In this document: positions 1-64,000 of the stretch, piece after piece
Numbering within the stretch: the stretch's first letter is position 1
Layout: every line of letters begins with the position of its first letter
Source: an uncultured Rhizobiaceae group bacterium
GTDB lineage: Bacteria > Pseudomonadota > Alphaproteobacteria > Rhizobiales > Rhizobiaceae
Length of the DNA stretch: 64,000 nucleotides
Direction: 5' to 3'
NCBI GenBank assembly: GCA_947501445.1
Contig: CANMVS010000007.1
Span: forward strand, 124,001-188,000
The notes under the pieces: model-generated
The model's database searches: none
What the model was told of the DNA's origin: nothing
The model's input: the letters and a program-made list of their open reading frames with translations, nothing else
Program-made: the position numbers and the translations under genes

Positions 1-1115
1 AGCGCATTGATGGTGCCATAGGCACAGCCATTGGATTTTTCCGGCGCGGCCTTGGACAGGGCAACAAAAATCACGTCAATGACACGCAGGATTGTTTCCG
101 TGTACCCGCCAACCGGTCGCGGCGCATGGGCGTTTAACAGGCTTGTATCGGGTATTTTGATTGTTACGGGATCAAGCACGCCGGCATTGGCTGCAACATC
201 GCGAAAAATGTGTTTCAGCGCCACATAGATCGAGGCCTGCGTGGTGGCGCGGGAGATATTGACCGGACCGGCACAGGCAGGCGCTGTTCCGGCAAAATCC
301 AGCGTCAGGTTCTCACCGCTGATTTCAATGGAAACTCTTATCTTCAGCGGTGTGTCCGAAATGCCATCATTGTCGAGAAAATCCTCAACGGTGTAGACCC
401 CGTCGGGCAGCGCCGCGATATGCGCACGCATCTGCTGTGCGGCCCGGGTGCGCAGTTCGTCAAAGGCAGCCTGAATTGTTGGTGCTCCGTAGCGATCGAT
501 CAGGTCAGCCATGCGCATGTCGCCGAGCGACAATGCTGCACGTTGTCCGTTCAGATCACCATAGACTGAAAGTGGCAGGCGCGAATTGGCGGAGAGAATA
601 TCCATGATATCCTGTCGAAAAACACCCGCTTCCACCAGTTTGACCACCGGGATGCGTATACCTTCCTGAAAGCTTTCTGTTGCAGACGGGTTGTAGTTTC
701 CCGGCACATTGCCGCCCACATCATGCCAATGGGCAACGGATGCCATGTAGCAAAACAACCTATCGTTATGAAAAACCGGCTGCACAAGTTTGAAGTCGTT
801 GAGATGCGTTCCACCCTCATATGGATCATTGAAGATGAAGACATCACCACGCTGCGCAGCGCCGTGCTTTTTGGTGTAGTCAATGACCGCACGCACGGCA
901 AAGGCCATGGCCCCGACAAAGACCGGAAGACCGGATTTACCCTGTACCAGCGTATCGCCGGTGTGAGGTGCATAGAAACCATGACTGGCATCATGTGCCT
1001 CGGCGATGATCGGATTGAATGCCGCCCGGAACAAAGTCGCATCCATTTCATCGGCGATTTGTTCAAGCCGCCCCCGAAGGACCGATAACAGGACTGGATT
1101 CATGGTCTGTGTCAT
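1..1115 (-). CDS. hyuB: Hydantoinase B/oxoprolinase family protein (HyuB-like), C-terminus beyond the left edge
   Basis: Reading the reverse strand gives about 371 continuous residues from an ATG at 1115 to the window edge without a stop. HyuB proteins usually have 550-590 residues, so roughly the last third is missing. Family features are the NDPYEGGTHLND segment (residues 96-107) and HWHDVGG (129-135). In this family HyuB works with HyuA in ATP-dependent opening of cyclic imides, lactams or hydantoins. HyuA is not visible and may lie beyond the edge. The start codon is 4 bases after the stop of the LeuD-like gene, so it is the last visible gene of a leftward operon (CaiB, LeuC, LeuD, HyuB). 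The family is secure. The substrate is unknown; acetone-carboxylase or N-methylhydantoinase-like alternatives are possible. Confidence 0.88.
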   Translation of the reverse strand, partial: MTQTMNPVLLSVLRGRLEQIADEMDATLFRAAFNPIIAEAHDASHGFYAPHTGDTLVQGKSGLPVFVGAMAFAVRAVIDYTKKHGAAQRGDVFIFNDPYEGGTHLNDFKLVQPVFHNDRLFCYMASVAHWHDVGGNVPGNYNPSATESFQEGIRIPVVKLVEAGVFRQDIMDILSANSRLPLSVYGDLNGQRAALSLGDMRMADLIDRYGAPTIQAAFDELRTRAAQQMRAHIAALPDGVYTVEDFLDNDGISDTPLKIRVSIEISGENLTLDFAGTAPACAGPVNISRATTQASIYVALKHIFRDVAANAGVLDPVTIKIPDTSLLNAHAPRPVGGYTETILRVIDVIFVALSKAAPEKSNGCAYGTINA

Positions 1116-1119
1116 CTCT

Positions 1120-1752
1120 TCACCCGCCATCCGCCATGGCATAGAGCCATGGGCGTCTTTTCTTGTCTTCACCCATGTGATGATTGATTGCGTCAATTCT
1201 TTCCAATGTCACATCAATGGGTGCATGACCTTTCATCAACAGGTCGCGGGCAGTATCGGGAATTTCAAATTCGCAGGTAAGTGCACCGGCAACGACTGTT
1301 CGTGCTTCCAGGTCAATCGCCAAGGGCCGGTTTTGCGGGTCGGCGGAAACATAGCGGGCGAATTGGTTGATGGTATCATGGGAGAGCCTCACCGGCAGAA
1401 CACCATTGGTAATGCAATTGTCAAAAAATATGCTGCCAAAACTTTCTGCCACGATAACCTTGAAGCCGAAGCCATATAACGCCCATACGGCATGTTCCCT
1501 GGATGAACCACAGCCGAAGTTGTCACCTGTCAGCAGCACCGATGCGCCCCTGTAGGCCGGTTGATTGAGTATAAACGCCGGGTCAGCTTTGCGCTCCATA
1601 TTCAGGTAACGCATGTTTGCGAACAGACCATCTGCGAAACCGGTCTTCGAAACACGTTTCATTTCGCGTGATGGTATGATGGTATCGGTGTTGATATTGG
1701 CAAAGAGCAATGGCGCAGCAATGCCGCTATGAATTGTAATAGGCTTCATCAT
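1120..1752 (-). CDS. leuD: Aconitase-superfamily hydro-lyase, small (swivel) subunit, LeuD-like
   Basis: This 210-residue protein has the LeuD swivel-domain hallmarks NTDTIIP (residues 21-27) and GDNFGCGSSREHA (76-88). It would pair with the LeuC-like subunit encoded just upstream to form a [4Fe-4S] hydro-lyase that adds or removes water on a branched dicarboxylate. The start overlaps the LeuC stop by 4 bases (ATGA), indicating translational coupling. It is unlikely to be the housekeeping leucine-synthesis enzyme, because its neighbours are HyuB, a CaiB CoA-transferase and an HMG-CoA-lyase-like aldolase rather than leuA or leuB. Dimethylmaleate, citraconate or 3-methylglutaconate-type hydratase roles fit better. 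The exact substrate is inference. Confidence 0.88.
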   Translation of the reverse strand: MMKPITIHSGIAAPLLFANINTDTIIPSREMKRVSKTGFADGLFANMRYLNMERKADPAFILNQPAYRGASVLLTGDNFGCGSSREHAVWALYGFGFKVIVAESFGSIFFDNCITNGVLPVRLSHDTINQFARYVSADPQNRPLAIDLEARTVVAGALTCEFEIPDTARDLLMKGHAPIDVTLERIDAINHHMGEDKKRRPWLYAMADGG

Positions 1753-3200
1753 GACACCCGCCTGTCATCGTGTTGAGGCATCAGGGATCTCAGATCGCTG
1801 ATGCAGCCGTTCAATGCACTGAGCGCAACGGTTTCCGGGCTGGCGATATGGGTGCGGGTGCCGGGGCCCTGCCGCCCTTCAAAATTTCGGTTTGTCGATG
1901 AGATGACACGGGCCTGTGCGCCGAAGGAATGGCCGCCTGCAAAGAAACACATGGCGCATCCGGCCTCCTGCCATTCAAACCCGGCCTGCTGGAATATCAA
2001 ATGCAGCCCTTCTGCTTCGGCCGCCTGTTTAACCTGGGTGGAGCCGGGTACGCAGATGGCGGTGACATGGTCAGCGATCCGTCGGGAGCGCAATATATCC
2101 GCCGCGCGCCGTAAATCCGACAATCGGCTGTTGGTGCACGAACCGATGAAAGCGGCGTCGATTTTTTTACCAAGGAGAGATTCTCCCGATTTCAGCCCCA
2201 TATAATCCAAGGCACGCTGATCCGAACGGGCCGCTGACAGATTGGCATCGCTGGAAGGGGCCGGGATGTGCCCGTCGATTGGTATGGCCTGCTGAGGGCT
2301 GGTACCCCATGTAATGCGCGGCGACAGTTGTGCGATGTCGAGATGAATTTCGCGGTCGAATAGGGCACCCGTATCGCTGGTCAGAGCGAGCCAGTGGGAT
2401 TGCGCTGCATCCTGATGGCGTGGCCTTGGTGCAAAGGGTCTGCCGCGCACATAATCCAGCGTTTTGGCGTCGGGACTGACGAAGGCTGAAAAGGCACCAA
2501 ATTCCACCGCCATATTGCAAAGTGTCAGCCTTTGCTCAATTTCCATTTGACGTATCGCCGGGCCGTCAAACTCAATCACATATCCTTTTGCTCCCGAGGT
2601 CGAATAGCGTTCAATCAGGTGGATGATAATATCCTTGGCAGAAAGCCACGGGGGCATTGACCCCTCAACCCAAATACGCATTTGCCTGTGGTTGGCCACA
2701 CGCAGGGTGCGCGTTGCCAACGCATGTTCGCAATCGGTTGAACCGATGCCCCAGGCCAATGCGCCCAAGCCGCCAAGTGTGCATGTATGGCTGTCGGGAC
2801 AAACAATTGTCAGGCCGGGCAGGGCGATCCCCTGTTCGGGTGCCATGACATGCACGATGCCCTGTCGCGGGTCATCAACATCAAAAAGGCGCAACCCCAG
2901 TTGGCTGGTGGTCGTGCGCATGGCGTCGATAAACACTTCACCCCCGGGCATGCGGGAAAGTGATGGCCGACCAGGCCTGGTATCGACAATATGGTCAATT
3001 GTTGCAAAAACCATATCCGGGCACAGAACCGGGCGCGCTTCCTCTATCATGTTGGTAAGCGCGATGGACCCGGTGCGTTCATGCAGGATGATGCGGTCGA
3101 TGTAGATCAGTGACGTGCCATCATCAAAGCGTGCAACCTCATGCAGCGCACGCATTTTTTCATAGGCCGTGCGCGGTGTGTGTTTTGTCTGCTCACTCAT
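1749..3200 (-). CDS. leuC: Aconitase-superfamily hydro-lyase, large subunit, LeuC-like
   Basis: The protein has 483 residues, close to normal LeuC length (about 465-475). The three iron-sulfur cysteines are present: C355 in GSCTNSRL and C415/C418 in GCAMCFF. The SSTNRNFEGRQG segment (around 434-445) is the conserved LeuC substrate-binding stretch. With the downstream LeuD-like protein it should form a [4Fe-4S] dehydratase/hydratase acting in the cytosol. The gene overlaps the upstream CaiB gene and the downstream LeuD gene by 4 bases each, so three genes are coupled. The context argues for a dedicated catabolic hydratase rather than isopropylmalate isomerase; this assignment is by neighbourhood only. 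Confidence 0.88.
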   Translation of the reverse strand: MSEQTKHTPRTAYEKMRALHEVARFDDGTSLIYIDRIILHERTGSIALTNMIEEARPVLCPDMVFATIDHIVDTRPGRPSLSRMPGGEVFIDAMRTTTSQLGLRLFDVDDPRQGIVHVMAPEQGIALPGLTIVCPDSHTCTLGGLGALAWGIGSTDCEHALATRTLRVANHRQMRIWVEGSMPPWLSAKDIIIHLIERYSTSGAKGYVIEFDGPAIRQMEIEQRLTLCNMAVEFGAFSAFVSPDAKTLDYVRGRPFAPRPRHQDAAQSHWLALTSDTGALFDREIHLDIAQLSPRITWGTSPQQAIPIDGHIPAPSSDANLSAARSDQRALDYMGLKSGESLLGKKIDAAFIGSCTNSRLSDLRRAADILRSRRIADHVTAICVPGSTQVKQAAEAEGLHLIFQQAGFEWQEAGCAMCFFAGGHSFGAQARVISSTNRNFEGRQGPGTRTHIASPETVALSALNGCISDLRSLMPQHDDRRVS

Positions 3201-4384
3201 CCAATCACCCCTTCGGCACGAAGATCGGCGATGGCCTGCAGGTCGTAACCCAGTTCAGCAAGTACGGTCCCGACATCACCACCTGATGCAGGCAGATCAT
3301 GGCGTAACTGCGCACGATGGCCGTCTATCTCGACAGGCAGATTGGGTAGCTGCACGACCTGGCCGGTATCGGGTAATGTCATTGACTGCAAGCCATGGGC
3401 CGCAAGATGAATATCGTCCGTCAGGTCTTCCGGTTTGCGGATCGGTGCATAGGGCAGTCCGGCCTGATCGAGCTTCGATGTCAGTTGTTCCAGGCTCAGA
3501 TCGCTGAAAAGAGCCCGCAGCTTTGGAATGATTGTATCGCGTTGGCGCACCCGGTCGGCATTGCGGGCATAAAGTGCATCACGCGCCCAATCAGTCAGAT
3601 CGAATTCACTGCAGAATTTTACCCATTGTCCATCGCTGACAACACCGACAAAAATCTGTCCATCAAGGGCGCTGAACACATCATAGACCGCCCAGGCGGA
3701 AATGCGCTCCGGCATGGGTGGTGCCGGTTGCCCGGTCACGGCATGCTGCGCCATATGCTGACCAACAAGAAATGCTGTTGTTTCATAAAGCGCCGATGTG
3801 ACCTGCGCGCCGGTATCTGTTGTCTCCTGCGTGGTGCTGCGGTTTTGTCGGCCCTGCAGGGCTGCCAGAATACCAATGACACCGAACAGGCCACCGGTTA
3901 TGTCGATGACAGAAGAGCCAGCCCTGAGCGGTTGTCCCGATGGACCGGTCATATAGGCCAGGCCGCCCATCATCTGGGCAACTTCATCCAGAGCTGTGCG
4001 CTGCTGATAGGGGCCGGAGAGGAAACCCTTTGATGATTGATAGATAATCGCCGGGTTGGTTGTTTTTACCGATTCATAATCCAGGCCCAGTTTGTCGAGC
4101 GCGCCGGGTCGAAAATTCTCAATCATGACGTCTGCACCCGCCAGCAGTTTCATAACGACAGCACGGCCCTTTTTGCTTTTCAGATCGACACAAATGCTTT
4201 TTTTGTTTCGATTGAACATGGCAAAATAACCGGCACCGGAGCCGGGTAGAGATCGGGTTTTGTCACCGCCGATAGGCTCGATCTTGATAACTTCCGCACC
4301 CAGATCAGCCAGCACCATGCCCACCACAGGCCCCATGACCATATGGGAGAACTCGACCACTTTAATGCCGTTGAGAAAGTCCAT
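3197..4384 (-). CDS. CaiB/BaiF (class III) CoA-transferase
   Basis: At 395 residues it is a typical family III CoA-transferase, opening with the usual VVEFSHMVMGPVVGMVLADL stretch and a GAEVIKIEP motif. Asp161 in SSVIDITGG is in the place of the catalytic aspartate that forms the acyl anhydride intermediate. Such enzymes move CoA between carboxylic acids. It is the first gene of the leftward operon CaiB-LeuC-LeuD-HyuB and is divergent from an HMG-CoA-lyase-type gene. The obvious model is that it activates the hydroxy-dicarboxylate made by the LeuCD pair so that the lyase can cleave it. The donor and acceptor acids cannot be read from sequence. Confidence 0.9.
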   Translation of the reverse strand: MDFLNGIKVVEFSHMVMGPVVGMVLADLGAEVIKIEPIGGDKTRSLPGSGAGYFAMFNRNKKSICVDLKSKKGRAVVMKLLAGADVMIENFRPGALDKLGLDYESVKTTNPAIIYQSSKGFLSGPYQQRTALDEVAQMMGGLAYMTGPSGQPLRAGSSVIDITGGLFGVIGILAALQGRQNRSTTQETTDTGAQVTSALYETTAFLVGQHMAQHAVTGQPAPPMPERISAWAVYDVFSALDGQIFVGVVSDGQWVKFCSEFDLTDWARDALYARNADRVRQRDTIIPKLRALFSDLSLEQLTSKLDQAGLPYAPIRKPEDLTDDIHLAAHGLQSMTLPDTGQVVQLPNLPVEIDGHRAQLRHDLPASGGDVGTVLAELGYDLQAIADLRAEGVIG

Positions 4385-4425
4385 GGATTACCGAATACTC
4401 GCCTTGTGACTGTTCTCATTACCAT

Positions 4426-4446
4426 ATAAATGTTATAAACATATAT
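4426..4446. promoter_or_regulatory. AT-rich inverted repeat in the divergent promoter region (operator candidate)
   Basis: ATGTT-ATA-AACAT at 4430-4442 is a perfect inverted repeat, extended outward by near-symmetric AT bases. It lies midway in the 91-base gap between the divergent CaiB and lyase genes, where a regulator could control both. The GntR/UTRA protein encoded at 5532-6353 is the likely binder, by position only. Confidence 0.45.
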
Positions 4447-4475
4447 CAATAGGTCATTTGAGGCTATTTTGGACG

Positions 4476-5411
4476 ATGGAAAAATCAATTCTGGTCAGTG
4501 AAGTTGGTTTGCGTGATGGGCTGCAGAGCATTGATACAATTGCTGATCTGGCGTTGAAGAAACAGTGGATCAAGGCAGAAGCCGAGGCCGGTGTTGGTGA
4601 AATTGAAGTTGGTTCCTTTGTCAATTTCAAGGCTTTGCCGCAAATGGCTGATACCGCTGAACTGGTGCGCTACGCCAAAACCCTGCCCAAATTGAATGTG
4701 GCGGTTCTGGTGCCAAATCTGCGTGGTGCGCGTTCGGCGATCGAATGCGGTGCCCATAAAATTTCAATTCCGGTATCGGCAAGTCAAACCCACTCGTTGA
4801 GAAATGTTAATCGCACCCATGCTCAAATGATTGAGGAAGTGCGCAATATCCGGACGGTAATTGATGCCATGCCCGCTGGGGAAAGACCCTATTTCGAGGC
4901 GGGTATTGCAACGGCATTCGGCTGTACAATTGAGGGGCATGTGCCGATTGAAACTGTTGTACAGCTGGCAAGGGATCTCATTGCTGCGGGCGCTCAGGAG
5001 GTGGGGCTTTCGGATACAACGGGCTATGCGGACCCCGGCACCATTCGCACTCGCATCCGGGCAGTCCATGCGGCTGTTGGAGCGGACAGGCTGACAGGCG
5101 TGCATCTTCACAATACCAGGGGGCTTGGCCTTGCCAATGCACTTGCGGCGCTTGATGAAGGTATCACAACGCTGGATGCGTCACTGGGGGGACTGGGTGG
5201 GTGTCCGCATGCGCCAGGAGCCAGCGGAAATATTGTCACGGAGGATCTGGTCTTCATGCTGGAAAGCATGGGCTATGAGACCGGGATTGACCTTGCTGCG
5301 CTGACGAAAGTTCGTGATATTGTGCTTGCGGGCCTGCCCGATGAAGAACTATACGGCTTCCTGCCGGATGCGGGCATTCCACTTGACTGGCGCCGTGCTA
5401 CACTTGGCTAG
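4476..5411 (+). CDS. HMG-CoA lyase-type aldolase (HMGL-like family)
   Basis: The 311-residue protein carries the HMGL/DRE-TIM hallmarks: GLRDGLQ near the N-terminus (metal and catalytic Arg/Asp) and the C-terminal signature GLGGCPHAPGASGN followed by TEDL, with the active-site-loop cysteine. These enzymes cleave 3-hydroxy-3-methylglutaryl-CoA or similar hydroxyacyl-CoAs to acetyl-CoA plus a keto product. I chose the ATG at 4476, which has GAGG 12 bases upstream, over a TTG at 4458. It is divergent from CaiB-LeuC-LeuD-HyuB, and the set could form a hydrate, activate and cleave pathway. Whether the true substrate is HMG-CoA itself or a related branched hydroxyacyl-CoA is open. Confidence 0.9.
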   Translation: MEKSILVSEVGLRDGLQSIDTIADLALKKQWIKAEAEAGVGEIEVGSFVNFKALPQMADTAELVRYAKTLPKLNVAVLVPNLRGARSAIECGAHKISIPVSASQTHSLRNVNRTHAQMIEEVRNIRTVIDAMPAGERPYFEAGIATAFGCTIEGHVPIETVVQLARDLIAAGAQEVGLSDTTGYADPGTIRTRIRAVHAAVGADRLTGVHLHNTRGLGLANALAALDEGITTLDASLGGLGGCPHAPGASGNIVTEDLVFMLESMGYETGIDLAALTKVRDIVLAGLPDEELYGFLPDAGIPLDWRRATLG

Positions 5412-5437
5412 ACCGTTTCACGAAACAGGAACCGGGA
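5408..5437 (-). repeat. Short copy of the interspersed intergenic repeat (tail module)
   Basis: Read on the reverse strand, this stretch ends in CGTGAAACGGTCTAG and begins with CCGGTTCCTG. It matches the last 30 bases of the full repeat at 49237-49318 apart from a small internal deletion. It overlaps the stop codon of the lyase gene. Confidence 0.6.
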
Positions 5438-5531
5438 AAGATGCGATCAAACCTGCCAGCGTTTCGCCAGCCGTCTGCGGTGCAGACAACTGGCAGGCGC
5501 GTTAAGCAAATATGCAACCCGGGGAGCAATT

Positions 5532-6353
5532 TTGCCCGAACTTAAATCCTCAGAAACCAACAGCCAGGGGGTCGACCCGGCAAACCCGACGCCGCTCTAT
5601 TACCAGATATATCTTCTCTACCGACAGAAGATCATGAGCGGTGGTTTGCGCGATGGTGACAAATTGCCAAGTGAAGGCGAGCTTGTTGTTCAACACAATG
5701 TCTCGCGCATTACCGCCAAGCGCGGCATGGATGAACTGGCAAAAGAAGGGTTGGTGTCACGCGGTCGCGGACGTGGAACAATGGTGAGCTACCGTTTTCC
5801 CGCGTCAAAATACTCCGGCGATTTTTCCGGTCTCATGGAAAACCTGGTGGCGATTGGTGCGACAACAAGTGTTGATGTGCTGAGCTTTGACTATGTGCCG
5901 GCACCATCACCGGTGGCGGATGCCCTCGGCATCGAGCGTGGCACACCTGTTCAAAAGGCAGAACGCCGCCGTTCACGTGATGACAAGCCGTTTTCTCATA
6001 TTGTCACCTATCTGCCGGAGGATGTGGGGCGTTCCTTTGATCAACAGGATCTCAGCGACCAGCCGATCATTGCGCTGATTGAAAAGTCCGGCCATGAAAT
6101 TCAGGAGGCAACCCAGTCTGTCACAGCAGTTCTGGCCGAACCGGCAACAGCGGCTGCCCTGAATGTGCCCCAGGGCGCGCCATTGTTGAAGATAACCCGT
6201 GTCGTGCGCGATCAGACGGGCAGACCGGTGCAGTATATTGAAGTGCTCTACCGGCCGGATGTGTACCAGCTCAACATGAGCCTGAAACGGATAGCCGGGG
6301 CAGCAACGGACACCAATATGTGGCTAACGGATAATACCGATACACCGGACTGA
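5532..6353 (+). CDS. GntR-family transcriptional regulator (HutC/UTRA type)
   Basis: The 273-residue protein has an N-terminal winged helix (PTPLYYQIYLLYR through SRGRGRGTMV, about residues 18-85) and a C-terminal UTRA effector domain ending in the usual PVQYIEVLYRPD segment. It starts at TTG 5532, because GGGGAG lies 5 bases upstream and no in-frame ATG fits; this start is fairly but not fully certain. UTRA domains bind small ligands such as sugars, amino acids or urocanate-like acids. Position suggests it controls the adjacent HMGL/CaiB/LeuCD/HyuB genes. The nearest operator candidate is the inverted repeat around 4430-4442. Confidence 0.88.
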   Translation: MPELKSSETNSQGVDPANPTPLYYQIYLLYRQKIMSGGLRDGDKLPSEGELVVQHNVSRITAKRGMDELAKEGLVSRGRGRGTMVSYRFPASKYSGDFSGLMENLVAIGATTSVDVLSFDYVPAPSPVADALGIERGTPVQKAERRRSRDDKPFSHIVTYLPEDVGRSFDQQDLSDQPIIALIEKSGHEIQEATQSVTAVLAEPATAAALNVPQGAPLLKITRVVRDQTGRPVQYIEVLYRPDVYQLNMSLKRIAGAATDTNMWLTDNTDTPD

Positions 6354-6469
6354 GGTCAGGATCCATAACAACAGGATGACGGATGCCGCAGGACGGATCG
6401 CTGATCTGAATGTATTGAAAGGCTCCATCTGGTTGCGATGCGCCGTATTTTCGTTTTATAGACACCTCC

Positions 6470-6907
6470 ATGACCCCCACAATCCGATCTGGACAACAAT
6501 CTGACGTCGTCGCCTGCGTCGACATATTGCGCGATTGGGCGGAAGAAACACCGTGGATGGCCGAGCTTGACGAGCGGCAATCGATGCAGGCTTTCTGGAG
6601 CGATCTCTTCAATACTGATTTGGTATGGGTTGCGGAAATCGAAGGTCGCATCGTCGGGTTTTGTACCCGTGATGAGGACAATATTGGCGCACTCTATGTG
6701 GTCCCCGAGGTGCGAAGCACGGGTATCGGCAAGCGTTTGCTTGACATGGCAAAGGCAGATCGCGACTGGATAACCGTATGGGCGTATGAAGAGAACATAC
6801 ATGCACTGCGATTTTACAGGCGTGAGGGCCTCGTTGAGATTTGTCGGGAAATCGAGGCTGAATCAAACCTCATGAATATTGAGCATCGCTGGACCAGGGC
6901 TAGCTGA
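6470..6907 (+). CDS. GNAT-family N-acetyltransferase (intact copy)
   Basis: This 145-residue protein has the acetyl-CoA-binding GNAT motif A, VVPEVRSTGIGKRLLDMAK, and the following alpha/beta segment ITVWAYEENIHALRFYRREG. It would transfer an acetyl group to an amine; the acceptor is unknown. It is convergent with a truncated dsbA-like fragment (6918-7037). A second, decayed copy of the same gene lies at about 13661-13929, convergent with the intact dsbA. The two copies are about 97% identical over their shared 3-prime part. This is the intact representative of the duplicated locus. Confidence 0.9.
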   Translation: MTPTIRSGQQSDVVACVDILRDWAEETPWMAELDERQSMQAFWSDLFNTDLVWVAEIEGRIVGFCTRDEDNIGALYVVPEVRSTGIGKRLLDMAKADRDWITVWAYEENIHALRFYRREGLVEICREIEAESNLMNIEHRWTRAS

Positions 6908-7037
6908 CATTTGCCGTTTAGGCCGCCTCTTCATCACGCAGTTGCTGTACTATGGATGTGTAATTTTCAACGCCCTGTGCACCGGTGATCAGATGGCGCT
7001 GGTTGAATACCATTGCCGGAACGCCCTGAATGCCGCG
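6727..7037. repeat. 311-base direct repeat, left copy
   Basis: It aligns without gaps to 13749-14059. I count 10 mismatches in 311 positions by eye, about 97% identity. It spans the 3-prime end of the GNAT gene and the last 40 codons of the dsbA-like gene. The two copies bracket the sulfatase island. Confidence 0.92.
6918..7037 (-). pseudogene. Truncated 3-prime fragment of dsbA/frnE-like oxidoreductase
   Basis: The reverse strand encodes the last 40 codons, including the stop, of the DsbA-family protein found complete at 13940-14599. Homology breaks off abruptly at 7037, just after GCCGCG. There is no start codon and no CxxC active site in the fragment. It is the left-hand remnant of a duplicated GNAT-dsbA locus and marks the left boundary of the inserted sulfatase island. 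Confidence 0.9.
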
Positions 7038-7097
7038 CTGCGAACGACACCTCATCACGCAATCCCTGTATTTAGTTTTTAGGACACCTTGGATAAC

Positions 7098-8048
7098 TCA
7101 TTCTTTATGCGCAATCCGAAATCCCAAATTTGAGCAGGTCGTATTGGGTGGATTCCCATTTCGGGCTCCTAAGCGATATCGGTTGCAATAACTGTGGTGG
7201 CAAAGAAACGAACCTCCGCGAACAGAGCGAATACCGGTATCCTGCAGATATAACGGGTCGTTGTTGGATGAGGTCGTATGGTAACTGGCAGAAAAGAAAT
7301 CAGCGCACCATTCCCAGACATTTCCGATTGTATTGGACAGACCAAAAGCATTTGGTGAGAATGCGTCGACCGGGGCGGTGCCAATATAGCCATCTTCGGC
7401 GGTGTTTTGCCCCGGGAATCGACCTTGCCAGACATTGCACATATGTTTGTTGTTGTATTTCAGCTCCGGGCCCCAAGGGTACATCTGACTGGAACCTGCT
7501 CTTGCTGAGTATTCCCATTGCGCCTCAGTAGGCAGGCCACAGGCTGCCCAGTTGCAGTAGGCCACTGCATCAAACCAGGAAACGTGGACAACCGGGTGAT
7601 GTTCGCGACCCGCCCAGTTGCTCTGGGGGCCTTCAGGCGTTTTCCAGGCCGCCGAATTCGTGGGATACCACCAGGGCGTTTCGCTGGGGACCTGGGTCGT
7701 GTTGCGTTTTTGCTCTGCAGTCAAAAGCAGGTGAAACACATGGCTCCAGCCGATCTGTTCTGCAGTGGTCTGATATCCCGTCTCTTCGACAAAACGTGCG
7801 AACTGAGCGTTTGTAATGGCATATTTTGAAATGAAAAAGGGTGAGAGTGTTACTTCTCGTTGTGGTCCTTCGCCGTCCTCGCGGTATCCTTCGCCATCCT
7901 GTGAACCCATCAGGAATGCCCCTCTCTTAAGCGAGATCAGAGTGCTTTTCACGGCCCGGGCGTGCCTGCTGTTGGAAGGGCGACCAGTCAGGTCTGCCTC
8001 TCGGGTTACCGCTTCGGTTTCTTTCGGGCAGCAGCAGACTTTGACCAT
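7098..8048 (-). CDS. Formylglycine-generating enzyme (sulfatase-modifying factor)
   Basis: The 316-residue protein is an FGE-sulfatase domain protein. The C-terminal active site is complete: GGSFLCHHSYCNRYRLGAR with C283 and C288, matching the two copper-binding catalytic cysteines of aerobic FGE. FGE oxidises the cysteine of a CxPSR sequence in sulfatases to formylglycine. The partner is evidently the sulfatase at 11062-12693 in the same operon. There is no obvious signal peptide (an unusual Cys-rich start MVKVCCC), so it probably acts in the cytosol. The start overlaps the end region of dctM (TGATATG), indicating coupling. It is the last gene of the leftward operon sulfatase-dctP-dctQ-dctM-FGE. 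Confidence 0.93.
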   Translation of the reverse strand: MVKVCCCPKETEAVTREADLTGRPSNSRHARAVKSTLISLKRGAFLMGSQDGEGYREDGEGPQREVTLSPFFISKYAITNAQFARFVEETGYQTTAEQIGWSHVFHLLLTAEQKRNTTQVPSETPWWYPTNSAAWKTPEGPQSNWAGREHHPVVHVSWFDAVAYCNWAACGLPTEAQWEYSARAGSSQMYPWGPELKYNNKHMCNVWQGRFPGQNTAEDGYIGTAPVDAFSPNAFGLSNTIGNVWEWCADFFSASYHTTSSNNDPLYLQDTGIRSVRGGSFLCHHSYCNRYRLGARNGNPPNTTCSNLGFRIAHKE

Positions 8049-8049
8049 A

Positions 8050-9336
8050 TCAAAAGCCCATCATATCAGGAAGCCACAAGAATATCCCTGGGACATATGT
8101 AACAAGCGCCAAAACCATCAGCATCGCAATGAAATAGGGAATGGCGGCCTTGAATACCCTTTGTACTGGGACACCGGCAATACTGCTTGAAACGAATAGG
8201 CACAGGCCCACTGGCGGTGTTATCAGCCCCAGCGCCAATGTCAGGCAGGTGAACAGGCCAAAGTGAACAGGATCGATGTCGTATTTGTCTGCCAGAGGTG
8301 CAAAGATCGGCACCAGCATGACCATGGCGGCGGCCTGTTCGATGAATAATCCGATGATCAGATAGAGGACGAGCATCATGGTCAGGAAAACGACCGCGCT
8401 GTCGGTCCAGGCCTGGAAACTGCTACTGATCGCCCGTGGCACGCCCTCAACCGTAAGCCACCACGTTGATACATTCCCGAAGGAAATAATAATCATCACC
8501 ACCGACGTTACAATAACCGTGCGGGCCATCGCGGCATAGACTTGGCTCATGGACAATTCGCGGGTTACGAAAAAGCCGATAAACAACGCGTATACGATTG
8601 CCACACAACCTGCTTCAGTGGGGGTAACGACCCCGCCTACGATCCCACCGACCATTATGAAGGGCAGTACCGCAGCAATCAAAAAGCGGCGCATGATTCG
8701 AACGACATCCCAAAAGCCGTATGCCGTCCGATCAATCGGATAATCTTTTTTGCGGACAACCAAGATTGTTACGATGATCAGACTCAGACCAATCATTATT
8801 CCTGGAATGATGCCCGCGATGAACAAGGCCGCGATGGATACATTGCCAGCGGCAAATGCATAAATCAGCATCGGTAGGCTGGGCGGAATGATCGGACCGA
8901 CGACAGAGCTTACTGCGGTGACAGCGGCGGCAAGTTCGGGGTCTTTATATGCTTCGTCGGTTGCCTTGATCATCATTGACCCGACCGCACTGGTATCGGC
9001 GATTGCTGACCCATTGATGCCACCAAAGAACATGCTTACCAGAATATTGATGTGGAGCAGCCCGCCCTTCACACGACCAACGGCAAGCTTTGCAAAATCA
9101 AGAAGCCGCGACAAAATACCAGAGCCACCCATCAATTCCCCTGCAAGGACAAAGAACGGGATAGCCACGAGGGTAAACTTGTCCAGTCCTGTCCAAAGTC
9201 GCTGCATATAAAGGGGAAACGGCTGGTCGGTCATCCAGAAGACACCAAGCGTTGACAGACCCAGCGAAAACGCAATGGGTACACCTATGAAGATGAACCC
9301 AATGAACGCGACAAAGTAGATGGCAAGGGCGTTCAT
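8050..9336 (-). CDS. dctM: TRAP transporter large permease (DctM)
   Basis: A 428-residue, very hydrophobic protein of the TRAP DctM family, with many membrane segments and typical loops such as GGINGSAIADTSAVGSMM and PPSLPMLIYA. It uses the sodium or proton gradient to import a substrate delivered by the DctP receptor. I start it at ATG 9336, immediately after the dctQ stop (TGATATG), rather than at an upstream codon at 9414 that would overlap dctQ extensively. It lies between dctQ and the FGE gene in the sulfatase operon, so the likely cargo is a sulfate ester or sulfated organic acid. This is inferred from context. Confidence 0.93.
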   Translation of the reverse strand: MNALAIYFVAFIGFIFIGVPIAFSLGLSTLGVFWMTDQPFPLYMQRLWTGLDKFTLVAIPFFVLAGELMGGSGILSRLLDFAKLAVGRVKGGLLHINILVSMFFGGINGSAIADTSAVGSMMIKATDEAYKDPELAAAVTAVSSVVGPIIPPSLPMLIYAFAAGNVSIAALFIAGIIPGIMIGLSLIIVTILVVRKKDYPIDRTAYGFWDVVRIMRRFLIAAVLPFIMVGGIVGGVVTPTEAGCVAIVYALFIGFFVTRELSMSQVYAAMARTVIVTSVVMIIISFGNVSTWWLTVEGVPRAISSSFQAWTDSAVVFLTMMLVLYLIIGLFIEQAAAMVMLVPIFAPLADKYDIDPVHFGLFTCLTLALGLITPPVGLCLFVSSSIAGVPVQRVFKAAIPYFIAMLMVLALVTYVPGIFLWLPDMMGF

Positions 9337-9337
9337 A

Positions 9338-9865
9338 TCACACCCCGGCCTCGATGGAGCTATCGGGTGCGCTTGATCTTGCAACGGCCAGCCATGTTGC
9401 AAGGAGGGTCGCAATCAGCGCGTAGGTGGCACCGACTGGAACGGAGAAATAGGGAACAGCCATGCTGACTCCAAAGACAAAAATGTCCTGTGATTTCCAG
9501 CCACTCAGCGCATAGATTGTTCCAAAATAGATAATCGCCGCAAACAGACCAATCAACAAAATATTGGTGAACACAAATAGATTCAGTCGGTACTTTGCTC
9601 GCAAAGAGCTGGTAAACATATCCACAAGGACATGCTCTCCGGATCTGATTGCAAGGCCTACGCCCAGAAACGCCATCCACTGCATCAGGTATTTCGCCAT
9701 CGCGTCGGCAAAGTTCAACGGGTAAAAAATCACGAAACGGGTAAAGACCGAAACGCAGATCGTGGCGACAATGCTCGCCAATAGGGCAATGCAGGTGACT
9801 TCGATGATCCGAGCGAGTGTCCTGTCGAATTTTTCAACTGTGTCAATGGTGGCGCGTTGCATCAT
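9338..9865 (-). CDS. dctQ: TRAP transporter small permease (DctQ)
   Basis: The 175-residue protein has four predicted membrane segments and the DctQ-type core MQWMAFLGVGLAIRSGEHVL. It is the small membrane subunit that joins DctM in TRAP importers. It sits between the receptor gene dctP, from which it is separated by a strong hairpin, and dctM, which follows after one base. All are on the reverse strand in the sulfatase operon. Confidence 0.9.
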   Translation of the reverse strand: MMQRATIDTVEKFDRTLARIIEVTCIALLASIVATICVSVFTRFVIFYPLNFADAMAKYLMQWMAFLGVGLAIRSGEHVLVDMFTSSLRAKYRLNLFVFTNILLIGLFAAIIYFGTIYALSGWKSQDIFVFGVSMAVPYFSVPVGATYALIATLLATWLAVARSSAPDSSIEAGV

Positions 9866-9909
9866 ATCTACCTCAACCGTTGCGTGGCATTCTCTTCAGC
9901 AGGCAGCGC

Positions 9910-9936
9910 GGAAAGGCGGCACCCTGCCGCCTTTCC
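9910..9936 (-). terminator. Intercistronic hairpin between dctP and dctQ
   Basis: An 11-base perfect stem, GGAAAGGCGGC paired with GCCGCCTTTCC, with a 5-base loop. There is no long T-run, so it is more likely an mRNA-stabilising or attenuating hairpin. Such a hairpin would raise receptor expression over the membrane subunits. Confidence 0.75.
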
Positions 9937-9958
9937 AATATTACATGCTGGACCTGAA

Positions 9959-11032
9959 TTAGTTGCCCAAAGAGTAACCCCAGCCATCAGTGCCGATTTC
10001 ACCGGATTCAGCCCGGATCATGTCAAGCTTTTCCTGAGACATCCCTTCTTTGCCAACAAATAGAGGCCACACGGCATCAACAGTCATGTCCCGCACCTTT
10101 TGGTACTCTGCAGCGGGCAGCGAATAAATCTCAACGCCCTCGTCTTTCATCGCCTGAATGTTTTTGGTTATGTAATCGCTCACAAACTCAATATGCCATG
10201 CCTGCGCCTCAGCAGCGGATTCCGTCAGGATTGTGCGGATATCCTCAGGCAATGCGGCCATTTTTTCTGCGTTGGCAGCGATGACCAGAGCATAGTTCTG
10301 GAAGTTGAGGTCCAGAATGTAGTTGATCAGATCGCCCTCATGAAACTTGGCAGAGTAGAAGCTGGCGTAGGGGACCGTCAGACCATCGACCATGCCGAGG
10401 CGCACAGCTTCCGGAGTGCCCGGCCAATCAACGGTAACGCCAGCGGCTCCCCAGCTTTCATGACTTCCGATTTCCAGCGGCGAGCGTGAGGCGCGAAATT
10501 TCATGCCTGCCAGATCAGCTGCCGTTTCGATTTTTTTCTTTGATGTCCCGACGTTGCGAGGCCCGCCGATTTCATAGGTTGAAAACCACTGCAGCCCGAC
10601 GTCTGCCAACTCAGAATTCACCTGTGCCTGGACTTTTTCGCTCCCCAATGCGCTAAGCATCTGCGCGCGCGATTCAAACAGGAATGGAAAGTGAAAAATT
10701 TCGAATGCCGGTGTGATCGTGGCAAGGTTGGCAAAGGAGTCACCGGCAAAATCCAGATAACCGTTTTTCACAGCTTCGAACGTCTCGACACCGGAACCCA
10801 GCTGACCGCCATGGAACACTTCGATTTCAATGCGGCCGTCTGATTTGGCGGCGACAATTTCAGCAAATTTATTGAGTCCAAAGGCAGTGACATCCTGTTC
10901 TGAAAGGACGTTTGAGACTTTGAACTTATGTTCGGCTTCCGCAAGCGCTGCCGTTGATAGCGCTGCCGTGGCAAGTGCGGTCACGACCGCAAGCCCCTTT
11001 AGAAAAGTGTGTCTTGTGATGGAATAGGTCAT
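9959..11032 (-). CDS. dctP: TRAP transporter substrate-binding protein (DctP)
   Basis: A 357-residue periplasmic receptor with an N-terminal signal peptide (hydrophobic run to about residue 31, ending AALA). The body has typical DctP features such as GGQLGSGVETFEAVKNG and MKFRASRSPLEIGS, with the conserved substrate-carboxylate arginine in the latter region. The start at ATG 11032 is supported by GGGAGGA 7 bases upstream; an earlier ATG at 11065 lacks this. It follows the sulfatase gene by 29 bases and is followed by a strong hairpin and dctQM. The neighbours indicate that the cargo is an organic sulfate ester or a related carboxylate. Confidence 0.93.
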   Translation of the reverse strand: MTYSITRHTFLKGLAVVTALATAALSTAALAEAEHKFKVSNVLSEQDVTAFGLNKFAEIVAAKSDGRIEIEVFHGGQLGSGVETFEAVKNGYLDFAGDSFANLATITPAFEIFHFPFLFESRAQMLSALGSEKVQAQVNSELADVGLQWFSTYEIGGPRNVGTSKKKIETAADLAGMKFRASRSPLEIGSHESWGAAGVTVDWPGTPEAVRLGMVDGLTVPYASFYSAKFHEGDLINYILDLNFQNYALVIAANAEKMAALPEDIRTILTESAAEAQAWHIEFVSDYITKNIQAMKDEGVEIYSLPAAEYQKVRDMTVDAVWPLFVGKEGMSQEKLDMIRAESGEIGTDGWGYSLGN

Positions 11033-11061
11033 TGGTATCCTCCCAGTTTGAAATTGATGGT

Positions 11062-12693
11062 TCAAGTATCTTCAGATTTTTCCCAGAACGCGTTTTCATT
11101 TCGATCGGCCATTACCCTCAGGATTTGCTCACGCGGAATCACCCCGCAACGAATGGCCCAGGCCTCGTATTGCGCCAGCATTTGAGCTCTGCGTTCGGGA
11201 TGTTTGGCCACGATATTGTTGAGCTCTGTGCGGTCCTGTTCCATATCGTAAAGCTCCCAGTCGTCCGGGTACTTGCGAACCAGCTTCCACTTTCCGTCCC
11301 GCACGGCAGCGTTGCCTTCATGCTCCCAGAACAAAGGACCGCGTTCAGTTTCAGCTGACGTGAAGCTCGGTGCCATGCTCTCACCTTCGCAGGGTGCAAT
11401 TGCATGGCCATCGAATTCGTTGGGATAGGCTGCGCCTGTTACATCCAGAATGGTCGCCATGATATCGGGCAGTTGTCCAGGCCCATGACGCAAACCACCT
11501 TGATCCTTGATCCCCTCGGGCCAGTGCATGATCAGTGGTGTCGAAATCCCACCTTCATGGATCCAGTGCTTGTACAATCGGAATGGGGTATTCGACAGGT
11601 TCGCCCATGCGGTCCCATAGCTTTGATAGGTGTCCTCGGCGCCCGGCATAATGCTTCGGTCATTGCCAATATTGACGGTCCGGCCGTCTCGCGTTTTGTA
11701 GCGCGCTAGGTTCAGTTCTTCGACCAATTGTGATGGTGGGACATCGTCCGGAATATCTTCCGCGCAGCCGCCATTATCGGACAGAAATACGATCAGTGTA
11801 TTCTCAAGCTGCCCGGTAGCTTCAAGCGCATCGAGAATGCGGCCGATTCCCTGATCCATTCGATCAATCTGGGCAGCGTAAACCTCCATGCAGCGGGTCA
11901 ACCATGCCTTGTCGCTGGCATCATCAAAGGGGGGTTGTGATGGGTCGCGGTCACTCAGACCCCATTTGGCTTCCAGAATTCCACTGCGTACCAAGCGCTC
12001 CAGGCGTTCCTCGCGCAGGGTGTCCCAACCCGTATCAAATCGCCCTTTGTATTTGGCAATATCATCTTCATGTGCATGCAGGGGCCAATGCGGTGCGGTA
12101 TATGCAGTAAAGAGAAAAAATGGGCTGCCCTGGTGGTTCTGCGAATGTGCTGTGATGTATTGTGCTGCCTGATCGCTAATCGTATCGGTATAAAAGAAGG
12201 ACGGGTCGTTTTCCGCCTCATGCTCAATGTTTTCTTCCCCGCGGGTCAGCGTGTTCGGGTTGTAGAAACTCCCGGCACCAATGATTGTGCCGTAAAATTT
12301 GTCGAATCCGCGACGCGTTGGCCACGCGTCTGAAGGTTCGTGCAGGCTGGCAGCGATGTGCCATTTGCCACTCATGTAAGTACAGTAACCGGCGGCCTTC
12401 AGCACTTCAGGGATGGTGACGCATTCTTTACTCAGATTTCCGACGTAACCTTCTGGACCCATGTCATAGGTCAGAACGCCAATGCCGGTCTGATGGGGAT
12501 GAAGTCCGGTCAACAATGAGGCGCGTGAGGGGCTGCAGCGAGCGGTATTGTAGAATTGCGAATACCGCAGCCCGTTCAAGGCGAGCGTGTCTAAATTTGG
12601 CGTTTCGATTTCGCCACCGTAACAGCCGATGTCTGAGTATCCCATATCATCGTTGAGGATAATAATGACGTTCGGCTTCTGCTGGTCAGACAT
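11062..12693 (-). CDS. Type I (formylglycine) sulfatase, arylsulfatase family
   Basis: The 543-residue protein shows all key sulfatase features: metal-binding NDDMGYSD at residues 14-21, the modification motif CSPSR with Cys53 as the residue converted to formylglycine, GKWHI, and FLSDNGG. It hydrolyses a sulfate ester. No signal peptide is visible, so with a TRAP importer in the same operon the substrate is probably imported before desulfation. I use the ATG at 12693, preceded by GGGGAT, over one four codons upstream. The FGE needed for its activation is encoded in the same operon. The substrate (aryl, alkyl or sugar sulfate) cannot be told. Confidence 0.94.
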   Translation of the reverse strand: MSDQQKPNVIIILNDDMGYSDIGCYGGEIETPNLDTLALNGLRYSQFYNTARCSPSRASLLTGLHPHQTGIGVLTYDMGPEGYVGNLSKECVTIPEVLKAAGYCTYMSGKWHIAASLHEPSDAWPTRRGFDKFYGTIIGAGSFYNPNTLTRGEENIEHEAENDPSFFYTDTISDQAAQYITAHSQNHQGSPFFLFTAYTAPHWPLHAHEDDIAKYKGRFDTGWDTLREERLERLVRSGILEAKWGLSDRDPSQPPFDDASDKAWLTRCMEVYAAQIDRMDQGIGRILDALEATGQLENTLIVFLSDNGGCAEDIPDDVPPSQLVEELNLARYKTRDGRTVNIGNDRSIMPGAEDTYQSYGTAWANLSNTPFRLYKHWIHEGGISTPLIMHWPEGIKDQGGLRHGPGQLPDIMATILDVTGAAYPNEFDGHAIAPCEGESMAPSFTSAETERGPLFWEHEGNAAVRDGKWKLVRKYPDDWELYDMEQDRTELNNIVAKHPERRAQMLAQYEAWAIRCGVIPREQILRVMADRNENAFWEKSEDT

Positions 12694-12747
12694 GCTGATC
12701 CCCATTCAGTTCTTTGAAATGACGGTTTGGTTCGGCGCCCAGCGGCG

Positions 12748-13497
12748 TTAAATTTGTTTTCGCACCAGATCAATAGAGAACTGGAACGATTCTGGATGGT
12801 GGATTGATTGCAAATATTCCACGACCCGGTTTTGCGCCGTCAGCGTTAATCTGACCGATGTCAGGAGCGCGCTGCCCGGTGCGACATTCAATAGCTCAGC
12901 TTCTTCTTTGGTCGCCGATTTGGCGTTGATTTCCTGTCGTGCCTTGACCACATCGATGGCCAATTCACTTTCCAGAACTTTATAGACCTTGATGTCAGAA
13001 AGGTCGCATTCCTGTAGCTTCAGTCCGATTTCCGGCGGGTAGTAGGCATGTTCGATTGCGATTGGATCGCCATTTGCCGTGCGCAATCGCTTAAGCTGCC
13101 AAACCGCCCGCTCGCCAAGTGCCTCACTGATTCTGGCATCCTGATCAGCAGTCATGCCCTGCGATAGGATGATGGCGCCAGCCTCATATTTGTCTATTTC
13201 TGCGAGCTCCTGAAAGCCCAGTAAATGTCCGACCCACCTTTCCTGAACATTCGTCCGCAAAAAAGTGCCTTGACCTCGTTTGCGCGAAAACACGCCCTCA
13301 TCTACCAAGGGAGCAATCGCGTTGCGTATGGTTACTCGACTAACACCGAATATCTCGACCAACTCGGCCTCTGTCTTCAAACGACCGTCTTCGTCAACAA
13401 GATCTCCGACAACACTTCGCTCCTTTATCAATGCCCGAATCTGCGCATGAAGCGGTACGGGTTTGTCTGATATCTGGTGCGGTTTAATCGCTGTCAT
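12748..13497 (-). CDS. GntR-family regulator (UTRA type) of the sulfatase operon
   Basis: The 249-residue protein has a GntR winged helix (VPLHAQIRALIKER through RKRGQGTFLRT) and a UTRA ligand domain. The start at ATG 13497 has GAGGAAAC directly upstream. It is the first gene of the leftward cluster, 55 bases before the sulfatase gene. A perfect 6+6 inverted repeat (TTGACA-TATG-TGTCAA) lies 31 bases upstream of its start and is a likely autoregulatory operator. It presumably senses the sulfated compound or its desulfated product. Confidence 0.9.
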   Translation of the reverse strand: MTAIKPHQISDKPVPLHAQIRALIKERSVVGDLVDEDGRLKTEAELVEIFGVSRVTIRNAIAPLVDEGVFSRKRGQGTFLRTNVQERWVGHLLGFQELAEIDKYEAGAIILSQGMTADQDARISEALGERAVWQLKRLRTANGDPIAIEHAYYPPEIGLKLQECDLSDIKVYKVLESELAIDVVKARQEINAKSATKEEAELLNVAPGSALLTSVRLTLTAQNRVVEYLQSIHHPESFQFSIDLVRKQI

Positions 13498-13527
13498 AGT
13501 TTCCTCATTTCTTAAAAGTAGTAACAT

Positions 13528-13543
13528 TTGACATATGTGTCAA
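13528..13543. promoter_or_regulatory. Palindromic operator candidate upstream of the sulfatase-operon GntR
   Basis: TTGACATATGTGTCAA has perfect 6-base arms and a 4-base spacer, a size expected for a GntR dimer site. Its TTGACA could also be part of a -35 element. It is the only clear palindrome in the gap. Confidence 0.55.
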
Positions 13544-13660
13544 CAAATATATTCTCCATAAGAATAACTGTTATTATTCAGCATCTTATCGATACGGTTC
13601 ATCAAGTTTGAACAAAATAATTTTTGGAATCGCGGGAATTATCGCGTGACTACGGTCCCG

Positions 13661-13929
13661 TCTCCGCACACCAATCTGATGTCGTCGCCTGCGCAAGATT
13701 TTGAGTGATAGAGCGGAAGAAACACCGCGGACGACCGAGTTTGCCGAGCGGCAAGCGATTGCTTGACATGGCAAAATCAGATCGCCACTGGATAATCGTA
13801 TGGGCCTATGAAGAGAACATACATGCACTGCGATTTTACAGGCGTGAGGGCCTCGTTGAGATTTGTCGGGAAACCGAGGCTGAATCAAACCTCATGAATA
13901 TTGAGCATCGCTGGACCAGGGCTAGCTGA
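13661..13929 (+). pseudogene. Decayed second copy of the GNAT acetyltransferase gene
   Basis: The beginning (CAATCTGATGTCGTCGCCTGCG and following) aligns poorly but recognisably with the start of the intact GNAT gene at 6470. An in-frame-equivalent stop appears early (TTTTGAGTGATAG). A 152-base segment is missing exactly between two CGGCAA hexamers (positions 6575 and 6727 in the intact copy). From 13749 onward it is 97% identical to the intact gene, ending in the same stop. It is convergent with the intact dsbA, the mirror image of the left copy. Confidence 0.88.
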
Positions 13930-14059
13930 CATTTGCCGTTTAGGCCGCCTCTTCATCACGCAGTTGCTGCACTATGGATGTGTAATTTTCAACGCCCTGC
14001 GCACCGGTGATCAGATGGCGCTGATTGAATACCATTGCCGGAACGCCCTGAATGCCGCG
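13749..14059. repeat. 311-base direct repeat, right copy
   Basis: This is the partner of 6727-7037, same orientation and equal length. It covers the GNAT pseudogene 3-prime part and the C-terminal codons of the intact dsbA-like gene. The distance between repeat copies is about 7.0 kb. Confidence 0.92.
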
Positions 14060-14599
14060 TGATGTCCAGAACTGTTGCTGTGTTCGCACGGCCTCGGCAA
14101 AACGTCCGTCTTCCAGCACTGCCAGTGCTTCATCACGATCAAGCCCGACTTCAGCGGCGGCATCAGCCAAAACGTCGTTGTCATTGACATTGCGGTTCAG
14201 GGTAAAATTGGTTGCCAGCAGATTCATCTTCAAAACATGCTGCAGCCCCTTGCCTGCGGCCCAATGTAAAAGCTGGTGGGCACGAAATGTATTGGCCATG
14301 CGCATGTCATCGGTAAAATTGAAGGTAAAACCCAGTTCATTGCCAATGCTGGTCAAACGGGCACGGGCTTCGATGCTACCCTGCGGCGTGGTGCCGTATT
14401 TTTCAGCCAGATGTTCACGCAGGTTTTGACCTTCCTGCGCCATTTGCGGATTCAACTCAAAAGGGTGCCAATGGATTTCAGCATCCGTCCGGGTATCTTT
14501 CAGCGCCTGTTCCAGCTGCAAAAATCCAACAATGCACCAGGGGCAGACAACGTCTGATACGATATCGATGCGCAGGCCTGCGGGGTTCTGGTCGCTCAT
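13940..14599 (-). CDS. DsbA-family (FrnE-like) thiol oxidoreductase
   Basis: A 219-residue DsbA/2-hydroxychromene-2-carboxylate isomerase-fold protein with the CPWC active site at residues 19-22 (SDVVCPWCIVG). FrnE-type proteins are cytosolic thiol-disulfide oxidoreductases linked to redox stress. No signal peptide is present. Its C-terminal 40 codons are duplicated as a fragment at 6918-7037. It is convergent with the decayed GNAT copy and marks the right side of the inserted sulfatase island. Confidence 0.92.
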   Translation of the reverse strand: MSDQNPAGLRIDIVSDVVCPWCIVGFLQLEQALKDTRTDAEIHWHPFELNPQMAQEGQNLREHLAEKYGTTPQGSIEARARLTSIGNELGFTFNFTDDMRMANTFRAHQLLHWAAGKGLQHVLKMNLLATNFTLNRNVNDNDVLADAAAEVGLDRDEALAVLEDGRFAEAVRTQQQFWTSRGIQGVPAMVFNQRHLITGAQGVENYTSIVQQLRDEEAA

Positions 14600-14875
14600 T
14601 GGTCAATTCTCCCTTTCCGGCGCTCGGCGGAAATCTTCAATCATTTATCAACGGTGCCCGTCTTTTTTGCCAGGCGTTGGGGTAACTCATGGCTCATATA
14701 GGTTGCGTGCACCCATTATCCATAGAAACCTGCCATCTTTATCATGTCTGCAGCCCTCTGGCGCATTGGTTTGCTGAAATAGCCGATACAATAGGCTCGT
14801 TCCAGCGGCCTTGGCGGTTCGGGCAGATGGCGATAGCATTCATTCCAGACCCAGAGCGAGTGTTGAGGATGGATT
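14600..14875. other. Gap between dsbA and creatininase; possible gene remnant on the reverse strand
   Basis: No complete gene is seen. On the reverse strand, 14860-14716 reads as a protein-like stretch (ECYRHLPEPPRPLERAYCIG, then a stop after KMAGFYG) without a plausible start or ribosome site. It may be the tail of a lost gene. I do not recognise the family. Confidence 0.25.
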
Positions 14876-15649
14876 ATGCGATTTGAACGAATGCGTCCAA
14901 GAGAACTGCGGGAGGCTGTCGACAAAGGCATACCCTTCGTGCTGCCGATCGGCGTGATGGAGTATCATGGCCAACACCTGCCGGCAGGGGTTGATTTGAT
15001 TGTTGTCACGCAGGTGCTTGATCGCCTGGATGACGAGATTGTGGTGCTGCCGCCCTTTGCCTACGGCGCGGCAAGCTATGCGGTTGCCAGACCAGAAGAC
15101 GGTGGGACACTGCACGTGGATGCCTCTGCAATTGTGCCTTTTGCCGAGGCACTCTTTACCGGTCTTCTGCGCGGCGGGTACCGCAATATTCATGGTATCG
15201 TCCACCACCAGAGTGAGAATTTTCATCAGGGCATGCCCACGGATCTGGCATTCCGGCTGGCAGCCCGCAACGCGATATTCCGCTACCTGGAAAATACCCG
15301 CAGTCCCGGCTGGTGGGGTGCAGGCGAGATGGCGGATTATTATGAGCAGCACGCCCGGAACACGGACCCCTTTGCATGGATACAAGTGCACCCGCTTTTT
15401 CCCAAAGGCGCGGATTTCCCGTTCGATCACGCAGGAGAAGGTGAAACGGCGCTGATGCAGGCACTGGCAGCCGATACAGTTGATATGGCACGGGCCAATG
15501 ACGGTGGGCACTGGTATACCGCGACAGCCCCTCAGGCAACGGCGGAAAATGGCGAGCGCGGCGTTCAGATTGCCCTTGATCATCTGCGCGATGTGCTGGG
15601 ACTGAATGCACGCCCGCCGGGCAATAGGCAGCAAGGAGACACCACATGA
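14876..15649 (+). CDS. Creatininase-family amidohydrolase
   Basis: The 257-residue protein matches the creatininase family: LPIGVMEYHGQHLPAGVDL holds the metal ligands (E29, H31, D40), and GIVHHQSEN replaces the family's usual second metal region. Members hydrolyse amide bonds in small cyclic or ring-opened substrates such as creatinine, mycofactocin precursor peptides, or 3-dehydro-sugar amides. A GAGGAT precedes the ATG. Its stop overlaps the next start by 4 bases, so it is coupled to a glycosidase-like protein. True creatinine hydrolysis is unlikely in this sugar context. The substrate is unknown. Confidence 0.85.
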   Translation: MRFERMRPRELREAVDKGIPFVLPIGVMEYHGQHLPAGVDLIVVTQVLDRLDDEIVVLPPFAYGAASYAVARPEDGGTLHVDASAIVPFAEALFTGLLRGGYRNIHGIVHHQSENFHQGMPTDLAFRLAARNAIFRYLENTRSPGWWGAGEMADYYEQHARNTDPFAWIQVHPLFPKGADFPFDHAGEGETALMQALAADTVDMARANDGGHWYTATAPQATAENGERGVQIALDHLRDVLGLNARPPGNRQQGDTT

Positions 15650-17280
15650 CCATATCAATCTCCGGCCGCGTCCTGGTCACCGGTGGCGCTGAACACCCCC
15701 ACGCCTTACGCCGATTGCGATCCTGTTTCCCTCAAATCGATTGGGTCGAGGGGACGGGTGACGGCCCTTCGTTGGCTCTAAAGACAGATCCTGCGCGGCC
15801 CGAAGGCAGCTACCGGATCGTTCGGGACGATTTGAACCTGACCCTTACAGGCGGTCCATTTTCGGGTGTCATCTTCGGTGTTGAAGATCTGATTGCGCAG
15901 GGTGGCAGCCATCCGGGCCGCATGTCTTTGCCTCTGGCGGCTATCGACGAAACACCCGGCCTGACCTATCGGACATTCTGGACCTGGGATCATTCAACGA
16001 ACTGGCAGCTTAACCAGATCGGCCAGCAGGAGATTGGTGTCTTCAACCCCCATGGCAAACCACCGGGCGGATTTCTTGCCGATTACGAGCGCTGCATTGA
16101 TTTCTGCTCGCAAAACCGAATATCGGCCATCGTTATCTACGGGTTCCTGAGGGATTCCCACGGCGGTATCGAAGCTGGACAGGAACTGTGTCGCTATGCA
16201 GCGGAGCGCGGCGTCCGTATTATTCCGGGGATTGCGATCGGCAGCTATGGCGGGGTCTATTGGGAAGGGAACTCGCCGTGGAATCTTGCAACATGGCTGA
16301 AAAACAATTCTCAACATGCGGCTACACTGGAAAAGGGCGTTGGCTTTCAGATCGCCGACCTGGCATTTCCGCTGAATTTCCCAAGGTCGGACTATACGTT
16401 GTCTGCCTGCCCGTCGGCGCCGGAGACAATCCGCTGGATGGAGGAGGGCGTCGCGTGGCTGTGCGAGACGTTTGATATCGGTGGGATCAATATTGAAGCA
16501 GGTGATTATGGCGTTTGTGGTTGCGAACGCTGCGCCCTGCGGCGGGACAACCCGGCAGAAGCTGCGCGGCGGGCCGAGACATTTGGTGATTACTGGTCGC
16601 ACACAGACATGGCCGAGAATTTTCCGCGACTCTATGACAGAGCCAAATCGATCAAGCCTGATCTTTGGGTCTATTCTGAAATACAGTGGGACAATATATT
16701 GGACCCGGTGGCCCACGAGGCTCAAAGAAAATTGCCGGAAGGCGGCATTTATCAGCACACAACAAACCGCAGCTACTGGAGCAGGCTAAAGGCTGAGTTG
16801 ACCCGTGATTATGTTGGCACACTGCCAACCCAGCCCAATGTCCTGCGCTGTCAGTTTGCCTGCCAATGGAACGGGGACGAACGTACAGAACGCTACGCCT
16901 TCAATGGACGGACCTTTGCAGACATGGCGGCCCTGTGCCACAAAACAGGCATGGAAGGGCTCACCGTCTGGGGCGAACCTTCGCCCTATTTTGCGACAGT
17001 AGAGCTTTCTTACCTCGCCTATGCACGGTTCTCATGGTCGCCGGGTCTCAGGTGGGATGATTTCCTTGCGCGCGATGCAGCACCGCGGCTTGGCGGGATG
17101 GATGCGGCCCGGGAGTTTGTCTCAATTGCCGAAGAGCTGGATACCCACCAGGTCATGGACCCGGAGCGGCTCAAGGCTCTGCAAACGCGCGCCGCTGCCC
17201 ATCGTTCGGGCGACAATGCAGGTCGGCGCTGGTTGAGTCTGGAGGACCAGATCGCCCGGCGGCTTTATATGGGAGCCTGA
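15646..17280 (+). CDS. Glycoside-hydrolase-like TIM-barrel protein, family not recognised
   Basis: The 544-residue protein lacks a signal peptide. Residues 50-90 (YRIVRDDLNLTLTGG then GVIFGVEDLI) resemble the small alpha/beta domain that precedes the barrel in GH20, GH67 and GH84 enzymes. The rest (about 105-480) looks like a TIM barrel with acidic candidates in INIEAGDYGVCGCERC (281-296) and YSEIQWDN. The CxCxxC cluster could bind metal. I cannot assign a CAZy family. The ATGA overlap with the creatininase gene implies the two act on the same compound, perhaps a glycoside that also carries an amide. Function is inference. Confidence 0.6.
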   Translation: MTISISGRVLVTGGAEHPHALRRLRSCFPQIDWVEGTGDGPSLALKTDPARPEGSYRIVRDDLNLTLTGGPFSGVIFGVEDLIAQGGSHPGRMSLPLAAIDETPGLTYRTFWTWDHSTNWQLNQIGQQEIGVFNPHGKPPGGFLADYERCIDFCSQNRISAIVIYGFLRDSHGGIEAGQELCRYAAERGVRIIPGIAIGSYGGVYWEGNSPWNLATWLKNNSQHAATLEKGVGFQIADLAFPLNFPRSDYTLSACPSAPETIRWMEEGVAWLCETFDIGGINIEAGDYGVCGCERCALRRDNPAEAARRAETFGDYWSHTDMAENFPRLYDRAKSIKPDLWVYSEIQWDNILDPVAHEAQRKLPEGGIYQHTTNRSYWSRLKAELTRDYVGTLPTQPNVLRCQFACQWNGDERTERYAFNGRTFADMAALCHKTGMEGLTVWGEPSPYFATVELSYLAYARFSWSPGLRWDDFLARDAAPRLGGMDAAREFVSIAEELDTHQVMDPERLKALQTRAAAHRSGDNAGRRWLSLEDQIARRLYMGA

Positions 17281-17355
17281 AACGCATCCGGAGCCCGGTT
17301 TTGCGGACACTTTGACCGGGTGTTCATGAACGCACAACAACATCAGCGGCCGACT

Positions 17356-18282
17356 TCATTTTCGCATCATTGCAGTGACTTCCTCGCGTGATGGCATGGC
17401 AGGAGCTGTTCCGGCACGGGTGACTGAAATTGAAGCTGTTGCACAGCCAAAACGAACCGCCTCAACAGGATCCATGCCTTCAGCCAGTCCAACGGCAAGG
17501 CCGCCGTTGAAAGCGTCTCCGGCACCGGTTGTTTCGACAACTTTTCCGGCATTATAGGCTGGAATGTGTTCCGAGCGGCCAGCCGTGTGCAATAGCGCAC
17601 CCTGTTCACCCAACGTAATGATTGCATATTCGACACCCTTGGCCAGCAATACGTCCGCTGCTGCCCGTGCTTCGTCAATCGTGGTGACGGGCAGACCGGT
17701 GATGTCTGCCGTTTCAGTCTCATTGGGCGTGACATAACTGCAAAGTGCATAAAATGCATCATCCAGCGGAGCCGCAGGCGCAGGGTTGAGGATGGTGGTT
17801 GCGCCGCCATCGCGTGCCATCTGAAGTGCATGGCGCGCAACGTCAAAAGGCTGCTCCAGTTGCGTCACAAAAACTGCTGACCCGCCTATCAGGACCGCCT
17901 GTGCGTCAATGTCGGCGCGCGCGATGTCATTGGCTGCACCCGGGCATACAATGATTGCATTGTCGCCGGAGGCTTCTTCGACAAAAATATAGGCTGCTCC
18001 GGTATAATTGTCTGTTACCTGTGTCACCGCAGGCTTAACCCCGGTTTCGGCCCAGGTTTTGAGTGCGAGGTCGCCAAAGGCATCCTTACCCAAACGGGTG
18101 ATCATGGTCACGTCGCCGCCGAGGCGTGCAGCCGCAACCGCCTGATTGGAGCCTTTGCCGCCCGGACCAAGTGCAAAGGAATTGCCAAGGATCGTTTCAC
18201 CCATCTGTGGCGCGCGGTCCGCACGGTAGGATGTATCTGCAACAAATGCACCAAGGACGACAATTGAATTGCGAGCGCTCAT
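17356..18282 (-). CDS. rbsK: Ribokinase (PfkB family)
   Basis: A 308-residue PfkB carbohydrate kinase with both signatures: GGKGSNQAVAAARLGG near the N-terminus and TTGAGDAFNGGLA with the catalytic Asp near the C-terminus. Ribokinase phosphorylates ribose or a related sugar at O5 with ATP. The start at ATG 18282 has GGAGCGTGAG upstream; an earlier codon at 18354 would overlap the FucU gene. It lies 4 bases after the FucU/RbsD-like gene, in the order ABC ATPase, FucU, RbsK on the reverse strand. Another nucleoside or ketose kinase activity is possible. Confidence 0.9.
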   Translation of the reverse strand: MSARNSIVVLGAFVADTSYRADRAPQMGETILGNSFALGPGGKGSNQAVAAARLGGDVTMITRLGKDAFGDLALKTWAETGVKPAVTQVTDNYTGAAYIFVEEASGDNAIIVCPGAANDIARADIDAQAVLIGGSAVFVTQLEQPFDVARHALQMARDGGATTILNPAPAAPLDDAFYALCSYVTPNETETADITGLPVTTIDEARAAADVLLAKGVEYAIITLGEQGALLHTAGRSEHIPAYNAGKVVETTGAGDAFNGGLAVGLAEGMDPVEAVRFGCATASISVTRAGTAPAMPSREEVTAMMRK

Positions 18283-18286
18283 GGTC

Positions 18287-18742
18287 TCACGCTCCTTCGT
18301 CTGGCGGGATGACGCCTTTGCGGAATGCAAAACACCCGTAGAACCGGCGCTCATGGGTCTGGATCACGGCATAGGCATTCTTGGCTCTTTCGTAAAAAGC
18401 ATAACGCTCAATGGAGATCATCGGCCAGGATTTGCCCTCTGCAGCGTCGATTTTTTCCTGGACTTCCCGCTGGACCTCCAGGACTTCATCAGGGGAACCA
18501 ACAACTTCCATACGCGCTGCCGCATCATCGACAAATGTGTCCAGTGGATAGACCGAAAGCACCGCTTCAACGACCTCGGCGGCTGATCGGTCAATGCGCA
18601 GGAGCTCGCCCAGTTGCGTTTGAGCCGCAACAGAATCTGCGGGGAAATTGGTATCCACAATGATCAGATCATCGCCGTGTCCCATCGCACGCAACGCATA
18701 GAGCACGTCGGCATTCAATAGCGGGTCTATTCCCTTAAGCAT
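18287..18742 (-). CDS. RbsD/FucU-family sugar mutarotase
   Basis: The 151-residue protein belongs to the RbsD/FucU fold: LKGIDPLLNADVLYALRAMG with the usual N-terminal catalytic region (here Asp and Asn rather than the His of RbsD, more FucU-like) and the ending FYGCFAFRKGVI. It interconverts anomers of a sugar for the downstream kinase. Tight coupling to the ribokinase gene supports a common pentose or deoxyhexose substrate. Confidence 0.88.
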   Translation of the reverse strand: MLKGIDPLLNADVLYALRAMGHGDDLIIVDTNFPADSVAAQTQLGELLRIDRSAAEVVEAVLSVYPLDTFVDDAAARMEVVGSPDEVLEVQREVQEKIDAAEGKSWPMISIERYAFYERAKNAYAVIQTHERRFYGCFAFRKGVIPPDEGA

Positions 18743-18826
18743 GGTTGTCTCCTTCGCCGCCTGTGCAGCCTTTCCAATAGGTCCGTTTCAAAGATCGGTC
18801 CGGTATCTGTGATTTCCGGGTTCTTG

Positions 18827-19894
18827 TCATTTGCTGTCGATGCGCATGCCGCTTTCGGGATCGAACAAATGCACCTTGTCGCCAGCCGGGCGAAGATAGA
18901 TCATTTGTCCCGGCGTGAAATCATGGCGTTCGCGGAAAACAACAACACCGCTTTCACCGCCAATGCGTATGAAGACCATAATTTCCGGCCCGGTTGGTTC
19001 AATGACAGAAACCGTTGCACTGATACCGGTTTCGGCCAGATCAAGATGTTCCGGGCGAATGCCGAAAATGACCGATTTGCCGTCTTCAACGTCAGGAACG
19101 AATGTGAGTTCCTGACGATCACCGGCAGTTGACACGAAGCAATTGTCTGACGCGTCGTAGTGGCCATTGATCAGGTTCATTGCTGGTGAGCCAATAAATG
19201 TGGCTACGAATAGATTGCGTGGATTGTCATAAAGATCAAGCGGGGTGCCCACTTGTTCGACATTGCCGTCATTCATCACAACAATGCGGTCTGCCATGGT
19301 CATGGCCTCGACCTGATCATGGGTAACAAAAATTGTTGTCGTTTGCAGGCGCTGATGCAGCTCCTTGATTTCAGTGCGCATTTGAACACGCAATTTGGCA
19401 TCCAGATTGGACAGCGGTTCATCAAACAAAAACACCTGAGGATCACGCACAATGGCACGGCCCATGGCAACACGCTGGCGCTGACCGCCCGACAATTGCC
19501 GCGGGTAGCGTTTCAAAAATGGCGTCAGACCAAGAATGTCGGCGGCATCGTCCAGCCGCTGTTGAATGATCTTGGGATCCATCTTCTGCATGCGCAGGGC
19601 AAAGGCCATATTGGCGGCAACGGTTTTATGGGGATAAAGCGCGTAGCTTTGAAAAACCATGGCGATATCACGGTCCTTGGGCGGCACATTGTTGACGACT
19701 TTATCACCAATGGAAACCGTTCCGCCGGTAATGCTCTCAAGACCGGCTGTCATGCGCAGGAGCGTGGATTTACCGCAACCCGAGGGGCCAACAAGGACGA
19801 CAAACTCTCCATCTTCTATCGCAATGTCGATGCCGTGCAGCACCTCCACATCGCCGTAGGATTTGCACACATTATCAATCGCTACTCGCGCCAT
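18827..19894 (-). CDS. ABC transporter ATP-binding protein, CUT1 (UgpC/MalK type)
   Basis: A 355-residue ATPase with Walker A GPSGCGKSTLL, signature LSGGQRQRVAMGRAI, Walker B VFLFDEPLSNLDA and a C-terminal TOBE/regulatory domain, as in MalK and UgpC. It powers a carbohydrate importer. Its partners are the binding protein and two permeases encoded divergently at 20193-24035. The same transcript continues into FucU and ribokinase. Confidence 0.95.
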   Translation of the reverse strand: MARVAIDNVCKSYGDVEVLHGIDIAIEDGEFVVLVGPSGCGKSTLLRMTAGLESITGGTVSIGDKVVNNVPPKDRDIAMVFQSYALYPHKTVAANMAFALRMQKMDPKIIQQRLDDAADILGLTPFLKRYPRQLSGGQRQRVAMGRAIVRDPQVFLFDEPLSNLDAKLRVQMRTEIKELHQRLQTTTIFVTHDQVEAMTMADRIVVMNDGNVEQVGTPLDLYDNPRNLFVATFIGSPAMNLINGHYDASDNCFVSTAGDRQELTFVPDVEDGKSVIFGIRPEHLDLAETGISATVSVIEPTGPEIMVFIRIGGESGVVVFRERHDFTPGQMIYLRPAGDKVHLFDPESGMRIDSK

Positions 19895-19977
19895 TTTTGC
19901 CCCAGACTCCCCGCATGATATTGTTGAAACCGTATCTTCTGGTTAGGCATCTGTCCATTCATCTTATTGGCGACATT

Positions 19978-20002
19978 CAACAAATCGCATATGTGTTTGT
20001 TG
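19978..20002. promoter_or_regulatory. Inverted repeat in the divergent promoter of the CUT1 transporter
   Basis: CAACAAA (19978-19984) and TTTGTTG (19996-20002) form perfect 7-base arms around an 11-base spacer. A TTGACA hexamer overlaps the right arm and points to the binding-protein gene. The 298-base gap otherwise holds nothing recognisable. The regulator is not obvious, since no LacI protein is in the window. Confidence 0.5.
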
Positions 20003-20192
20003 ACAGTTTCGTTTTTTTCTCACTACACTTCGTGTCTGCTCATCACGGTACTGCGCTTCGAATGTGCGTCGGAAACGGATAGTTGTTTTTGATCGCACCA
20101 CCCGGAATACAGTGGTTTTGAATGAATGAGTGTTGCGTTGGGGGGCGTTTCTTTCGCGCCGGATAACCGCGTTGAATCCAGGGAGGATTGAA

Positions 20193-21863
20193 ATGAAACT
20201 AGGTGTTTATGATAAATTAATGGAAATGCAGGCAAGCCGCAGAGGTGTGCTGAAAGGCGCTGCAGGTGCTGCTGCTGCATTGAGTGCTTCAACCGTGTTG
20301 TCTGGTATTCCCACCAGCGCATTTGCGCAGGATGATCTGCGCGCCGCTATATTGAAAATTCCAGGCGTTGGTGCCGGATCACCAACGGATGCCGATTGGC
20401 AGAAGGTCGGCGAAATGTGCCTGGGCGCCACCAAGGCAAATGTTGCCGAAGGTGAATTTGCCGGGGTTGAACTGACCTTCATGGGGCTGAACAATCAGAA
20501 CCTGCATAATTTTCTCTTCCGTGGGTTCCTGAAGCCGTGGGAAGCCTATACCGGTGCCAAGATCAACTGGATTGACCTGGCGCAGGCCGACTACAATGCC
20601 CGTTTGCAACAGGCGATTGCCACCGGAACCGTTGATTTTGACATTGCTGAAATGGGTGCACCATTTGAGGGCGATGTTTGCGGCAAGGGTCTGGCATCTG
20701 AAATGCCTGACTGGGTCAAAGATCAGATCGAAATGGATGATTATGTTGGCTATCTGAAGGCGCCCGTCGGCACCTGGGCCGGCAAAACCTATCGTGTATC
20801 CATTGATGGTGATTGCCACAATTTCAACTATCGCACCGACTATTTTGCCAATGAGGATTTTGCCAAGGCTTGGAAGGATGCAGGCAATACCACTGAGTGG
20901 GCACCACCGGCCACCTGGCAGGAAGTGCAGGCTCAAACCAAGTTCCTCAAAGGCAAGACAGATCCGCTCTCGGGCCTGTCGGCTCACGGATATCTTGACC
21001 CTCTCAAAGGCTGGGGCGGCTTCGGTTTCTATTTCCTCGGATCACGTGCCACAGCCTATGCCAAACATCCCGATGATCCCGCGTGGCTGTTTGATGCAGA
21101 TACCATGAAACCACGCATCAACAACCCGGCCTGGGTACGTGCTATTCAGGACGTGCTGGATGTGATGCCGGATCAGCCGGCCGACCAGATCAATGCGGAC
21201 CCCGGCACCACCGGCTTCCAGCAGTTCCTGGCCGGAACCGGCTCGATGCTTTCCTGGTGGGGTGACATCGGCTCCAGTGCCAAGACATCCGATACGTCGG
21301 TTGTTGGCGATGTGGTTGGTTTTTCCATTCTGCCAGGCTCGGACGATGTCTGGAACCACAAGGAAAACAAATGGGAAACGCTTGCTGAAGGTCCCAATCA
21401 CGCGCCCAACATGGCCTATATCGGCTGGGGCGTTTATGTGATGGCCCGGGTGGACAGTGACGAAAAGAAGAAGAAGGCCGCATGGTCTGCAGCCGCTCAC
21501 CTGGGTGGCAAGGATCTGTCTCTGTGGTGTTCAGCCTATCCATCGGGTTTCCAGCCTTATCGCCAGTCCCATTTCAATATCCAGGAGTGGACGGAAGCCG
21601 GCTATGAAGAAGCCTTCATCAAGGACTACCTGGCATCGGAGGCTGATTCCTACAACCATCCGAATGCAGCCATTGAACCGCGTATTCCGGGTATCTTCCA
21701 ATATTACTCGGTGGCTGAAGATGAGCTGGCTAAGATTTATGCCGGCCAATATGCTTCTGCACAGGAGGGTGCCGATGCAATCGCGGTTGCCTGGGAGAAA
21801 ATTACCGATCAGATTGGCCGAGACAGCCAGATTGAGCTCTACAAGGCATCACTTGGCATGTAG
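20193..21863 (+). CDS. ABC transporter substrate-binding protein (CUT1 family 1, Tat-type signal)
   Basis: A 556-residue solute receptor, longer than the usual 400-450. The N-terminus has a twin-arginine-type signal (SRRGVLKGAAGAAAALSAS) with cleavage near TSAFAQ. The body has typical extracellular solute-binding family 1 features (EGVELTF-like opening, YGLSRF-free, many aromatic residues, WGDIGSSAKTSDTS). It captures a carbohydrate in the periplasm for the permeases downstream. GGGAGGA precedes the ATG at 20193. The gene is followed by a hairpin at 21896-21926 before the first permease. Confidence 0.9.
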   Translation: MKLGVYDKLMEMQASRRGVLKGAAGAAAALSASTVLSGIPTSAFAQDDLRAAILKIPGVGAGSPTDADWQKVGEMCLGATKANVAEGEFAGVELTFMGLNNQNLHNFLFRGFLKPWEAYTGAKINWIDLAQADYNARLQQAIATGTVDFDIAEMGAPFEGDVCGKGLASEMPDWVKDQIEMDDYVGYLKAPVGTWAGKTYRVSIDGDCHNFNYRTDYFANEDFAKAWKDAGNTTEWAPPATWQEVQAQTKFLKGKTDPLSGLSAHGYLDPLKGWGGFGFYFLGSRATAYAKHPDDPAWLFDADTMKPRINNPAWVRAIQDVLDVMPDQPADQINADPGTTGFQQFLAGTGSMLSWWGDIGSSAKTSDTSVVGDVVGFSILPGSDDVWNHKENKWETLAEGPNHAPNMAYIGWGVYVMARVDSDEKKKKAAWSAAAHLGGKDLSLWCSAYPSGFQPYRQSHFNIQEWTEAGYEEAFIKDYLASEADSYNHPNAAIEPRIPGIFQYYSVAEDELAKIYAGQYASAQEGADAIAVAWEKITDQIGRDSQIELYKASLGM

Positions 21864-21895
21864 CCCGACGGCGTAGAACGCCGATTGAACAGATT

Positions 21896-21926
21896 CGACC
21901 CCGGCAACAGACAATGTTCGGGGTCG
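21896..21926 (+). terminator. Intercistronic hairpin after the CUT1 binding-protein gene
   Basis: CGACCCCG (21896-21903) pairs perfectly with CGGGGTCG (21919-21926). There is no T-run. It is placed like the malE-malF hairpin and probably lowers permease expression relative to the receptor. Confidence 0.7.
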
Positions 21927-21988
21927 GAATTCACGTTTTCCCGCTTTAACCCGGCCAATGGGCATGAGCAATTGGATATTCCTGCACA

Positions 21989-23107
21989 ATGAGCACGGCT
22001 GACGGCGATCTTCTTCATACAGTCAATGTCGATACGATTTCAGCAAGCCGTATCCGGCTGGGGCGCACCCTGTTGTGGGCATCGGTTGCCCTGATGTTTT
22101 TGACTTTTGGCGTGCAGGCACTTTTTGAGACAGGGGTTACGCCTTTTGGTTTTGACACCTGGCGACCCGTTCTGTTTACCTATTGTCTTTGGGCCTTTGC
22201 GCTGTGCATGTCACGGGTGATGATTTATGGCGAACAGGGCAAGAAGGCACTATTTGTGCTACCAGCCGTTCTGTTTGTGCTGTCCATGGTGGTTTTCCCG
22301 CTTGTGTTCGGATTGTGGATCTCCTTTTCCGACTGGAACCTGTCATCGCTGACTGGCCGTAAGTTCAACGGACTGGATAATTTCCGACAAATGCTGAGCG
22401 ACCCGTTCTATTGGAATGCGCTCTATAATATGCTGATTTATGTGGCGGCAATCATTGTTGAATATGCCATTGCTTTCGGTCTGGCGCTTCTGCTGAACGC
22501 CGACATACGAGCGCGTAAATTCTGGCGGGTCACCTTTTTGTTGCCGTTGATGCTGTCACCCGTTGCTGTGAGCTGGATGGTTGGCAAATCGATGCTGGAA
22601 ATACGGTTTGGCCCCCTGTCACGATTTGCAAAATGGCTGGGTTGGGAACAACCTTCCTTTTTCGGGTCGCCGGAGATTGCCAAACTCACCATCATGATCA
22701 TGGATGCCTGGACCTTTATTCCATTCATGATGATCATGCTTCTGGCCGGTCTGCAGGCCATGCCGAAAGAGGTGCTTGAGGCCGCCGAGGTTGATGGCGC
22801 GTCGCGATGGCAGCGGTTTTGGGAAGTGACCTTTCCACTGATGCTGCCGGTGTCGATTACTGCGGTGATGATCCGCATCATATTCAAACTGAAACTGGCT
22901 GACATCATCATCAATGTGACCTCGGGCGGGCCGGGTGGCGCAACGGATTCGGTGACCAGTTTCATATTCCGCGAGTATCGCGATCGATCCAATGTGGGTT
23001 ATGGCACCTTGCTGGCCATGGTCTATCTCGTGCTGATTGTCATTTTCATGACCGTGTTGTTGAAGATCGCCGACTGGCTGGTGCGCCGGGCGACGGGGGC
23101 GAGGTAA
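21989..23107 (+). CDS. ABC sugar permease, CUT1 MalF-like
   Basis: A 372-residue membrane protein with several hydrophobic segments and the EAA loop EVLEAAEVDGASRWQRFWEV that contacts the ATPase. Two additional N-terminal hydrophobic segments (about residues 25-85) precede the common permease core. It forms the translocation channel with the next gene product, 4 bases downstream. Confidence 0.93.
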   Translation: MSTADGDLLHTVNVDTISASRIRLGRTLLWASVALMFLTFGVQALFETGVTPFGFDTWRPVLFTYCLWAFALCMSRVMIYGEQGKKALFVLPAVLFVLSMVVFPLVFGLWISFSDWNLSSLTGRKFNGLDNFRQMLSDPFYWNALYNMLIYVAAIIVEYAIAFGLALLLNADIRARKFWRVTFLLPLMLSPVAVSWMVGKSMLEIRFGPLSRFAKWLGWEQPSFFGSPEIAKLTIMIMDAWTFIPFMMIMLLAGLQAMPKEVLEAAEVDGASRWQRFWEVTFPLMLPVSITAVMIRIIFKLKLADIIINVTSGGPGGATDSVTSFIFREYRDRSNVGYGTLLAMVYLVLIVIFMTVLLKIADWLVRRATGAR

Positions 23108-23111
23108 ACCA

Positions 23112-24035
23112 ATGGCGATGACAGCAACAGCGCACGGATCCGATGACTATGACCGGCGGCAACGCCTGCGCTGGTGGACCATGCGCATTGTCGTCTATGC
23201 GCTGCTGATTGCCTGGGCGGTGATCTGCATTTTTCCGATTTACTGGACCCTGACTACGTCCTTCAAAATTGCCCCGGATGTGATGAAGGGCAATCTGGTG
23301 CCGTGGTATGATTATGTGCCCAAATGGCTGGGATGGCGCTCGCTTGGCCTCTCACCCGATACGATATTTTCCACCTCGACGGTGCGTGAGGAATTCACCA
23401 AACGGTTCTTCAACAGCGTCATCATTTCCACGGCAGCCTCGGCACTGGCGGTCATTTTGGGATCGCTCGCGGCCTATGGGCTCAGCCGGTTTTCTTTCCG
23501 CTTTGGCTTCATGAGAAATTCCGACATATCGTTTTTCTTCCTGTCGCAGCTCATCCTGCCACCCGTTGTACTCGCACTGCCCTTTCTGGTCCTTTACAAG
23601 GAACTGGCGCTGCTCGATACGCGCATTGGCATGATTGCCATCTATACGCTGATGGTTTTGCCTATTGTAATCTGGATCATGAAAGATCAATTCGCAGCCG
23701 TGCCGGTAGAGCTGGAAGAGGCGGCGCTGGTGGATGGCCTGTCCATCTGGGGCGCCTTTTTGCGCATCATCGTGCCACTGGTTCTGCCGGGCATGGTGGC
23801 CGCATTTATCCTGTCGCTGGTTTTGTGCTGGAACGAATATTTCTTTGCAGCCTTGCTGACCAGCACCGATGCCAAGACCCTGCCGGTGATGATTGCCAGC
23901 CAGACGGGCAGCCAGGGCATCAACTGGTGGTCAATGGCCGCACTGTCGGCGGCCGGAATACTGCCCCTGATCTTTATCGGCGTGCTGCTGGAAAAACACA
24001 TCGTCAAGGGAATGACAGCGGGCGCTGTGAAATAA
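23112..24035 (+). CDS. ABC sugar permease, CUT1 MalG-like
   Basis: The 307-residue permease has six predicted membrane helices and the EAA loop VELEEAALVDGLSIWGAFLR. It is the second channel subunit of the carbohydrate importer. It ends convergent with the FGGY kinase gene, 14 bases away. Confidence 0.93.
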   Translation: MAMTATAHGSDDYDRRQRLRWWTMRIVVYALLIAWAVICIFPIYWTLTTSFKIAPDVMKGNLVPWYDYVPKWLGWRSLGLSPDTIFSTSTVREEFTKRFFNSVIISTAASALAVILGSLAAYGLSRFSFRFGFMRNSDISFFFLSQLILPPVVLALPFLVLYKELALLDTRIGMIAIYTLMVLPIVIWIMKDQFAAVPVELEEAALVDGLSIWGAFLRIIVPLVLPGMVAAFILSLVLCWNEYFFAALLTSTDAKTLPVMIASQTGSQGINWWSMAALSAAGILPLIFIGVLLEKHIVKGMTAGAVK

Positions 24036-24049
24036 ACAGAGGCTGGTAT

Positions 24050-25546
24050 TCACCCGTCCAGTCTGACCATCAGATCACGGGTCTGCTCATACAGGCTTTT
24101 GAACACGTCATAGTGCCTGTTATAAATCTCGCCAGTGCGCAGATCAGGTTCAATCGTACCGGCACGCGGGTTCCAGGCTTCTAGATCCCCAAGAGCCACG
24201 TCACCGACGGCCAGCGCGCCCAAAAAAGCATCACCATAGGACGCGCCCATTGTTTTTTGCCGCAATATCTGCGGCATGCCACAGACATCGGAAGTGGCCT
24301 GCGACCAGAGTGTGTTCTTTGTGCCACCACCAACAGCATAGAGTGCCTGTGGTGGTTTGCCGACGTCACGAAAGGTGTCAATCACATGGGCTGTGCCAAA
24401 CGCGATACCCTCAAGCAGGGCGCGGTAGATATCACCACGGTTATGACTGAGATTCATGCCAAACAGCATGCCCTTGGCATGGGGATCATGTATGGGCGTT
24501 CGTTCGCCGGAAAAATAGGGCAGCATCACCAGGCCTTTTGCACCCGGCGGTGATGCCATCGCTTCACCAGCCAGCACACCAAAGGCCTCCTCGCGGGATA
24601 GTTCGCGGGCAAATTGATCGCGGAACCAATGTGTCAGCGTACCACTGGTCGCAAGCCCGGCCATCGAAGTGTGCTGGCCTTCAAACAGCCAGGGTGCATA
24701 CCACAATCTGGAATCGGAAACACGCTCGTGTGTCGGCATGATAATGAAGATGGTTGACCCATACATCATCATCATTTCACCCGGCGACAGCACACCCACA
24801 CTGATGGCTTCGGCTGCGGCATCAATTGTACCGGTGATGACCGGGGTACCGGCTGCCAGACCCGTTTGGGCCGCAGCCTTGCTGGTCACTGAGCCAACAA
24901 TTTCGGTTGACCAATGAATGTCCGGCAGACGATCCGGTTCTATGATTGTATCGGTCAGTGCCGTGCTCCAGCCGTTGTTGCTGACACGGTAAAGCGGACT
25001 GAAATTCGCGGCGGTATAGTGATCAATCACGCAGCAATCGGTAAGTTTTTGCATGATGTAGGTTGTGGACGTGTGGATCTTGTGGGTTTTTGCAAACAGA
25101 TCCGGGTGCCGGTTTTTCAACCATAAAATTTTAGGCCCGATGGACTGGGATGTCAGGGCATTGCCGCATTGTTCAAGCAGAACATCTTCGCCGATCAGTG
25201 CGGTCAGATGATCCACCTCGGCGGCTGCGCGGTTGTCGACCCCATAGAGCACACCGTTCATCAGCGGGCGCCCCTGTTGGTCCACCGGCAGCATACAGGG
25301 ACCTATCGCACTGCAGGCGACCGAGCGGACAGCTTTTGGGTCGATGCGACTGTCAAGCAGAAGCCTGTTTGACAGGTAAACAAAATCACCCCACCAGTCT
25401 TCATCCGGATTATGCTCTGCCCAACCGGGGCGGGGCACCTGCATTTCATGGCCGCGCGCGGCCTGTGCCACAATGTGACCATCGGCATCCACCAGAACGC
25501 CCTTTGATTCAAATGTGCCGATATCAATGCCGAGGTAATAGCTCAT
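24050..25546 (-). CDS. FGGY-family carbohydrate kinase (xylulokinase-like)
   Basis: A 498-residue, two-domain kinase. The phosphate-1 motif is YYLGIDIGTFESKGVLVD, and the C-terminal adenosine motif region contains YAVGGGTKNTLWSQATSDV. Length and motifs match xylulose/ribulose-type FGGY kinases. It would phosphorylate the imported sugar or its ketose derivative. Its stop-start relation with the M42 peptidase gene upstream (4-base overlap) makes the order SgcQ-like, SgcX-like, kinase. Confidence 0.9.
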   Translation of the reverse strand: MSYYLGIDIGTFESKGVLVDADGHIVAQAARGHEMQVPRPGWAEHNPDEDWWGDFVYLSNRLLLDSRIDPKAVRSVACSAIGPCMLPVDQQGRPLMNGVLYGVDNRAAAEVDHLTALIGEDVLLEQCGNALTSQSIGPKILWLKNRHPDLFAKTHKIHTSTTYIMQKLTDCCVIDHYTAANFSPLYRVSNNGWSTALTDTIIEPDRLPDIHWSTEIVGSVTSKAAAQTGLAAGTPVITGTIDAAAEAISVGVLSPGEMMMMYGSTIFIIMPTHERVSDSRLWYAPWLFEGQHTSMAGLATSGTLTHWFRDQFARELSREEAFGVLAGEAMASPPGAKGLVMLPYFSGERTPIHDPHAKGMLFGMNLSHNRGDIYRALLEGIAFGTAHVIDTFRDVGKPPQALYAVGGGTKNTLWSQATSDVCGMPQILRQKTMGASYGDAFLGALAVGDVALGDLEAWNPRAGTIEPDLRTGEIYNRHYDVFKSLYEQTRDLMVRLDG

Positions 25547-26655
25547 TGTTGGTAATCGTCCCTGTCGAGACTGAATGATGTGTCGATCATCGGCAGCGCA
25601 GTAAGGATGAGCTGTGCCAGCCCTTCCAGATCATTCAGGTCGCATACTTCCAATGACGAATGGGTATAACGACACGGGAATCCGATATCGATGGCAGCAA
25701 CACCGGATCCAACCAACTGCACATAGGAGGTTTCGGTCAGAATGCCTGTTTGTGCGCTGCGCTGCAGCGGTAATTTGCTGGCAGCGGCGGCCTGTTCAAA
25801 CAATGCAGGCATCGCGGGATGCGGAATGGTGCCATTCAGCGTACCGCGTCCATGGAAGGAGTAAAGGCTCATTCCCGGACCGCCGCCAAGCCTGACATCG
25901 GCGCGCTGGGCCATATCGGGTGTATCCCCGGTCAACAGCAGGTCAAGCTGAATGGCAATGTCGGGTTTCAATACCTGTGCTGCCGTCAGTGCGCCGCGCA
26001 GATTGAATTCCTCCTGCACGGAAAATACACAATGGACCGTTGGATGCTGTGGCATATCTTTCAGATTGCGCAGCACTTCGAGCAGAACAGCGCAGCCGGC
26101 CCGATCATCCACAGCGGTGCCGGCGATGCGATCCTTGGTCAGATGCATGCAGTGCGGCTTGTAGACCACGGGTGTGCCGATATTGATGCCCGCATCGCGC
26201 ACCTGCTCTGCACTGTCGAGCCCGGTGTCTATATAGAGCTGCTGATAGGGAACAACGGCATATTTTTCGTCCGCAGACGTGGCGTGGTGGCTCTTGTTGG
26301 CGATGACCCCGTGTCGGTCGCGCCCGCTGCCAATCTGAAATACCACGGGCTGTGATGCCAATGCCCGCTCCGGAACACCGCCGAGGCGCTCGACACGCAC
26401 AAAACCATCCGATTCGATTTTACGGACGACAAAGCCAAGCTGATCCATATGGGTAAAAAGCATCACCGAAGGTGCATTGGAATCCCCTTCGAGTGTCACG
26501 GTCAGATTGCCAAGCCCGTCCGTGCTGGTGGTCAAGCCGAGACCTTTGACAATGTGTTTGATGTGGGCACGTACGCGCGTTTCATAGCCGCTCAGGCCCG
26601 GAATATGCATGAGATCAAGCAGATCGGCTTCTATATTGTGTTTTGAAACGGCCAT
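25543..26655 (-). CDS. M42-family metallopeptidase/FrvX-SgcX-like protein
   Basis: The 370-residue protein carries the M42 metal ligands: HMDQLGF, DDRAGCAVLLE, the EE pair in VFSVQEEFNLRG, and QLDLLLTGD. M42 proteins are co-catalytic zinc or cobalt aminopeptidases. In sugar operons (frvX, sgcX) their substrate is unclear and may be an amide-linked sugar. It overlaps the FGGY kinase gene and lies 5 bases after a BtpA/SgcQ gene, as in the enterobacterial sgc operon. Confidence 0.9.
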   Translation of the reverse strand: MAVSKHNIEADLLDLMHIPGLSGYETRVRAHIKHIVKGLGLTTSTDGLGNLTVTLEGDSNAPSVMLFTHMDQLGFVVRKIESDGFVRVERLGGVPERALASQPVVFQIGSGRDRHGVIANKSHHATSADEKYAVVPYQQLYIDTGLDSAEQVRDAGINIGTPVVYKPHCMHLTKDRIAGTAVDDRAGCAVLLEVLRNLKDMPQHPTVHCVFSVQEEFNLRGALTAAQVLKPDIAIQLDLLLTGDTPDMAQRADVRLGGGPGMSLYSFHGRGTLNGTIPHPAMPALFEQAAAASKLPLQRSAQTGILTETSYVQLVGSGVAAIDIGFPCRYTHSSLEVCDLNDLEGLAQLILTALPMIDTSFSLDRDDYQQ

Positions 26656-26660
26656 TGAAC

Positions 26661-27473
26661 TCAGTTCCCGCGGCTGGCGCGCACCCGCGCCATGAAATCG
26701 GCCGCACGGTCTGCATCAACCGGTTTCCAAGTATCACCATCCACTTTGAGCGAGGAGCCAACGATACAGCCATCAGCAATTTTGAAGATGTCGGCAACGG
26801 TCTCATGTTTCACGCCGGTGTTTGCCAAGACGGGTGTGTCAGGCAAGACAGCCTTCACCGATGCCAATTCATCGCTATCGGCTGCTTCGCCGGTTATCTG
26901 TCCTGAAACGAGCACTGCATCCGGCAGGCTTGAAAAAACCGTGCTGCGTGCCCGGTCGGCCAGTGTTCTGCGGTCCAGAGAATTTGCAAATTCAGCGGAA
27001 ATATTAAACAGGACAGCCAGGTCTGAGCGCCCAAGTGCATTGCGATAACGAATGGCCTTGCCCGCATCGGGTGACCACACGCCCATATCGGAGGCGTAGA
27101 CGCCGGTGAAAATTTCCCGAACGAAGGCCGCACCGGTTGCCGCCGCCAGCGCTATTGTCGCCATCGGATCCCAAAGCACATTGACACCAAAGGGGATGCT
27201 CATCTCCGCGCGCAGGCAGCCAATCACATAGGCCATTGTGGCCGTTGAGGCCGTGTCGACCTGCAGTTCATAGGGGCGGTCATTTTCGTTTCCGAACATC
27301 ACAGCGTCAAATCCCGCAGCCTGCAATGCGGCCAGATCGCGTCGTGAACTTTCGACAATGGCATCAATGCCGCCCTTGCCATCATGCAGCGGGCTGCCCG
27401 GCAGGGCAGGCAGATGTACCATCGCGATGGCCGGTTTCGTGTTACCAAATACGTTTTTGAAATTCGAATCCAT
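26661..27473 (-). CDS. sgcQ: BtpA/SgcQ-family TIM-barrel protein
   Basis: A 270-residue protein with the family opening AIAMVHLPALPGSPLHDG and the ending KVDGDTWKPVDADRAADF. BtpA was linked to photosystem I biogenesis in cyanobacteria. Bacterial SgcQ homologues lie in sugar operons with unknown reactions. The start at ATG 27473 follows GAGGGGGAC; upstream codons to 27647 lack family similarity. Pairing with an M42 gene and an FGGY kinase is the useful clue. Confidence 0.88.
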   Translation of the reverse strand: MDSNFKNVFGNTKPAIAMVHLPALPGSPLHDGKGGIDAIVESSRRDLAALQAAGFDAVMFGNENDRPYELQVDTASTATMAYVIGCLRAEMSIPFGVNVLWDPMATIALAAATGAAFVREIFTGVYASDMGVWSPDAGKAIRYRNALGRSDLAVLFNISAEFANSLDRRTLADRARSTVFSSLPDAVLVSGQITGEAADSDELASVKAVLPDTPVLANTGVKHETVADIFKIADGCIVGSSLKVDGDTWKPVDADRAADFMARVRASRGN

Positions 27474-27601
27474 GAATGTCCCCCTCGGATTGTGAAATCG
27501 TAGCACCGCAGGTCTTTGACTGTCCATGAAGATTGATACACCCCTTGCCATCCGAGGGGGTGAACGGCCACACTGCGGTTTAGTCAAAGAGAGTGGGACC
27601 C

Positions 27602-28624
27602 ATGGAAAGCATACACTGGCAGCGCATCGACAATGGCGGTCTGACATTTACCGAGCTGGGGATGGGAACAGCGCCACTGGGAAATCTTTATCGCGCGGTC
27701 AGCGATGATGTTGCCCATGCAACGCTGCAGAGGGCCTGGGATGTGGGGTGTCGCTATTTCGATACCGCACCCCTGTATGGCCTTGGCCTTGCAGAGACCC
27801 GGGTCAACCGGTTCCTGCGCGGCAAGACCCGTGACGACTATGTGCTTTCCACCAAGGTCGGACGGTTGCTCGAAGTGTGCCGGCCGGAAGAGCGTACCGG
27901 CATCGGTAAATTTTTTGAAACGCCGACGCGTCGGGAGATGTTTGACTATTCCTACAGCGGTATCATGCGTTCCTTTGAATTTTCGCTCGAGCGGCTGGGT
28001 GTTGACCGGGTCGATATTTTGTATGCGCATGATCTGGACATATACAATCAGGGCAGCCGTGAGGTCATGGATGCGCGGATGGAGGATTTCTTGACATCCG
28101 GTTATCGGGCAATGGTATCGCTGCGCGATCAGGGGGTTGTCAAAGCCATCGGTGCGGGTCTCAACGAGTGGCAACCGGCGCAGACAATGCTGGAGAGAGG
28201 TGACTTTGATCTCTTCCTGCTGGCTGGCCGCTATACATTGCTCGAGCAGGAAGCACTCAACAGTTTTCTGCCGCTGTGTGAAAAACGCGGTGTCGGGGTG
28301 GTGCTGGGTGCACCTTATAATTCCGGCATTCTGGCGACCGGACCAAGGCAGGGTGCCTATTTCAACTATGAACCGGCAACGCCTGCTGTTTTGGACCGGG
28401 TCCGGCAGATTGAAACGGTATGCGCCAGCCACGGCGTCAGGTTGATTGAAGCCGCATTGCGCTTTCCGCTGCACCATCCATGCGTCGTATCGACCATTCC
28501 CGGTGCCCAGGCCGTGGATGAAGTTGTCAGCAACAGAACCTGCATCGATGCAGCGATCCCCGATGTTCTCTGGTCAGATTTGAAAGCACAGGGCCTGATA
28601 CGCGAAGATGCGCCGACACCGTGA
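27602..28624 (+). CDS. Aldo/keto reductase (aldose 1-dehydrogenase-like)
   Basis: The 340-residue protein has the AKR catalytic arrangement: DTAPLYGLGLAE (Asp and Tyr), STKVGRLL (Lys) and later YAHDLDIY (His). Similarity is to D-threo-aldose 1-dehydrogenase/L-fucose dehydrogenase or pyridoxal 4-dehydrogenase. These oxidise an aldose to a lactone with NAD(P). I start at ATG 27602; a GTG three codons earlier is possible. It is divergent from the SgcQ-like gene. Confidence 0.88.
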   Translation: MESIHWQRIDNGGLTFTELGMGTAPLGNLYRAVSDDVAHATLQRAWDVGCRYFDTAPLYGLGLAETRVNRFLRGKTRDDYVLSTKVGRLLEVCRPEERTGIGKFFETPTRREMFDYSYSGIMRSFEFSLERLGVDRVDILYAHDLDIYNQGSREVMDARMEDFLTSGYRAMVSLRDQGVVKAIGAGLNEWQPAQTMLERGDFDLFLLAGRYTLLEQEALNSFLPLCEKRGVGVVLGAPYNSGILATGPRQGAYFNYEPATPAVLDRVRQIETVCASHGVRLIEAALRFPLHHPCVVSTIPGAQAVDEVVSNRTCIDAAIPDVLWSDLKAQGLIREDAPTP

Positions 28625-28628
28625 CGTG

Positions 28629-29630
28629 TCAGGCTTTCGCATCACCATAAAGGGCAGCATTGACAATGCGTTGACTGATCGGGGCATCCTGTCGCTCCAT
28701 CGCCGCCTGCAATTGGGCGTTATCGGCCAGTTGTTCGGCAATCCGCCAGAAACGCTGCATCACATCAATGTTGGTGCGTGCTTCTTCCACCGGGTCCAGA
28801 CCCGAATGATCGGGAAATGTGTCAAAGTAAATCGCCCTATCGTAGTCACTGCGAACAAGCGCGCACAGCAGTTCCACCGTTTGCACCGGATGAACGCTGC
28901 CGACCATCAGGCCATTATCCCATTTTCCATAACCATCATTAAGGTGTACGCCCAGCAGGCGTGAATGGCGCTGGATGAGGGCGGCTGTATGGGCAGGCAT
29001 TTCGTCGGCATAAAGAACGTGGGCGAAATCCAGCGTCACACCTGTATTGGGCGCGCCGAGTTCCTTGAGTGCCAGTAAGGTGGTTGCCACATCGGGCATC
29101 AGGGCAAAGGCACGTGGCTCATTGGGCTTGTACTCAATGGCAATATCAATGGCCCTGTTATGGGCGGTGATTTCCTCCAGTGCAGCCATCGTGTGGTCCC
29201 AAAGCTGCCCGTAGCCGGCTTGAAAGGAATAATCAAAACCATCCTGCCCCATCCACAGGGTCATCAGATCGCCACCCATATCAGCAAGGGCGTCCAACCC
29301 CTGTCTGGTGATATCTATGGCGGCGCGGCGCACCCGTTCATCGGGGTGGGTGAATGCACCGAGCTTGAATGCCGGGTCGGTATAGTAGCGCATGGCCAGT
29401 CCATTGAGCGTGATGCCCATTGTGTCCATGGCACGCGATAGTTCGCCTGCCGAAGTATGTTCAAAATGGTCCGGATAGTTCAGGTCCGCTGCATTCAGCC
29501 CGGCACTTTTGCCACGCTCCATCAGGTCAATGGCAGTGATACGGTTTTTACCGGGCCAATGGGTTTCAGCGCCGATTTTAAATGCATTCAGCCGCGCCGC
29601 GTAACGGGTCTGCCTGTCAGTTGTGACCAC
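28629..29630 (-). CDS. Sugar phosphate isomerase/epimerase (xylose isomerase-like TIM barrel)
   Basis: The 333-residue protein resembles AP-endonuclease-2/xylose-isomerase-like barrels. Metal-ligand candidates are in AIEYKPNEPRA (Glu), GVTLDFAHVLY (Asp, His) and HLNDGYGKWDN (His, Asp). It likely isomerises or epimerises a sugar or keto-sugar in the surrounding pathway. It is convergent with the aldo/keto reductase, with a 4-base gap. The exact activity is unknown. Confidence 0.88.
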   Translation of the reverse strand: MVTTDRQTRYAARLNAFKIGAETHWPGKNRITAIDLMERGKSAGLNAADLNYPDHFEHTSAGELSRAMDTMGITLNGLAMRYYTDPAFKLGAFTHPDERVRRAAIDITRQGLDALADMGGDLMTLWMGQDGFDYSFQAGYGQLWDHTMAALEEITAHNRAIDIAIEYKPNEPRAFALMPDVATTLLALKELGAPNTGVTLDFAHVLYADEMPAHTAALIQRHSRLLGVHLNDGYGKWDNGLMVGSVHPVQTVELLCALVRSDYDRAIYFDTFPDHSGLDPVEEARTNIDVMQRFWRIAEQLADNAQLQAAMERQDAPISQRIVNAALYGDAKA

Positions 29631-29731
29631 GTGAATTCCCCCAATGAAAACAGTTTTATCCGTCGCCGACTATAGGCGCATTTGTGACTTTCGAAGCCGT
29701 ACCATTGAAAATAACCCGAACATCCGCAGCC

Positions 29732-30715
29732 TTATCCGCATTGGGCTTCCCATTGGGTCAGAAAATCCATGATTTCCAGGGAATCCTTTAGTCGCGGCGA
29801 TGGACGTTGTACTTCCAGCCGTCCCTGCGCCAATGCTTCCTCAACCATTTTGATCTGGTGGTAGAAGGAATCATGCGCGTCTTCGACAAAAATGTCTTCG
29901 CATTCCGCGTCATAGGGCAGCCACTGCAGGTGGTTCTTTCCGGCCAGTGGATGCCAGGGATTGGTAACGAACCGCAGCACACCCTTGTCTCCGGCTATCG
30001 AAAATTCATGTGCCATGCCGTAGCTGTCTGTTGATTGCAGATTTGCCAGTACACCATTGTCAAACCGAACCGTCACAGCCGCATCACAGATATTGCCGTC
30101 CGTGTCCGAGCGATTACCCAGCGCCCTGACCTGTCTTGCAGAAAAGGCATCTTCGCCGCACATGGTCTGCACTACAAAATGCAAAAGCGACGCCGGATAA
30201 CAGCCAAGATTGTAGAGCGTGCCATTGCCCTGCGGGTTGACCACCTGCCATATATCTGCCGAATAGGCACCATTGATCGCCCGCAGATTACCCAGTCGGC
30301 CGTCGCGCAGGATCTGTTGCAGATGCTGATACAGCGGATGGGCCAGATACATCAGCCCTTCGGCGAAGAATGTACCATTGCTGCGTACGCCATCCACCAG
30401 CGCATGGGCCTGTTCCATCGTCACCGTCAGTGATTTTTCCGATAGTACGGCCTTGCCGTTCTCTGACGCCTGAAGGGTCACGGTGTGATGCACGTGATTG
30501 GGCAGGCCGATGTAGACCGCATCAATATCCGGATCCTGCAATACAGCGTCATACCCCACCGCATGGGACGGAATATCATGGGTCTGTTGAAAATCGCTCA
30601 GCCTTTGTGCATTGCGTCCGGCAATGACGGCAACCGTTGAACCATCGCTATGACCGATCGCTTCAATGACCTTGTTCGATATAAATCCGGTTCCAATGAT
30701 GGCCCAACGCAGCAT
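29732..30715 (-). CDS. Gfo/Idh/MocA-family NAD(P)-dependent dehydrogenase
   Basis: The 327-residue protein has an N-terminal Rossmann fold (IIGTGFISNKVIEAI) and the family catalytic region SEKSLTV (Lys of the usual EKP motif; Pro is replaced by Ser). It oxidises or reduces a sugar or cyclitol. It is upstream of the isomerase gene on the same strand with a 101-base gap. Confidence 0.88.
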   Translation of the reverse strand: MLRWAIIGTGFISNKVIEAIGHSDGSTVAVIAGRNAQRLSDFQQTHDIPSHAVGYDAVLQDPDIDAVYIGLPNHVHHTVTLQASENGKAVLSEKSLTVTMEQAHALVDGVRSNGTFFAEGLMYLAHPLYQHLQQILRDGRLGNLRAINGAYSADIWQVVNPQGNGTLYNLGCYPASLLHFVVQTMCGEDAFSARQVRALGNRSDTDGNICDAAVTVRFDNGVLANLQSTDSYGMAHEFSIAGDKGVLRFVTNPWHPLAGKNHLQWLPYDAECEDIFVEDAHDSFYHQIKMVEEALAQGRLEVQRPSPRLKDSLEIMDFLTQWEAQCG

Positions 30716-30787
30716 ATTCGCACTCCAGTTTTACTGTCGAACACTGGTACTGTGTTGCCCTTCGCGGTGCAACAGGTTTGGCTGTAT

Positions 30788-30801
30788 GTGAAACGGTCTA
30801 G
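30788..30801 (+). repeat. Tail module of the interspersed intergenic repeat
   Basis: GTGAAACGGTCTAG is identical, apart from the orientation, to the 3-prime end of the copy at 5408-5437. It is near-identical to the tail of 49237-49318 and lies just beyond the 3-prime end of the AraC gene. A chance match of 14 bases is possible. Confidence 0.4.
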
Positions 30802-30809
30802 TTCAACTC

Positions 30810-31757
30810 TTAACCAGCGCGATAGTCGCGTGGTGAAACGCCGAAATGGGACCGGAAGCTGGTCGAGAAATTCTGAAAATTCTCAAATCCGTATTTCAGC
30901 GCAATCTGACTGATGGACTGCGCCATGAAGCGAACATCTCGCAGATCACCTGCAACGGCCTCAAGCCTTGTTTGACGGATGAAGCCACTGAGCGACCTGT
31001 CTTCCTTGGCAAAAATCGCATTCAGGCGCCGCACTGACATGCCAATCTCTTTTGCCACCAGATTTCGGTCCAAAGCAGCATCGCCAAGGTTGTTTCTGAT
31101 GAAGGATTTTACCCTCAGCATGATGTGCTGTTCTGGTGAAGAGAGTTCAAATGCGCTGTTGTCATGGGACGCAAGGCCGGTTGCGATCAGATCAATCAAT
31201 GTTTCCTGCACCATGGTCTGCAAAATCGCGTTGGACGCGTTTGCATGATCAGAAAAGGCAAGAATATTCTGCCGAACCAGCGCGCCGATCCCCGATTGAC
31301 CGTCTATTTTGCGGGCGGTCAACATTTCCGCGTTGGGTAACCGGGCGAGCAATTTGTCCTTGGGCAGCTGAACCACCATCTGGCTGAAATTGTCGGTAAG
31401 GTTCAATTCGTAAGGGTCGGAGCTGCTGTAGAGTGCCATGTCTCCGGTGCTCAGGACTGCGGTTTGCCCAAATTGAGAAACGCGGGAAGAACGTGCTGTT
31501 TGAAGACTCAGCAAAAAAAACGAGTCCGTTGCTGTGCGGATGTCACGCTTTCGGCGGCGCACCGAATGCGCTTTGCCACCGACCCGTGAAATGGACAGGG
31601 TTGAATAGCGCGAGATATTGATAAAACCATCGAAATTGGTCTGTTCTTTTGCATCACACCCAAGGCGCACATAGCTGTCGCATACCGCTTCCTGCCAATA
31701 GGCCATACGGTCCCTGTGGGGTACATCCGCCGTGTCGTAATGTGTTTGAATGACCAT
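30810..31757 (-). CDS. AraC-family transcriptional regulator
   Basis: A 315-residue protein with an N-terminal AraC-binding-like domain (HRDRMAYWQEAVCDSYVRLG) and a C-terminal double helix-turn-helix ending in KYGFENFQNFSTSFRSHFGV. The start ATG 31757 is the first sensible one after the divergent gap. It is divergent from the nitrilase gene (31885), with 127 bases between, so it probably activates the nitrilase and perhaps the whole downstream block. Confidence 0.9.
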   Translation of the reverse strand: MVIQTHYDTADVPHRDRMAYWQEAVCDSYVRLGCDAKEQTNFDGFINISRYSTLSISRVGGKAHSVRRRKRDIRTATDSFFLLSLQTARSSRVSQFGQTAVLSTGDMALYSSSDPYELNLTDNFSQMVVQLPKDKLLARLPNAEMLTARKIDGQSGIGALVRQNILAFSDHANASNAILQTMVQETLIDLIATGLASHDNSAFELSSPEQHIMLRVKSFIRNNLGDAALDRNLVAKEIGMSVRRLNAIFAKEDRSLSGFIRQTRLEAVAGDLRDVRFMAQSISQIALKYGFENFQNFSTSFRSHFGVSPRDYRAG

Positions 31758-31884
31758 AATTTGTGATCCCAAGCGGCATAAACATGTTGCAGTTGTCACA
31801 AAAAAGCAAGTTTTCCGGCCCAAATCCAAAAGCGGGTGCTGTTGATACGCGTCAAACTGTCTCCACCAAATAGGGAGAGAGACA

Positions 31885-32904
31885 ATGTCGCAACAGTTCA
31901 AAGTAGCTGCCGTTCAGGCAGCGCCATCCTTTCTTGATTTAGAAGGCGGCATAAAAAAAGCCGTACAATACATCGAACAGGCGGCCAATGAGGGCTGTAA
32001 ACTGGTGGTGTTTCCTGAAACCTGGCTTCCGGGATATCCAAACCAAATCTGGCTTGGCCCGGTTGCCTGGTCGATCCAGTTCGTCGCACCCTATTTCCAA
32101 AATTCCGTTGAGGCCGGATCAGATGAAGACAAGGCGCTGGCAAAAGCTGCGCGTGACAACAACATTCAAGTGTCCATGGGGCTTTCGGAGCGGGCAGGCG
32201 GAAGTCTCTATATTGCACAGTGGCACTACGGCGAAGATGGCGAAATCATCAAGCGTCGTCGCAAGTTGAAGCCCACCCATGTCGAACGAACCGTATTTGG
32301 AGAGGGTGATGGCAGTGACCTGATTGTCAACGATACATCGATTGGCCGTATCGGCCAGTTGTCCTGCTGGGAACATCTGCAGCCGCTATCCAAATATGCC
32401 ATGTATGCACAAAACGAACAGATTCACTGTGCGGCCTGGCCAAACCTTGCCCTTTACGAAGGTGGCGCTTACGCGCTCGGCCATCAGGTCAATAATGCCG
32501 CTTCCATGCTCTATGCCGTCGAAGGCGGTTGTTATGTGGTTGCTGCCTGCGCCCTTGTTTCTGAGGAACAGCAGAATGTTCTGTGTGAGGGTGACCCGCT
32601 TCGCGAACAACTTTGTCCGCTGGGTGGCGGCTACACGAAAATCTACGCACCGGACGGCCAGTCCATAGGGACGGAATTGGCCCATACCGAAGAGGGTCTG
32701 GTGACGGCTGAGATAGATCTGGCAATGATCGCCGTTGCCAAAGCTGCGGCCGATCCTGCAGGCCATTATTCACGCCCCGATGTGACCCGTTTGATGCTGA
32801 ACGCCAAACCACAACGACCGGTCATGGCGTTTGATGAAACGGCGGGCCTCATCTCGGAGGTGAATGAGGATGCAGGTTCGGAAACAGCCGAAGCCGCTGA
32901 ATAG
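31885..32904 (+). CDS. Nitrilase (aromatic/arylaceto- or aliphatic nitrilase type)
   Basis: The 339-residue protein has the complete Glu-Lys-Cys triad of nitrilases: E45 in VVFPETWLPGYP, the lysine of RRKLKPTHVERTVFGEGDGS (residues 125-144), and C161 in GQLSCWEHLQPL. The CWEH form of the cysteine motif is characteristic of true nitrilases rather than amidases. It converts a nitrile directly to a carboxylic acid plus ammonia, in the cytosol, usually as large helical oligomers. GGGAGAG precedes the ATG. It is divergent from an AraC regulator and followed by a hairpin, a flavoprotein and a Liv-type importer. The natural nitrile is unknown. Confidence 0.94.
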   Translation: MSQQFKVAAVQAAPSFLDLEGGIKKAVQYIEQAANEGCKLVVFPETWLPGYPNQIWLGPVAWSIQFVAPYFQNSVEAGSDEDKALAKAARDNNIQVSMGLSERAGGSLYIAQWHYGEDGEIIKRRRKLKPTHVERTVFGEGDGSDLIVNDTSIGRIGQLSCWEHLQPLSKYAMYAQNEQIHCAAWPNLALYEGGAYALGHQVNNAASMLYAVEGGCYVVAACALVSEEQQNVLCEGDPLREQLCPLGGGYTKIYAPDGQSIGTELAHTEEGLVTAEIDLAMIAVAKAAADPAGHYSRPDVTRLMLNAKPQRPVMAFDETAGLISEVNEDAGSETAEAAE

Positions 32905-32915
32905 ATAATTCTTGC

Positions 32916-32939
32916 CCCGCTCGTTGTTCAGCGAGCGGG
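32916..32939 (+). terminator. Hairpin after the nitrilase gene
   Basis: CCCGCTCG (32916-32923) pairs with CGAGCGGG (32932-32939) around an 8-base loop. There is no T-run, so it is either a partial terminator or an RNA-stability hairpin. Confidence 0.6.
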
Positions 32940-33004
32940 CATTAACCCCTTGCCGAAAGTTGGGACCTTTCTGGTGAGGCCGGTAACATCAATGGGAGGA
33001 AAAC

Positions 33005-33706
33005 ATGCCAGATGTGCCAGATATGAATGAAGCAGCAACGCCGGATCCGGACGTGTTCTATTCGAAAGCGCAGCGTAAACTGCAAAAAGAGCTGAAAACC
33101 GACAGACTTGCCAACGCAGTGGTGCAGGCCATTGTTCGGGAAGAAATGCTGCCTGAAATGATCGGCTTTATCTCAAGTCGCGACTATTTCTTCCTGTCGA
33201 CAGTGGATGCACAGGGCATGCCGACTGTCTCCTACAAAGGCGGCAGGGTTGGTCTGGCCCATGTCGTGAATCCGAAGAAGATTGTGTTTCCGAGTTTTAA
33301 CGGCAACGGCATGTATTTTTCCATGGGTAACATATCAGAAGCCAGCAAAGTGGGCATGCTGTTTATCGACATGTGCACCCCGCTGCGTGTGCGGGTTCAA
33401 GGTGAAGCAAAGCTCACCCAGAACGAAGATTATATGAAGCTCTTCCCCGGTGCAGAGTTTGTGGTGGAGGTGGATGTCACACGCGCGTTTTTCAATTGCG
33501 CCCGCTACATCCACAAGCACGAACGCCTGGAAGAGACCAATAAATATGTGCCCGACGAAAGCGGCGATGCACCGTTTCCAGCCTGGAAACGCATCGACAT
33601 GCTTCAGGAGGTCCTTCATCCGGATGATGTCGGCAGGGCCGAGGCGTCGGGCGGCACCATCTCACAGGATGAATACAATCAAAAGGTCATGGATGGCACT
33701 TCCTAG
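33005..33706 (+). CDS. Pyridoxamine 5-phosphate oxidase-like FMN-binding protein
   Basis: The 233-residue protein has a split-barrel flavin-binding core (FISSRDYFFLSTVDAQGMPT, then VVNPKKIVFPSFNGNG). It resembles general-stress or MSMEG-type PNPOx-like proteins. These bind FMN or F420 and may reduce or oxidise small compounds. A good GGGAGG site precedes the ATG. Its place between the nitrilase and a Liv-type importer suggests a role in nitrile or product metabolism, but no specific reaction can be assigned. Confidence 0.82.
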   Translation: MPDVPDMNEAATPDPDVFYSKAQRKLQKELKTDRLANAVVQAIVREEMLPEMIGFISSRDYFFLSTVDAQGMPTVSYKGGRVGLAHVVNPKKIVFPSFNGNGMYFSMGNISEASKVGMLFIDMCTPLRVRVQGEAKLTQNEDYMKLFPGAEFVVEVDVTRAFFNCARYIHKHERLEETNKYVPDESGDAPFPAWKRIDMLQEVLHPDDVGRAEASGGTISQDEYNQKVMDGTS

Positions 33707-33804
33707 AGCCTGAAGTTCCTGAAACCGACGGTAATGAAAACGGCGCACCTGGCGTACGCCGCAACCAAAAATAATTGGGGCGATTGCCCTGTGGGGAGAA
33801 CATT

Positions 33805-35079
33805 ATGAAAAAAATACCCGACATTTTATCGGCCCTGGCATTGGTCACAGGCGCGATGCTTCTGCCTGCCGTACCGGCTGTGGCAGATGGCCACTCGGAT
33901 TTAAGCTGTGGGCTGAATACCGGCAAGGCTGCAACCGGCGAGCCAATCAAGGTTGGCGGTATCAACGGCAATGCCCCTCCCGGGGACTTTTCCGGCGGAA
34001 CGGATGCGGCGGCTGCCTATTTTGACTGCGTGAATGCAAATGGCGGCATCAATGGCCGGCCCATTCAATATATTGTTGAAAATGACCAGTGGAATCCGGA
34101 GCTTGCCGGGCAGGTTGGCACCAAACTTGTTAAAGACGAAGGCGTGGTCGCGCTTGTTGGCAACGGTTCTGTTGTTTCCATGGCCGTAAATGCAAAACTC
34201 TACGCCGATGAAGGCGTGATGGCGATGGCTTCTGCCTGTGCCATTTCTGATTGCTACGAAAACGCCAATATTGTTTCAACCAATCAGGGCCCGCTTCCTT
34301 CCGGTATTGGCGCTTTGAAATTCGCAATTGAAGAGCTGGGTTCAAAACACGCTGCCTGCATTGGCTTTAACATTCCAAACAATGGCGGTTGGGCATGCGA
34401 CTGGATGAACAAATATATGGAAAGCAAAGGTCTGCAGGGTTCATCAATTCTGATGGATCCGACGGCGGTGGATCTCAATTCCATCTATCTCCAGGCATTG
34501 GCGGAAGGCGTGGATACGATCCTGCTGATGCTGCCCGCTGGCCCTGCCATTGGTCTGTTGAAAGTTGCTGAAGAACAGGGCGGGCGTGACCAGTTCAAAT
34601 GGGTATCGCCAACCCCGATTTATGAGCCAGGTGTTGGCAATGTTCTTGGCGATTACTGGAGTGGTCATCTCTACGTGAATATCGAACTTGCCCAATATGA
34701 CAGCGACGGCCCCGATAATAAAAACTGGATAGCCGTGACCAAAAAATACGGCAAGGACGGTGATCGACTGGACACATTCTCCCAGTCGGGGTTTATCTCA
34801 GCCAAGTTTTTCACCGATGCCCTTTTGAAACTTGATCCCGCCAAAATTGACCGGGCATCAGTGAGCGAGGCAATCAAACAGATCGTCAATGTGGAATCTG
34901 ATCTTCTTTGCGGTCCCTACTATGTGGGTGACGCTGATCGCCACATGCCAAACCACGCGGGTCGAATGGTGCTTTACAAGGATGGTGGGTTTGAAACCGT
35001 TCGCGATTGTTATGACATCGATACATCATACCTTGACCCGATCCGGGCACAGGAAAAGGCACTTGGTGTAACCCAATAG
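33805..35079 (+). CDS. Branched-chain-amino-acid-type ABC substrate-binding protein (LivJ-like)
   Basis: A 424-residue periplasmic receptor with an N-terminal signal peptide (cleavage near AVADG) and the periplasmic-binding peripla_BP_6 fold (PIKVGGINGNAPPG opening, VVALVGNGSVVS). Four or more cysteines (SCGL, YFDC, CAISDCYE) suggest disulfides. GGGGAGA precedes the ATG at 33805. It heads the complete importer 33805-38496. The ligand could be an amide, carboxylate or aromatic compound related to the nitrilase. Confidence 0.9.
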   Translation: MKKIPDILSALALVTGAMLLPAVPAVADGHSDLSCGLNTGKAATGEPIKVGGINGNAPPGDFSGGTDAAAAYFDCVNANGGINGRPIQYIVENDQWNPELAGQVGTKLVKDEGVVALVGNGSVVSMAVNAKLYADEGVMAMASACAISDCYENANIVSTNQGPLPSGIGALKFAIEELGSKHAACIGFNIPNNGGWACDWMNKYMESKGLQGSSILMDPTAVDLNSIYLQALAEGVDTILLMLPAGPAIGLLKVAEEQGGRDQFKWVSPTPIYEPGVGNVLGDYWSGHLYVNIELAQYDSDGPDNKNWIAVTKKYGKDGDRLDTFSQSGFISAKFFTDALLKLDPAKIDRASVSEAIKQIVNVESDLLCGPYYVGDADRHMPNHAGRMVLYKDGGFETVRDCYDIDTSYLDPIRAQEKALGVTQ

Positions 35080-35109
35080 GCCATCAGGAAAGCCATTCAG
35101 TTTTGTCAC

Positions 35110-35127
35110 GCCGGATCACGGTCCGGC
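35110..35127 (+). terminator. Intercistronic hairpin after the LivJ-like gene
   Basis: GCCGGA (35110-35115) pairs with TCCGGC (35122-35127) around a 6-base loop. It follows the binding-protein gene as in other importers of this window. Confidence 0.5.
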
Positions 35128-35134
35128 ATGACTG

Positions 35135-35186
35135 AACCGTTTCAAGTTTTGTCGGAAACGGCACAACGGTGTCGGCCCTTGATTTG
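35135..35186 (-). repeat. Interspersed intergenic repeat, reverse copy (3-prime two thirds)
   Basis: Its reverse complement matches 49266-49315 at 46 of 50 positions by eye. It includes the CCGTTTC and GAAACGG arms that can form a 7-base stem. It lies between the binding-protein gene and the first permease gene. Confidence 0.8.
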
Positions 35187-35205
35187 CTCCAACCAGGACA
35201 TCATC

Positions 35206-36081
35206 ATGCTAAAAATCTATGGGTTATTTCTGGTTTCGGGGCTGGCTGTTGGCTCGCTTTATGCGCTCGGCGGCATCGGTCTGGTGATTTTGCACCGCTC
35301 AACCGGCGTTCTGAATTTTGCCTATGGTGCCATTGCGGCCGCCAGTGCCATGTTCTGCTGGCAATTGGTCACATGGGAATTTCCAGGGCCTGTTGCCTGG
35401 TGTCTGACCATTGTTGCAGGCGTATTTCTTTCAGTACTTTATGGTCGATTGATTGCACCAGGCCTTGCGTGGCGTGAACCGGCGGTGAAGGCTGTTGCCA
35501 CGATTGGATATACCCTCATTCTCCTGGGGCTGATTGGTTTTATCTGGGATGACAGCCCGCGGAAACTCGAATTGCCGACGGACAAGATCGGCGTTTGGAT
35601 TCTTGGCGTGCGGGTTACCGTTACACGGCTGATAGCACTGGCAAGTTCCATCGTAGTGGTTATCGGTATGATCCGGTTTCTCGAGCGCACCCGCATTGGA
35701 CTGAACATGCGCGCGCTGGCAGACAATCGCGACCATGCGGCGCTGCTGGGTATTCCTGTTGTTAAAGTTGAAACGATGGCATGGACAATTTCAGGTGCTT
35801 TGGCCGGTTTCACCGGGCTATTGTTTGGTGATCTGGTTCGTCTGGATCCGACAGTCATTACGTTCATGGTCATTCCTGCAACGGCGGCTGCGATTTGTGG
35901 CCGGCTGGAGTCGCTGCCTCTGACGTTGATTGGCGGACTTGCGATCGGCGTTCTCGAGGCGATGCTGACCCTATACAAGCCGCTTGCCCCGCTGCGCACC
36001 ATGACACCATTCATTGTTGCCGGACTGGTGATCTTCTGGATGCAGCGTGGTCAACGCCTTACCTTTGTGAGGGACCGCTAG
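35206..36081 (+). CDS. Liv-type ABC permease (LivH-like)
   Basis: A 291-residue membrane protein with multiple helices and the LivH core GLVILHRSTGVLNFAYGAIA. It starts at ATG 35206 with AGGA upstream; the interspersed repeat just before it makes longer reading frames misleading. It is one half of the importer channel, with the next gene product. Confidence 0.9.
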   Translation: MLKIYGLFLVSGLAVGSLYALGGIGLVILHRSTGVLNFAYGAIAAASAMFCWQLVTWEFPGPVAWCLTIVAGVFLSVLYGRLIAPGLAWREPAVKAVATIGYTLILLGLIGFIWDDSPRKLELPTDKIGVWILGVRVTVTRLIALASSIVVVIGMIRFLERTRIGLNMRALADNRDHAALLGIPVVKVETMAWTISGALAGFTGLLFGDLVRLDPTVITFMVIPATAAAICGRLESLPLTLIGGLAIGVLEAMLTLYKPLAPLRTMTPFIVAGLVIFWMQRGQRLTFVRDR

Positions 36082-36083
36082 CC

Positions 36084-37070
36084 ATGGCCAGACGCATCTC
36101 GGGGAAAAATTTCATAACACTGGCTGTTGTCCTGATGGTCATCTGGTTGCTGCCGCTGTTGCTCAGTTCGCTGTGGGTGAAAGTGGTGACGTCAGCCGTC
36201 ATCTTTTCTCTGGCGGCGACTGGTGTTTCCATCCTGTTTGCTCAACTTGGTCTCATCAACCTCAGTCAGGTCGCACTGATTGGCGTTGGCGGCTGGGTTT
36301 TATTGCGGTTAAACTATGCAACGGGGTTGCCCTTCACCGTCAGTCTGTTGGCTGGCGGCATTGTTGCGGCTATCATAGGCGCAGTTTTTGCTCTTCCCGC
36401 AGTCAGGATGCGCGGACTTTATCTGGCGCTTGTTACTTTAATGGCAGCGGGTGCCCTTCAGATCCTGTTCAATGCATTTCAGTTTCCCAACGGTGGCGAG
36501 GGATTTTGGGGTGTTGCACAACAATCTGCTGGCGACGTGCGCCGTCCGTTTCTCGCTCAAACGGATGGTGCTTACCTGCGCTACGTTATGCTGGTGGTCG
36601 CCATTTGCTTTACAATCGTGGGCATGCACCGCTTCGCTGCACCGGGCCGGGCCTGGGCGATGATACGGCAGTCGGAAGCCAATGCGATGGCCGCTGGTGT
36701 AAACGTTACGTTCTATAAAACATGGGCCTTTGCTCTATCCGGGTTCCTGGCCGGAATATCAGGCGGATTGCTTGCCGGAGCCCTGCAACAACTGGATGCA
36801 CGCACCTTTGTTGCCGGGGATTCCATCCTGCTGTTCGCACTTTCGATTGTTGGTGGTGCCTATCATTGGCTGGGCGCGATCATCGCAGGCCTCTTGTTCA
36901 AACTGTTGCCGGCGTTATTTAATGATTTTGGTATCAGTGCTGATCTGACATTGGTGATCTTCGGAATCGCTCTTCTGCACGCCATCATCACCGCCCCCAA
37001 AGGTATTTCAGGTCAAATACTGGCAGGCATTTCCAGCCTTGCTGCACGAAGGAGGGTTTCGCGTGATTGA
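36084..37070 (+). CDS. Liv-type ABC permease (LivM-like)
   Basis: A 328-residue polytopic protein with the LivM core GLINLSQVALIGVGGWVLLR. It begins 2 bases after the LivH stop at ATG 36084. It forms the channel with LivH. Its end overlaps the start of the LivG-like gene by 8 bases. Confidence 0.9.
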   Translation: MARRISGKNFITLAVVLMVIWLLPLLLSSLWVKVVTSAVIFSLAATGVSILFAQLGLINLSQVALIGVGGWVLLRLNYATGLPFTVSLLAGGIVAAIIGAVFALPAVRMRGLYLALVTLMAAGALQILFNAFQFPNGGEGFWGVAQQSAGDVRRPFLAQTDGAYLRYVMLVVAICFTIVGMHRFAAPGRAWAMIRQSEANAMAAGVNVTFYKTWAFALSGFLAGISGGLLAGALQQLDARTFVAGDSILLFALSIVGGAYHWLGAIIAGLLFKLLPALFNDFGISADLTLVIFGIALLHAIITAPKGISGQILAGISSLAARRRVSRD

Positions 37071-37767
37071 TGTCAAAAACCTGACTGTGCGGTTTGGCGG
37101 TGTCGTCGCGCTGGATGATCTGAGCCTGAACATCACGGACGATGTTGTCGGCCTCATCGGTCCGAACGGTGCAGGCAAGACAACACTCACCAATGCGTTT
37201 TCAGGTTTCGTCAATGTGGCTTCGGGCTCAGTTTCCGTCAACGGTCTGAACCTGATCGGCATGGCCCCGCACAAACGCAGCCGATGGGGTCTGGCGCGGT
37301 CATTTCAAAAGGTACAGATCGTCTCTGATTTAACCGTGGAAGATCATCTTGCAACCGTTCTGGATGCCAAGGGTGCCAATAGGTCGTTGCGCGAAAGTGC
37401 AATTGCGCGCGCACTTGACTTTGTGGGCATCAGTTCCGCGCGCAATATACCAGGCGCTGACCTCAATCCCTATCAGCGTCGCAAAACAGAGATTGCCAAA
37501 TGTCTTGTCGGTGCGCCGCGCGTCATATTGCTGGATGAGCCAGGCGGCGGTTTATCCGAACACGAAATGCAGGATTTGCGCCGTATCATTCTGGGCATTC
37601 ATCCAGAGTTCGGTGCGCAGATATTGCTGGTTGATCACGATGTTGAGTTGATCCGCGACGTATGCACTTCCACGGCCGTTCTGGATTTCGGCAAATTGAT
37701 CGCCTATGGCAATACGGCAGAAGTCTTACGTGATGAGGTGGTAAAAGCCGCCTATCTGGGGCGCTAG
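37063..37767 (+). CDS. Liv-type ABC ATPase (LivG-like)
   Basis: A 234-residue ATPase with Walker A GPNGAGKTTL, signature-like LNPYQRRKTEIAKCL (degenerate, LSxGQ not kept) and Walker B VILLDEPGGGL. The start is GTG 37063 with a strong GAAGGAGGG site, overlapping the LivM gene; a TTG at 37039 is in-frame but less likely. It energises the Liv-type importer with LivF. Confidence 0.9.
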   Translation: MIDVKNLTVRFGGVVALDDLSLNITDDVVGLIGPNGAGKTTLTNAFSGFVNVASGSVSVNGLNLIGMAPHKRSRWGLARSFQKVQIVSDLTVEDHLATVLDAKGANRSLRESAIARALDFVGISSARNIPGADLNPYQRRKTEIAKCLVGAPRVILLDEPGGGLSEHEMQDLRRIILGIHPEFGAQILLVDHDVELIRDVCTSTAVLDFGKLIAYGNTAEVLRDEVVKAAYLGR

Positions 37768-37785
37768 AAATACTGGGAGGCATGG

Positions 37786-38496
37786 ATGACAAGCGTGTTA
37801 CATGTTGAATGCATGACCATCCAAACGGCCACCCGCACGGTGGTGGATGATATCAGTATCGATGTGCCTGCCGGCCGGATTGTCGCCATGCTGGGGCCAA
37901 ATGGTGCCGGTAAGAGTGAACTTGTATTGGGTATCGCAGGAGGCATGCCCGCAACCGGTCAGGTTTTGATAGACAGGCAGCTTGTCAGCGGAACCGGCAT
38001 TCAAAATATTCGCGCGGCAGGAATTGCCGCCGTCCCGGAAGGCCATCGCGTTCTGTCCGGCATGAGCATGCTGGACAACCTGAAAGCCTCCGGTCCGATG
38101 CTGTCAGACGATGAATTGGCCGGTGAGATCGAATCTGTCTTTGAAATTTTCCCGGAACTCAAGAAGCTCTCCAATCAGCCAGCAGGTTCAATGTCCGGCG
38201 GGCAACAGCAAATGCTTGCGATAGCGCAGGCGCTTGTTTCGCGGCCGAGGTTTTTATTGATCGATGAGATGTCCCTGGGCCTTGCCCCTGTCATAATTGA
38301 TCGGTTTGTCGGTGTTATTCAGCAGCTGCGCAGCAATGGCATCGGGATCCTGTTGATCGAGCAATTTACCCAATTGGCACTGGGTATCTCAGACCACTGT
38401 TATGTGATGGCGCAGGGAAAATTGCAGTTTTCGGGCAGCCCGAAGAAGCTGAAGCGCAACTCCTTGATTTTGGAACGGGCCTATCTGGGTTCGTGA
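37786..38496 (+). CDS. Liv-type ABC ATPase (LivF-like)
   Basis: A 236-residue ATPase with Walker A GPNGAGKSELVLG, signature MSGGQQQMLAIAQAL and Walker B FLLIDEMSLGLAP. GGGAGG lies 5 bases before the ATG at 37786. It completes the importer. An interspersed repeat follows its stop. Confidence 0.92.
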   Translation: MTSVLHVECMTIQTATRTVVDDISIDVPAGRIVAMLGPNGAGKSELVLGIAGGMPATGQVLIDRQLVSGTGIQNIRAAGIAAVPEGHRVLSGMSMLDNLKASGPMLSDDELAGEIESVFEIFPELKKLSNQPAGSMSGGQQQMLAIAQALVSRPRFLLIDEMSLGLAPVIIDRFVGVIQQLRSNGIGILLIEQFTQLALGISDHCYVMAQGKLQFSGSPKKLKRNSLILERAYLGS

Positions 38497-38522
38497 TGGT
38501 CCAAGCATGACGCGGATGATTG

Positions 38523-38563
38523 GACCGTCTGATTTTGTTGATGCATCCAGGTTTTGCCGATTC
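38523..38563 (-). repeat. Interspersed intergenic repeat, reverse copy (head plus short tail)
   Basis: The reverse complement of 38530-38563 matches 49237-49270 at 33 of 34 positions. It is followed directly by ACGGTCC, so the middle module present at 49271-49308 is missing. It sits between LivF and a small hypothetical gene. Confidence 0.8.
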
Positions 38564-38581
38564 TGTTAAACCTGAATTGCA

Positions 38582-38896
38582 CTAGTAGGGCATATAGGAG
38601 CCGGCAGATGAGTATAATCCTCCGGCAACGTCACCCAGTGCATCGCGGGACAACCGATTGGCCTCCATGCTTTCCGCATGCCCGCCAGCAAAATTATTGT
38701 GGCAGGGCTTTTTGACCGCTTCAGAGCGTGCGATAGAGTGTTGTTGTGCCCTGGCAAACAGGGATGCGACCTTCTTCAGTTCCGCCATCAGTTTTTCCGC
38801 AGCCTCCACATCAACGGCCAATTCATTTGCGTTGTTGCTGTTGCTTTCGTCAGTCAAAACGAATGCTGTGGATTTGGGATCTTTTTCCTCGGTCAT
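38582..38896 (-). CDS. Small hypothetical protein, 104 residues
   Basis: A reverse-strand reading frame from ATG 38896 with GGAGAG upstream. The product begins MTEEKDPKSTAFVL and is hydrophilic. It has a helical middle (AAEKLMAELKKVASLFARAQ), a Cys-containing KKPCHNNFAGGH and an ending rich in Gly, Ser and Tyr. No membrane segment or known domain was recognised. Longer starts at 38950 and 39013 exist but have weaker ribosome sites. It may be a real orphan gene. Nothing is known of its role. Confidence 0.5.
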   Translation of the reverse strand: MTEEKDPKSTAFVLTDESNSNNANELAVDVEAAEKLMAELKKVASLFARAQQHSIARSEAVKKPCHNNFAGGHAESMEANRLSRDALGDVAGGLYSSAGSYMPY

Positions 38897-39170
38897 ATGT
38901 GCTCTCCAGATTGGGGGTGAACTACCTGTCCATTGCAATTGTGTGTCCATGGCACCGCGATCAAGAATGGTTTCATTACAAGTCTGTAAGGAATGGGGTT
39001 TGGTGTTCAACACCTGGTGAGCTGGTGCGTGATCGGTGGCAGAAATTGCGATTTACCGGGTCGACAGATCGATGGCCAACAGATTGAAATGTGGCGTTTA
39101 CCCGCCAAGCAACCGTTGGGCCCTCAGGCAACGACAAGGACTTCGGACAGTACGGTTCGGCGTAACCACT

Positions 39171-39818
39171 CTATTTTGTCGGCAGGCAATTGTTCAGCAC
39201 AATTTCGACGAGGGTCGCCCGAGCCGCTTCAAATTCGGCTGCACCAAGGCGTTTTTTTTCAAGAGAAACAGCGGCCACATTGGAAAAATCGGCATAAAAC
39301 TGTGTCGTTGCCCACAGCATGATCAGGAAGTGATGGGGGTCGATGCGAACCATCTTGCCGTCTTCGATCCACCCTTCAATGACGCGCACTCTTTCACGTG
39401 TGATCTCTTTCATGTGACGTATTTGCTTGCGTGACATAAACTGGCCACCGCGCAGCATTTCGTTGGCAAAAAAGCGCGATTCAGACGCGTGGTTTTTGGA
39501 GTAGGTGAGCTTGGCGTCGATATAGGCACTCAGCGCATCACGCGGTTCGCGGTCAGGATGGATGTGCTCCAGAGCGATATCCCAGCCGACCAGCACCCGC
39601 TCAATCAGCCTGGTATAGATGGCCTCTTTTGTGGCAAAATAATAGTAGACATTTGCCTTCGGCAATTCGCTGGCTTTGGCGATTTCAGAAATACGCGTGC
39701 CATCAAATCCCTTACGCGAGAACAATTCGACAGCAGATTTCAAAATCTTTGCCTCATTGCGATCACGGATGCGCTCATCCGGTTTTGGTTGCGATGGAGG
39801 TGGCTGTTTGCCTGTCAT
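39171..39818 (-). CDS. TetR-family regulator (RutR-like)
   Basis: The 215-residue protein has an N-terminal TetR helix-turn-helix (ILKSAVELFSRKGFDGTRIS through ANVYYYFATKEAIY). Its C-terminal region resembles RutR/YcdC, the pyrimidine-responsive regulator (ALEHIHPDREPRDALSAYID, FFANEMLRGG). It is divergent from the UDG-like/GMC/NIPSNAP/BMP operon. Two matching operator-like sequences lie in the 214-base gap (39945-39961 and 39978-39994). Regulation by a nucleobase or related compound is a reasonable inference. Confidence 0.88.
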   Translation of the reverse strand: MTGKQPPPSQPKPDERIRDRNEAKILKSAVELFSRKGFDGTRISEIAKASELPKANVYYYFATKEAIYTRLIERVLVGWDIALEHIHPDREPRDALSAYIDAKLTYSKNHASESRFFANEMLRGGQFMSRKQIRHMKEITRERVRVIEGWIEDGKMVRIDPHHFLIMLWATTQFYADFSNVAAVSLEKKRLGAAEFEAARATLVEIVLNNCLPTK

Positions 39819-39944
39819 CTATACTGCTAACCCCGTGGCTCTCAATGGATAAAAACCTGTTTTCGCAAGAACCCGATTGCCTGCCATTTGTTACCTACAC
39901 CTTTCGCGATCGCGATCCAAGCGGCTTCACGGAAATTCAAAAAC

Positions 39945-39994
39945 TTGACGTATTGGTCAGGATATGAATTACTATAACCTGACGTTTTGATCAA
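39945..39994. promoter_or_regulatory. Pair of inversely oriented operator sites for the TetR regulator
   Basis: TTGACGTATTGGTCAGG (39945-39961) and CCTGACGTTTTGATCAA (39978-39994) share TTGA-N7-GTCAGG in opposite directions. Each is itself partly palindromic (TTGAC/GGTCA). An AT-rich ACTATAA lies between them and could be the -10 region. Confidence 0.6.
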
Positions 39995-40032
39995 CTTTTT
40001 AAACGTCTGTGTGTAAATGGGGAAGTCTGCAC

Positions 40033-40881
40033 ATGCCCATCAGACTGGTTGATGCACTGAGGGAGATTCTCGCTGACTGGCAGGACGATTTGCCTGCTGA
40101 CTGGCGTGCGGTTCTGGCCGATGTGGAATTGGGCTTTGGTGCCTGTGATCCCGAATTGATGCTGGAGCCGTGGGAGCCGGTATTTCCCGCGCGTCGCGGC
40201 AGGAACTTTCCCGGTGCGCCGAAAGATGCCCATATATTTCGCGCTCTGGATGGGATTGCGCCACAGGACGTGCGCTGTGTGATCCTTGGTCAGGATCCTT
40301 ATCCTGCGCCGGATTTTTCTACCGGACGTGCCTTTGAGGCCGGAAACATCTCGGCGTGGCGGGAACTCGATAAAATGTTTTCAAAGAGCGTTCGGGCCTA
40401 CATGCAAATGATCTGTGCAGCACGCAGCGGACAATCTGACTACGCCCGTTCTTTCGAGGATTGGCCACGGCTTCTTGGCGATATTGAAAGCGGGGCGGTT
40501 GATCTTGAGCGCGCAGATATGATTGCTGCACGATGGGTGGGTGAGGGTGTGCTCCTGCTCAACTCATCCTTGACCCTTTCGCGCTTCGCGGTTGATGTCG
40601 ATCCGCATCAGTCACGCGGACATCTGCCGGTTTGGCGTCCATTCATGTTGAAAATTCTGTCGGTTGTTAAACAGGCCCCACAGCCGGTCGTATTCATGGC
40701 ATTCGGTGATGCGGCACAAGAAAACCTGCGTCTGGCAGGGTTGATGCAAGGTGCGGCTTCACCGCTGGTGATCTGCCGGCCACATCCGGCAGAAGCCGAT
40801 AACATCCTGGCGATGGAAAATCCATTTCTTGCGTGTAACCGCGCCCTCGAAGCGGCCGCTCAGCGGCAGATTGCGTGGTGA
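40033..40881 (+). CDS. Uracil-DNA glycosylase-superfamily protein (divergent family 1-like)
   Basis: A 282-residue UDG-fold protein. Motif A is VILGQDPYPAPDFSTGRAF with the catalytic-type Asp88, but the His of the usual GQDPYH is replaced by Pro91. LLLNSSLTL keeps the base-recognising Asn177, and the second motif is RPHPAEADN with His251. PFLACNRAL near the end also matches family 1. It is placed oddly for a repair enzyme: first gene of a TetR-controlled operon with a GMC oxidoreductase, NIPSNAP and a nucleoside importer. The start ATG 40033 with GGGGAAG upstream is preferred over GTG 40009. It could be a base-excision enzyme or a repurposed glycosidase. Activity is not certain. Confidence 0.85.
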   Translation: MPIRLVDALREILADWQDDLPADWRAVLADVELGFGACDPELMLEPWEPVFPARRGRNFPGAPKDAHIFRALDGIAPQDVRCVILGQDPYPAPDFSTGRAFEAGNISAWRELDKMFSKSVRAYMQMICAARSGQSDYARSFEDWPRLLGDIESGAVDLERADMIAARWVGEGVLLLNSSLTLSRFAVDVDPHQSRGHLPVWRPFMLKILSVVKQAPQPVVFMAFGDAAQENLRLAGLMQGAASPLVICRPHPAEADNILAMENPFLACNRALEAAAQRQIAW

Positions 40882-40884
40882 GCG

Positions 40885-42516
40885 ATGGGTAAATCCGACA
40901 GCTACGATTACATTATCATCGGTGCCGGTTCTGCGGGGTGTGTCATCGCCAACCGGCTGTCAGCCAATCCGGATTGTTCGGTTTTGCTTGTTGAAGCGGG
41001 CGGCAAGGACAGGAACCCGCTGTTCAGATTACCCATGCTCATGGGCAAGCTCTTCCAGTCCGGCATCTACAATTGGCACTATAATACGGAAGCAGAACCG
41101 GGCTTGAACGGGCGCTCGATATATTGGCCGCGCGGCAAGGTGCTGGGTGGTTCGTCAACGATCAACGGGATGATCTATATTCGCGGCAACCGCCACGACT
41201 ATGACCGCTGGTCGCAACTGGGATTGTCCGGCTGGTCCTATGAGGATGTCTTGCCGGTGTTTCGTCGGTCTGAAAACCATATTCAGCGCGAAGATGCGTT
41301 CCACAGCGATGCGGGTGAACTCACGGTCTGTCGGGCGCGTGGCAAAAATATGCTGCATGATGTTTTCATTTCTGCAGGTGAAGAAGCCGGCTTTACCCGC
41401 AATGATGATTTCAATGGTGCGCAACAGGAGGGGTTCGGCCGGTTTGACTTCAATATTCGCGATGGAAGGCGCTGGTCGAGCTCATCAGCCTTTCTCAGGC
41501 CTGTTTTGGACCGACCCAATCTGACCGTGGAAACCGGTGCGCTGACACACCGCATTGTTGTAAAGAGCGGGCGGGCAACCGGTATTGAGATTTCGCAGCG
41601 CGGACAGCTCAGGCACATTGAGGCGCGCCGCGAGGTTGTCCTGTCGGCCGGCGCGGTTAACTCACCACAGCTGCTGCTTCTTTCAGGCATCGGGCCTGCC
41701 GATGAACTGAACGAAAAGGCCATTGACGTTGTTCACGATCTGCCAGGTGTCGGCAAAAACCTGCAGGATCACGTTGATTGCGTCATGTCCTGGGAATGTT
41801 TGAAACCGGTGAGCCTGTTCAATGATCTTCGTGCCGACAAACTTGCCGTGTCGCTGGCTCAGGGAATGCTGTTTGGCAAGGGAATTGTCACCACGTTCCC
41901 CTATGAAGGCGGCGCATTCATCCGCTCGCGCGAAGGTCTTGCCTCACCAAATATCCAGCTGCACTTCATGCCGGCATTGGAAAAAACGGCGAACCTGCAT
42001 TTTCCTAATCCGTTTCGCAAAAAATCGGCAGATTCCGATCATGGATTTACCCTGCGTGTCGGCCCGGTCAATCCGGATAGCCGCGGCGAGATTACACTGC
42101 GGTCTGCTGATCCGACACAGCCACCGCGCATTCAGGCCAATTATCTGCAGGCACAATCCGACCTTGAGACGATGTTTGAGGGTATTCGCATCACCCGTGA
42201 CGTCATTGGGCAAAAATCCTTTGATCCATACCGGGGCAAGGAACTGGCGCCCGGCCCAAATGTCGAATCGGATGCGGAAATGACCGCGTGGCTGAGACAA
42301 ACGGCCATGACGACCTTTCACCCGGTTGGGACATGTAAAATGGGCGATGATCCGCAGGCCGTGGTTGATGGCGAATTGAACCTGCACGGCATTGATGCAC
42401 TGCGGGTCGCGGATGCCTCGATCATGCCGATCATCACCAGCGGCAATACCAACGCACCAACAATCATGATCGGTGAGAAGGCTGCTGAATTCATTCAATC
42501 AGGAGAAGCCAGATGA
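40885..42516 (+). CDS. GMC-family FAD oxidoreductase (choline dehydrogenase-like)
   Basis: A 543-residue flavoprotein with the N-terminal FAD fold (YDYIIIGAGSAGCVIANRLS), GMC signature 1 (PRGKVLGGSSTINGMIYIRG), signature 2 (GAVNSPQLLLLSGIGP) and the C-terminal active site TFHPVGTCKMG with NTNAPTIMIGEKAAE. It oxidises a primary alcohol to an aldehyde or acid. It begins 3 bases after the UDG-like gene and overlaps NIPSNAP by 4 bases. In the nucleoside context a hydroxymethyl or ribose 5-hydroxyl substrate is conceivable. Choline is unlikely, because no betaine genes are near. Confidence 0.93.
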   Translation: MGKSDSYDYIIIGAGSAGCVIANRLSANPDCSVLLVEAGGKDRNPLFRLPMLMGKLFQSGIYNWHYNTEAEPGLNGRSIYWPRGKVLGGSSTINGMIYIRGNRHDYDRWSQLGLSGWSYEDVLPVFRRSENHIQREDAFHSDAGELTVCRARGKNMLHDVFISAGEEAGFTRNDDFNGAQQEGFGRFDFNIRDGRRWSSSSAFLRPVLDRPNLTVETGALTHRIVVKSGRATGIEISQRGQLRHIEARREVVLSAGAVNSPQLLLLSGIGPADELNEKAIDVVHDLPGVGKNLQDHVDCVMSWECLKPVSLFNDLRADKLAVSLAQGMLFGKGIVTTFPYEGGAFIRSREGLASPNIQLHFMPALEKTANLHFPNPFRKKSADSDHGFTLRVGPVNPDSRGEITLRSADPTQPPRIQANYLQAQSDLETMFEGIRITRDVIGQKSFDPYRGKELAPGPNVESDAEMTAWLRQTAMTTFHPVGTCKMGDDPQAVVDGELNLHGIDALRVADASIMPIITSGNTNAPTIMIGEKAAEFIQSGEAR

Positions 42517-42836
42517 TTGTAGAACACCGGACTTACACTTTTCGACCGGGAACGGTTGATGGATGGTTGAAGAACTATGAGGCCAATGGGCTGCCGGTTC
42601 AAAAACGCCATCTCAACCGGTTCATGGGCCTTTATGTCAGCGAGATCGGTCGGTTGCACACAACAGTTCTGATCTGGGGGTATGACAGCCTGGCCGACCG
42701 GGAAGCCCGCAGAGCAGCCATGTACGCTGACCCGGACTGGCAAAGTTTCATCGGATCGATCTGGGAACTGGATGCCATTCAGAGCCAGGACGTCATGATC
42801 ATGAATCCCGCGCCCTTTTCTCCGGGCGCTCAATGA
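42513..42836 (+). CDS. NIPSNAP-family protein
   Basis: A 107-residue ferredoxin-fold protein with the family opening MIVEHRTYTFRPGTVDGWLK. The role of bacterial NIPSNAPs is unknown; they often accompany dehydrogenases and catabolic operons. The ATGA overlap with the GMC gene implies linked function. Confidence 0.85.
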   Translation: MIVEHRTYTFRPGTVDGWLKNYEANGLPVQKRHLNRFMGLYVSEIGRLHTTVLIWGYDSLADREARRAAMYADPDWQSFIGSIWELDAIQSQDVMIMNPAPFSPGAQ

Positions 42837-42917
42837 CGTCCCATCGGGCGTTCCGACGCGTGTTTGTACGAGCATATCCCAAAGCGGTTCCGGGTAAGAA
42901 ACCGCATCCTAGATAAA

Positions 42918-42935
42918 CCCCACAATTGTGTGGGG
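42918..42935 (+). terminator. Hairpin upstream of the first BMP-type binding-protein gene
   Basis: CCCCACA pairs with TGTGGGG around ATTG. It lies 24 bases before the preferred start at 42960 and abuts an alternative ATG at 42936. It could act as an attenuator or RNA processing boundary. Confidence 0.6.
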
Positions 42936-42959
42936 ATGAAAGTGAAAGGATCAGAAGTG

Positions 42960-44015
42960 ATGACCCGAAAATCAAACATTGAGACGGGGTTCGACCGTCG
43001 AACCGTTCTGAAAATTTCTGCGGGTGTGGCGGTGGCAGGGCTGGCCGGTGCGCTCAGCAGTTCAATTGCGCAGGCTGCAGATGGCATTGTGGCGCTGGTG
43101 CATACCCAGGCGGCAGGGGACAACGGCCCGGTCGATTCCATGATCGCCAAATTGAAGCAGCTTGCCAGCGAAAAGGGGCTGACATATCGGGCAATCTATG
43201 CGCAGGACCCGGCAACCTATGAGACAATTTTCCGAACGCTGGGTGAAGCCGGTGCTTCTGTCGTTGTTTCTACATTCAATGAAGTCGCTGTGCCGATCAA
43301 GGCTGTGGCACCCGACTTTCCCGACACCAAATGGATTCAGCTGTTTGGCGATGCATTTGAACCACCGATGCCAAATGTTGTAACCGTGTCCTATGATTAT
43401 TATCTGGGCTGCTATCTTTCCGGAATTTATGCCGCCGGGGTCAGCAAAACCGGTAAACTGGGCTTTATCGGCGGAATTTCCATTCCACCCATCAACGCCG
43501 ATTTCAATGCATTCAAAGCCGGCGCTCAATCGGTAAACCCTGATATTACAGCCACGGCTGCATTTGCGGGTTCATTTCAGGACCCGGCCAAGGGCCAGGA
43601 AATTGCGTCGCAAATGTTCAGCGACGGCATTGATTACATCCAGACGGATGCCGCAGCGACAGACGCCGGCATTATTGCCGCAGCCAATGAGATGGAGGGT
43701 CGTATGGTCAGCGCCCTTGATCCTGCACAGTTTGATCTTGGCCCCAAGTCCCTGATTGCAATTGTTGGCCTCGATTTTGGTGCGTCGCTTTATAATGAAG
43801 TGACAAAGGCGCTGGGTCCTGATTTTGCCGGTGGGCAGCACGTCTCGACAGGCCTTGGAACGGGCGTGATAGACTTCAAATTATCACCCGTGTTCACGGC
43901 AAAGGGCCCAGCCGACATCATTGCTAAGTCTGACAAAACATGGCCCGATGTTGAAAAGGCCAGAGCGGCCATTTTGGACGGTTCACTGAAAGTGCCGTTC
44001 AATACGGCCCTGTAA
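42960..44015 (+). CDS. BMP-family ABC substrate-binding lipoprotein-like receptor (nucleoside type), importer 1
   Basis: A 351-residue receptor of the BMP/PnrA family, with a twin-arginine-like signal (DRRTVLKISAGVAVAGLAG, cleavage near AQAAD). Characteristic elements are IVALVHTQAAGDNGPVDSM and LGFIGGISIPPINADFNAFKA. BMP-family receptors bind purine nucleosides and related compounds. The start at 42960 has AAAGGA upstream; ATG 42936 is an alternative. It is followed by its ATPase and two permeases. Confidence 0.9.
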   Translation: MTRKSNIETGFDRRTVLKISAGVAVAGLAGALSSSIAQAADGIVALVHTQAAGDNGPVDSMIAKLKQLASEKGLTYRAIYAQDPATYETIFRTLGEAGASVVVSTFNEVAVPIKAVAPDFPDTKWIQLFGDAFEPPMPNVVTVSYDYYLGCYLSGIYAAGVSKTGKLGFIGGISIPPINADFNAFKAGAQSVNPDITATAAFAGSFQDPAKGQEIASQMFSDGIDYIQTDAAATDAGIIAAANEMEGRMVSALDPAQFDLGPKSLIAIVGLDFGASLYNEVTKALGPDFAGGQHVSTGLGTGVIDFKLSPVFTAKGPADIIAKSDKTWPDVEKARAAILDGSLKVPFNTAL

Positions 44016-44035
44016 CCGGGATCGGATTTTCAGCA

Positions 44036-45595
44036 GTGGTTGATGGTGACACTATAGTTCTGCAGTGCCGTGACATCAGCGTTCACTATGGTGACGTTGT
44101 GGCACTGTCTGACTTGAGCGTCGCCTTTGATCGCGGGAAAATTCATGCGGTCGTCGGCCAAAACGGCGCGGGCAAAACAACGTTTGCCCGCGCAGTCGCT
44201 GGTCTGGTTTCGGCCCAAAATGGCCAGATATTGATCGATGGAAAAGCCATTCCGCCCGGTAATGTCAGCGGTGCCAGGCAGGCGGGTGTCGAGCTTGTGC
44301 ATCAAAGTTTTGCGTTGCCACCATCCTTTAGTGTGGCTGAAACAATGCAGTTCGGGGCGCAAAACAGGGCGGTTTATTCACGCAAGGGTCTTGAAAAGCG
44401 CTGGCAGAAACATCTGGATGCTCTGGATGTCAAGGTTTCGGCAGGCCAGCGTATCCGGGATCTGCCGGTGGAAACCCAGCAAAGTGTTGAGATCGCCCGG
44501 GCTCTGGTGACAAAGGCCAGGGTTCTTATTCTTGACGAGCCGACAGCCGTGCTTTCACCTGAAGGGACCGCAAAACTATTCGAACGCGTCCGGCGGCTGC
44601 AGGAGATCGGCGTTACCGTCATCCTGATATTGCACAAGATTCGCGAAGTTCTGGCGATCGCCGATACGGTGACCGTGCTGCGTGGCGGGCTTCTTGTGGA
44701 AGGTCCCATTGATACAAGTGGTATTGATGCCGCACGCCTTTCTGAACTGATCATCGGTCCTGATTTGCGGGTTGTCGATGAGGACGACAGGGCCGCATTG
44801 ACCGGGTCTGCTGCTGTCGCTCACACGACGGCCATGAAAGAGGCCGCCGATGGCCCGCCGGTTCTGGATGTTCGATCACTGTCGACCCGGGTTGATCCGG
44901 ATGGTCCTGCGCTGGATACCGTTGATCTGACGATTGCAGCTGGCGAAATCGTTGGTGTGGCCGGTGTGGAAGGCAATGGTCAACGCACGCTGGTGCGGGC
45001 GATTTCGGCCCTTGCCGACGTTTCTGCCGGCACAATTGAACTGGACGGTGTGACCATGACCGATGCCGCCATGAAGGCGAGGCGTCTGGCCGGGCTGCGT
45101 GTCATCCCGTTCGAGCGCAATGTTGAGGGACTTAGCCTGTCCAGTACACTATGGCAAAACTGGTCAATCCGAATGCTTTTGGAGCGCTCGATCCTGGCTT
45201 TCATTCAGCCCGCAGAATTGCGAAAACGCTGTAATGATGCGCTTGATATCTGGGATGTGCGTTATGACAATGTCAGCCAGTTAGCTGGCTCACTATCGGG
45301 TGGAAACGCCCAAAAGGTTATTCTTGCCCGTGAGATGGATGATCAGGCGAGGCTGATTATCGCCGCCCAGCCAACCAGAGGTCTCGACATCGGTGCCACA
45401 TCCTTTGTGTGGGATTCTCTGCGCAAGGCAAAACATCGTGGATGCGGTATTTTATTCATTTCATCAGACCTGGATGAAATCATGGATGTTTGTGACCGCG
45501 TCGTTGTGATGCTCTCGGGTCGCATTGTCGAGGCCTTTGAGCCACCCTACGATCTGAAGAAGATCGGTGCTGCGATGACCGGGCTGAGCAAATGA
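44036..45595 (+). CDS. Nucleoside-type ABC ATPase with two nucleotide-binding domains, importer 1
   Basis: A 519-residue, duplicated ATPase as in NupA/sugar CUT2 systems. The first half has Walker A GQNGAGKTTFARA and Walker B LILDEPTAVLSPEG. The second half has the degenerate Walker A GVEGNGQRTL and a full signature LSGGNAQKVILARE. It starts at GTG 44036, so the start is less certain. The stop overlaps the next start by 4 bases. Confidence 0.92.
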   Translation: MVDGDTIVLQCRDISVHYGDVVALSDLSVAFDRGKIHAVVGQNGAGKTTFARAVAGLVSAQNGQILIDGKAIPPGNVSGARQAGVELVHQSFALPPSFSVAETMQFGAQNRAVYSRKGLEKRWQKHLDALDVKVSAGQRIRDLPVETQQSVEIARALVTKARVLILDEPTAVLSPEGTAKLFERVRRLQEIGVTVILILHKIREVLAIADTVTVLRGGLLVEGPIDTSGIDAARLSELIIGPDLRVVDEDDRAALTGSAAVAHTTAMKEAADGPPVLDVRSLSTRVDPDGPALDTVDLTIAAGEIVGVAGVEGNGQRTLVRAISALADVSAGTIELDGVTMTDAAMKARRLAGLRVIPFERNVEGLSLSSTLWQNWSIRMLLERSILAFIQPAELRKRCNDALDIWDVRYDNVSQLAGSLSGGNAQKVILAREMDDQARLIIAAQPTRGLDIGATSFVWDSLRKAKHRGCGILFISSDLDEIMDVCDRVVVMLSGRIVEAFEPPYDLKKIGAAMTGLSK

Positions 45596-46626
45596 GTGAC
45601 CGTATTGTATCAATCATACGCGCCTTGATTTTTATTGTGCTGGCGCTGGCGTTGTGCGGCGTGATATTTTCGATCGCCGGTTATTCAGCCACCGGGATGT
45701 TTCAGGCGATCATCGACGGGGCTTTTTTTCGCAATAATGCGCTGACCCACGCCCTGCGCTGGGGAATGCCCCTGTTCATTACAGCCGTTGGGGTGGCGAT
45801 CTCGTTCCGGGCGGGATATTTCAATATTGGCGCTCAGGGTCAGTTCTACATGGGCGCAATCTGCGCCGCTTTCGCTGCGGACTGGCTCAATGGTCTCCCG
45901 GCAGCAATTGTCATACCAGTGTGCTTTCTGGCCGGTACAACCGGTGGTGCCCTCTGGTCATTATGGCCGGGGCTCTTGCGGTTGAAATCCGGTGCAGATG
46001 AAGTCATCACAACGCTGATGGGTAATTTCCTGGCCGGGCTGCTGCTCGTCTATGTGACGTCGGGGCCGCTAAAGGATCCATCGGGATCAGGCCAGCAGGC
46101 ATCAAGCACACCTCTTGATGCGGCTTACCGAATTAGTACGTCCGCAGGATTGTCACCCGTTATTATCGCCATTGCGGCCCTGGTTGGCATATCGATGTGG
46201 TTGCTGGTCAATCGCACGGCCTATGGTGTTTTATCCGGTCTGGCGGGGCGCAATGCCACCATGGTGAACTGGCAGGGCGCAAAACTGGTGAATATCGGTC
46301 TTGCGAGCTTCATCATCAGTGGCGCGTTGGCCGGACTTGCCGGTACGGTTGAACTATTGGGCCCCAATGGCCGATTGGCTTCCGGCTTCCTGCCTGCACA
46401 CGGGTTCACCGCGATCCTGATTGCGCTGGTTGCCAATCTGTCGATCACGGGCATAGCCATTGTCGCCTTTTTCTTTGGCGGACTGGCCTCAGCTGCTCTT
46501 TATCTGCCGGTGATCGCCGGGCTGCCTGCCACAGCTATTGAGATAATCAACGCATCGATTGCCCTGTTCATTACGGCAAAATCGGGTGTCATCGATCGCC
46601 TCGTTCGATGGCGGAAAGGACGCTGA
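45592..46626 (+). CDS. Nucleoside-type ABC permease, importer 1 (BPD2 family)
   Basis: A 344-residue polytopic membrane protein with the family core FRAGYFNIGAQGQFYMGAIC. It is coupled to the ATPase gene by an ATGA overlap and to the second permease by TGATG. It is channel subunit 1. Confidence 0.92.
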   Translation: MSDRIVSIIRALIFIVLALALCGVIFSIAGYSATGMFQAIIDGAFFRNNALTHALRWGMPLFITAVGVAISFRAGYFNIGAQGQFYMGAICAAFAADWLNGLPAAIVIPVCFLAGTTGGALWSLWPGLLRLKSGADEVITTLMGNFLAGLLLVYVTSGPLKDPSGSGQQASSTPLDAAYRISTSAGLSPVIIAIAALVGISMWLLVNRTAYGVLSGLAGRNATMVNWQGAKLVNIGLASFIISGALAGLAGTVELLGPNGRLASGFLPAHGFTAILIALVANLSITGIAIVAFFFGGLASAALYLPVIAGLPATAIEIINASIALFITAKSGVIDRLVRWRKGR

Positions 46627-47519
46627 TGCACGACATCATAATCGCCATCCTTCGATCCGGCACCCCGCTCATCTATGTGACACTTGCGGCGGTTATCGCG
46701 CAGCGGGCCGGTATCTGGCATCTGGGCCTTGAAGGGCTGATGATCGTTGGTGCCTGTGCCACCATTTTGACGATTGTGGCCACCGGATCGGTTTTCATCG
46801 CTCTTTGTGTTGCCATTGTGCTGTGCGTTCTCATGTCCATTTTGTTCTGGTTTGTGGTTGAGAAACTCAAAGCCAATCAGATTATAGCCGGGCTGGGGCT
46901 GACCGGTCTTGGGCTCGGTGGCACCGCATTTGCGGTTGAAGCCATATTTGGCACCCAGGCTGCTGTCAGTGCTGAATTTGGCCTGCCCCGGATTGGTCCG
47001 ATGTTTGGTTCCTATGGTGTCCTATCGATCCTCGTTGTTCTGATGCCTGTGTGTGTGATTTTCATGTGGGTACTGCTGCGCCGGACCCGTTTTGGTCTGC
47101 GGCTTGCTGCCAGCGGTGAGCACCCGTTCGCCGCGCGAAGCGTCGGGGTGCGTACCGATCTGATGCGGCTGGCGGCATTGATGATTGGCGGGGTGTTATG
47201 TGCGATTGGCGGTGCTGAACTGGCCGCAGGAAGCCTGCAGATATTTTCGCAAAACATGACAGCCGGTCGTGGTTTCATGGCATTTACCGCAGCCATTTTT
47301 GGCGCCGGACAACCAATTGGCGCAACCCTGGCAGCTGTGTTTTTCGCCGTTGTTGGTGCTGCCGGTATCAGAGCGCAACTGGTCTTTGGTGACCGGGTGC
47401 CGCATGATCTTCTGTTGGGGTTACCCTATATCGCGACCATTTTCGGTATCTGGTTGAGTGCAAAATTGCGTGGTGGGACAAAGGCTGTCACCGGATTTGG
47501 CGAACTGCGCGATTCCTGA
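46626..47519 (+). CDS. Nucleoside-type ABC permease, importer 1, second subunit
   Basis: A 297-residue membrane protein with the core QRAGIWHLGLEGLMIVGACA, typical of the second permease of BMP-type importers. It starts at ATG 46626, which overlaps the previous stop and has GGAAAGGA upstream; an ATG six codons earlier lacks such a site. Confidence 0.92.
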   Translation: MHDIIIAILRSGTPLIYVTLAAVIAQRAGIWHLGLEGLMIVGACATILTIVATGSVFIALCVAIVLCVLMSILFWFVVEKLKANQIIAGLGLTGLGLGGTAFAVEAIFGTQAAVSAEFGLPRIGPMFGSYGVLSILVVLMPVCVIFMWVLLRRTRFGLRLAASGEHPFAARSVGVRTDLMRLAALMIGGVLCAIGGAELAAGSLQIFSQNMTAGRGFMAFTAAIFGAGQPIGATLAAVFFAVVGAAGIRAQLVFGDRVPHDLLLGLPYIATIFGIWLSAKLRGGTKAVTGFGELRDS

Positions 47520-47561
47520 CGTCGTTGGAAGAGATAGACCCGGTGCACCGAGGAGCTCGAC

Positions 47562-48503
47562 ATGACACAAAAAACCATTGTTCTGACGGATCCGGGGCAG
47601 GACCAGGCCGCAGCACTATTCATGATGCTGGGTGCGCCGCAAGCCTTTGACCTATTGGGTATCGTAGCGACGGCCGGCAATATTGATCTGACGCATACCA
47701 CCCAAAATTGCCTCAAACTGCTGGAACTTGCCAATCGCACGGATATTGCCGTGATGGCAGGATGTCCGCGTCCCATGGCTGGCGATCTGGTCACCGCCGA
47801 GCATGTACACGGCCCCACAGGGCTGGATGGGCCGCAATTGCCTGCGCCCACGACGACCATATCTGAAGAACATGGTGTGGAATTCATCATTCGAACATTG
47901 CGCGCAGCATCAGACGGCGAGATCACCATATGCTCGCTTTCCCCAATGACCAATCTGGCCATGGCGTTGGTTCAGGCACCCGATATCGCCTCCAGGATCA
48001 GGCAGGTTGTCGCAATGGCAGGGGCCTACTTCGAGGTCGGTAACATCACGCCAACGGCTGAGTTCAACGTATATGTTGATCCAATGGCGGCTGATATTGT
48101 TCTTAATGCCGGTGTGAAAACGACACTGCTGCCTCTGGATGTCACGCACCGCATGTTGTCGACACCAGCGCGGCTGGCCGCAATGGGTGCGATTGGCAAC
48201 CGGTGTGGAACGGCAACGGCTGAGATGCTTACCTTTTCCCAAACATTCGATCTGAACAAATACGGCTGGGAAGGTGCACCGCTGCATGGCCCCTGCGTGC
48301 CTGCCTATATGTTGCGTCCGGATATTTTTACCGGCCGGCAGATTAACGTATCAGTTGAGACAGGCCAAAATCTTGCGACCGGCATGACAGTTGCCGATTG
48401 GTGGGGCATTACCGATCGGCACAAGAATGTATTTTATGTGCGCGATGGAGATCCCGATGCCTATTACGATCTGCTGATCGAATGCCTGGGTAACCTGCCC
48501 TGA
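47562..48503 (+). CDS. IUNH-family nucleoside hydrolase, unusual calcium-site residues
   Basis: A 313-residue ribonucleoside hydrolase homologue. The usual opening DTDPGxDDA appears as LTDPGQDQA: D10 and D14 are kept, but position 15 is Gln and the first Asp is Leu. AGN (N40) and AEFNVYVDP (N169) are present. The C-terminal HDP is HGP (H242, G243). In characterised enzymes D10, D15 and D242 bind calcium, so two of these ligands are missing. It follows importer 1 by 42 bases and probably acts on the imported nucleoside. It could have an altered metal need, another substrate, or be a sensor or inactive form. Confidence 0.88.
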   Translation: MTQKTIVLTDPGQDQAAALFMMLGAPQAFDLLGIVATAGNIDLTHTTQNCLKLLELANRTDIAVMAGCPRPMAGDLVTAEHVHGPTGLDGPQLPAPTTTISEEHGVEFIIRTLRAASDGEITICSLSPMTNLAMALVQAPDIASRIRQVVAMAGAYFEVGNITPTAEFNVYVDPMAADIVLNAGVKTTLLPLDVTHRMLSTPARLAAMGAIGNRCGTATAEMLTFSQTFDLNKYGWEGAPLHGPCVPAYMLRPDIFTGRQINVSVETGQNLATGMTVADWWGITDRHKNVFYVRDGDPDAYYDLLIECLGNLP

Positions 48504-48583
48504 TGGCCTGTGCGTTGCTATCAATTGCTCTATAGGTTTGAACCTGGCAAAGACTGATTTTCAGCTTCATGGAGTGAAATTGA

Positions 48584-49234
48584 ATGGAACAGCAATTCTG
48601 GCAGCAAAGATGGCGGGAAAATAGCATCGGTTTTCACGAAAGTGAGGCCAATCCACATTTGACGCACAACATAACATCCCTGAATCTGAAAAGTGGCGCA
48701 GGCGTTTTCGTACCGTTATGTGGAAAAACTGTTGATCTGGATTGGCTGCTGACCAGGGGGTTTCGGGTTGTTGGTGCGGAGCTGAACCAGGGTGCGGTTG
48801 AAGCGATTTTCGAGCGCCTTGAGTTGGAGCCGGACGTGCAAAGAAATGGTGAAAACATCCGTTTCAGTGCACCGGATATTGAGATATTTGTCGGCGATTT
48901 TTTTAACCTCTCCGCCGCGCAGCTTGGCCCTGTTGATGGTATCTATGACCGCGCTGCACTGATTGCGCTGCCGCAAACCATGCGTGAAGCCTATGCGGCT
49001 CATTTGATGCAGCTATGCCCAAAGGCCCCACAGCTGTTGATCTGTCTCGATTATGATCAAAGCCAGACCAAGGGGCCGCCATTCAGTGTTCCCGAGGCTG
49101 AAGTCAAGAGGCTCTATTCGCAAGGCTACGACATGCACCATCTTGGCAGCTCCGCCATATCGGGGCCACTTGCAAAGCGCTGTCAGGGTACAGAAGAGGT
49201 CTGGTTGCTGACGCCAGAGCAATTCATGTTTTGA
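48584..49234 (+). CDS. tpm: Thiopurine S-methyltransferase family protein
   Basis: A 216-residue SAM-dependent methyltransferase with the bacterial TPMT opening FWQQRWRENSIGFHESEANP and the motif I region GAGVFVPLCGKTVDLDWL. The catalytic-loop region GDFFNLSAAQLGPVDGIYDR follows. Bacterial TPMTs methylate thiopurines, selenium or tellurium species. The placement in a purine region may reflect detoxification of thiolated bases, or chance. It is convergent with the guanine deaminase gene, with a full-length interspersed repeat between. Confidence 0.9.
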   Translation: MEQQFWQQRWRENSIGFHESEANPHLTHNITSLNLKSGAGVFVPLCGKTVDLDWLLTRGFRVVGAELNQGAVEAIFERLELEPDVQRNGENIRFSAPDIEIFVGDFFNLSAAQLGPVDGIYDRAALIALPQTMREAYAAHLMQLCPKAPQLLICLDYDQSQTKGPPFSVPEAEVKRLYSQGYDMHHLGSSAISGPLAKRCQGTEEVWLLTPEQFMF

Positions 49235-49236
49235 CG

Positions 49237-49318
49237 GAATCGGCAAAACCTGAATGCATCAACAAAATCAAAGGCCGACACCGTTGTCCCGTTTCTGACA
49301 AAACGTGAAACGGTCTGG
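49237..49318 (+). repeat. Interspersed intergenic repeat, longest copy
   Basis: An 82-base unit made of a head (GAATCGGCAAAACCTGAATG and following, to 49270), a middle (GGCCGACACCGTTGTCCCG) and a tail able to form the stem CCGTTTC/GAAACGG with the end CGGTCTGG. Parts recur at 35135-35186 and 38523-38563 in the opposite orientation, and the tail at 5408-5437 and 30788-30801. It sits between convergent genes. Confidence 0.85.
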
Positions 49319-49370
49319 GTTGAACCGGTCACAGGGGCTCGCGCCTTTGGGTGATGGGCGAAAGCGCAGC

Positions 49371-50729
49371 CTATGTGCGCCGTTTGCCGTTCACCCAGAC
49401 ATCGCTGATGCAGGACCTGTCAGCGGTGAGCACAAGTTTCTCAAATACGTCGGTGAGGGTGTCCACATCCGGATCCTGTCGAAAGCCGCTGCCGGTGGTG
49501 TTTGAGCGCACACAGATGGCATCGAAGGCATAACCCGGTTTGAAAAGGCCGATTGGAAGTGAAAGCGCCCGTCCTCCGGCTGTGGTGGCAAGCCAAAATG
49601 TTTCAGCCGTGGTGAGAGGCGTCTCGCCGGAGCCGCGCGCCGATTGCAGGCGATCCGGCGCGGTGCCACAGCAGGCGTGGCGTGATGCCATCAGTGCATA
49701 GCGTGCGGTATCGAATATCGATGGACTGAAACCACCGGCAATATCGGTTCCAAGGCCCACATCGACCCCATGCGACAGCGCCTTTCGCAGCGGGAATACG
49801 GCATTGGCAAAATAGGCGTTGGACAAGGGGCAGTGGGCAACGGCCGCACCACGCTGTGCCATCAAAGCCATGTCCTGTTCGCTAATGAAGTTTGAGTGGG
49901 CCAGAATTGTCCTGTTGGTCAGCAGGCCGAAATCATCAAAGGCCTCGGTGTCCGATTTTCCGAGCCGGCTGCGAACATGGGAAACTTCCCAATCGCTTTC
50001 AGAGCAATGGGATTGAACATGACACCCGGTCTGTGCCGCAAGTGCGCCAAGCCCATGCAGCAGTTCGTCAGTGCAACTGGGAATAAACCGTGGTGTTATG
50101 GCAGGCAGAACCAGCGGGTTACTGCCTTGTCGCATGGTCGATATTTTTTCAACGAAACGACGGCTTTCCTCAAGGGCAGTTTCAGTGCTTGCGTCACGAT
50201 AATAGTCCGGGCATTGCCCTTTGTGATCCATCGCGACTTTACCGACAAGTGCCCTTTGCCCGTGCCTGAGGCAGGCTTCGGCCAGGATGACATTGGCTTG
50301 AAAATCAACCGAACCGAAATAGACTGCGGTGGTGGTGCCATGTGCCAGAAGGGTGCGAACCAGATCGTCGTATATGGTGCGGGCATAGTCATGGTCGGCA
50401 AACTTTGCCTCGAGTGGAAATGTGTATTTTTGCAGCCAATCTTCCAGGGGGGCATCGAGTGCCTTGCCAAGTTGCGGCCACTGTGGTGCGTGGATATGCA
50501 GATCGACAAGCCCTGGAATGAGGACGTCATTTTTATCGAGCCGGTGCAATATTTTACGCTGCTCAGCGCCTTCGATCAACGCATCATGGTCACTATGCGT
50601 GGGATGCAGAACCTGCTCGATAGTGCCTGTTTCATCCACCGCGATCGCACAATTTTCGAGTATTTCGATACGGCCCTGTTCCGGTGCGTGAACTCCGCTG
50701 GCTTTAACGACTAGGGATGGAAAATGCAT
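49371..50729 (-). CDS. guaD: Guanine deaminase (amidohydrolase family)
   Basis: A 452-residue zinc amidohydrolase. PGLVDLHIHAPQWPQLG is the guanine-deaminase form of the metal motif (HxH followed by APQ). VQSHCSESDWEV holds further ligands, and GLGTDIAGG the catalytic-site Asp. It converts guanine to xanthine and ammonia; a methylated guanine could also be a substrate. I start at ATG 50729, 7 bases after the GST-like stop, as an upstream GTG would overlap it. It is the fourth gene of the NdmC-NdmD-NdmE-like operon, which directly ties the demethylase to guanine. Confidence 0.92.
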   Translation of the reverse strand: MHFPSLVVKASGVHAPEQGRIEILENCAIAVDETGTIEQVLHPTHSDHDALIEGAEQRKILHRLDKNDVLIPGLVDLHIHAPQWPQLGKALDAPLEDWLQKYTFPLEAKFADHDYARTIYDDLVRTLLAHGTTTAVYFGSVDFQANVILAEACLRHGQRALVGKVAMDHKGQCPDYYRDASTETALEESRRFVEKISTMRQGSNPLVLPAITPRFIPSCTDELLHGLGALAAQTGCHVQSHCSESDWEVSHVRSRLGKSDTEAFDDFGLLTNRTILAHSNFISEQDMALMAQRGAAVAHCPLSNAYFANAVFPLRKALSHGVDVGLGTDIAGGFSPSIFDTARYALMASRHACCGTAPDRLQSARGSGETPLTTAETFWLATTAGGRALSLPIGLFKPGYAFDAICVRSNTTGSGFRQDPDVDTLTDVFEKLVLTADRSCISDVWVNGKRRT

Positions 50730-50736
50730 CTGGATA

Positions 50737-51378
50737 TCAAACTGCAGGGCCGGCGGGAAAAACACCGGGCATGACGCAAAATCCCGGAATGCGTTTTACC
50801 CTGTCCAGCCAGCGGCGGATAGCCGGATAGTCTTCGCGTGACACGCCACCCTCTTCCGAAAGGGCCACATAGGGAAAACAGGCAATATCTGCAATTGTAG
50901 GTTCGTCAGCGCTGCAGATCCAATCTGCCCCTGCATCTTCACGAAACCACAAATGCGCGTCCAGTATGCGAAACAGCTTGTGGGCGCCTGCTCGGGCGGC
51001 ATCGCCATCAAGTTCGAAGAACATCGCGCTTTCAAGACGTGCGGCAGATGCTGTTGTGGTCAACTGATCGGCGAACGCCAGCCATTGACTGATTTCACCT
51101 ATGAGGTCTGGATTATCAGTCGGGTACCAATTTCCCCCATGGTCATATTTGTGGGCCAGATAGACGAGAATTGCCTGCGCGTCGCGCAACCGATAATCAC
51201 CATCTTCGATAACCGGGAGCTGGCCAAGCGGATTGATCCGCAAAAAGGCATCCGTGCGGTGCTGGCGGCCCGGGTAATAATCAATATTGGTCTTTTCATA
51301 CTCAAGCCCCAGAAAGGCCAGCAGAAGGCGAACCTTGTAGCAGTTTCCGGACAGGTCGAAATCGAATAATCTGATCAT
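50737..51378 (-). CDS. Glutathione S-transferase-like protein (NdmE-like position)
   Basis: A 213-residue GST with a thioredoxin-fold N-terminal domain (MIRLFDFDLSGNCYKVRLLL, NPLGQLPVIEDG) and an all-helical C-terminal half. A classical glutathione-transfer role is possible. However, its position directly after an oxygenase lacking a Rieske domain and a Rieske-reductase fusion matches NdmE, the GST-like structural partner of the 7-methylxanthine demethylase NdmCDE. It begins 3 bases after the NdmD-like stop. The assignment as a complex subunit is inference from order and family. Confidence 0.88.
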   Translation of the reverse strand: MIRLFDFDLSGNCYKVRLLLAFLGLEYEKTNIDYYPGRQHRTDAFLRINPLGQLPVIEDGDYRLRDAQAILVYLAHKYDHGGNWYPTDNPDLIGEISQWLAFADQLTTTASAARLESAMFFELDGDAARAGAHKLFRILDAHLWFREDAGADWICSADEPTIADIACFPYVALSEEGGVSREDYPAIRRWLDRVKRIPGFCVMPGVFPAGPAV

Positions 51379-51381
51379 ATC

Positions 51382-53082
51382 CTATACATCCAGAACCAGA
51401 CGTTTTGATTTTGCCCGCGAAATGCAGGTCAAAATCCTGTCACCGCGGTCTTTCTCCGAACGGCTGAGGTAGACGTCCTGATGATCGGGCTCGCCTTCAA
51501 GAACCGTTGCCAGGCATGTGCCACAGGCACCCTGCTGACAGGAGGCTGGCATATCAACCCCGTTTTCGCGCAGAACCGATAATATGGTTTGACCGGCGGG
51601 TACCTGAAGCGTCATGGCAGAACGCGCAAGAGCGATTTCAAAACTGCTGCTGTCATCTATTTCCCGCGTATTTTTGAAGTATTCGAAATGTATGGCCTTT
51701 TCGTCCCATCCCTGCTTTTCGGCTATGCTGCGGGCGGCATCCAACATGGGACCCGGACCGCAGATATAGACCTGTCGATCGGCGGATGGTGAGGCGAGAA
51801 TGCCTGCGATCTCGGCGCTGGTTTGTTGTGGTGACAGGTTCAGATGGCTCGTCAGCCGACTACCCAGCAAATCAAGCCGCTCAGGAAACGCGCGTTGGGC
51901 CCTGTTTTGTGTGAAGTAGTGAAACGCGAAATCCAGGTTCTGATTGTTAAGCGCCGCCGACATCGACAATAGCGGGGTTATGCCAATGCCACCGGCGATA
52001 AACAGGGTGCTTTCGGCATCGCGGCGCAATGGAAAGTTGTTGCGTGGCTCGGAAATCGCCAGCAGGTCGCCTTCGCGCACGGTGTCATGAATTACTTCCG
52101 AGCCGCCCTGTGACGGATTTTCCCGTTTGACGCCAATGATATAACGATCCGTTTCAAGTGGACTGTTGATCAGGGAGTATTGACGCGTCAGACCATTCGG
52201 CAGGGAAATGTCGATATGGGCACCGGGTTGAAAACTTGGCAGTGTTCCGCTCACCGGGGTCAGCTCCAGGCTGCAAACACCTTCGCCAGCGCTTGTTTTG
52301 CGCGCCACATGCACACGGATCATGCCGGTCTGAACCGAACGCTCCGGCATGGCAGCAAGTTCTGCGCTGACCGGAACATAGGCCGGAATGAGCGGCTCTG
52401 GTGCTGGTCTGCGCGCGGCCTCATTCTCAATGCGTGTGCGTAGTTCGCTCAAAACAGTATTGAGGTGCAAAAGAACCTGGCCGCGATCGTAGTCAGCCTC
52501 CTGGTGATTGAACAGGCCACGAACGATGGTTCGATTGCTATCAGCCGGTTGCAGAAACAGCTTAAGCGTTGCCGTTCCATTTGAATAGCTGAGATCATCC
52601 GAAGCTGCCAGGCCAAGACCGGGATCCCAGTGATCTGACAAAAATTCCCACACCAGTTTGCCGGGTGCCCCTATTGGTATCGGCCGAAGGGTCAGATCAT
52701 CATATTGACCAACCGGTTGCGGCTCCGCAGGTGTGTTTTCACTAAAATGCGTCCAGACCAACCCGTAACGCTCCAGCACCGGAAAGGTGCGGTTGCGAAC
52801 AGTTCTGGCCGGTGCATCGGCAGGGTGAGCCGGAATATAGGTGCAGCCAGCGCTGCGGTTTGCATATCGCCATCCATGATACTGGCATACGAGTTCAGCG
52901 CCTGTGTTTGTGCCGATGGAAAGGCGGACACCGCGATGCAGGCAGCGATTTTCCCAGATGTTGACATGCCCGTCATCAGCACGCCAGATCGCCAGCTCGC
53001 GGCCTTCGAGCCGTCCCTGGAATACATGACGGTGCGGAAGGTCCGAGGTGTTTGCAACCGGAAACCAGATCCCGGAACTCAT
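51382..53082 (-). CDS. Rieske domain fused to FMN/NADH/[2Fe-2S] reductase (NdmD-like)
   Basis: A 566-residue fusion. Residues 1-115 are a Rieske domain with all four ligands (CLHRG at 47-51: C47, H49; CQYHGW at 66-71: C66, H69). About 120-240 resembles part of an oxygenase but lacks the mononuclear-iron motif. About 250-470 is a phthalate-dioxygenase-reductase-like part with RQYSL (300-304), GGIGITP (364-370) and CGPGPM (441-446). The C-terminus is a plant-type ferredoxin with C515, C520, C523 and C553. Known NdmD has this same order and supplies electrons, and for NdmC the Rieske centre too. The gene overlaps the oxygenase gene upstream by 4 bases. The presumed electron donor is NADH. Confidence 0.9.
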   Translation of the reverse strand: MSSGIWFPVANTSDLPHRHVFQGRLEGRELAIWRADDGHVNIWENRCLHRGVRLSIGTNTGAELVCQYHGWRYANRSAGCTYIPAHPADAPARTVRNRTFPVLERYGLVWTHFSENTPAEPQPVGQYDDLTLRPIPIGAPGKLVWEFLSDHWDPGLGLAASDDLSYSNGTATLKLFLQPADSNRTIVRGLFNHQEADYDRGQVLLHLNTVLSELRTRIENEAARRPAPEPLIPAYVPVSAELAAMPERSVQTGMIRVHVARKTSAGEGVCSLELTPVSGTLPSFQPGAHIDISLPNGLTRQYSLINSPLETDRYIIGVKRENPSQGGSEVIHDTVREGDLLAISEPRNNFPLRRDAESTLFIAGGIGITPLLSMSAALNNQNLDFAFHYFTQNRAQRAFPERLDLLGSRLTSHLNLSPQQTSAEIAGILASPSADRQVYICGPGPMLDAARSIAEKQGWDEKAIHFEYFKNTREIDDSSSFEIALARSAMTLQVPAGQTILSVLRENGVDMPASCQQGACGTCLATVLEGEPDHQDVYLSRSEKDRGDRILTCISRAKSKRLVLDV

Positions 53083-53984
53083 GGTGTGTTGACCTGCTCT
53101 GAAGCTGGAATAACGCCATAGGTGACACCATGCTGGCTTAACCAGCGGCGGTATACAATGGATGTCTTGTCCGCTCGAATGGGCGTTTCTGCCCGCGGCT
53201 CCAGGGGCAACCGCTTGGGAAACTGATTTTCAAGGATTGGCTTGTCCTGTCCAAATATATGGAGTTGGAAATTGCGGATGAAGTCATCTGTGTTGACGTC
53301 ATCCAATATGCTCAACATCATGTGGCCGCGAAGCGTTTCATGCCCGGTGGGCTGGCAGAAAATGGCAATGACATCGAGGCGTTTTTCATCAAGAGGGCTC
53401 GATTTGTAAAGGACTGAACAAGTCGGGTGGGGAACCCGATAGGTGTATTCGACATCCGCGCCCGACGTGGATACGGTCGAAGCCATCGGTTGATAGAACA
53501 GACATTCAGTTGCCAGAATTTCCCTGCCGTCCTGCGAAACGGCAACATTGTATTCCTTGACTTCCGTGTGCGGCTCCTGGCCCAGGATGCCGGTGTGGAC
53601 AAAGGGAAAATGGCCCATATCAAGAAAGTTTTCTACGGCGCGTTGAGCCGAAACCTGAACGCCGATTGTTCCGGCGGCAACGTTTCTGCGGTCCGCTTCG
53701 CCATATTCCGGAATGGGGAAGATGTCCCCGTCAGGAGTGCCGATTGTCGCCCAGATATATCCATAACGCGCGATCACAGGCAAAGCCGTCGAAGGGTCAG
53801 AGCCGGGCTGTTGCGACCCGGTGCACCGCCAGGCCGTCAGCGTTCCGGCCGTGTCTTTGGCATAGGCAATGGGTTCGCCGAACAACCGCGTCCTGTGGAC
53901 CCTGCCGACGGCGGTCTCCTCTACAGAGGCCAGCGGGTACCACTGATTTGCCATGAAAGTGTCCGGCGCTTGATCAATGGTCAT
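53079..53984 (-). CDS. Rieske-type oxygenase catalytic subunit lacking the Rieske cluster (NdmC-like N-demethylase)
   Basis: A 301-residue protein. The N-terminal segments flanking a Rieske domain are present (WYPLASVEET, PIAYAKDTAGTLTAW, then ALPVIARYGYIWA). About 40 residues between them are gone, including both CxH and CxxH motifs; only Cys54 remains. The mononuclear-iron site is intact: NFLDMGHFPFVH with N119, D122, H125 and H130, plus D247 in GQDKPILENQ as third ligand. NdmC, which N7-demethylates 7-methylxanthine, has the same truncation and borrows the Rieske centre of NdmD. With NdmD- and NdmE-like genes directly downstream, an N-demethylase of a methylated purine is the best call. 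The actual substrate is unproven. Confidence 0.88.
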   Translation of the reverse strand: MTIDQAPDTFMANQWYPLASVEETAVGRVHRTRLFGEPIAYAKDTAGTLTAWRCTGSQQPGSDPSTALPVIARYGYIWATIGTPDGDIFPIPEYGEADRRNVAAGTIGVQVSAQRAVENFLDMGHFPFVHTGILGQEPHTEVKEYNVAVSQDGREILATECLFYQPMASTVSTSGADVEYTYRVPHPTCSVLYKSSPLDEKRLDVIAIFCQPTGHETLRGHMMLSILDDVNTDDFIRNFQLHIFGQDKPILENQFPKRLPLEPRAETPIRADKTSIVYRRWLSQHGVTYGVIPASEQVNTP

Positions 53985-54028
53985 GACGTTGTTGTTCCGG
54001 TTGGGTTCGATGGGTGCATTATAGATTG

Positions 54029-54054
54029 CATAGCAAAATAATTCAAATGCTATG
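54029..54054. promoter_or_regulatory. Inverted repeat in the divergent promoter of the demethylase operon
   Basis: CATAGCA (54029-54035) and TGCTATG (54048-54054) are perfect arms with a 12-base spacer; outward symmetry continues with ATTG/CAAT apart from one inserted base. It lies between the NdmC-like gene and the FCD-type GntR gene, a good position for control of both. Confidence 0.6.
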
Positions 54055-54130
54055 TCAATATGTGTTTTTGCTTGACAATTGACGAGTGCAATAGCAGTCT
54101 TGTTGGAGCCTTGAACCGAAAGAAAACCAT

Positions 54131-54829
54131 ATGTCCGACCTGCCCAGATGGATCGCGGATGCAGTGACTGGCGCTATTTTGGCGCAAGCATTGCCGCCGG
54201 GTACAAAACTGGGAGAACGGGAACTGGCGCAGGCCTGCGGCACAAGTCGTGCGGTGGTCAAGCAGGCAATGCTCATATTGGGTGAAACCGGTCTTGTTGA
54301 AACACGCAAGAACCGTGGTGCCAGCGTTGCCAGGCTAACCACCCAGGAGGCCTATGATCTGTTCGAGGCGTTGACGGTTTTGGAACAGGGCGTTGCAGTC
54401 CAGCTCATGCAGCGCATGGCGCCCGCAGAGTGGGACGTGCTGCAGGAACACGTTGATCTGGTTCAAACCCACATGGATGAAAACAACAATGATGCCGCGG
54501 ATCGTCAGGGGCCGCAGTTCCATACCCATTTTATCTCGTTGCTGGGCAGTAAAGCCGTTTCAGCACTGCACCAGCAACTCGTCCGCAGGTCGACACTGCT
54601 GCGGATGCTTTATGTCAATCGGCGGTACCACAGGTGCCGATTGAATGATGACCATCAGGTGCTGATTGATCTGTTGAGGGCAAAGGAAGCTGATGCGGTA
54701 TTCAGACACATTGAAGATCATTACCGCTCAATTGTGCGTGGCTTTGACATGGACAGGCCATTGAGCACGGATTGTGACCTTGCTGCGGCACTGGCGCCAT
54801 GGCTGGGATCGAAGCTTGTCAGCAATTGA
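54131..54829 (+). CDS. GntR-family regulator (FCD type)
   Basis: A 232-residue protein with a GntR winged helix (LPPGTKLGERELAQACGTSR through TRKNRGASVARL) and an FCD effector domain of alpha helices. The metal-ligand-like residues FHTHF and HIEDHY are present. It is divergent from the demethylase operon and 27 bases upstream of the second BMP importer. It probably controls both in response to a purine. The ribosome site is weak. Confidence 0.88.
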   Translation: MSDLPRWIADAVTGAILAQALPPGTKLGERELAQACGTSRAVVKQAMLILGETGLVETRKNRGASVARLTTQEAYDLFEALTVLEQGVAVQLMQRMAPAEWDVLQEHVDLVQTHMDENNNDAADRQGPQFHTHFISLLGSKAVSALHQQLVRRSTLLRMLYVNRRYHRCRLNDDHQVLIDLLRAKEADAVFRHIEDHYRSIVRGFDMDRPLSTDCDLAAALAPWLGSKLVSN

Positions 54830-54856
54830 AATAACATAAAACGCAAGGGGAGAATC

Positions 54857-55939
54857 ATGAAACAATCACGCAGAACATTTATGCAGGGCTCCGCAGCTGC
54901 GGTCGCGGCGCTTGGCTTTCCGAATATCGTGCGAGCCGCTGATGTCATCAAAATTGGCCAGGTAAATGCATCTCCTGCCGCCGAAATCGGCTGGTCAAAA
55001 CAGCATGCTCTGGGCATTGATGCGATCAAGGCCAAATATGGCGACCGGGTTGAAGTGACTGTTGTTGACAGTATTTTTGTTCCCCAGGACGCCGAACGTG
55101 TTTTCCGTGAGCTGGCAGCCAAAGGCCACAAGCTGATATTTGGCACCAGTTTTTCGCTTGGTACTCCCATGCAGAAGGTTGCGCCACGCTTTCCCGATGT
55201 GGCATTCGAGCATTGTTCGGGGATTGTACACCTCAAAAATCTGGGCACTTTCGAGGCCAAATACTACGAAGGCATGTATGTCGCAGGTGTTGCTGCCGGA
55301 CATATGTCGAAAACCGGCAGGCTTGGATTTGTCGGTGGTTTCCCAATTCCGGATATTGTCGGCCCTGCCAATGCATTTTTATTGGGTGCGCAATCTGTTC
55401 GCTCGGATGCCACCTGTGACGTAGTGTTTTTGAATTCCTGGTTCGACCCGGCCAAGGAAAAGGAGGCAGCGCTTGCCCTTCTTGCGCAGGGTGCGGACGT
55501 TCTTGTGGGCATGACGGACACGGGTGTATGTGTTCAGACTGCACAGGAAAAGGGTGTATTATCGGTCGGCTATGCCAGCGATCTGCGGACATTTGGACCT
55601 GACAGCCAACTCACATCTGTCGTTCTGGATTGGTCGAGTGACTACCTGGATGCAGCCAGCGGTGTGGTCGACGGTGATTGGACCAGCACGGTGCGTTGGA
55701 GCGGGTTTAAAAAGGGCGTTGTCAAAATGGCGCCGTACAATGACGTGATCCCGGCGGATGTTCGCGACAAATTGACGAAGCTTGAAGCCGATATCGCCTC
55801 CGGTGCGACGCATCCCTATGCTGGAGAAATCAAGGATGCTGATGGCAATATACGGGTTGCCGCTGGTTCTGTTCTGCCGGATGCGGATATCCGGTCATTC
55901 AATTGGCTGGTCGCCGGCATGAACGGTAGCCTTGGTTGA
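54857..55939 (+). CDS. BMP-family ABC substrate-binding protein, importer 2
   Basis: A 360-residue receptor with a twin-arginine-like signal (QSRRTFMQGSAAAVAALGF, cleavage near VRAAD). Typical BMP blocks are IKIGQVNASPAAEIGW and RLGFVGGFPIPDIVGPANAF. It likely binds a nucleoside or nucleobase. GGGGAG precedes the ATG. Its adjacency to the demethylase operon makes a methylated purine nucleoside the preferred ligand by context. Confidence 0.9.
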   Translation: MKQSRRTFMQGSAAAVAALGFPNIVRAADVIKIGQVNASPAAEIGWSKQHALGIDAIKAKYGDRVEVTVVDSIFVPQDAERVFRELAAKGHKLIFGTSFSLGTPMQKVAPRFPDVAFEHCSGIVHLKNLGTFEAKYYEGMYVAGVAAGHMSKTGRLGFVGGFPIPDIVGPANAFLLGAQSVRSDATCDVVFLNSWFDPAKEKEAALALLAQGADVLVGMTDTGVCVQTAQEKGVLSVGYASDLRTFGPDSQLTSVVLDWSSDYLDAASGVVDGDWTSTVRWSGFKKGVVKMAPYNDVIPADVRDKLTKLEADIASGATHPYAGEIKDADGNIRVAAGSVLPDADIRSFNWLVAGMNGSLG

Positions 55940-55985
55940 TTGTTGCTGTGGGCATTATTGCGGTCCTGGTTGAAGTATTTGTAAC

Positions 55986-57536
55986 ATGCAGGCCATGACC
56001 AGAAGGCTCGAGCTCACCAATATCACCAAACGATATCCGGGTGTGATTGCAAATGATGCAATCACACTTGGTGTCTCAGCGGGTGAGATCCATGCCATTC
56101 TCGGTGAGAATGGCGCCGGAAAATCCACGTTGATGAAAATCATCTATGGTGCTGTTGCAGCAGATGACGGTGAAATACGCTTTGAAGGTAAACCTTTGGG
56201 CGTGCACAGTCCCGGTCATTCCAGACATCTGGGCATTGAGATGGTCTATCAGCACTTTTCCCTGTTCGAGACCGTTTCGGTTGCTCAAAACATTGCTCTT
56301 TGTCAGGACGGTCGTCTGGAATTGACGGCGCTGGGTGACCGTATCAGGCAAACGGCTGAACGTTACGGTCTTGTGGTCGATCCGGATAAAATCGTCTTTG
56401 ATCTGTCGGTTGGAGAGCGCCAGCAGGTGGAAATCCTGCGATGTCTCTTGCAAAAACCCAAATTGCTGATCCTTGACGAGCCGACATCAGTGCTGGCTCC
56501 GCAGGCAATTGATCAACTCTTTGAGGTGTTGCGGGCGCTCGCCAAAGACGGATGCAGCATTTTATACATCAGTCACAAGCTCGATGAGGTGCGGGCGTTG
56601 TGTGACAGTGCGACGGTGCTGCGAAACGGCAAAGTCACAGGCGATGTTGATCCACGCCAGGCGACAAGCCATGAACTGGCGGTCATGATGGTTGGTTCTG
56701 ATCTGCCGATGACCAAAATGCCGAAAACCACAGTGAGCGCTGAGCCGGTCCTGAGGGTAAAAAACCTTTCTGCCGAACCTTTTGGCGAAAAAGGGCGCAA
56801 ATTGTCAGATATCACCCTTGATGTTCATGCGGGTGAAGTGGTCGGCATTGCCGGGGTGTCCGGAAATGGCCAATCGGAGCTTGCCGTCTGCCTGAGCGGG
56901 GAAGCGCTCGATCCCAATTCTCTTATTCAGCTCGACGGTGCCGATATCGGCCATTTGCCGCCAGATCGTCGCCGTAAAATGGGGCTAGCCTATGTGCCTG
57001 AAGAGCGGCTTGGGCGTGGTGCGGTACCAACACATTCGCTGATGCAGAACGCCATTCTTACCGGCTATGTTCGTGGTCTGGCGCATATGGGCCTGGTGAA
57101 AAAGGCCAGGGCAAGGGCATTTGCCAACGCCACCATTGACCGCTACTCGGTTAAAACCAACGGCGCCGGCGCACAGGCCAACAGTCTGTCGGGTGGCAAT
57201 CTGCAAAAATACATTCTTGGCCGGGAACTGTCGCTTGAACCACGTCTGTTGATTGCCGCCCAGCCGACCTGGGGGGTGGATGTCGGGGCCGCCTCCTTTG
57301 TCAGGCAAAAGATTGTTGATCTCAGCCGAAACGGTGCCGCTGTGCTGATCATTTCTGAAGAGCTGGATGAGCTTCTGGAGATTTGTGATCGCATTCATGT
57401 GCTTTCAAACGGAAGATTGAGCGCGGCGATACCGCGCGGTGAGGCGACGCGGGAAAAGCTTGGTCTAAACATAGGTGGCGCCACACTTCATCTGCCTGGA
57501 TCCGGTGAGGAGCCGAGCGATGCAGCTGCGCATTGA
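55986..57536 (+). CDS. Nucleoside-type ABC ATPase with two nucleotide-binding domains, importer 2
   Basis: A 516-residue double ATPase. The first half has Walker A GENGAGKSTLMK and Walker B LILDEPTSVLAP. The second half has the degenerate GVSGNGQSEL and the signature LSGGNLQKYILGREL. ATG 55986 or 55995 may be the start. It overlaps the next permease gene by 17 bases. Confidence 0.92.
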   Translation: MQAMTRRLELTNITKRYPGVIANDAITLGVSAGEIHAILGENGAGKSTLMKIIYGAVAADDGEIRFEGKPLGVHSPGHSRHLGIEMVYQHFSLFETVSVAQNIALCQDGRLELTALGDRIRQTAERYGLVVDPDKIVFDLSVGERQQVEILRCLLQKPKLLILDEPTSVLAPQAIDQLFEVLRALAKDGCSILYISHKLDEVRALCDSATVLRNGKVTGDVDPRQATSHELAVMMVGSDLPMTKMPKTTVSAEPVLRVKNLSAEPFGEKGRKLSDITLDVHAGEVVGIAGVSGNGQSELAVCLSGEALDPNSLIQLDGADIGHLPPDRRRKMGLAYVPEERLGRGAVPTHSLMQNAILTGYVRGLAHMGLVKKARARAFANATIDRYSVKTNGAGAQANSLSGGNLQKYILGRELSLEPRLLIAAQPTWGVDVGAASFVRQKIVDLSRNGAAVLIISEELDELLEICDRIHVLSNGRLSAAIPRGEATREKLGLNIGGATLHLPGSGEEPSDAAAH

Positions 57537-58587
57537 GCCACGAGTTACAACGTCGATTGTGATTCAGGGACTGGCCCCAATCATCGCCGTAACCATGACG
57601 CTGGTGCTCGGCGGGATTCTTTTTGCGGCCATGGGATATCCGCCGCTGGAGACATTGTGGGCTTTTTTTATTGAACCGATTTCGACCATCTATGGAGCGA
57701 GTGAACTGCTGGTTAAGGCGGTTCCGCTGGTTATTATCGCTACCGGCCTTGCGATCGGGTTCAGAGCAAACATCTGGAACATTGGCGCGGAAGGTCAATT
57801 GACCATAGGCGCCATCGCTGCCACCGGTATAGGGCTCTATTTTCCCGACCAGCAGGCCGTGTATCTCTTGGCCCTGATGTTTCTGGCCGGTTGTCTTGGC
57901 GGATTGTTCTGGGCCGGGATAGCGGCTTACCTGCGTGCGCGATTTCATACCAGCGAAATCCTCGTAACACTGATGCTGACCTATATTGCCGCGCTGATTT
58001 TGTCGTGGCTGGTGCGCGGGCCCTGGCGTGATCCGGCGGGTTTCAATTTTCCGCAGACCGCTCTGCTTCCCCCGGCAGGATTGATTGACCCGATCGACTT
58101 TGCCTACCGGGTAACCGGGTCTGTTTATTTCGCAATCTTTGCTTTGATCGCGATGTGGTTTTTTGTGGCACGCAGTTTTCAGGGTTACAAATTGGCAGTT
58201 GGTGGTGCCGCGCCACGTGCTGCGCGCTACGCGGGTTTCAGCGAAAAAAGCGCCATATGGATTGGGCTGTTAACCGGCGGGGCAGCAGCGGGCATTGCCG
58301 GGTTTTTTGAAGTTGCCGGGCCGCTTGGACAGCTCTCGCCAATTATCTCGCCAGGCTATGGGTTCGCTGCAATCATCGTTGCATTTATCGGTCGCCTCCA
58401 TCCGGTTGGAATTTTACTGGGTGGACTGTTTCTGGCGCTTATCTATCTGGGCGGTGAAAGTGTTCAGCTTGGATATGGAATTCCAGCCCCCATTACCCGT
58501 GTCTTCCAGGGGCTTTTGCTGTTCTTTCTGCTGGCCAGTGAATTCGCAGTCTCCCATCGCATCGTTCGTGTGAAGGAGGCCCATTGA
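57520..58587 (+). CDS. Nucleoside-type ABC permease, importer 2, first subunit
   Basis: A 355-residue membrane protein with the core FRANIWNIGAEGQLTIGAIA. It starts at ATG 57520 with GAGGAG upstream, inside the end of the ATPase gene. It is the partner of the next permease. Confidence 0.92.
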   Translation: MQLRIEPRVTTSIVIQGLAPIIAVTMTLVLGGILFAAMGYPPLETLWAFFIEPISTIYGASELLVKAVPLVIIATGLAIGFRANIWNIGAEGQLTIGAIAATGIGLYFPDQQAVYLLALMFLAGCLGGLFWAGIAAYLRARFHTSEILVTLMLTYIAALILSWLVRGPWRDPAGFNFPQTALLPPAGLIDPIDFAYRVTGSVYFAIFALIAMWFFVARSFQGYKLAVGGAAPRAARYAGFSEKSAIWIGLLTGGAAAGIAGFFEVAGPLGQLSPIISPGYGFAAIIVAFIGRLHPVGILLGGLFLALIYLGGESVQLGYGIPAPITRVFQGLLLFFLLASEFAVSHRIVRVKEAH

Positions 58588-59508
58588 GTGGATCTGTTCA
58601 TTGCCATATTCACCGGGACAATGATTGCAGCGACACCCTTGCTGTTTGCAGCGCTGGGTGAGTTGATTGTCGAAAAATCGGGTGTCTTGAACCTTGGTAT
58701 TGAAGGCATGATGCTGATTGGTGCAGCCATCGCCTTTTGGCTGTCGTTCAATGGGTATTCACTGGGTATTGCTTTTATCGGCGGCGCGCTGGCCGGAATG
58801 ATAACAGCCGGTATTTTTGCCGTCGTGGCCCTTAGTCTGCTTGCAAATCAATATGCGGCAGGTCTTGCCCTTGCGATTTTCGGCTCCGGTGTTTCAGCCA
58901 TGATTGGCACCGGATTTGGCAGCACACCCGTTGAAACATTGCGCCCAATTGACATTCCGGTTCTGTCGGACATCTGGCTATTGGGCCCGCTTCTGTTTAA
59001 ATTCGATGTGCTGGTCTATCTGGCCATTGCGCTGGTGCCAGCAACCGCCTGGTGGCTGAACCATACGAAATCCGGCCTTGTATTGCGCACCGTTGGTGAA
59101 TCACCGCAAACAGCCCATGCCATTGGATATAACGCCATTCGCATTCGCTATGCAGCGGTTCTTTACGGAGGGGCGATGGCCGGACTGGCGGGTGCCTATA
59201 TGTCAGTTGCCTATACCGCAATCTGGGTAGAGGGCATGACAGCCGGGCGAGGGTGGATCGCACTGTCGCTGGTTGTCTTTGCCTCATGGCGACCATATAG
59301 GGTTCTGGCTGGCGCCATCCTTTTTGGCGGCATGACCATCCTTCAGTTACACGGGCAAATTCTCGGTCTGCCACTTCCATCGGAAGTTCTGTCGGCTGCG
59401 CCCTATATCGCCGCGATTGTAGTGCTGGTGATGATATCGCAGAACCGTTCCCGCATGCGACTGGATGTGCCCGCGTCGCTGGCAAAACCATTCAGAGCTG
59501 ATGGTTAG
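58588..59508 (+). CDS. Nucleoside-type ABC permease, importer 2, second subunit
   Basis: A 306-residue membrane protein with the core EKSGVLNLGIEGMMLIGAAI. It starts at GTG 58588 directly after the previous stop. It completes importer 2. Confidence 0.92.
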   Translation: MDLFIAIFTGTMIAATPLLFAALGELIVEKSGVLNLGIEGMMLIGAAIAFWLSFNGYSLGIAFIGGALAGMITAGIFAVVALSLLANQYAAGLALAIFGSGVSAMIGTGFGSTPVETLRPIDIPVLSDIWLLGPLLFKFDVLVYLAIALVPATAWWLNHTKSGLVLRTVGESPQTAHAIGYNAIRIRYAAVLYGGAMAGLAGAYMSVAYTAIWVEGMTAGRGWIALSLVVFASWRPYRVLAGAILFGGMTILQLHGQILGLPLPSEVLSAAPYIAAIVVLVMISQNRSRMRLDVPASLAKPFRADG

Positions 59509-59757
59509 AACATCCGCAATATGAAATGTGCTGACTTCTGGCACCTGTGGCGAAACCGGCGTTACTGATCACGCCGGATACCACCGCCAGTATTTGCCTC
59601 CATTATCGTCCAGTCCATGGGTGTTCCTCTTTCATATGATCGAATGGAGCGTTCGGGATTGCCGGTGCAGATTGAGTGCTTCGGGTCCATTCCATCCAGT
59701 TCGCCAATTTGCATGATCCACAGGCGGTGGAACAAGTGTTTTACATTTCCAGGATAT

Positions 59758-59767
59758 TTGTATACAA
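59758..59767. promoter_or_regulatory. Palindrome upstream of an FCD-type GntR gene (operator candidate)
   Basis: TTGTATACAA is a perfect 10-base palindrome 25 bases before the start of the regulator and matches the TNGTNNNACNA pattern of FadR-subfamily sites. The rest of the 284-base gap (59509-59792) shows nothing else recognisable. Confidence 0.55.
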
Positions 59768-59792
59768 GTATGCACTGATAAGAATTTGAGGA

Positions 59793-60530
59793 ATGAAATT
59801 GGTCGAAGTTGTTGAAATATCAGCCAGCGAACGGGCCTATCGTGAACTGCGCCGCAAGATTGTTTCGCTTGATCTGGCGCCCAATCAGGCCATCGCCGAG
59901 CTTCAACTCGCAGAACTGTTGGGAATGAGCCGTACCCCCGTTCGCGAAGCATTGACCCGACTGGCAAGTGAAGGATTGGTGGATTTTCGATCCAGAGCGG
60001 GCACCATCGTTGCGCCAATCCGCTTGGAGGCGGTCAAATCAGCCCATTATGTTCGCGAAAAGCTGGAATTGGCAGTCGTACGCGACGCGACTCACAGCAG
60101 CAAATCAGCCAAGGCCGTTTTTAAAATCAGGCAGTGCATCGAGGTGCAGCGGTTTGCGATCTCACAGGAGGACTATGCGATGTTCTTCGTCTCCGATGAG
60201 GAAATGCACCAGCAATATTGTGAGATGATTGGAATGAACTCGGTCTGGTCTGTCATCGCCGATGCAAAGAAACATATGGACCGTGTTCGCATGTTATCAC
60301 TGCAGACGACTGAAGTAACCGATCTTGATCTGCTGTTGAGCGATCATACCCAAATTATTGAAGCCGTCATCCAGGGTGATGAACAGGGCGCCGTCGATTG
60401 CATGCAAAACCACCTCAAGCGGGTCATTCTGGACCTCAGCATGCTTGTTGATCACAACAGGGGCTATTTTGATCTTGAGCCGGTGGGCAGTGGCGATGGA
60501 ACCGGCGGTGTTATCGGGAGGCAAAGCTGA
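59793..60530 (+). CDS. GntR-family regulator (FCD type)
   Basis: A 245-residue protein with a winged helix (AIAELQLAELLGMSRTPVRE through FRSRAGTIVAPI) and an FCD domain (EEMHQQYCEMIG, LLSDHTQIIEAVIQGD). GAGGA precedes the ATG. Its stop overlaps the start of an SDR gene by one base, so it is cotranscribed with the sugar genes that follow and probably controls them. Confidence 0.9.
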   Translation: MKLVEVVEISASERAYRELRRKIVSLDLAPNQAIAELQLAELLGMSRTPVREALTRLASEGLVDFRSRAGTIVAPIRLEAVKSAHYVREKLELAVVRDATHSSKSAKAVFKIRQCIEVQRFAISQEDYAMFFVSDEEMHQQYCEMIGMNSVWSVIADAKKHMDRVRMLSLQTTEVTDLDLLLSDHTQIIEAVIQGDEQGAVDCMQNHLKRVILDLSMLVDHNRGYFDLEPVGSGDGTGGVIGRQS

Positions 60531-61318
60531 TGGACCTTCAGGGCAAAGTTGCGATTGTCACGGGTGGCTCAAAAGGCATGGGCTTTGGCATTGCCAGACG
60601 ATTTTGCAAACAGGGCGCGCAGGTTGTCATCTGTGCAAATGATGCTGACAGCCTTTCTGCCGCCGCCGCTGAAATCATGGCGGGCGAGAACCTGATCTGT
60701 TTCGAGGGCGATGTCTCTCAATCGACAGATATGGATAAATTGACAGCGACAGCGGTGGATGCCTTCGGTGGTGTGGACATTCTTGTAAACTCCGCTGGAA
60801 TTCAGCGCTACGGAACGGTGGTCGATACCCCTGAAGAGACATGGGACGAGGTTCTTAATGTCAATCTGAAAGGCGTTTTCCTTTCGTCCAAATTTGCCAT
60901 TCCGGAAATGCAAAAACGTGGCGGCGGTGCAATCATCAATATTGCATCGGTTCAGGCCTATGCCTCGCAGAGCAATGTCGCCGCCTATACGGCCACCAAG
61001 GGCGCGATTGTTGCCATGACAAGAGCCATGGCGCTTGATCATGCGGAGCAAAAAATTCGTGTCAACGCCATTTGTCCCGCTTCCATCGATACGCCGATGC
61101 TGCATTGGGCTGCTGACCTGTGGAAGGGCGACGGCACTGCGCAGGAAACACTTGAGGCCTGGGGGCAGGCGCATCCGGTTGGCCGGGTTGGAACGATTGA
61201 AGAAGTGGCGGCGCTGGCCAATTTTCTTGCCAGTGACCTGTGCCCATTCATGACCGGTGCAGATTTGAAACTGGATGGTGGCGTGTTGTCAAAGCTTGGC
61301 CTCATTTTGCCGGATTGA
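60530..61318 (+). CDS. Short-chain dehydrogenase/reductase
   Basis: A 262-residue classical SDR with cofactor motif TGGSKGMGFG, NSAG, and the catalytic Ser-Tyr-Lys (IASVQAYASQSNVAAYTATK). It ends FMTGADLKLDGGVLS, as usual. It likely oxidises a sugar or polyol with NAD(P). It lies before an AGE-family isomerase and a ribose-type importer. Confidence 0.92.
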   Translation: MDLQGKVAIVTGGSKGMGFGIARRFCKQGAQVVICANDADSLSAAAAEIMAGENLICFEGDVSQSTDMDKLTATAVDAFGGVDILVNSAGIQRYGTVVDTPEETWDEVLNVNLKGVFLSSKFAIPEMQKRGGGAIINIASVQAYASQSNVAAYTATKGAIVAMTRAMALDHAEQKIRVNAICPASIDTPMLHWAADLWKGDGTAQETLEAWGQAHPVGRVGTIEEVAALANFLASDLCPFMTGADLKLDGGVLSKLGLILPD

Positions 61319-61348
61319 GCGCACGAAACAATCGTAAGGGATATATGG

Positions 61349-62533
61349 ATGCGTTTTCGCAGTACAGAATTTCTGGAAAAACACATTGCCGATATTATCG
61401 GGTTTTATCACCCTGCCTGTATCGACCAGACGTACGGTGGTTACATCAACCAGATGCTGGATGATGGCACTGTTTTTGACCGGATGACCAAACATCTGGT
61501 TGGAACCTGTCGCTTCATCTACATCTATTCACTGGCCTATTTGGTCCACGGGAAAACCGAGTATCGCGATGCTGCATCTCACGGTGTGAAATTTCTTCTG
61601 GACCATCACAAACAATCCGATGGCGGCTATGCGTGGGTTTTAAACGGCACCGATGTCGAAGATGGCACGCGGTTTTGCTATGGCCATGCCTTTGTTCTGT
61701 TGGCTGCAGCAGGTGCCAGGAAAGCCAGTGCAGAACGTGCCGACGAATTGATGGATGATATCTGGAACCTTCTGGAACATCGGTTTTGGGAAGGGGATGC
61801 CGAGCTCTATGTTGATGAAATCGCTGCAGGGGACTGGTCTGCTGTCGACGCGTACCGCGGGCAGAATTGCAACATGCATATGTGCGAAGCGATGCTCGTT
61901 GCCTATGAGGCCACACAAGACAAACGTTATCTGGACCGTGCAGAGACATTGGCACGGCGCATCTGTCATGAACTGCCTGCCGGTTCCAATGGTCTGGTTT
62001 GGGAACATTACAAAACGGACTGGTCTCATGACTGGGACTACAACAAGGATGATCCCAGGCATCTCTTCAAGCCCTATGGGTATTTACCCGGTCACTTTGT
62101 CGAGTGGTCCAAACTGCTGGTCATTTTGAACAGGTATCGACCGCTCGATTGGCTGGTGCCCAAGGCCGAGTTTTTGTTCCGCAAGGCGCTAGACGCCAGC
62201 TACGTCAAAGACAGCGGCGCTATCAACTATAGCTTTGCACCGGATGGCGCCATCATGGATACGGACCAGTACTATTGGGTCTTTTCCGAGGCATTTGGCG
62301 CTTCAGCTCTATTGGCGCATGCAACCGACAATTCCGAATATTGGCAATGGTACGACCGTTTCTGGACCTATGCCGACGCAAATTTTGTCGATCATCAATA
62401 TGGCGGCTGGTATCGCCTGCTCGATCAGAACGGCAACAAATATTCGAATGAAAAAAGCCCGGCATCCAAGACGGATTACCATCCATTGGCTGCCTGTTTC
62501 GAAGTTCTCGAGAGCTACAAGAAGGACGTTTAA
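61349..62533 (+). CDS. AGE-family epimerase/isomerase (mannose or sulfoquinovose isomerase-like)
   Basis: A 394-residue (alpha/alpha)6-barrel enzyme with GQNCNMHMCEA (H177), GYLPGHFVEW (H249) and KTDYHPLAAC (H378), the conserved histidines of N-acylglucosamine 2-epimerase/YihS-like isomerases. It would isomerise an aldose to a ketose or epimerise at C2. It lies in a sugar operon with an SDR and a CUT2 importer. Confidence 0.9.
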   Translation: MRFRSTEFLEKHIADIIGFYHPACIDQTYGGYINQMLDDGTVFDRMTKHLVGTCRFIYIYSLAYLVHGKTEYRDAASHGVKFLLDHHKQSDGGYAWVLNGTDVEDGTRFCYGHAFVLLAAAGARKASAERADELMDDIWNLLEHRFWEGDAELYVDEIAAGDWSAVDAYRGQNCNMHMCEAMLVAYEATQDKRYLDRAETLARRICHELPAGSNGLVWEHYKTDWSHDWDYNKDDPRHLFKPYGYLPGHFVEWSKLLVILNRYRPLDWLVPKAEFLFRKALDASYVKDSGAINYSFAPDGAIMDTDQYYWVFSEAFGASALLAHATDNSEYWQWYDRFWTYADANFVDHQYGGWYRLLDQNGNKYSNEKSPASKTDYHPLAACFEVLESYKKDV

Positions 62534-62555
62534 TCTCTAACTGGAGGAAATGAAG

Positions 62556-63542
62556 ATGAAAAATCTGACTAAAAACCTTGGCCTTTGTCTGACATTGGTT
62601 GCTGGCCTTTCTGCAGCAAACGCGGCGATGGCTCAGGAAGACAATTATCGCTTCACCATTCTCACCCAGACCGGTGTGGACAATACATTCTGGCAGACAA
62701 TCAAGCGCGGCATGGACGATGCCTGTGCTGATTACAAAGTCGATTGCCAACTGTTGTTCAATCAGGAAAACGGCAATCTTCAGCAGCACCTGCAAAACCT
62801 CGAGACCACCATTGCCCAGGGCGTCGATGGCATCGGTACTGTTATTGTTGAGGACAATCTTTACGACGAAGCAATTGCACGTGCCGTTGATTCCGGCATT
62901 CCTGTCGTGACCCTGAATGTGGATGATACGCAAGGTGCCGACGGCAATGCACGTCTTGCATTTATCGGACAGGACCTTTTTCAGGCCGGCTATGAGGTTG
63001 CCAAGGGTCTGCTGGTGGATATGGACAAGACGCAGCCGCAGCACGTGCTTCTTGGTCTGGCGCGACCAGGCGAGTCCTGGGCGGAAGATCGCATTGGTGG
63101 TGCCCGTAAATATCTGGATGAAGCAGCCGCAGATGGCTGGAATTTGACACATGAAACAATTGATTCTGCCAATGATTTGTCAATTACCGGGCAGCGCATC
63201 TGCCAATATGTGCAGGGAAATGACAAAACGACTGCTGTCATCGGGGCCGGTTTCTGGTTTGCGGGCGCTGGCGAGTGCTTGCGGGATCTGGGTATAGAGA
63301 AAGACCAGATCCGCATGGGTGGATTTGATCTGGTGCCGATCCTGCTGGATGAGATGAACAAGGGTTATGTGCATCTTACGGTTGACCAGCAGCCCTATCT
63401 TCAGGGTTATCTGCCAATCCAGCAACTTTACATGATCAAAAAATACGGCCTTTCCGCCTATGATGCAAACACCGGCAAGGCGTTGATCCGCCCCGATGAT
63501 GTGGCAAGCGTCGAGAAATATGTGGGCATGGGCGTTCGCTAG
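62556..63542 (+). CDS. Ribose-type (CUT2) ABC substrate-binding protein
   Basis: A 328-residue periplasmic receptor with a signal peptide (cleavage near AAMAQ) and the peripla_BP_4/RbsB fold (GIPVVTLNVDD, HVLLGLARPGESW). The start at ATG 62556 has GGAGGA 7 bases upstream; ATG 62550 is too close to it. It probably binds a hexose or related sugar. Confidence 0.92.
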   Translation: MKNLTKNLGLCLTLVAGLSAANAAMAQEDNYRFTILTQTGVDNTFWQTIKRGMDDACADYKVDCQLLFNQENGNLQQHLQNLETTIAQGVDGIGTVIVEDNLYDEAIARAVDSGIPVVTLNVDDTQGADGNARLAFIGQDLFQAGYEVAKGLLVDMDKTQPQHVLLGLARPGESWAEDRIGGARKYLDEAAADGWNLTHETIDSANDLSITGQRICQYVQGNDKTTAVIGAGFWFAGAGECLRDLGIEKDQIRMGGFDLVPILLDEMNKGYVHLTVDQQPYLQGYLPIQQLYMIKKYGLSAYDANTGKALIRPDDVASVEKYVGMGVR

Positions 63543-63558
63543 AACGCTGACAGTTGCG

Positions 63559-63577
63559 CCCGGACAATGGTGCCGGG
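63559..63577 (+). terminator. Intercistronic hairpin after the RbsB-like gene
   Basis: CCCGG (63559-63563) pairs with CCGGG (63573-63577), with further GC pairing at the ends. It is the usual position for receptor-over-permease expression control. Confidence 0.5.
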
Positions 63578-63638
63578 TCGCAGCTCTCTTTTAACAAAGT
63601 TGGCATTTGTCGGGCATTGCCCTGGCGAGCGGAGCCTT

Positions 63639-64000
63639 ATGATGCGTTTTTCCGAAATTCTTCGATCCAAACCGGAAGCCAGTGCATTCCTGATGCTGGC
63701 GGTGATGACCTTGCTGTTTACTTTTTTGTCACCGGCATTTCTGACCTATAATAATTTTCAGATTGTGCTTCAGCCGATACCGGAAATCGCACTTGTTGCC
63801 ATTGGCGTCACGATCCTGATGATCTCCGGCGAATTTGATTTATCGGTCGGTTCGGTCTTTGCATTATCGCCCATGATCATGGTGTTGGCGCTTGGGGCAG
63901 GCATGCCTTTGGTCCTGGCAATGCTGCTTGGCCTGTGTGCGGCCATAGCCGTGGCCCTTATCAATGCGGCCATCACACTGAGGCTTGGATTGCCCTCCTT
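63639..64000 (+). CDS. Ribose-type (RbsC-like) ABC permease, cut by the right edge
   Basis: The frame from ATG 63639 stays open to the window end (about 120 residues). It begins MMRFSEILRSKPEASAF, followed by hydrophobic segments and the RbsC hallmark ISGEFDLSVGSVFALS. GGAG precedes the start. It is the membrane subunit of the importer whose receptor is encoded upstream. Confidence 0.88.
   Translation, partial: MMRFSEILRSKPEASAFLMLAVMTLLFTFLSPAFLTYNNFQIVLQPIPEIALVAIGVTILMISGEFDLSVGSVFALSPMIMVLALGAGMPLVLAMLLGLCAAIAVALINAAITLRLGLPS

Follow-up and report, generated by a model that had tools for sequence, protein, structure and literature searches.

What is the role of a three-protein Rieske-type set that shares an operon with a guanine deaminase? 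This question is raised by a stretch of 64,000 nucleotides from an uncultured Rhizobiaceae group bacterium, hereafter the window, in which four genes on the reverse strand form a tight operon in the order oxygenase, Rieske-reductase fusion, GST-like protein and guanine deaminase. The oxygenase and fusion genes overlap by 4 bases, the gap between the fusion and the GST-like gene is 3 bases, and the deaminase probably starts at ATG 50729, 7 bases past the GST stop. We consider it probable that the first three proteins constitute a split Rieske enzyme that demethylates an N-methylpurine, probably an N-methylguanine, and feeds the guanine deaminase of the operon.

The oxygenase (301 aa; 53079-53984, reverse strand) is NdmC-like and Rieske-less according to its translation, Pfam, phmmer, Foldseek, the alignment and a motif count. 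All the iron-site residues named in the original prediction, N119, D122, H125, H130 and D247, were found in the translation; H125, H130 and D247 would form the 2-His-1-Asp site and D122 the bridge, roles that we assume by analogy with known Rieske oxygenases. Pfam recognized a VanA_C domain, together with a KshA_C match below its cut-off, and no Rieske domain in this protein. Furthermore, the region where the CxH...CxxH span is expected (residues 38-73) has 36 residues in the alignment versus 79 in the NdmB orthologue, 43 fewer, which bears out the proposed loss of about 40 residues over the Rieske motifs. The ligands N119, D122, H130 and D247 are conserved in 120 of 120 related oxygenases and H125 in 119 of them (two rows that were Rieske oxygenases with the motif were removed ahead of this count). 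A plain vanillate-type demethylase, as the Pfam name of the C-terminal domain might suggest, was rejected, as the relatives and the context are purine-linked.

The next gene encodes the NdmD-like fusion (566 aa; 51382-53082, reverse strand; translation, Pfam, model and homology), which carries, as had been predicted, its own N-terminal Rieske [2Fe-2S] domain (residues 1-121; 52720-53082, reverse strand), with a Pfam Rieske match at residues 6-88, support from the model and the motif count, and the motif C47, H49, C66 and H69. Its C-terminal flavin/NADH reductase and plant-type ferredoxin part (about residues 250-566; 51382-52335, reverse strand), assigned by Pfam (Fer2 at residues 487-558) and homology, resembles phthalate dioxygenase reductase. 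Residues 122-223 (52414-52719, reverse strand) probably derive from the catalytic domain of a Rieske oxygenase, reduced in size and lacking the iron ligands; the fusion seems to have retained this remnant, judging from hhalign, the model, Foldseek and the motif count. The Rieske motif was counted in none of the 120 oxygenases and in 64 of 64 full-length fusions, so that the decay appears reciprocal and family-wide; like the findings below on formaldehyde genes, the deaminase group, the importers and the unfused forms, this adds to the earlier literature. Together with the conservation of the iron ligands, these counts argue against both chance and a single damaged gene. Unfused versions of the set occur in Rhizobium and Paracoccus; one unfused cluster (L160) contains FrmA and FghA family genes, both above cut-off, and the Rieske gene of L036 is 217-218 aa long in the database record, the 163 aa of the gene caller having begun too late.

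The third gene (213 aa; 50737-51378, reverse strand; translation, Pfam and homology) encodes an NdmE-like protein with GST_N and GST_C domains, as expected for the GST-like subunit. A Rieske-less oxygenase, a Rieske-reductase fusion and a GST-like protein also make up NdmCDE, the 7-methylxanthine N7-demethylase of Pseudomonas putida CBB5. Using the proteins of locus L158 as stand-ins for those of CBB5, we found identities of 43% to NdmC, 39% to NdmD and 60% to NdmE, so the NdmCDE-like architecture stands. However, the window oxygenase belongs to a different clade. In a quick, unrooted tree with SH-aLRT as its only support measure, it grouped with the oxygenases of L039 and L042 (starred support of 100), while the proxy NdmC fell in a separate clade of four rows (starred 98), and no grouping with the NdmC of caffeine-type clusters was found. 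The active-site helix also differs in the alignment, reading GQDKPILEN in the window oxygenase as against GQDLMILIN. As for the neighbours, the window has a guanine deaminase and a BMP-type ABC importer, whereas the L158 proxy has an adjoining NdmB orthologue (679 bits to PDB 6icl), FrmA/FghA-like genes behind the set and an NCS2 permease. No NdmA/NdmB-like gene or second Rieske oxygenase was found between 42.0 and 62.6 kb of the window. A genome-wide search for the oxygenase gave one copy with query P0001 (9 of 9 candidates scored), and an alignment query gave one further match of 27 bits (6 of 15 candidates scored). Caffeine breakdown was rejected as the role of the operon, as NdmA/B are not nearby.

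Homologues of ndmCDE are not new in rhizobia. According to the available part of PMC4408171, the characterized three-subunit relative demethylates, and homologues of unknown function had been reported in Sinorhizobium, Mesorhizobium, Klebsiella and Janthinobacterium (Summers 2013, as cited there), which lowers the novelty of our observation; in that part of the text, their context is not described in terms of guanine deaminase, importer or formaldehyde genes. These homologues very probably belong to the same wider family as the window set, and the oxygenase of Sinorhizobium meliloti 1021 pSymA is 61% identical to that of the window. The structure of the NdmCDE complex was still termed unsolved in the accessible portion of a 2026 paper (PMC13237722).

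The predicted coupling of the set to a guanine deaminase is borne out by a true TIGR02967 member inside the operon (49371-50729, reverse strand; 417 bits versus a cut-off of 375.4), which shares the HIHAxQ, TPRF and GTDxAGG stretches with human GDA (2uz9, TIGR02967) in the alignment and scores 112 versus a cut-off of 532 as an 8-oxoguanine deaminase. Although above the TIGR02967 cut-off, it falls in a separate, often oxygenase-linked group; in the deaminase tree, the starred set that holds it has 12 real rows (13 minus L026, a wrong reading frame with an end branch of 9.2 that was left out). The genome holds two further guanine deaminases above cut-off that are 29-30% identical to this one. 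Among 33 Rhizobiaceae genomes with this deaminase group, there are 20 in which it lies no more than 4 kb from an oxygenase of this kind, as found by comparing match coordinates by hand, and the group shares a genome with the oxygenase in 26 of 33 cases versus 47 of 264 (Fisher p 3e-12, for genomes that are related and not independent). In the other 13 the deaminase lies away from an oxygenase, some of these proteins being as similar to that of the window as linked ones (63% in G151, 57% in G290), and 7 of the 13 genomes had no strong oxygenase match, so the deaminase is not confined to such sets.

Ahead of the oxygenase there is a promoter-like site, TTGAAT-17-TATAAT (54018-54046, reverse strand), which is a consensus match only (1 found versus 0.4 expected from shuffles), and no known riboswitch was detected ahead of the operon (Rfam, gathering scores, 22 kb). 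On the forward strand, a divergent GntR/FCD regulator (54131-54829), a recurrent neighbour in related loci that was assigned by domain and family searches, is followed by the nucleoside importer that the original prediction placed beside the set. This is a BMP-type (purine nucleoside-type) ABC importer spanning 54857-59508, with a BMP/PnrA-type substrate-binding protein (54857-55939; domain and family searches), an ATPase (55986-57536; family search) and two permeases assigned by family clustering (57475-58587, whose true start may be further downstream, and 58588-59508). A second BMP-type importer spans 42864-47519 and adjoins an inosine/uridine-type nucleoside hydrolase (47562-48503, forward strand; domain and family searches), a possible supplier of free bases.

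Related loci give further clues to the reaction, and we examined the best 80 of at least 494, a sample skewed for that reason to close relatives, in which the gene caller missed the oxygenase in two. Within these best 80, genes of the FrmA family (S-(hydroxymethyl)glutathione dehydrogenase, a glutathione-dependent formaldehyde dehydrogenase) occur in 12, directly behind the GST gene in 10, after one intervening gene in another and beyond the importer in L112, and all nine of those checked were above the TIGR02818 cut-off; the FghA family occurs in 6 (all three checked above cut-off) and the BMP importer in 45. The formaldehyde link stems from sister loci, many of them with two oxygenases: FrmA and the deaminase family were found together in none of these best 80, FrmA is not in the deaminase-linked loci nearest to the window (L032, L039, L041 and L042), and in the window genome none lies near the set and one above cut-off sits on another contig. 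Parsimony counts (11 changes for the deaminase, 15 for FrmA) include both oxygenases per locus and were excluded from the evidence. A nucleoside hydrolase, a ribokinase-like gene, a xanthine permease and a GcvT-like gene were found in a few loci.

As formaldehyde genes accompany 12 of these best 80 loci, demethylation is favoured, and the set likely demethylates with release of formaldehyde; here we infer from sequence the reaction, the substrate, the methyl position, the electron path and the formaldehyde release. In such an enzyme the two redox centres would be carried by different polypeptides. Within the fusion, NADH would reduce the flavin/ferredoxin half, and the electrons would travel on to the N-terminal Rieske cluster. 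From there they would cross the subunit interface by way of the conserved bridging D122 and reach the oxygenase, whose mononuclear iron would hydroxylate an N-methyl group of a purine base so that the group is lost as formaldehyde, and the GST-like protein may hold the complex together. The importer would bring the substrates in, as nucleosides or bases. The product would be guanine, which the operon's deaminase would convert to xanthine for the xanthine dehydrogenase encoded elsewhere in the genome; alternatively, the deaminase might act first and turn methylguanine into methylxanthine. Thus, of the original prediction of N-methylpurine demethylation, the demethylase part is likely correct, but 7-methylxanthine is not specially favoured as the substrate, because the oxygenase does not belong to the NdmC clade and has a different active-site helix. 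7-Methylguanine or another N-methylguanine would suit a guanine deaminase better, with the methyl position and an RNA origin both conjectural.

The reading closest to the known enzyme, a plain 7-methylxanthine N7-demethylase like NdmCDE serving plant methylxanthines, would account for the identical three-gene architecture and the homology, and yet it appears quite unlikely given the distinct oxygenase clade of the quick SH-aLRT tree, the clade-specific change adjoining an iron ligand, the lack of an NdmA/NdmB-like gene at 42-62.6 kb of the window and an operon guanine deaminase that has no role in methylxanthine breakdown. A purine-ring hydroxylase of the HpxDE type would instead place oxygen onto an unmethylated purine (guanine to 8-oxoguanine, for example, or hypoxanthine/xanthine), either as a bypass of xanthine dehydrogenase or in addition to it. 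Klebsiella HpxD/HpxE, a candidate parallel, are encoded by genes resembling those of Rieske-type dioxygenases and oxidize hypoxanthine, according to the available part of PMC7373994. Such a role would fit the 8-oxoguanine deaminases above cut-off found beside some relatives (L062, L111 and L163), the hydroxylases that are the closest solved structures and the lack of FrmA in the deaminase-linked loci among the best 80. However, the sister loci do carry formaldehyde genes behind the set, the window deaminase is of the guanine type by its scores, the genome already has xanthine dehydrogenase (a subunit match of 1365 bits) and the characterized three-subunit relative demethylates (available part of PMC4408171), so that we hold this reading unlikely.

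Those closest solved structures are the saxitoxin hydroxylases SxtT/GxtA (SxtDIOX) and not NdmA/B (phmmer; Foldseek TM up to 0.83 by query length). SxtT and GxtA are single-chain Rieske oxygenases that keep their cluster and hydroxylate the toxin scaffold, whereas the window oxygenase has no cluster of its own. This resemblance could point to a non-purine substrate, such as a guanidine-bearing or heteroaromatic alkaloid, with the purine genes nearby through regional clustering; relatives in Devosia do lack the importer and deaminase neighbours, and the BMP importer weakly resembles a putative B6 importer model, far below cut-off. Against this, loci from Rhizobiales, Rhodobacterales, Gammaproteobacteria and Actinobacteria repeatedly contain purine deaminases, a purine permease, a nucleoside hydrolase and xanthine dehydrogenase-like genes, and we regard a non-purine substrate as very unlikely.

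Returning to N-methylguanine demethylation, we tentatively extend it, with rather less confidence, to a widespread pathway for methylated guanine nucleosides (e.g. 7-methylguanosine from RNA), made up of an importer, a nucleosidase, a demethylase derived from two complementarily decayed Rieske oxygenases, one without the cluster and the other without the iron site, and the recurrently tied deaminase group; the unfused Rhizobium and Paracoccus forms would mean that splitting and fusion are separable steps. In the open-licence literature, a weak source for a negative, we found no Rieske 7-methylguanine demethylase, no 8-oxoguanine deaminase associated with a Rieske protein, and, judging by the titles and abstract openings of the papers listed, nothing on the proposed pathway beyond the riboswitch paper PMC7373994 and caffeine reviews. 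If correct, our proposal would offer a likely function for the ndmCDE homologues of rhizobia, which are listed as functionally unassigned in the available part of PMC4408171. It would also provide a concrete gene set for the bacterial use of methylated purines, e.g. from RNA, and the family-wide reciprocal decay would represent a natural experiment in which cluster and catalytic iron reside on separate proteins. To our knowledge, the fate in soil of methylated purines such as those derived from RNA has been little studied; the host of this operon is a soil bacterium. Finally, the nucleoside hydrolase family found in the window also accompanies an oxygenase in two other loci, L078 and L101.

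The four genes lie head to tail on the minus strand, from 53984 down to 49371, in the order oxygenase (301 amino acids, 53079-53984), Rieske-reductase fusion (566 amino acids, 51382-53082), GST-like protein (213 amino acids, 50737-51378) and guanine deaminase, which most likely starts at the ATG at 50729, 7 bases past the GST stop, and runs down to 49371. The oxygenase and fusion genes overlap by 4 bases and only 3 bases separate the fusion from the GST gene, while the genes for a GntR/FCD regulator and for an ABC importer of BMP type are divergent from the operon. The oxygenase is present as a single copy in the 6.8-Mb genome, and XDH (1365 bits) and FrmA (608 bits) are located elsewhere in it. 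The stretch 42864-49234 begins with another importer of BMP type (genes for a binding protein, an ATPase and two permeases); behind it come a nucleoside hydrolase gene and, convergent with the deaminase gene, a member of the thiopurine S-methyltransferase family (TIGR03840, over cut-off).

The original prediction of an oxygenase with an iron site but no Rieske segment, served by a reductase with its own N-terminal Rieske motif, was borne out on both sides. The oxygenase retains N119, D122, H125, H130 and D247, and in the alignment the stretch that should hold CxH...CxxH is 36 residues long, compared to 79 in an NdmB orthologue; the fusion carries the motif as C47, H49, C66 and H69. A family-wide motif count found it in none of 120 oxygenases (2 motif-bearing Rieske oxygenase rows having been left out of 122 beforehand) and in all 64 full-length fusions. 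In the fusion, about 100 weakly conserved residues separate the Rieske domain from the flavin domain. In profile comparison, the N-terminal half of the fusion and the oxygenase align across 158 columns (probability 97.4, E 9e-12), and residues 116-246 taken by themselves match the last part of the catalytic domain of the oxygenase (probability 86.8, E 4e-6). The AlphaFold model of the fusion (mean pLDDT 86.5, pTM 0.63) places two long strands and a helix in this stretch. In Foldseek the fusion matches SxtT/GxtA oxygenases (267-324 columns, TM 0.53-0.58 normalised to target length); the rmsd is near 12 for many of these matches and 5.0-5.8 for the tighter ones, which span 267-289 columns. A loose two-histidine motif was missing from the stretch in 63 of 64 fusions. 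Because of these alignments, the predicted structure and the missing motif, the fusion resembles a Rieske oxygenase deprived of its iron site, and the oxygenase resembles one deprived of its cluster, which would amount to reciprocal decay.

The window set is real, well conserved and homologous to a known three-protein demethylase, NdmCDE. The PDB comparison set comprised NdmA, NdmB and an 87-residue NdmD fragment, and locus L158 (genome G901) served as stand-in for NdmCDE. There, a 357-aa oxygenase matches NdmB (679 bits) beside a GntR regulator, a Rieske-less oxygenase, a fusion, a GST, FrmA, FghA and NCS2, these neighbours being named from their similarity to L034/L035 genes. Identities between the window and this proxy were 43% for the oxygenase, 39% for the fusion and 60% for the GST-like subunit, whose higher conservation than that of the other two is consistent with a structural role. 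The proposed NdmCDE kinship holds for the three-protein make-up, but the oxygenase stands apart from NdmC itself: in a 122-row tree (quick search, SH-aLRT support only, root unknown) it clusters with Pseudooceanicola and Xinfangfangia (support 100) and not in the 4-row NdmC clade (98). The ferredoxin part of the window fusion is no nearer to NdmD (79 bits) than to other reductases (79, 77 and 74), whereas that of a Klebsiella homologue clearly is (119 vs 65 bits). According to PMC4408171, ndmCDE homologues of unknown function occur in 18 additional organisms, predominantly Sinorhizobium and Mesorhizobium. The pathway setting differs from that of NdmCDE, and we found no description of it in the literature searched. 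We regard the set as a probable variant of the NdmCDE-type demethylase with a putative substrate.

Three guanine deaminases exceed the cut-off in this genome (564, 490 and 417 bits), the window's being the 417-bit one; it shares 29-30% identity with the other two and 48-63% with oxygenase-adjacent ones in other taxa. Its group (E <= 1e-50) occurs in 33 of 297 Rhizobiaceae genomes, and coordinates compared by hand placed it within 4 kb of an oxygenase in 20 of them; 6 others have the oxygenase elsewhere and 7 lack a strong match. Oxygenases (E <= 1e-40, counted by hand) are present in 26 of the 33 genomes vs 47 of the other 264 (Fisher p 3e-12, the genomes being related and not independent). 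Some unlinked deaminases match the linked ones in their identity to the window deaminase (63% for G151, which lies at a contig start, and 57% for G290), and no oxygenase was seen beside the deaminase in five of the seven unlinked regions fetched out of 13 (almost no genes were called in the other two). The group thus has a strong but, with 13 of 33 members unlinked, not an exclusive association with the oxygenase. The closest relative of both the window oxygenase (74%) and deaminase (63%) is in the Rhodobacterales locus L039; the fusion is 59% identical to that of L039 and up to 61% to other relatives, so that L039 is not nearer there. Possibly 49371-53984 is a mosaic or an exchanged set.

Because a guanine deaminase is encoded in the operon, the substrate is probably an N-methylguanine. 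The window deaminase retains the segments that surround the guanine site in the human enzyme, which favours demethylation first. Ring hydroxylation in place of demethylation is a less likely alternative: some relatives are paired with 8-oxoguanine deaminase, and HpxDE offers a precedent for purine ring hydroxylation (PMC7373994). Under the demethylation reading, electrons would pass within the fusion from NADH to flavin, ferredoxin and Rieske cluster, and then pass over the interface between the subunits to the iron of the oxygenase, a path proposed from the retained D122 and from the account of NdmD in PMC4408171. The reaction would release formaldehyde, as suggested by the FrmA and FghA genes linked in sister loci.

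These neighbourhoods come from a scan of named genomes (the best 80 of at least 494 confirmed loci, some ending at contig edges), with families defined by our own gene calling and clustering. Among these 80, the oxygenase was called in 78, the fusion in 65, the GST in 63 and a BMP protein in 45; guanine-deaminase (15) and adenosine-deaminase (7) families, FrmA (12), FghA (6), NCS2 (4) and nucleoside hydrolase (2) were less frequent, and deaminase and FrmA families never occurred together in one locus. All 9 FrmA members checked, of 12, pass TIGR02818, as do the 3 FghA members checked, of 6, their own model. Nine of the 15 guanine-deaminase members were checked: five pass TIGR02967 (L039, L041, L042, L068 and L090), that of L066 is slightly below this cut-off and passes another guanine deaminase model, those of L062 and L111 pass an 8-oxoguanine deaminase model, and that of L107 is over cut-off for none of the models shown. 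The full block of importer, GntR, oxygenase, fusion, GST and guanine deaminase (over cut-off) is found in Mesorhizobium AR02 (L032, plasmid collection), and S. meliloti LMB1 (L037) has the window block minus the deaminase. In L078 the oxygenase and importer are accompanied by a nucleoside hydrolase and a ribokinase-like gene (285 bits against a cut-off of 300), with neither fusion nor GST called, and L104 has a xanthine permease over cut-off. In the actinobacterial locus L114 a GcvT-like folate-binding protein (16682-17908), a second one-carbon link, lies between importer and deaminase.

Unfused forms also exist. Stand-alone Rieske proteins of 213-228 aa with the motif are encoded in L160, L162, L165 and L166, and one is annotated in R. 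leguminosarum (L036). On a Paracoccus alcaliphilus plasmid (L038, 9307-12462), four neighbouring genes encode a Rieske protein, a Rieske-less oxygenase, a GST and a PDR-type reductase, adjoined by a BMP importer and an acylphosphatase; beyond these comes a gene annotated as 8-oxoguanine deaminase. In many loci a tandem pair of Rieske-less oxygenases precedes one fusion, and the two may remove different methyl groups; in L045, L047, L050, L065, L092 and others a single Rieske-reductase and a single GST serve the pair, with FrmA behind. L047, L050, L065 and L070 have a third oxygenase copy near serine hydroxymethyltransferase and glyoxylate reductase-like genes (annotated in L047, assigned by clustering in the others). 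A large purine-type region (L166/L167, G229:C3), which L162/L163 (G1017:C61) resemble by gene clustering, contains a stand-alone Rieske protein, GST, BMP importer, two Rieske-less oxygenases, PucD/PucE-like XDH parts (below their cut-offs), aldehyde dehydrogenase, GMC oxidoreductase, a TPP enzyme in two genes, an adenine deaminase-like gene and an amidohydrolase. In G744 and genomes of its family, longer-frame oxygenases are common, with 33-42% identity to the P. fulva Rieske-less oxygenase in the catalytic part, and these might stand close to the form from which the split version arose.
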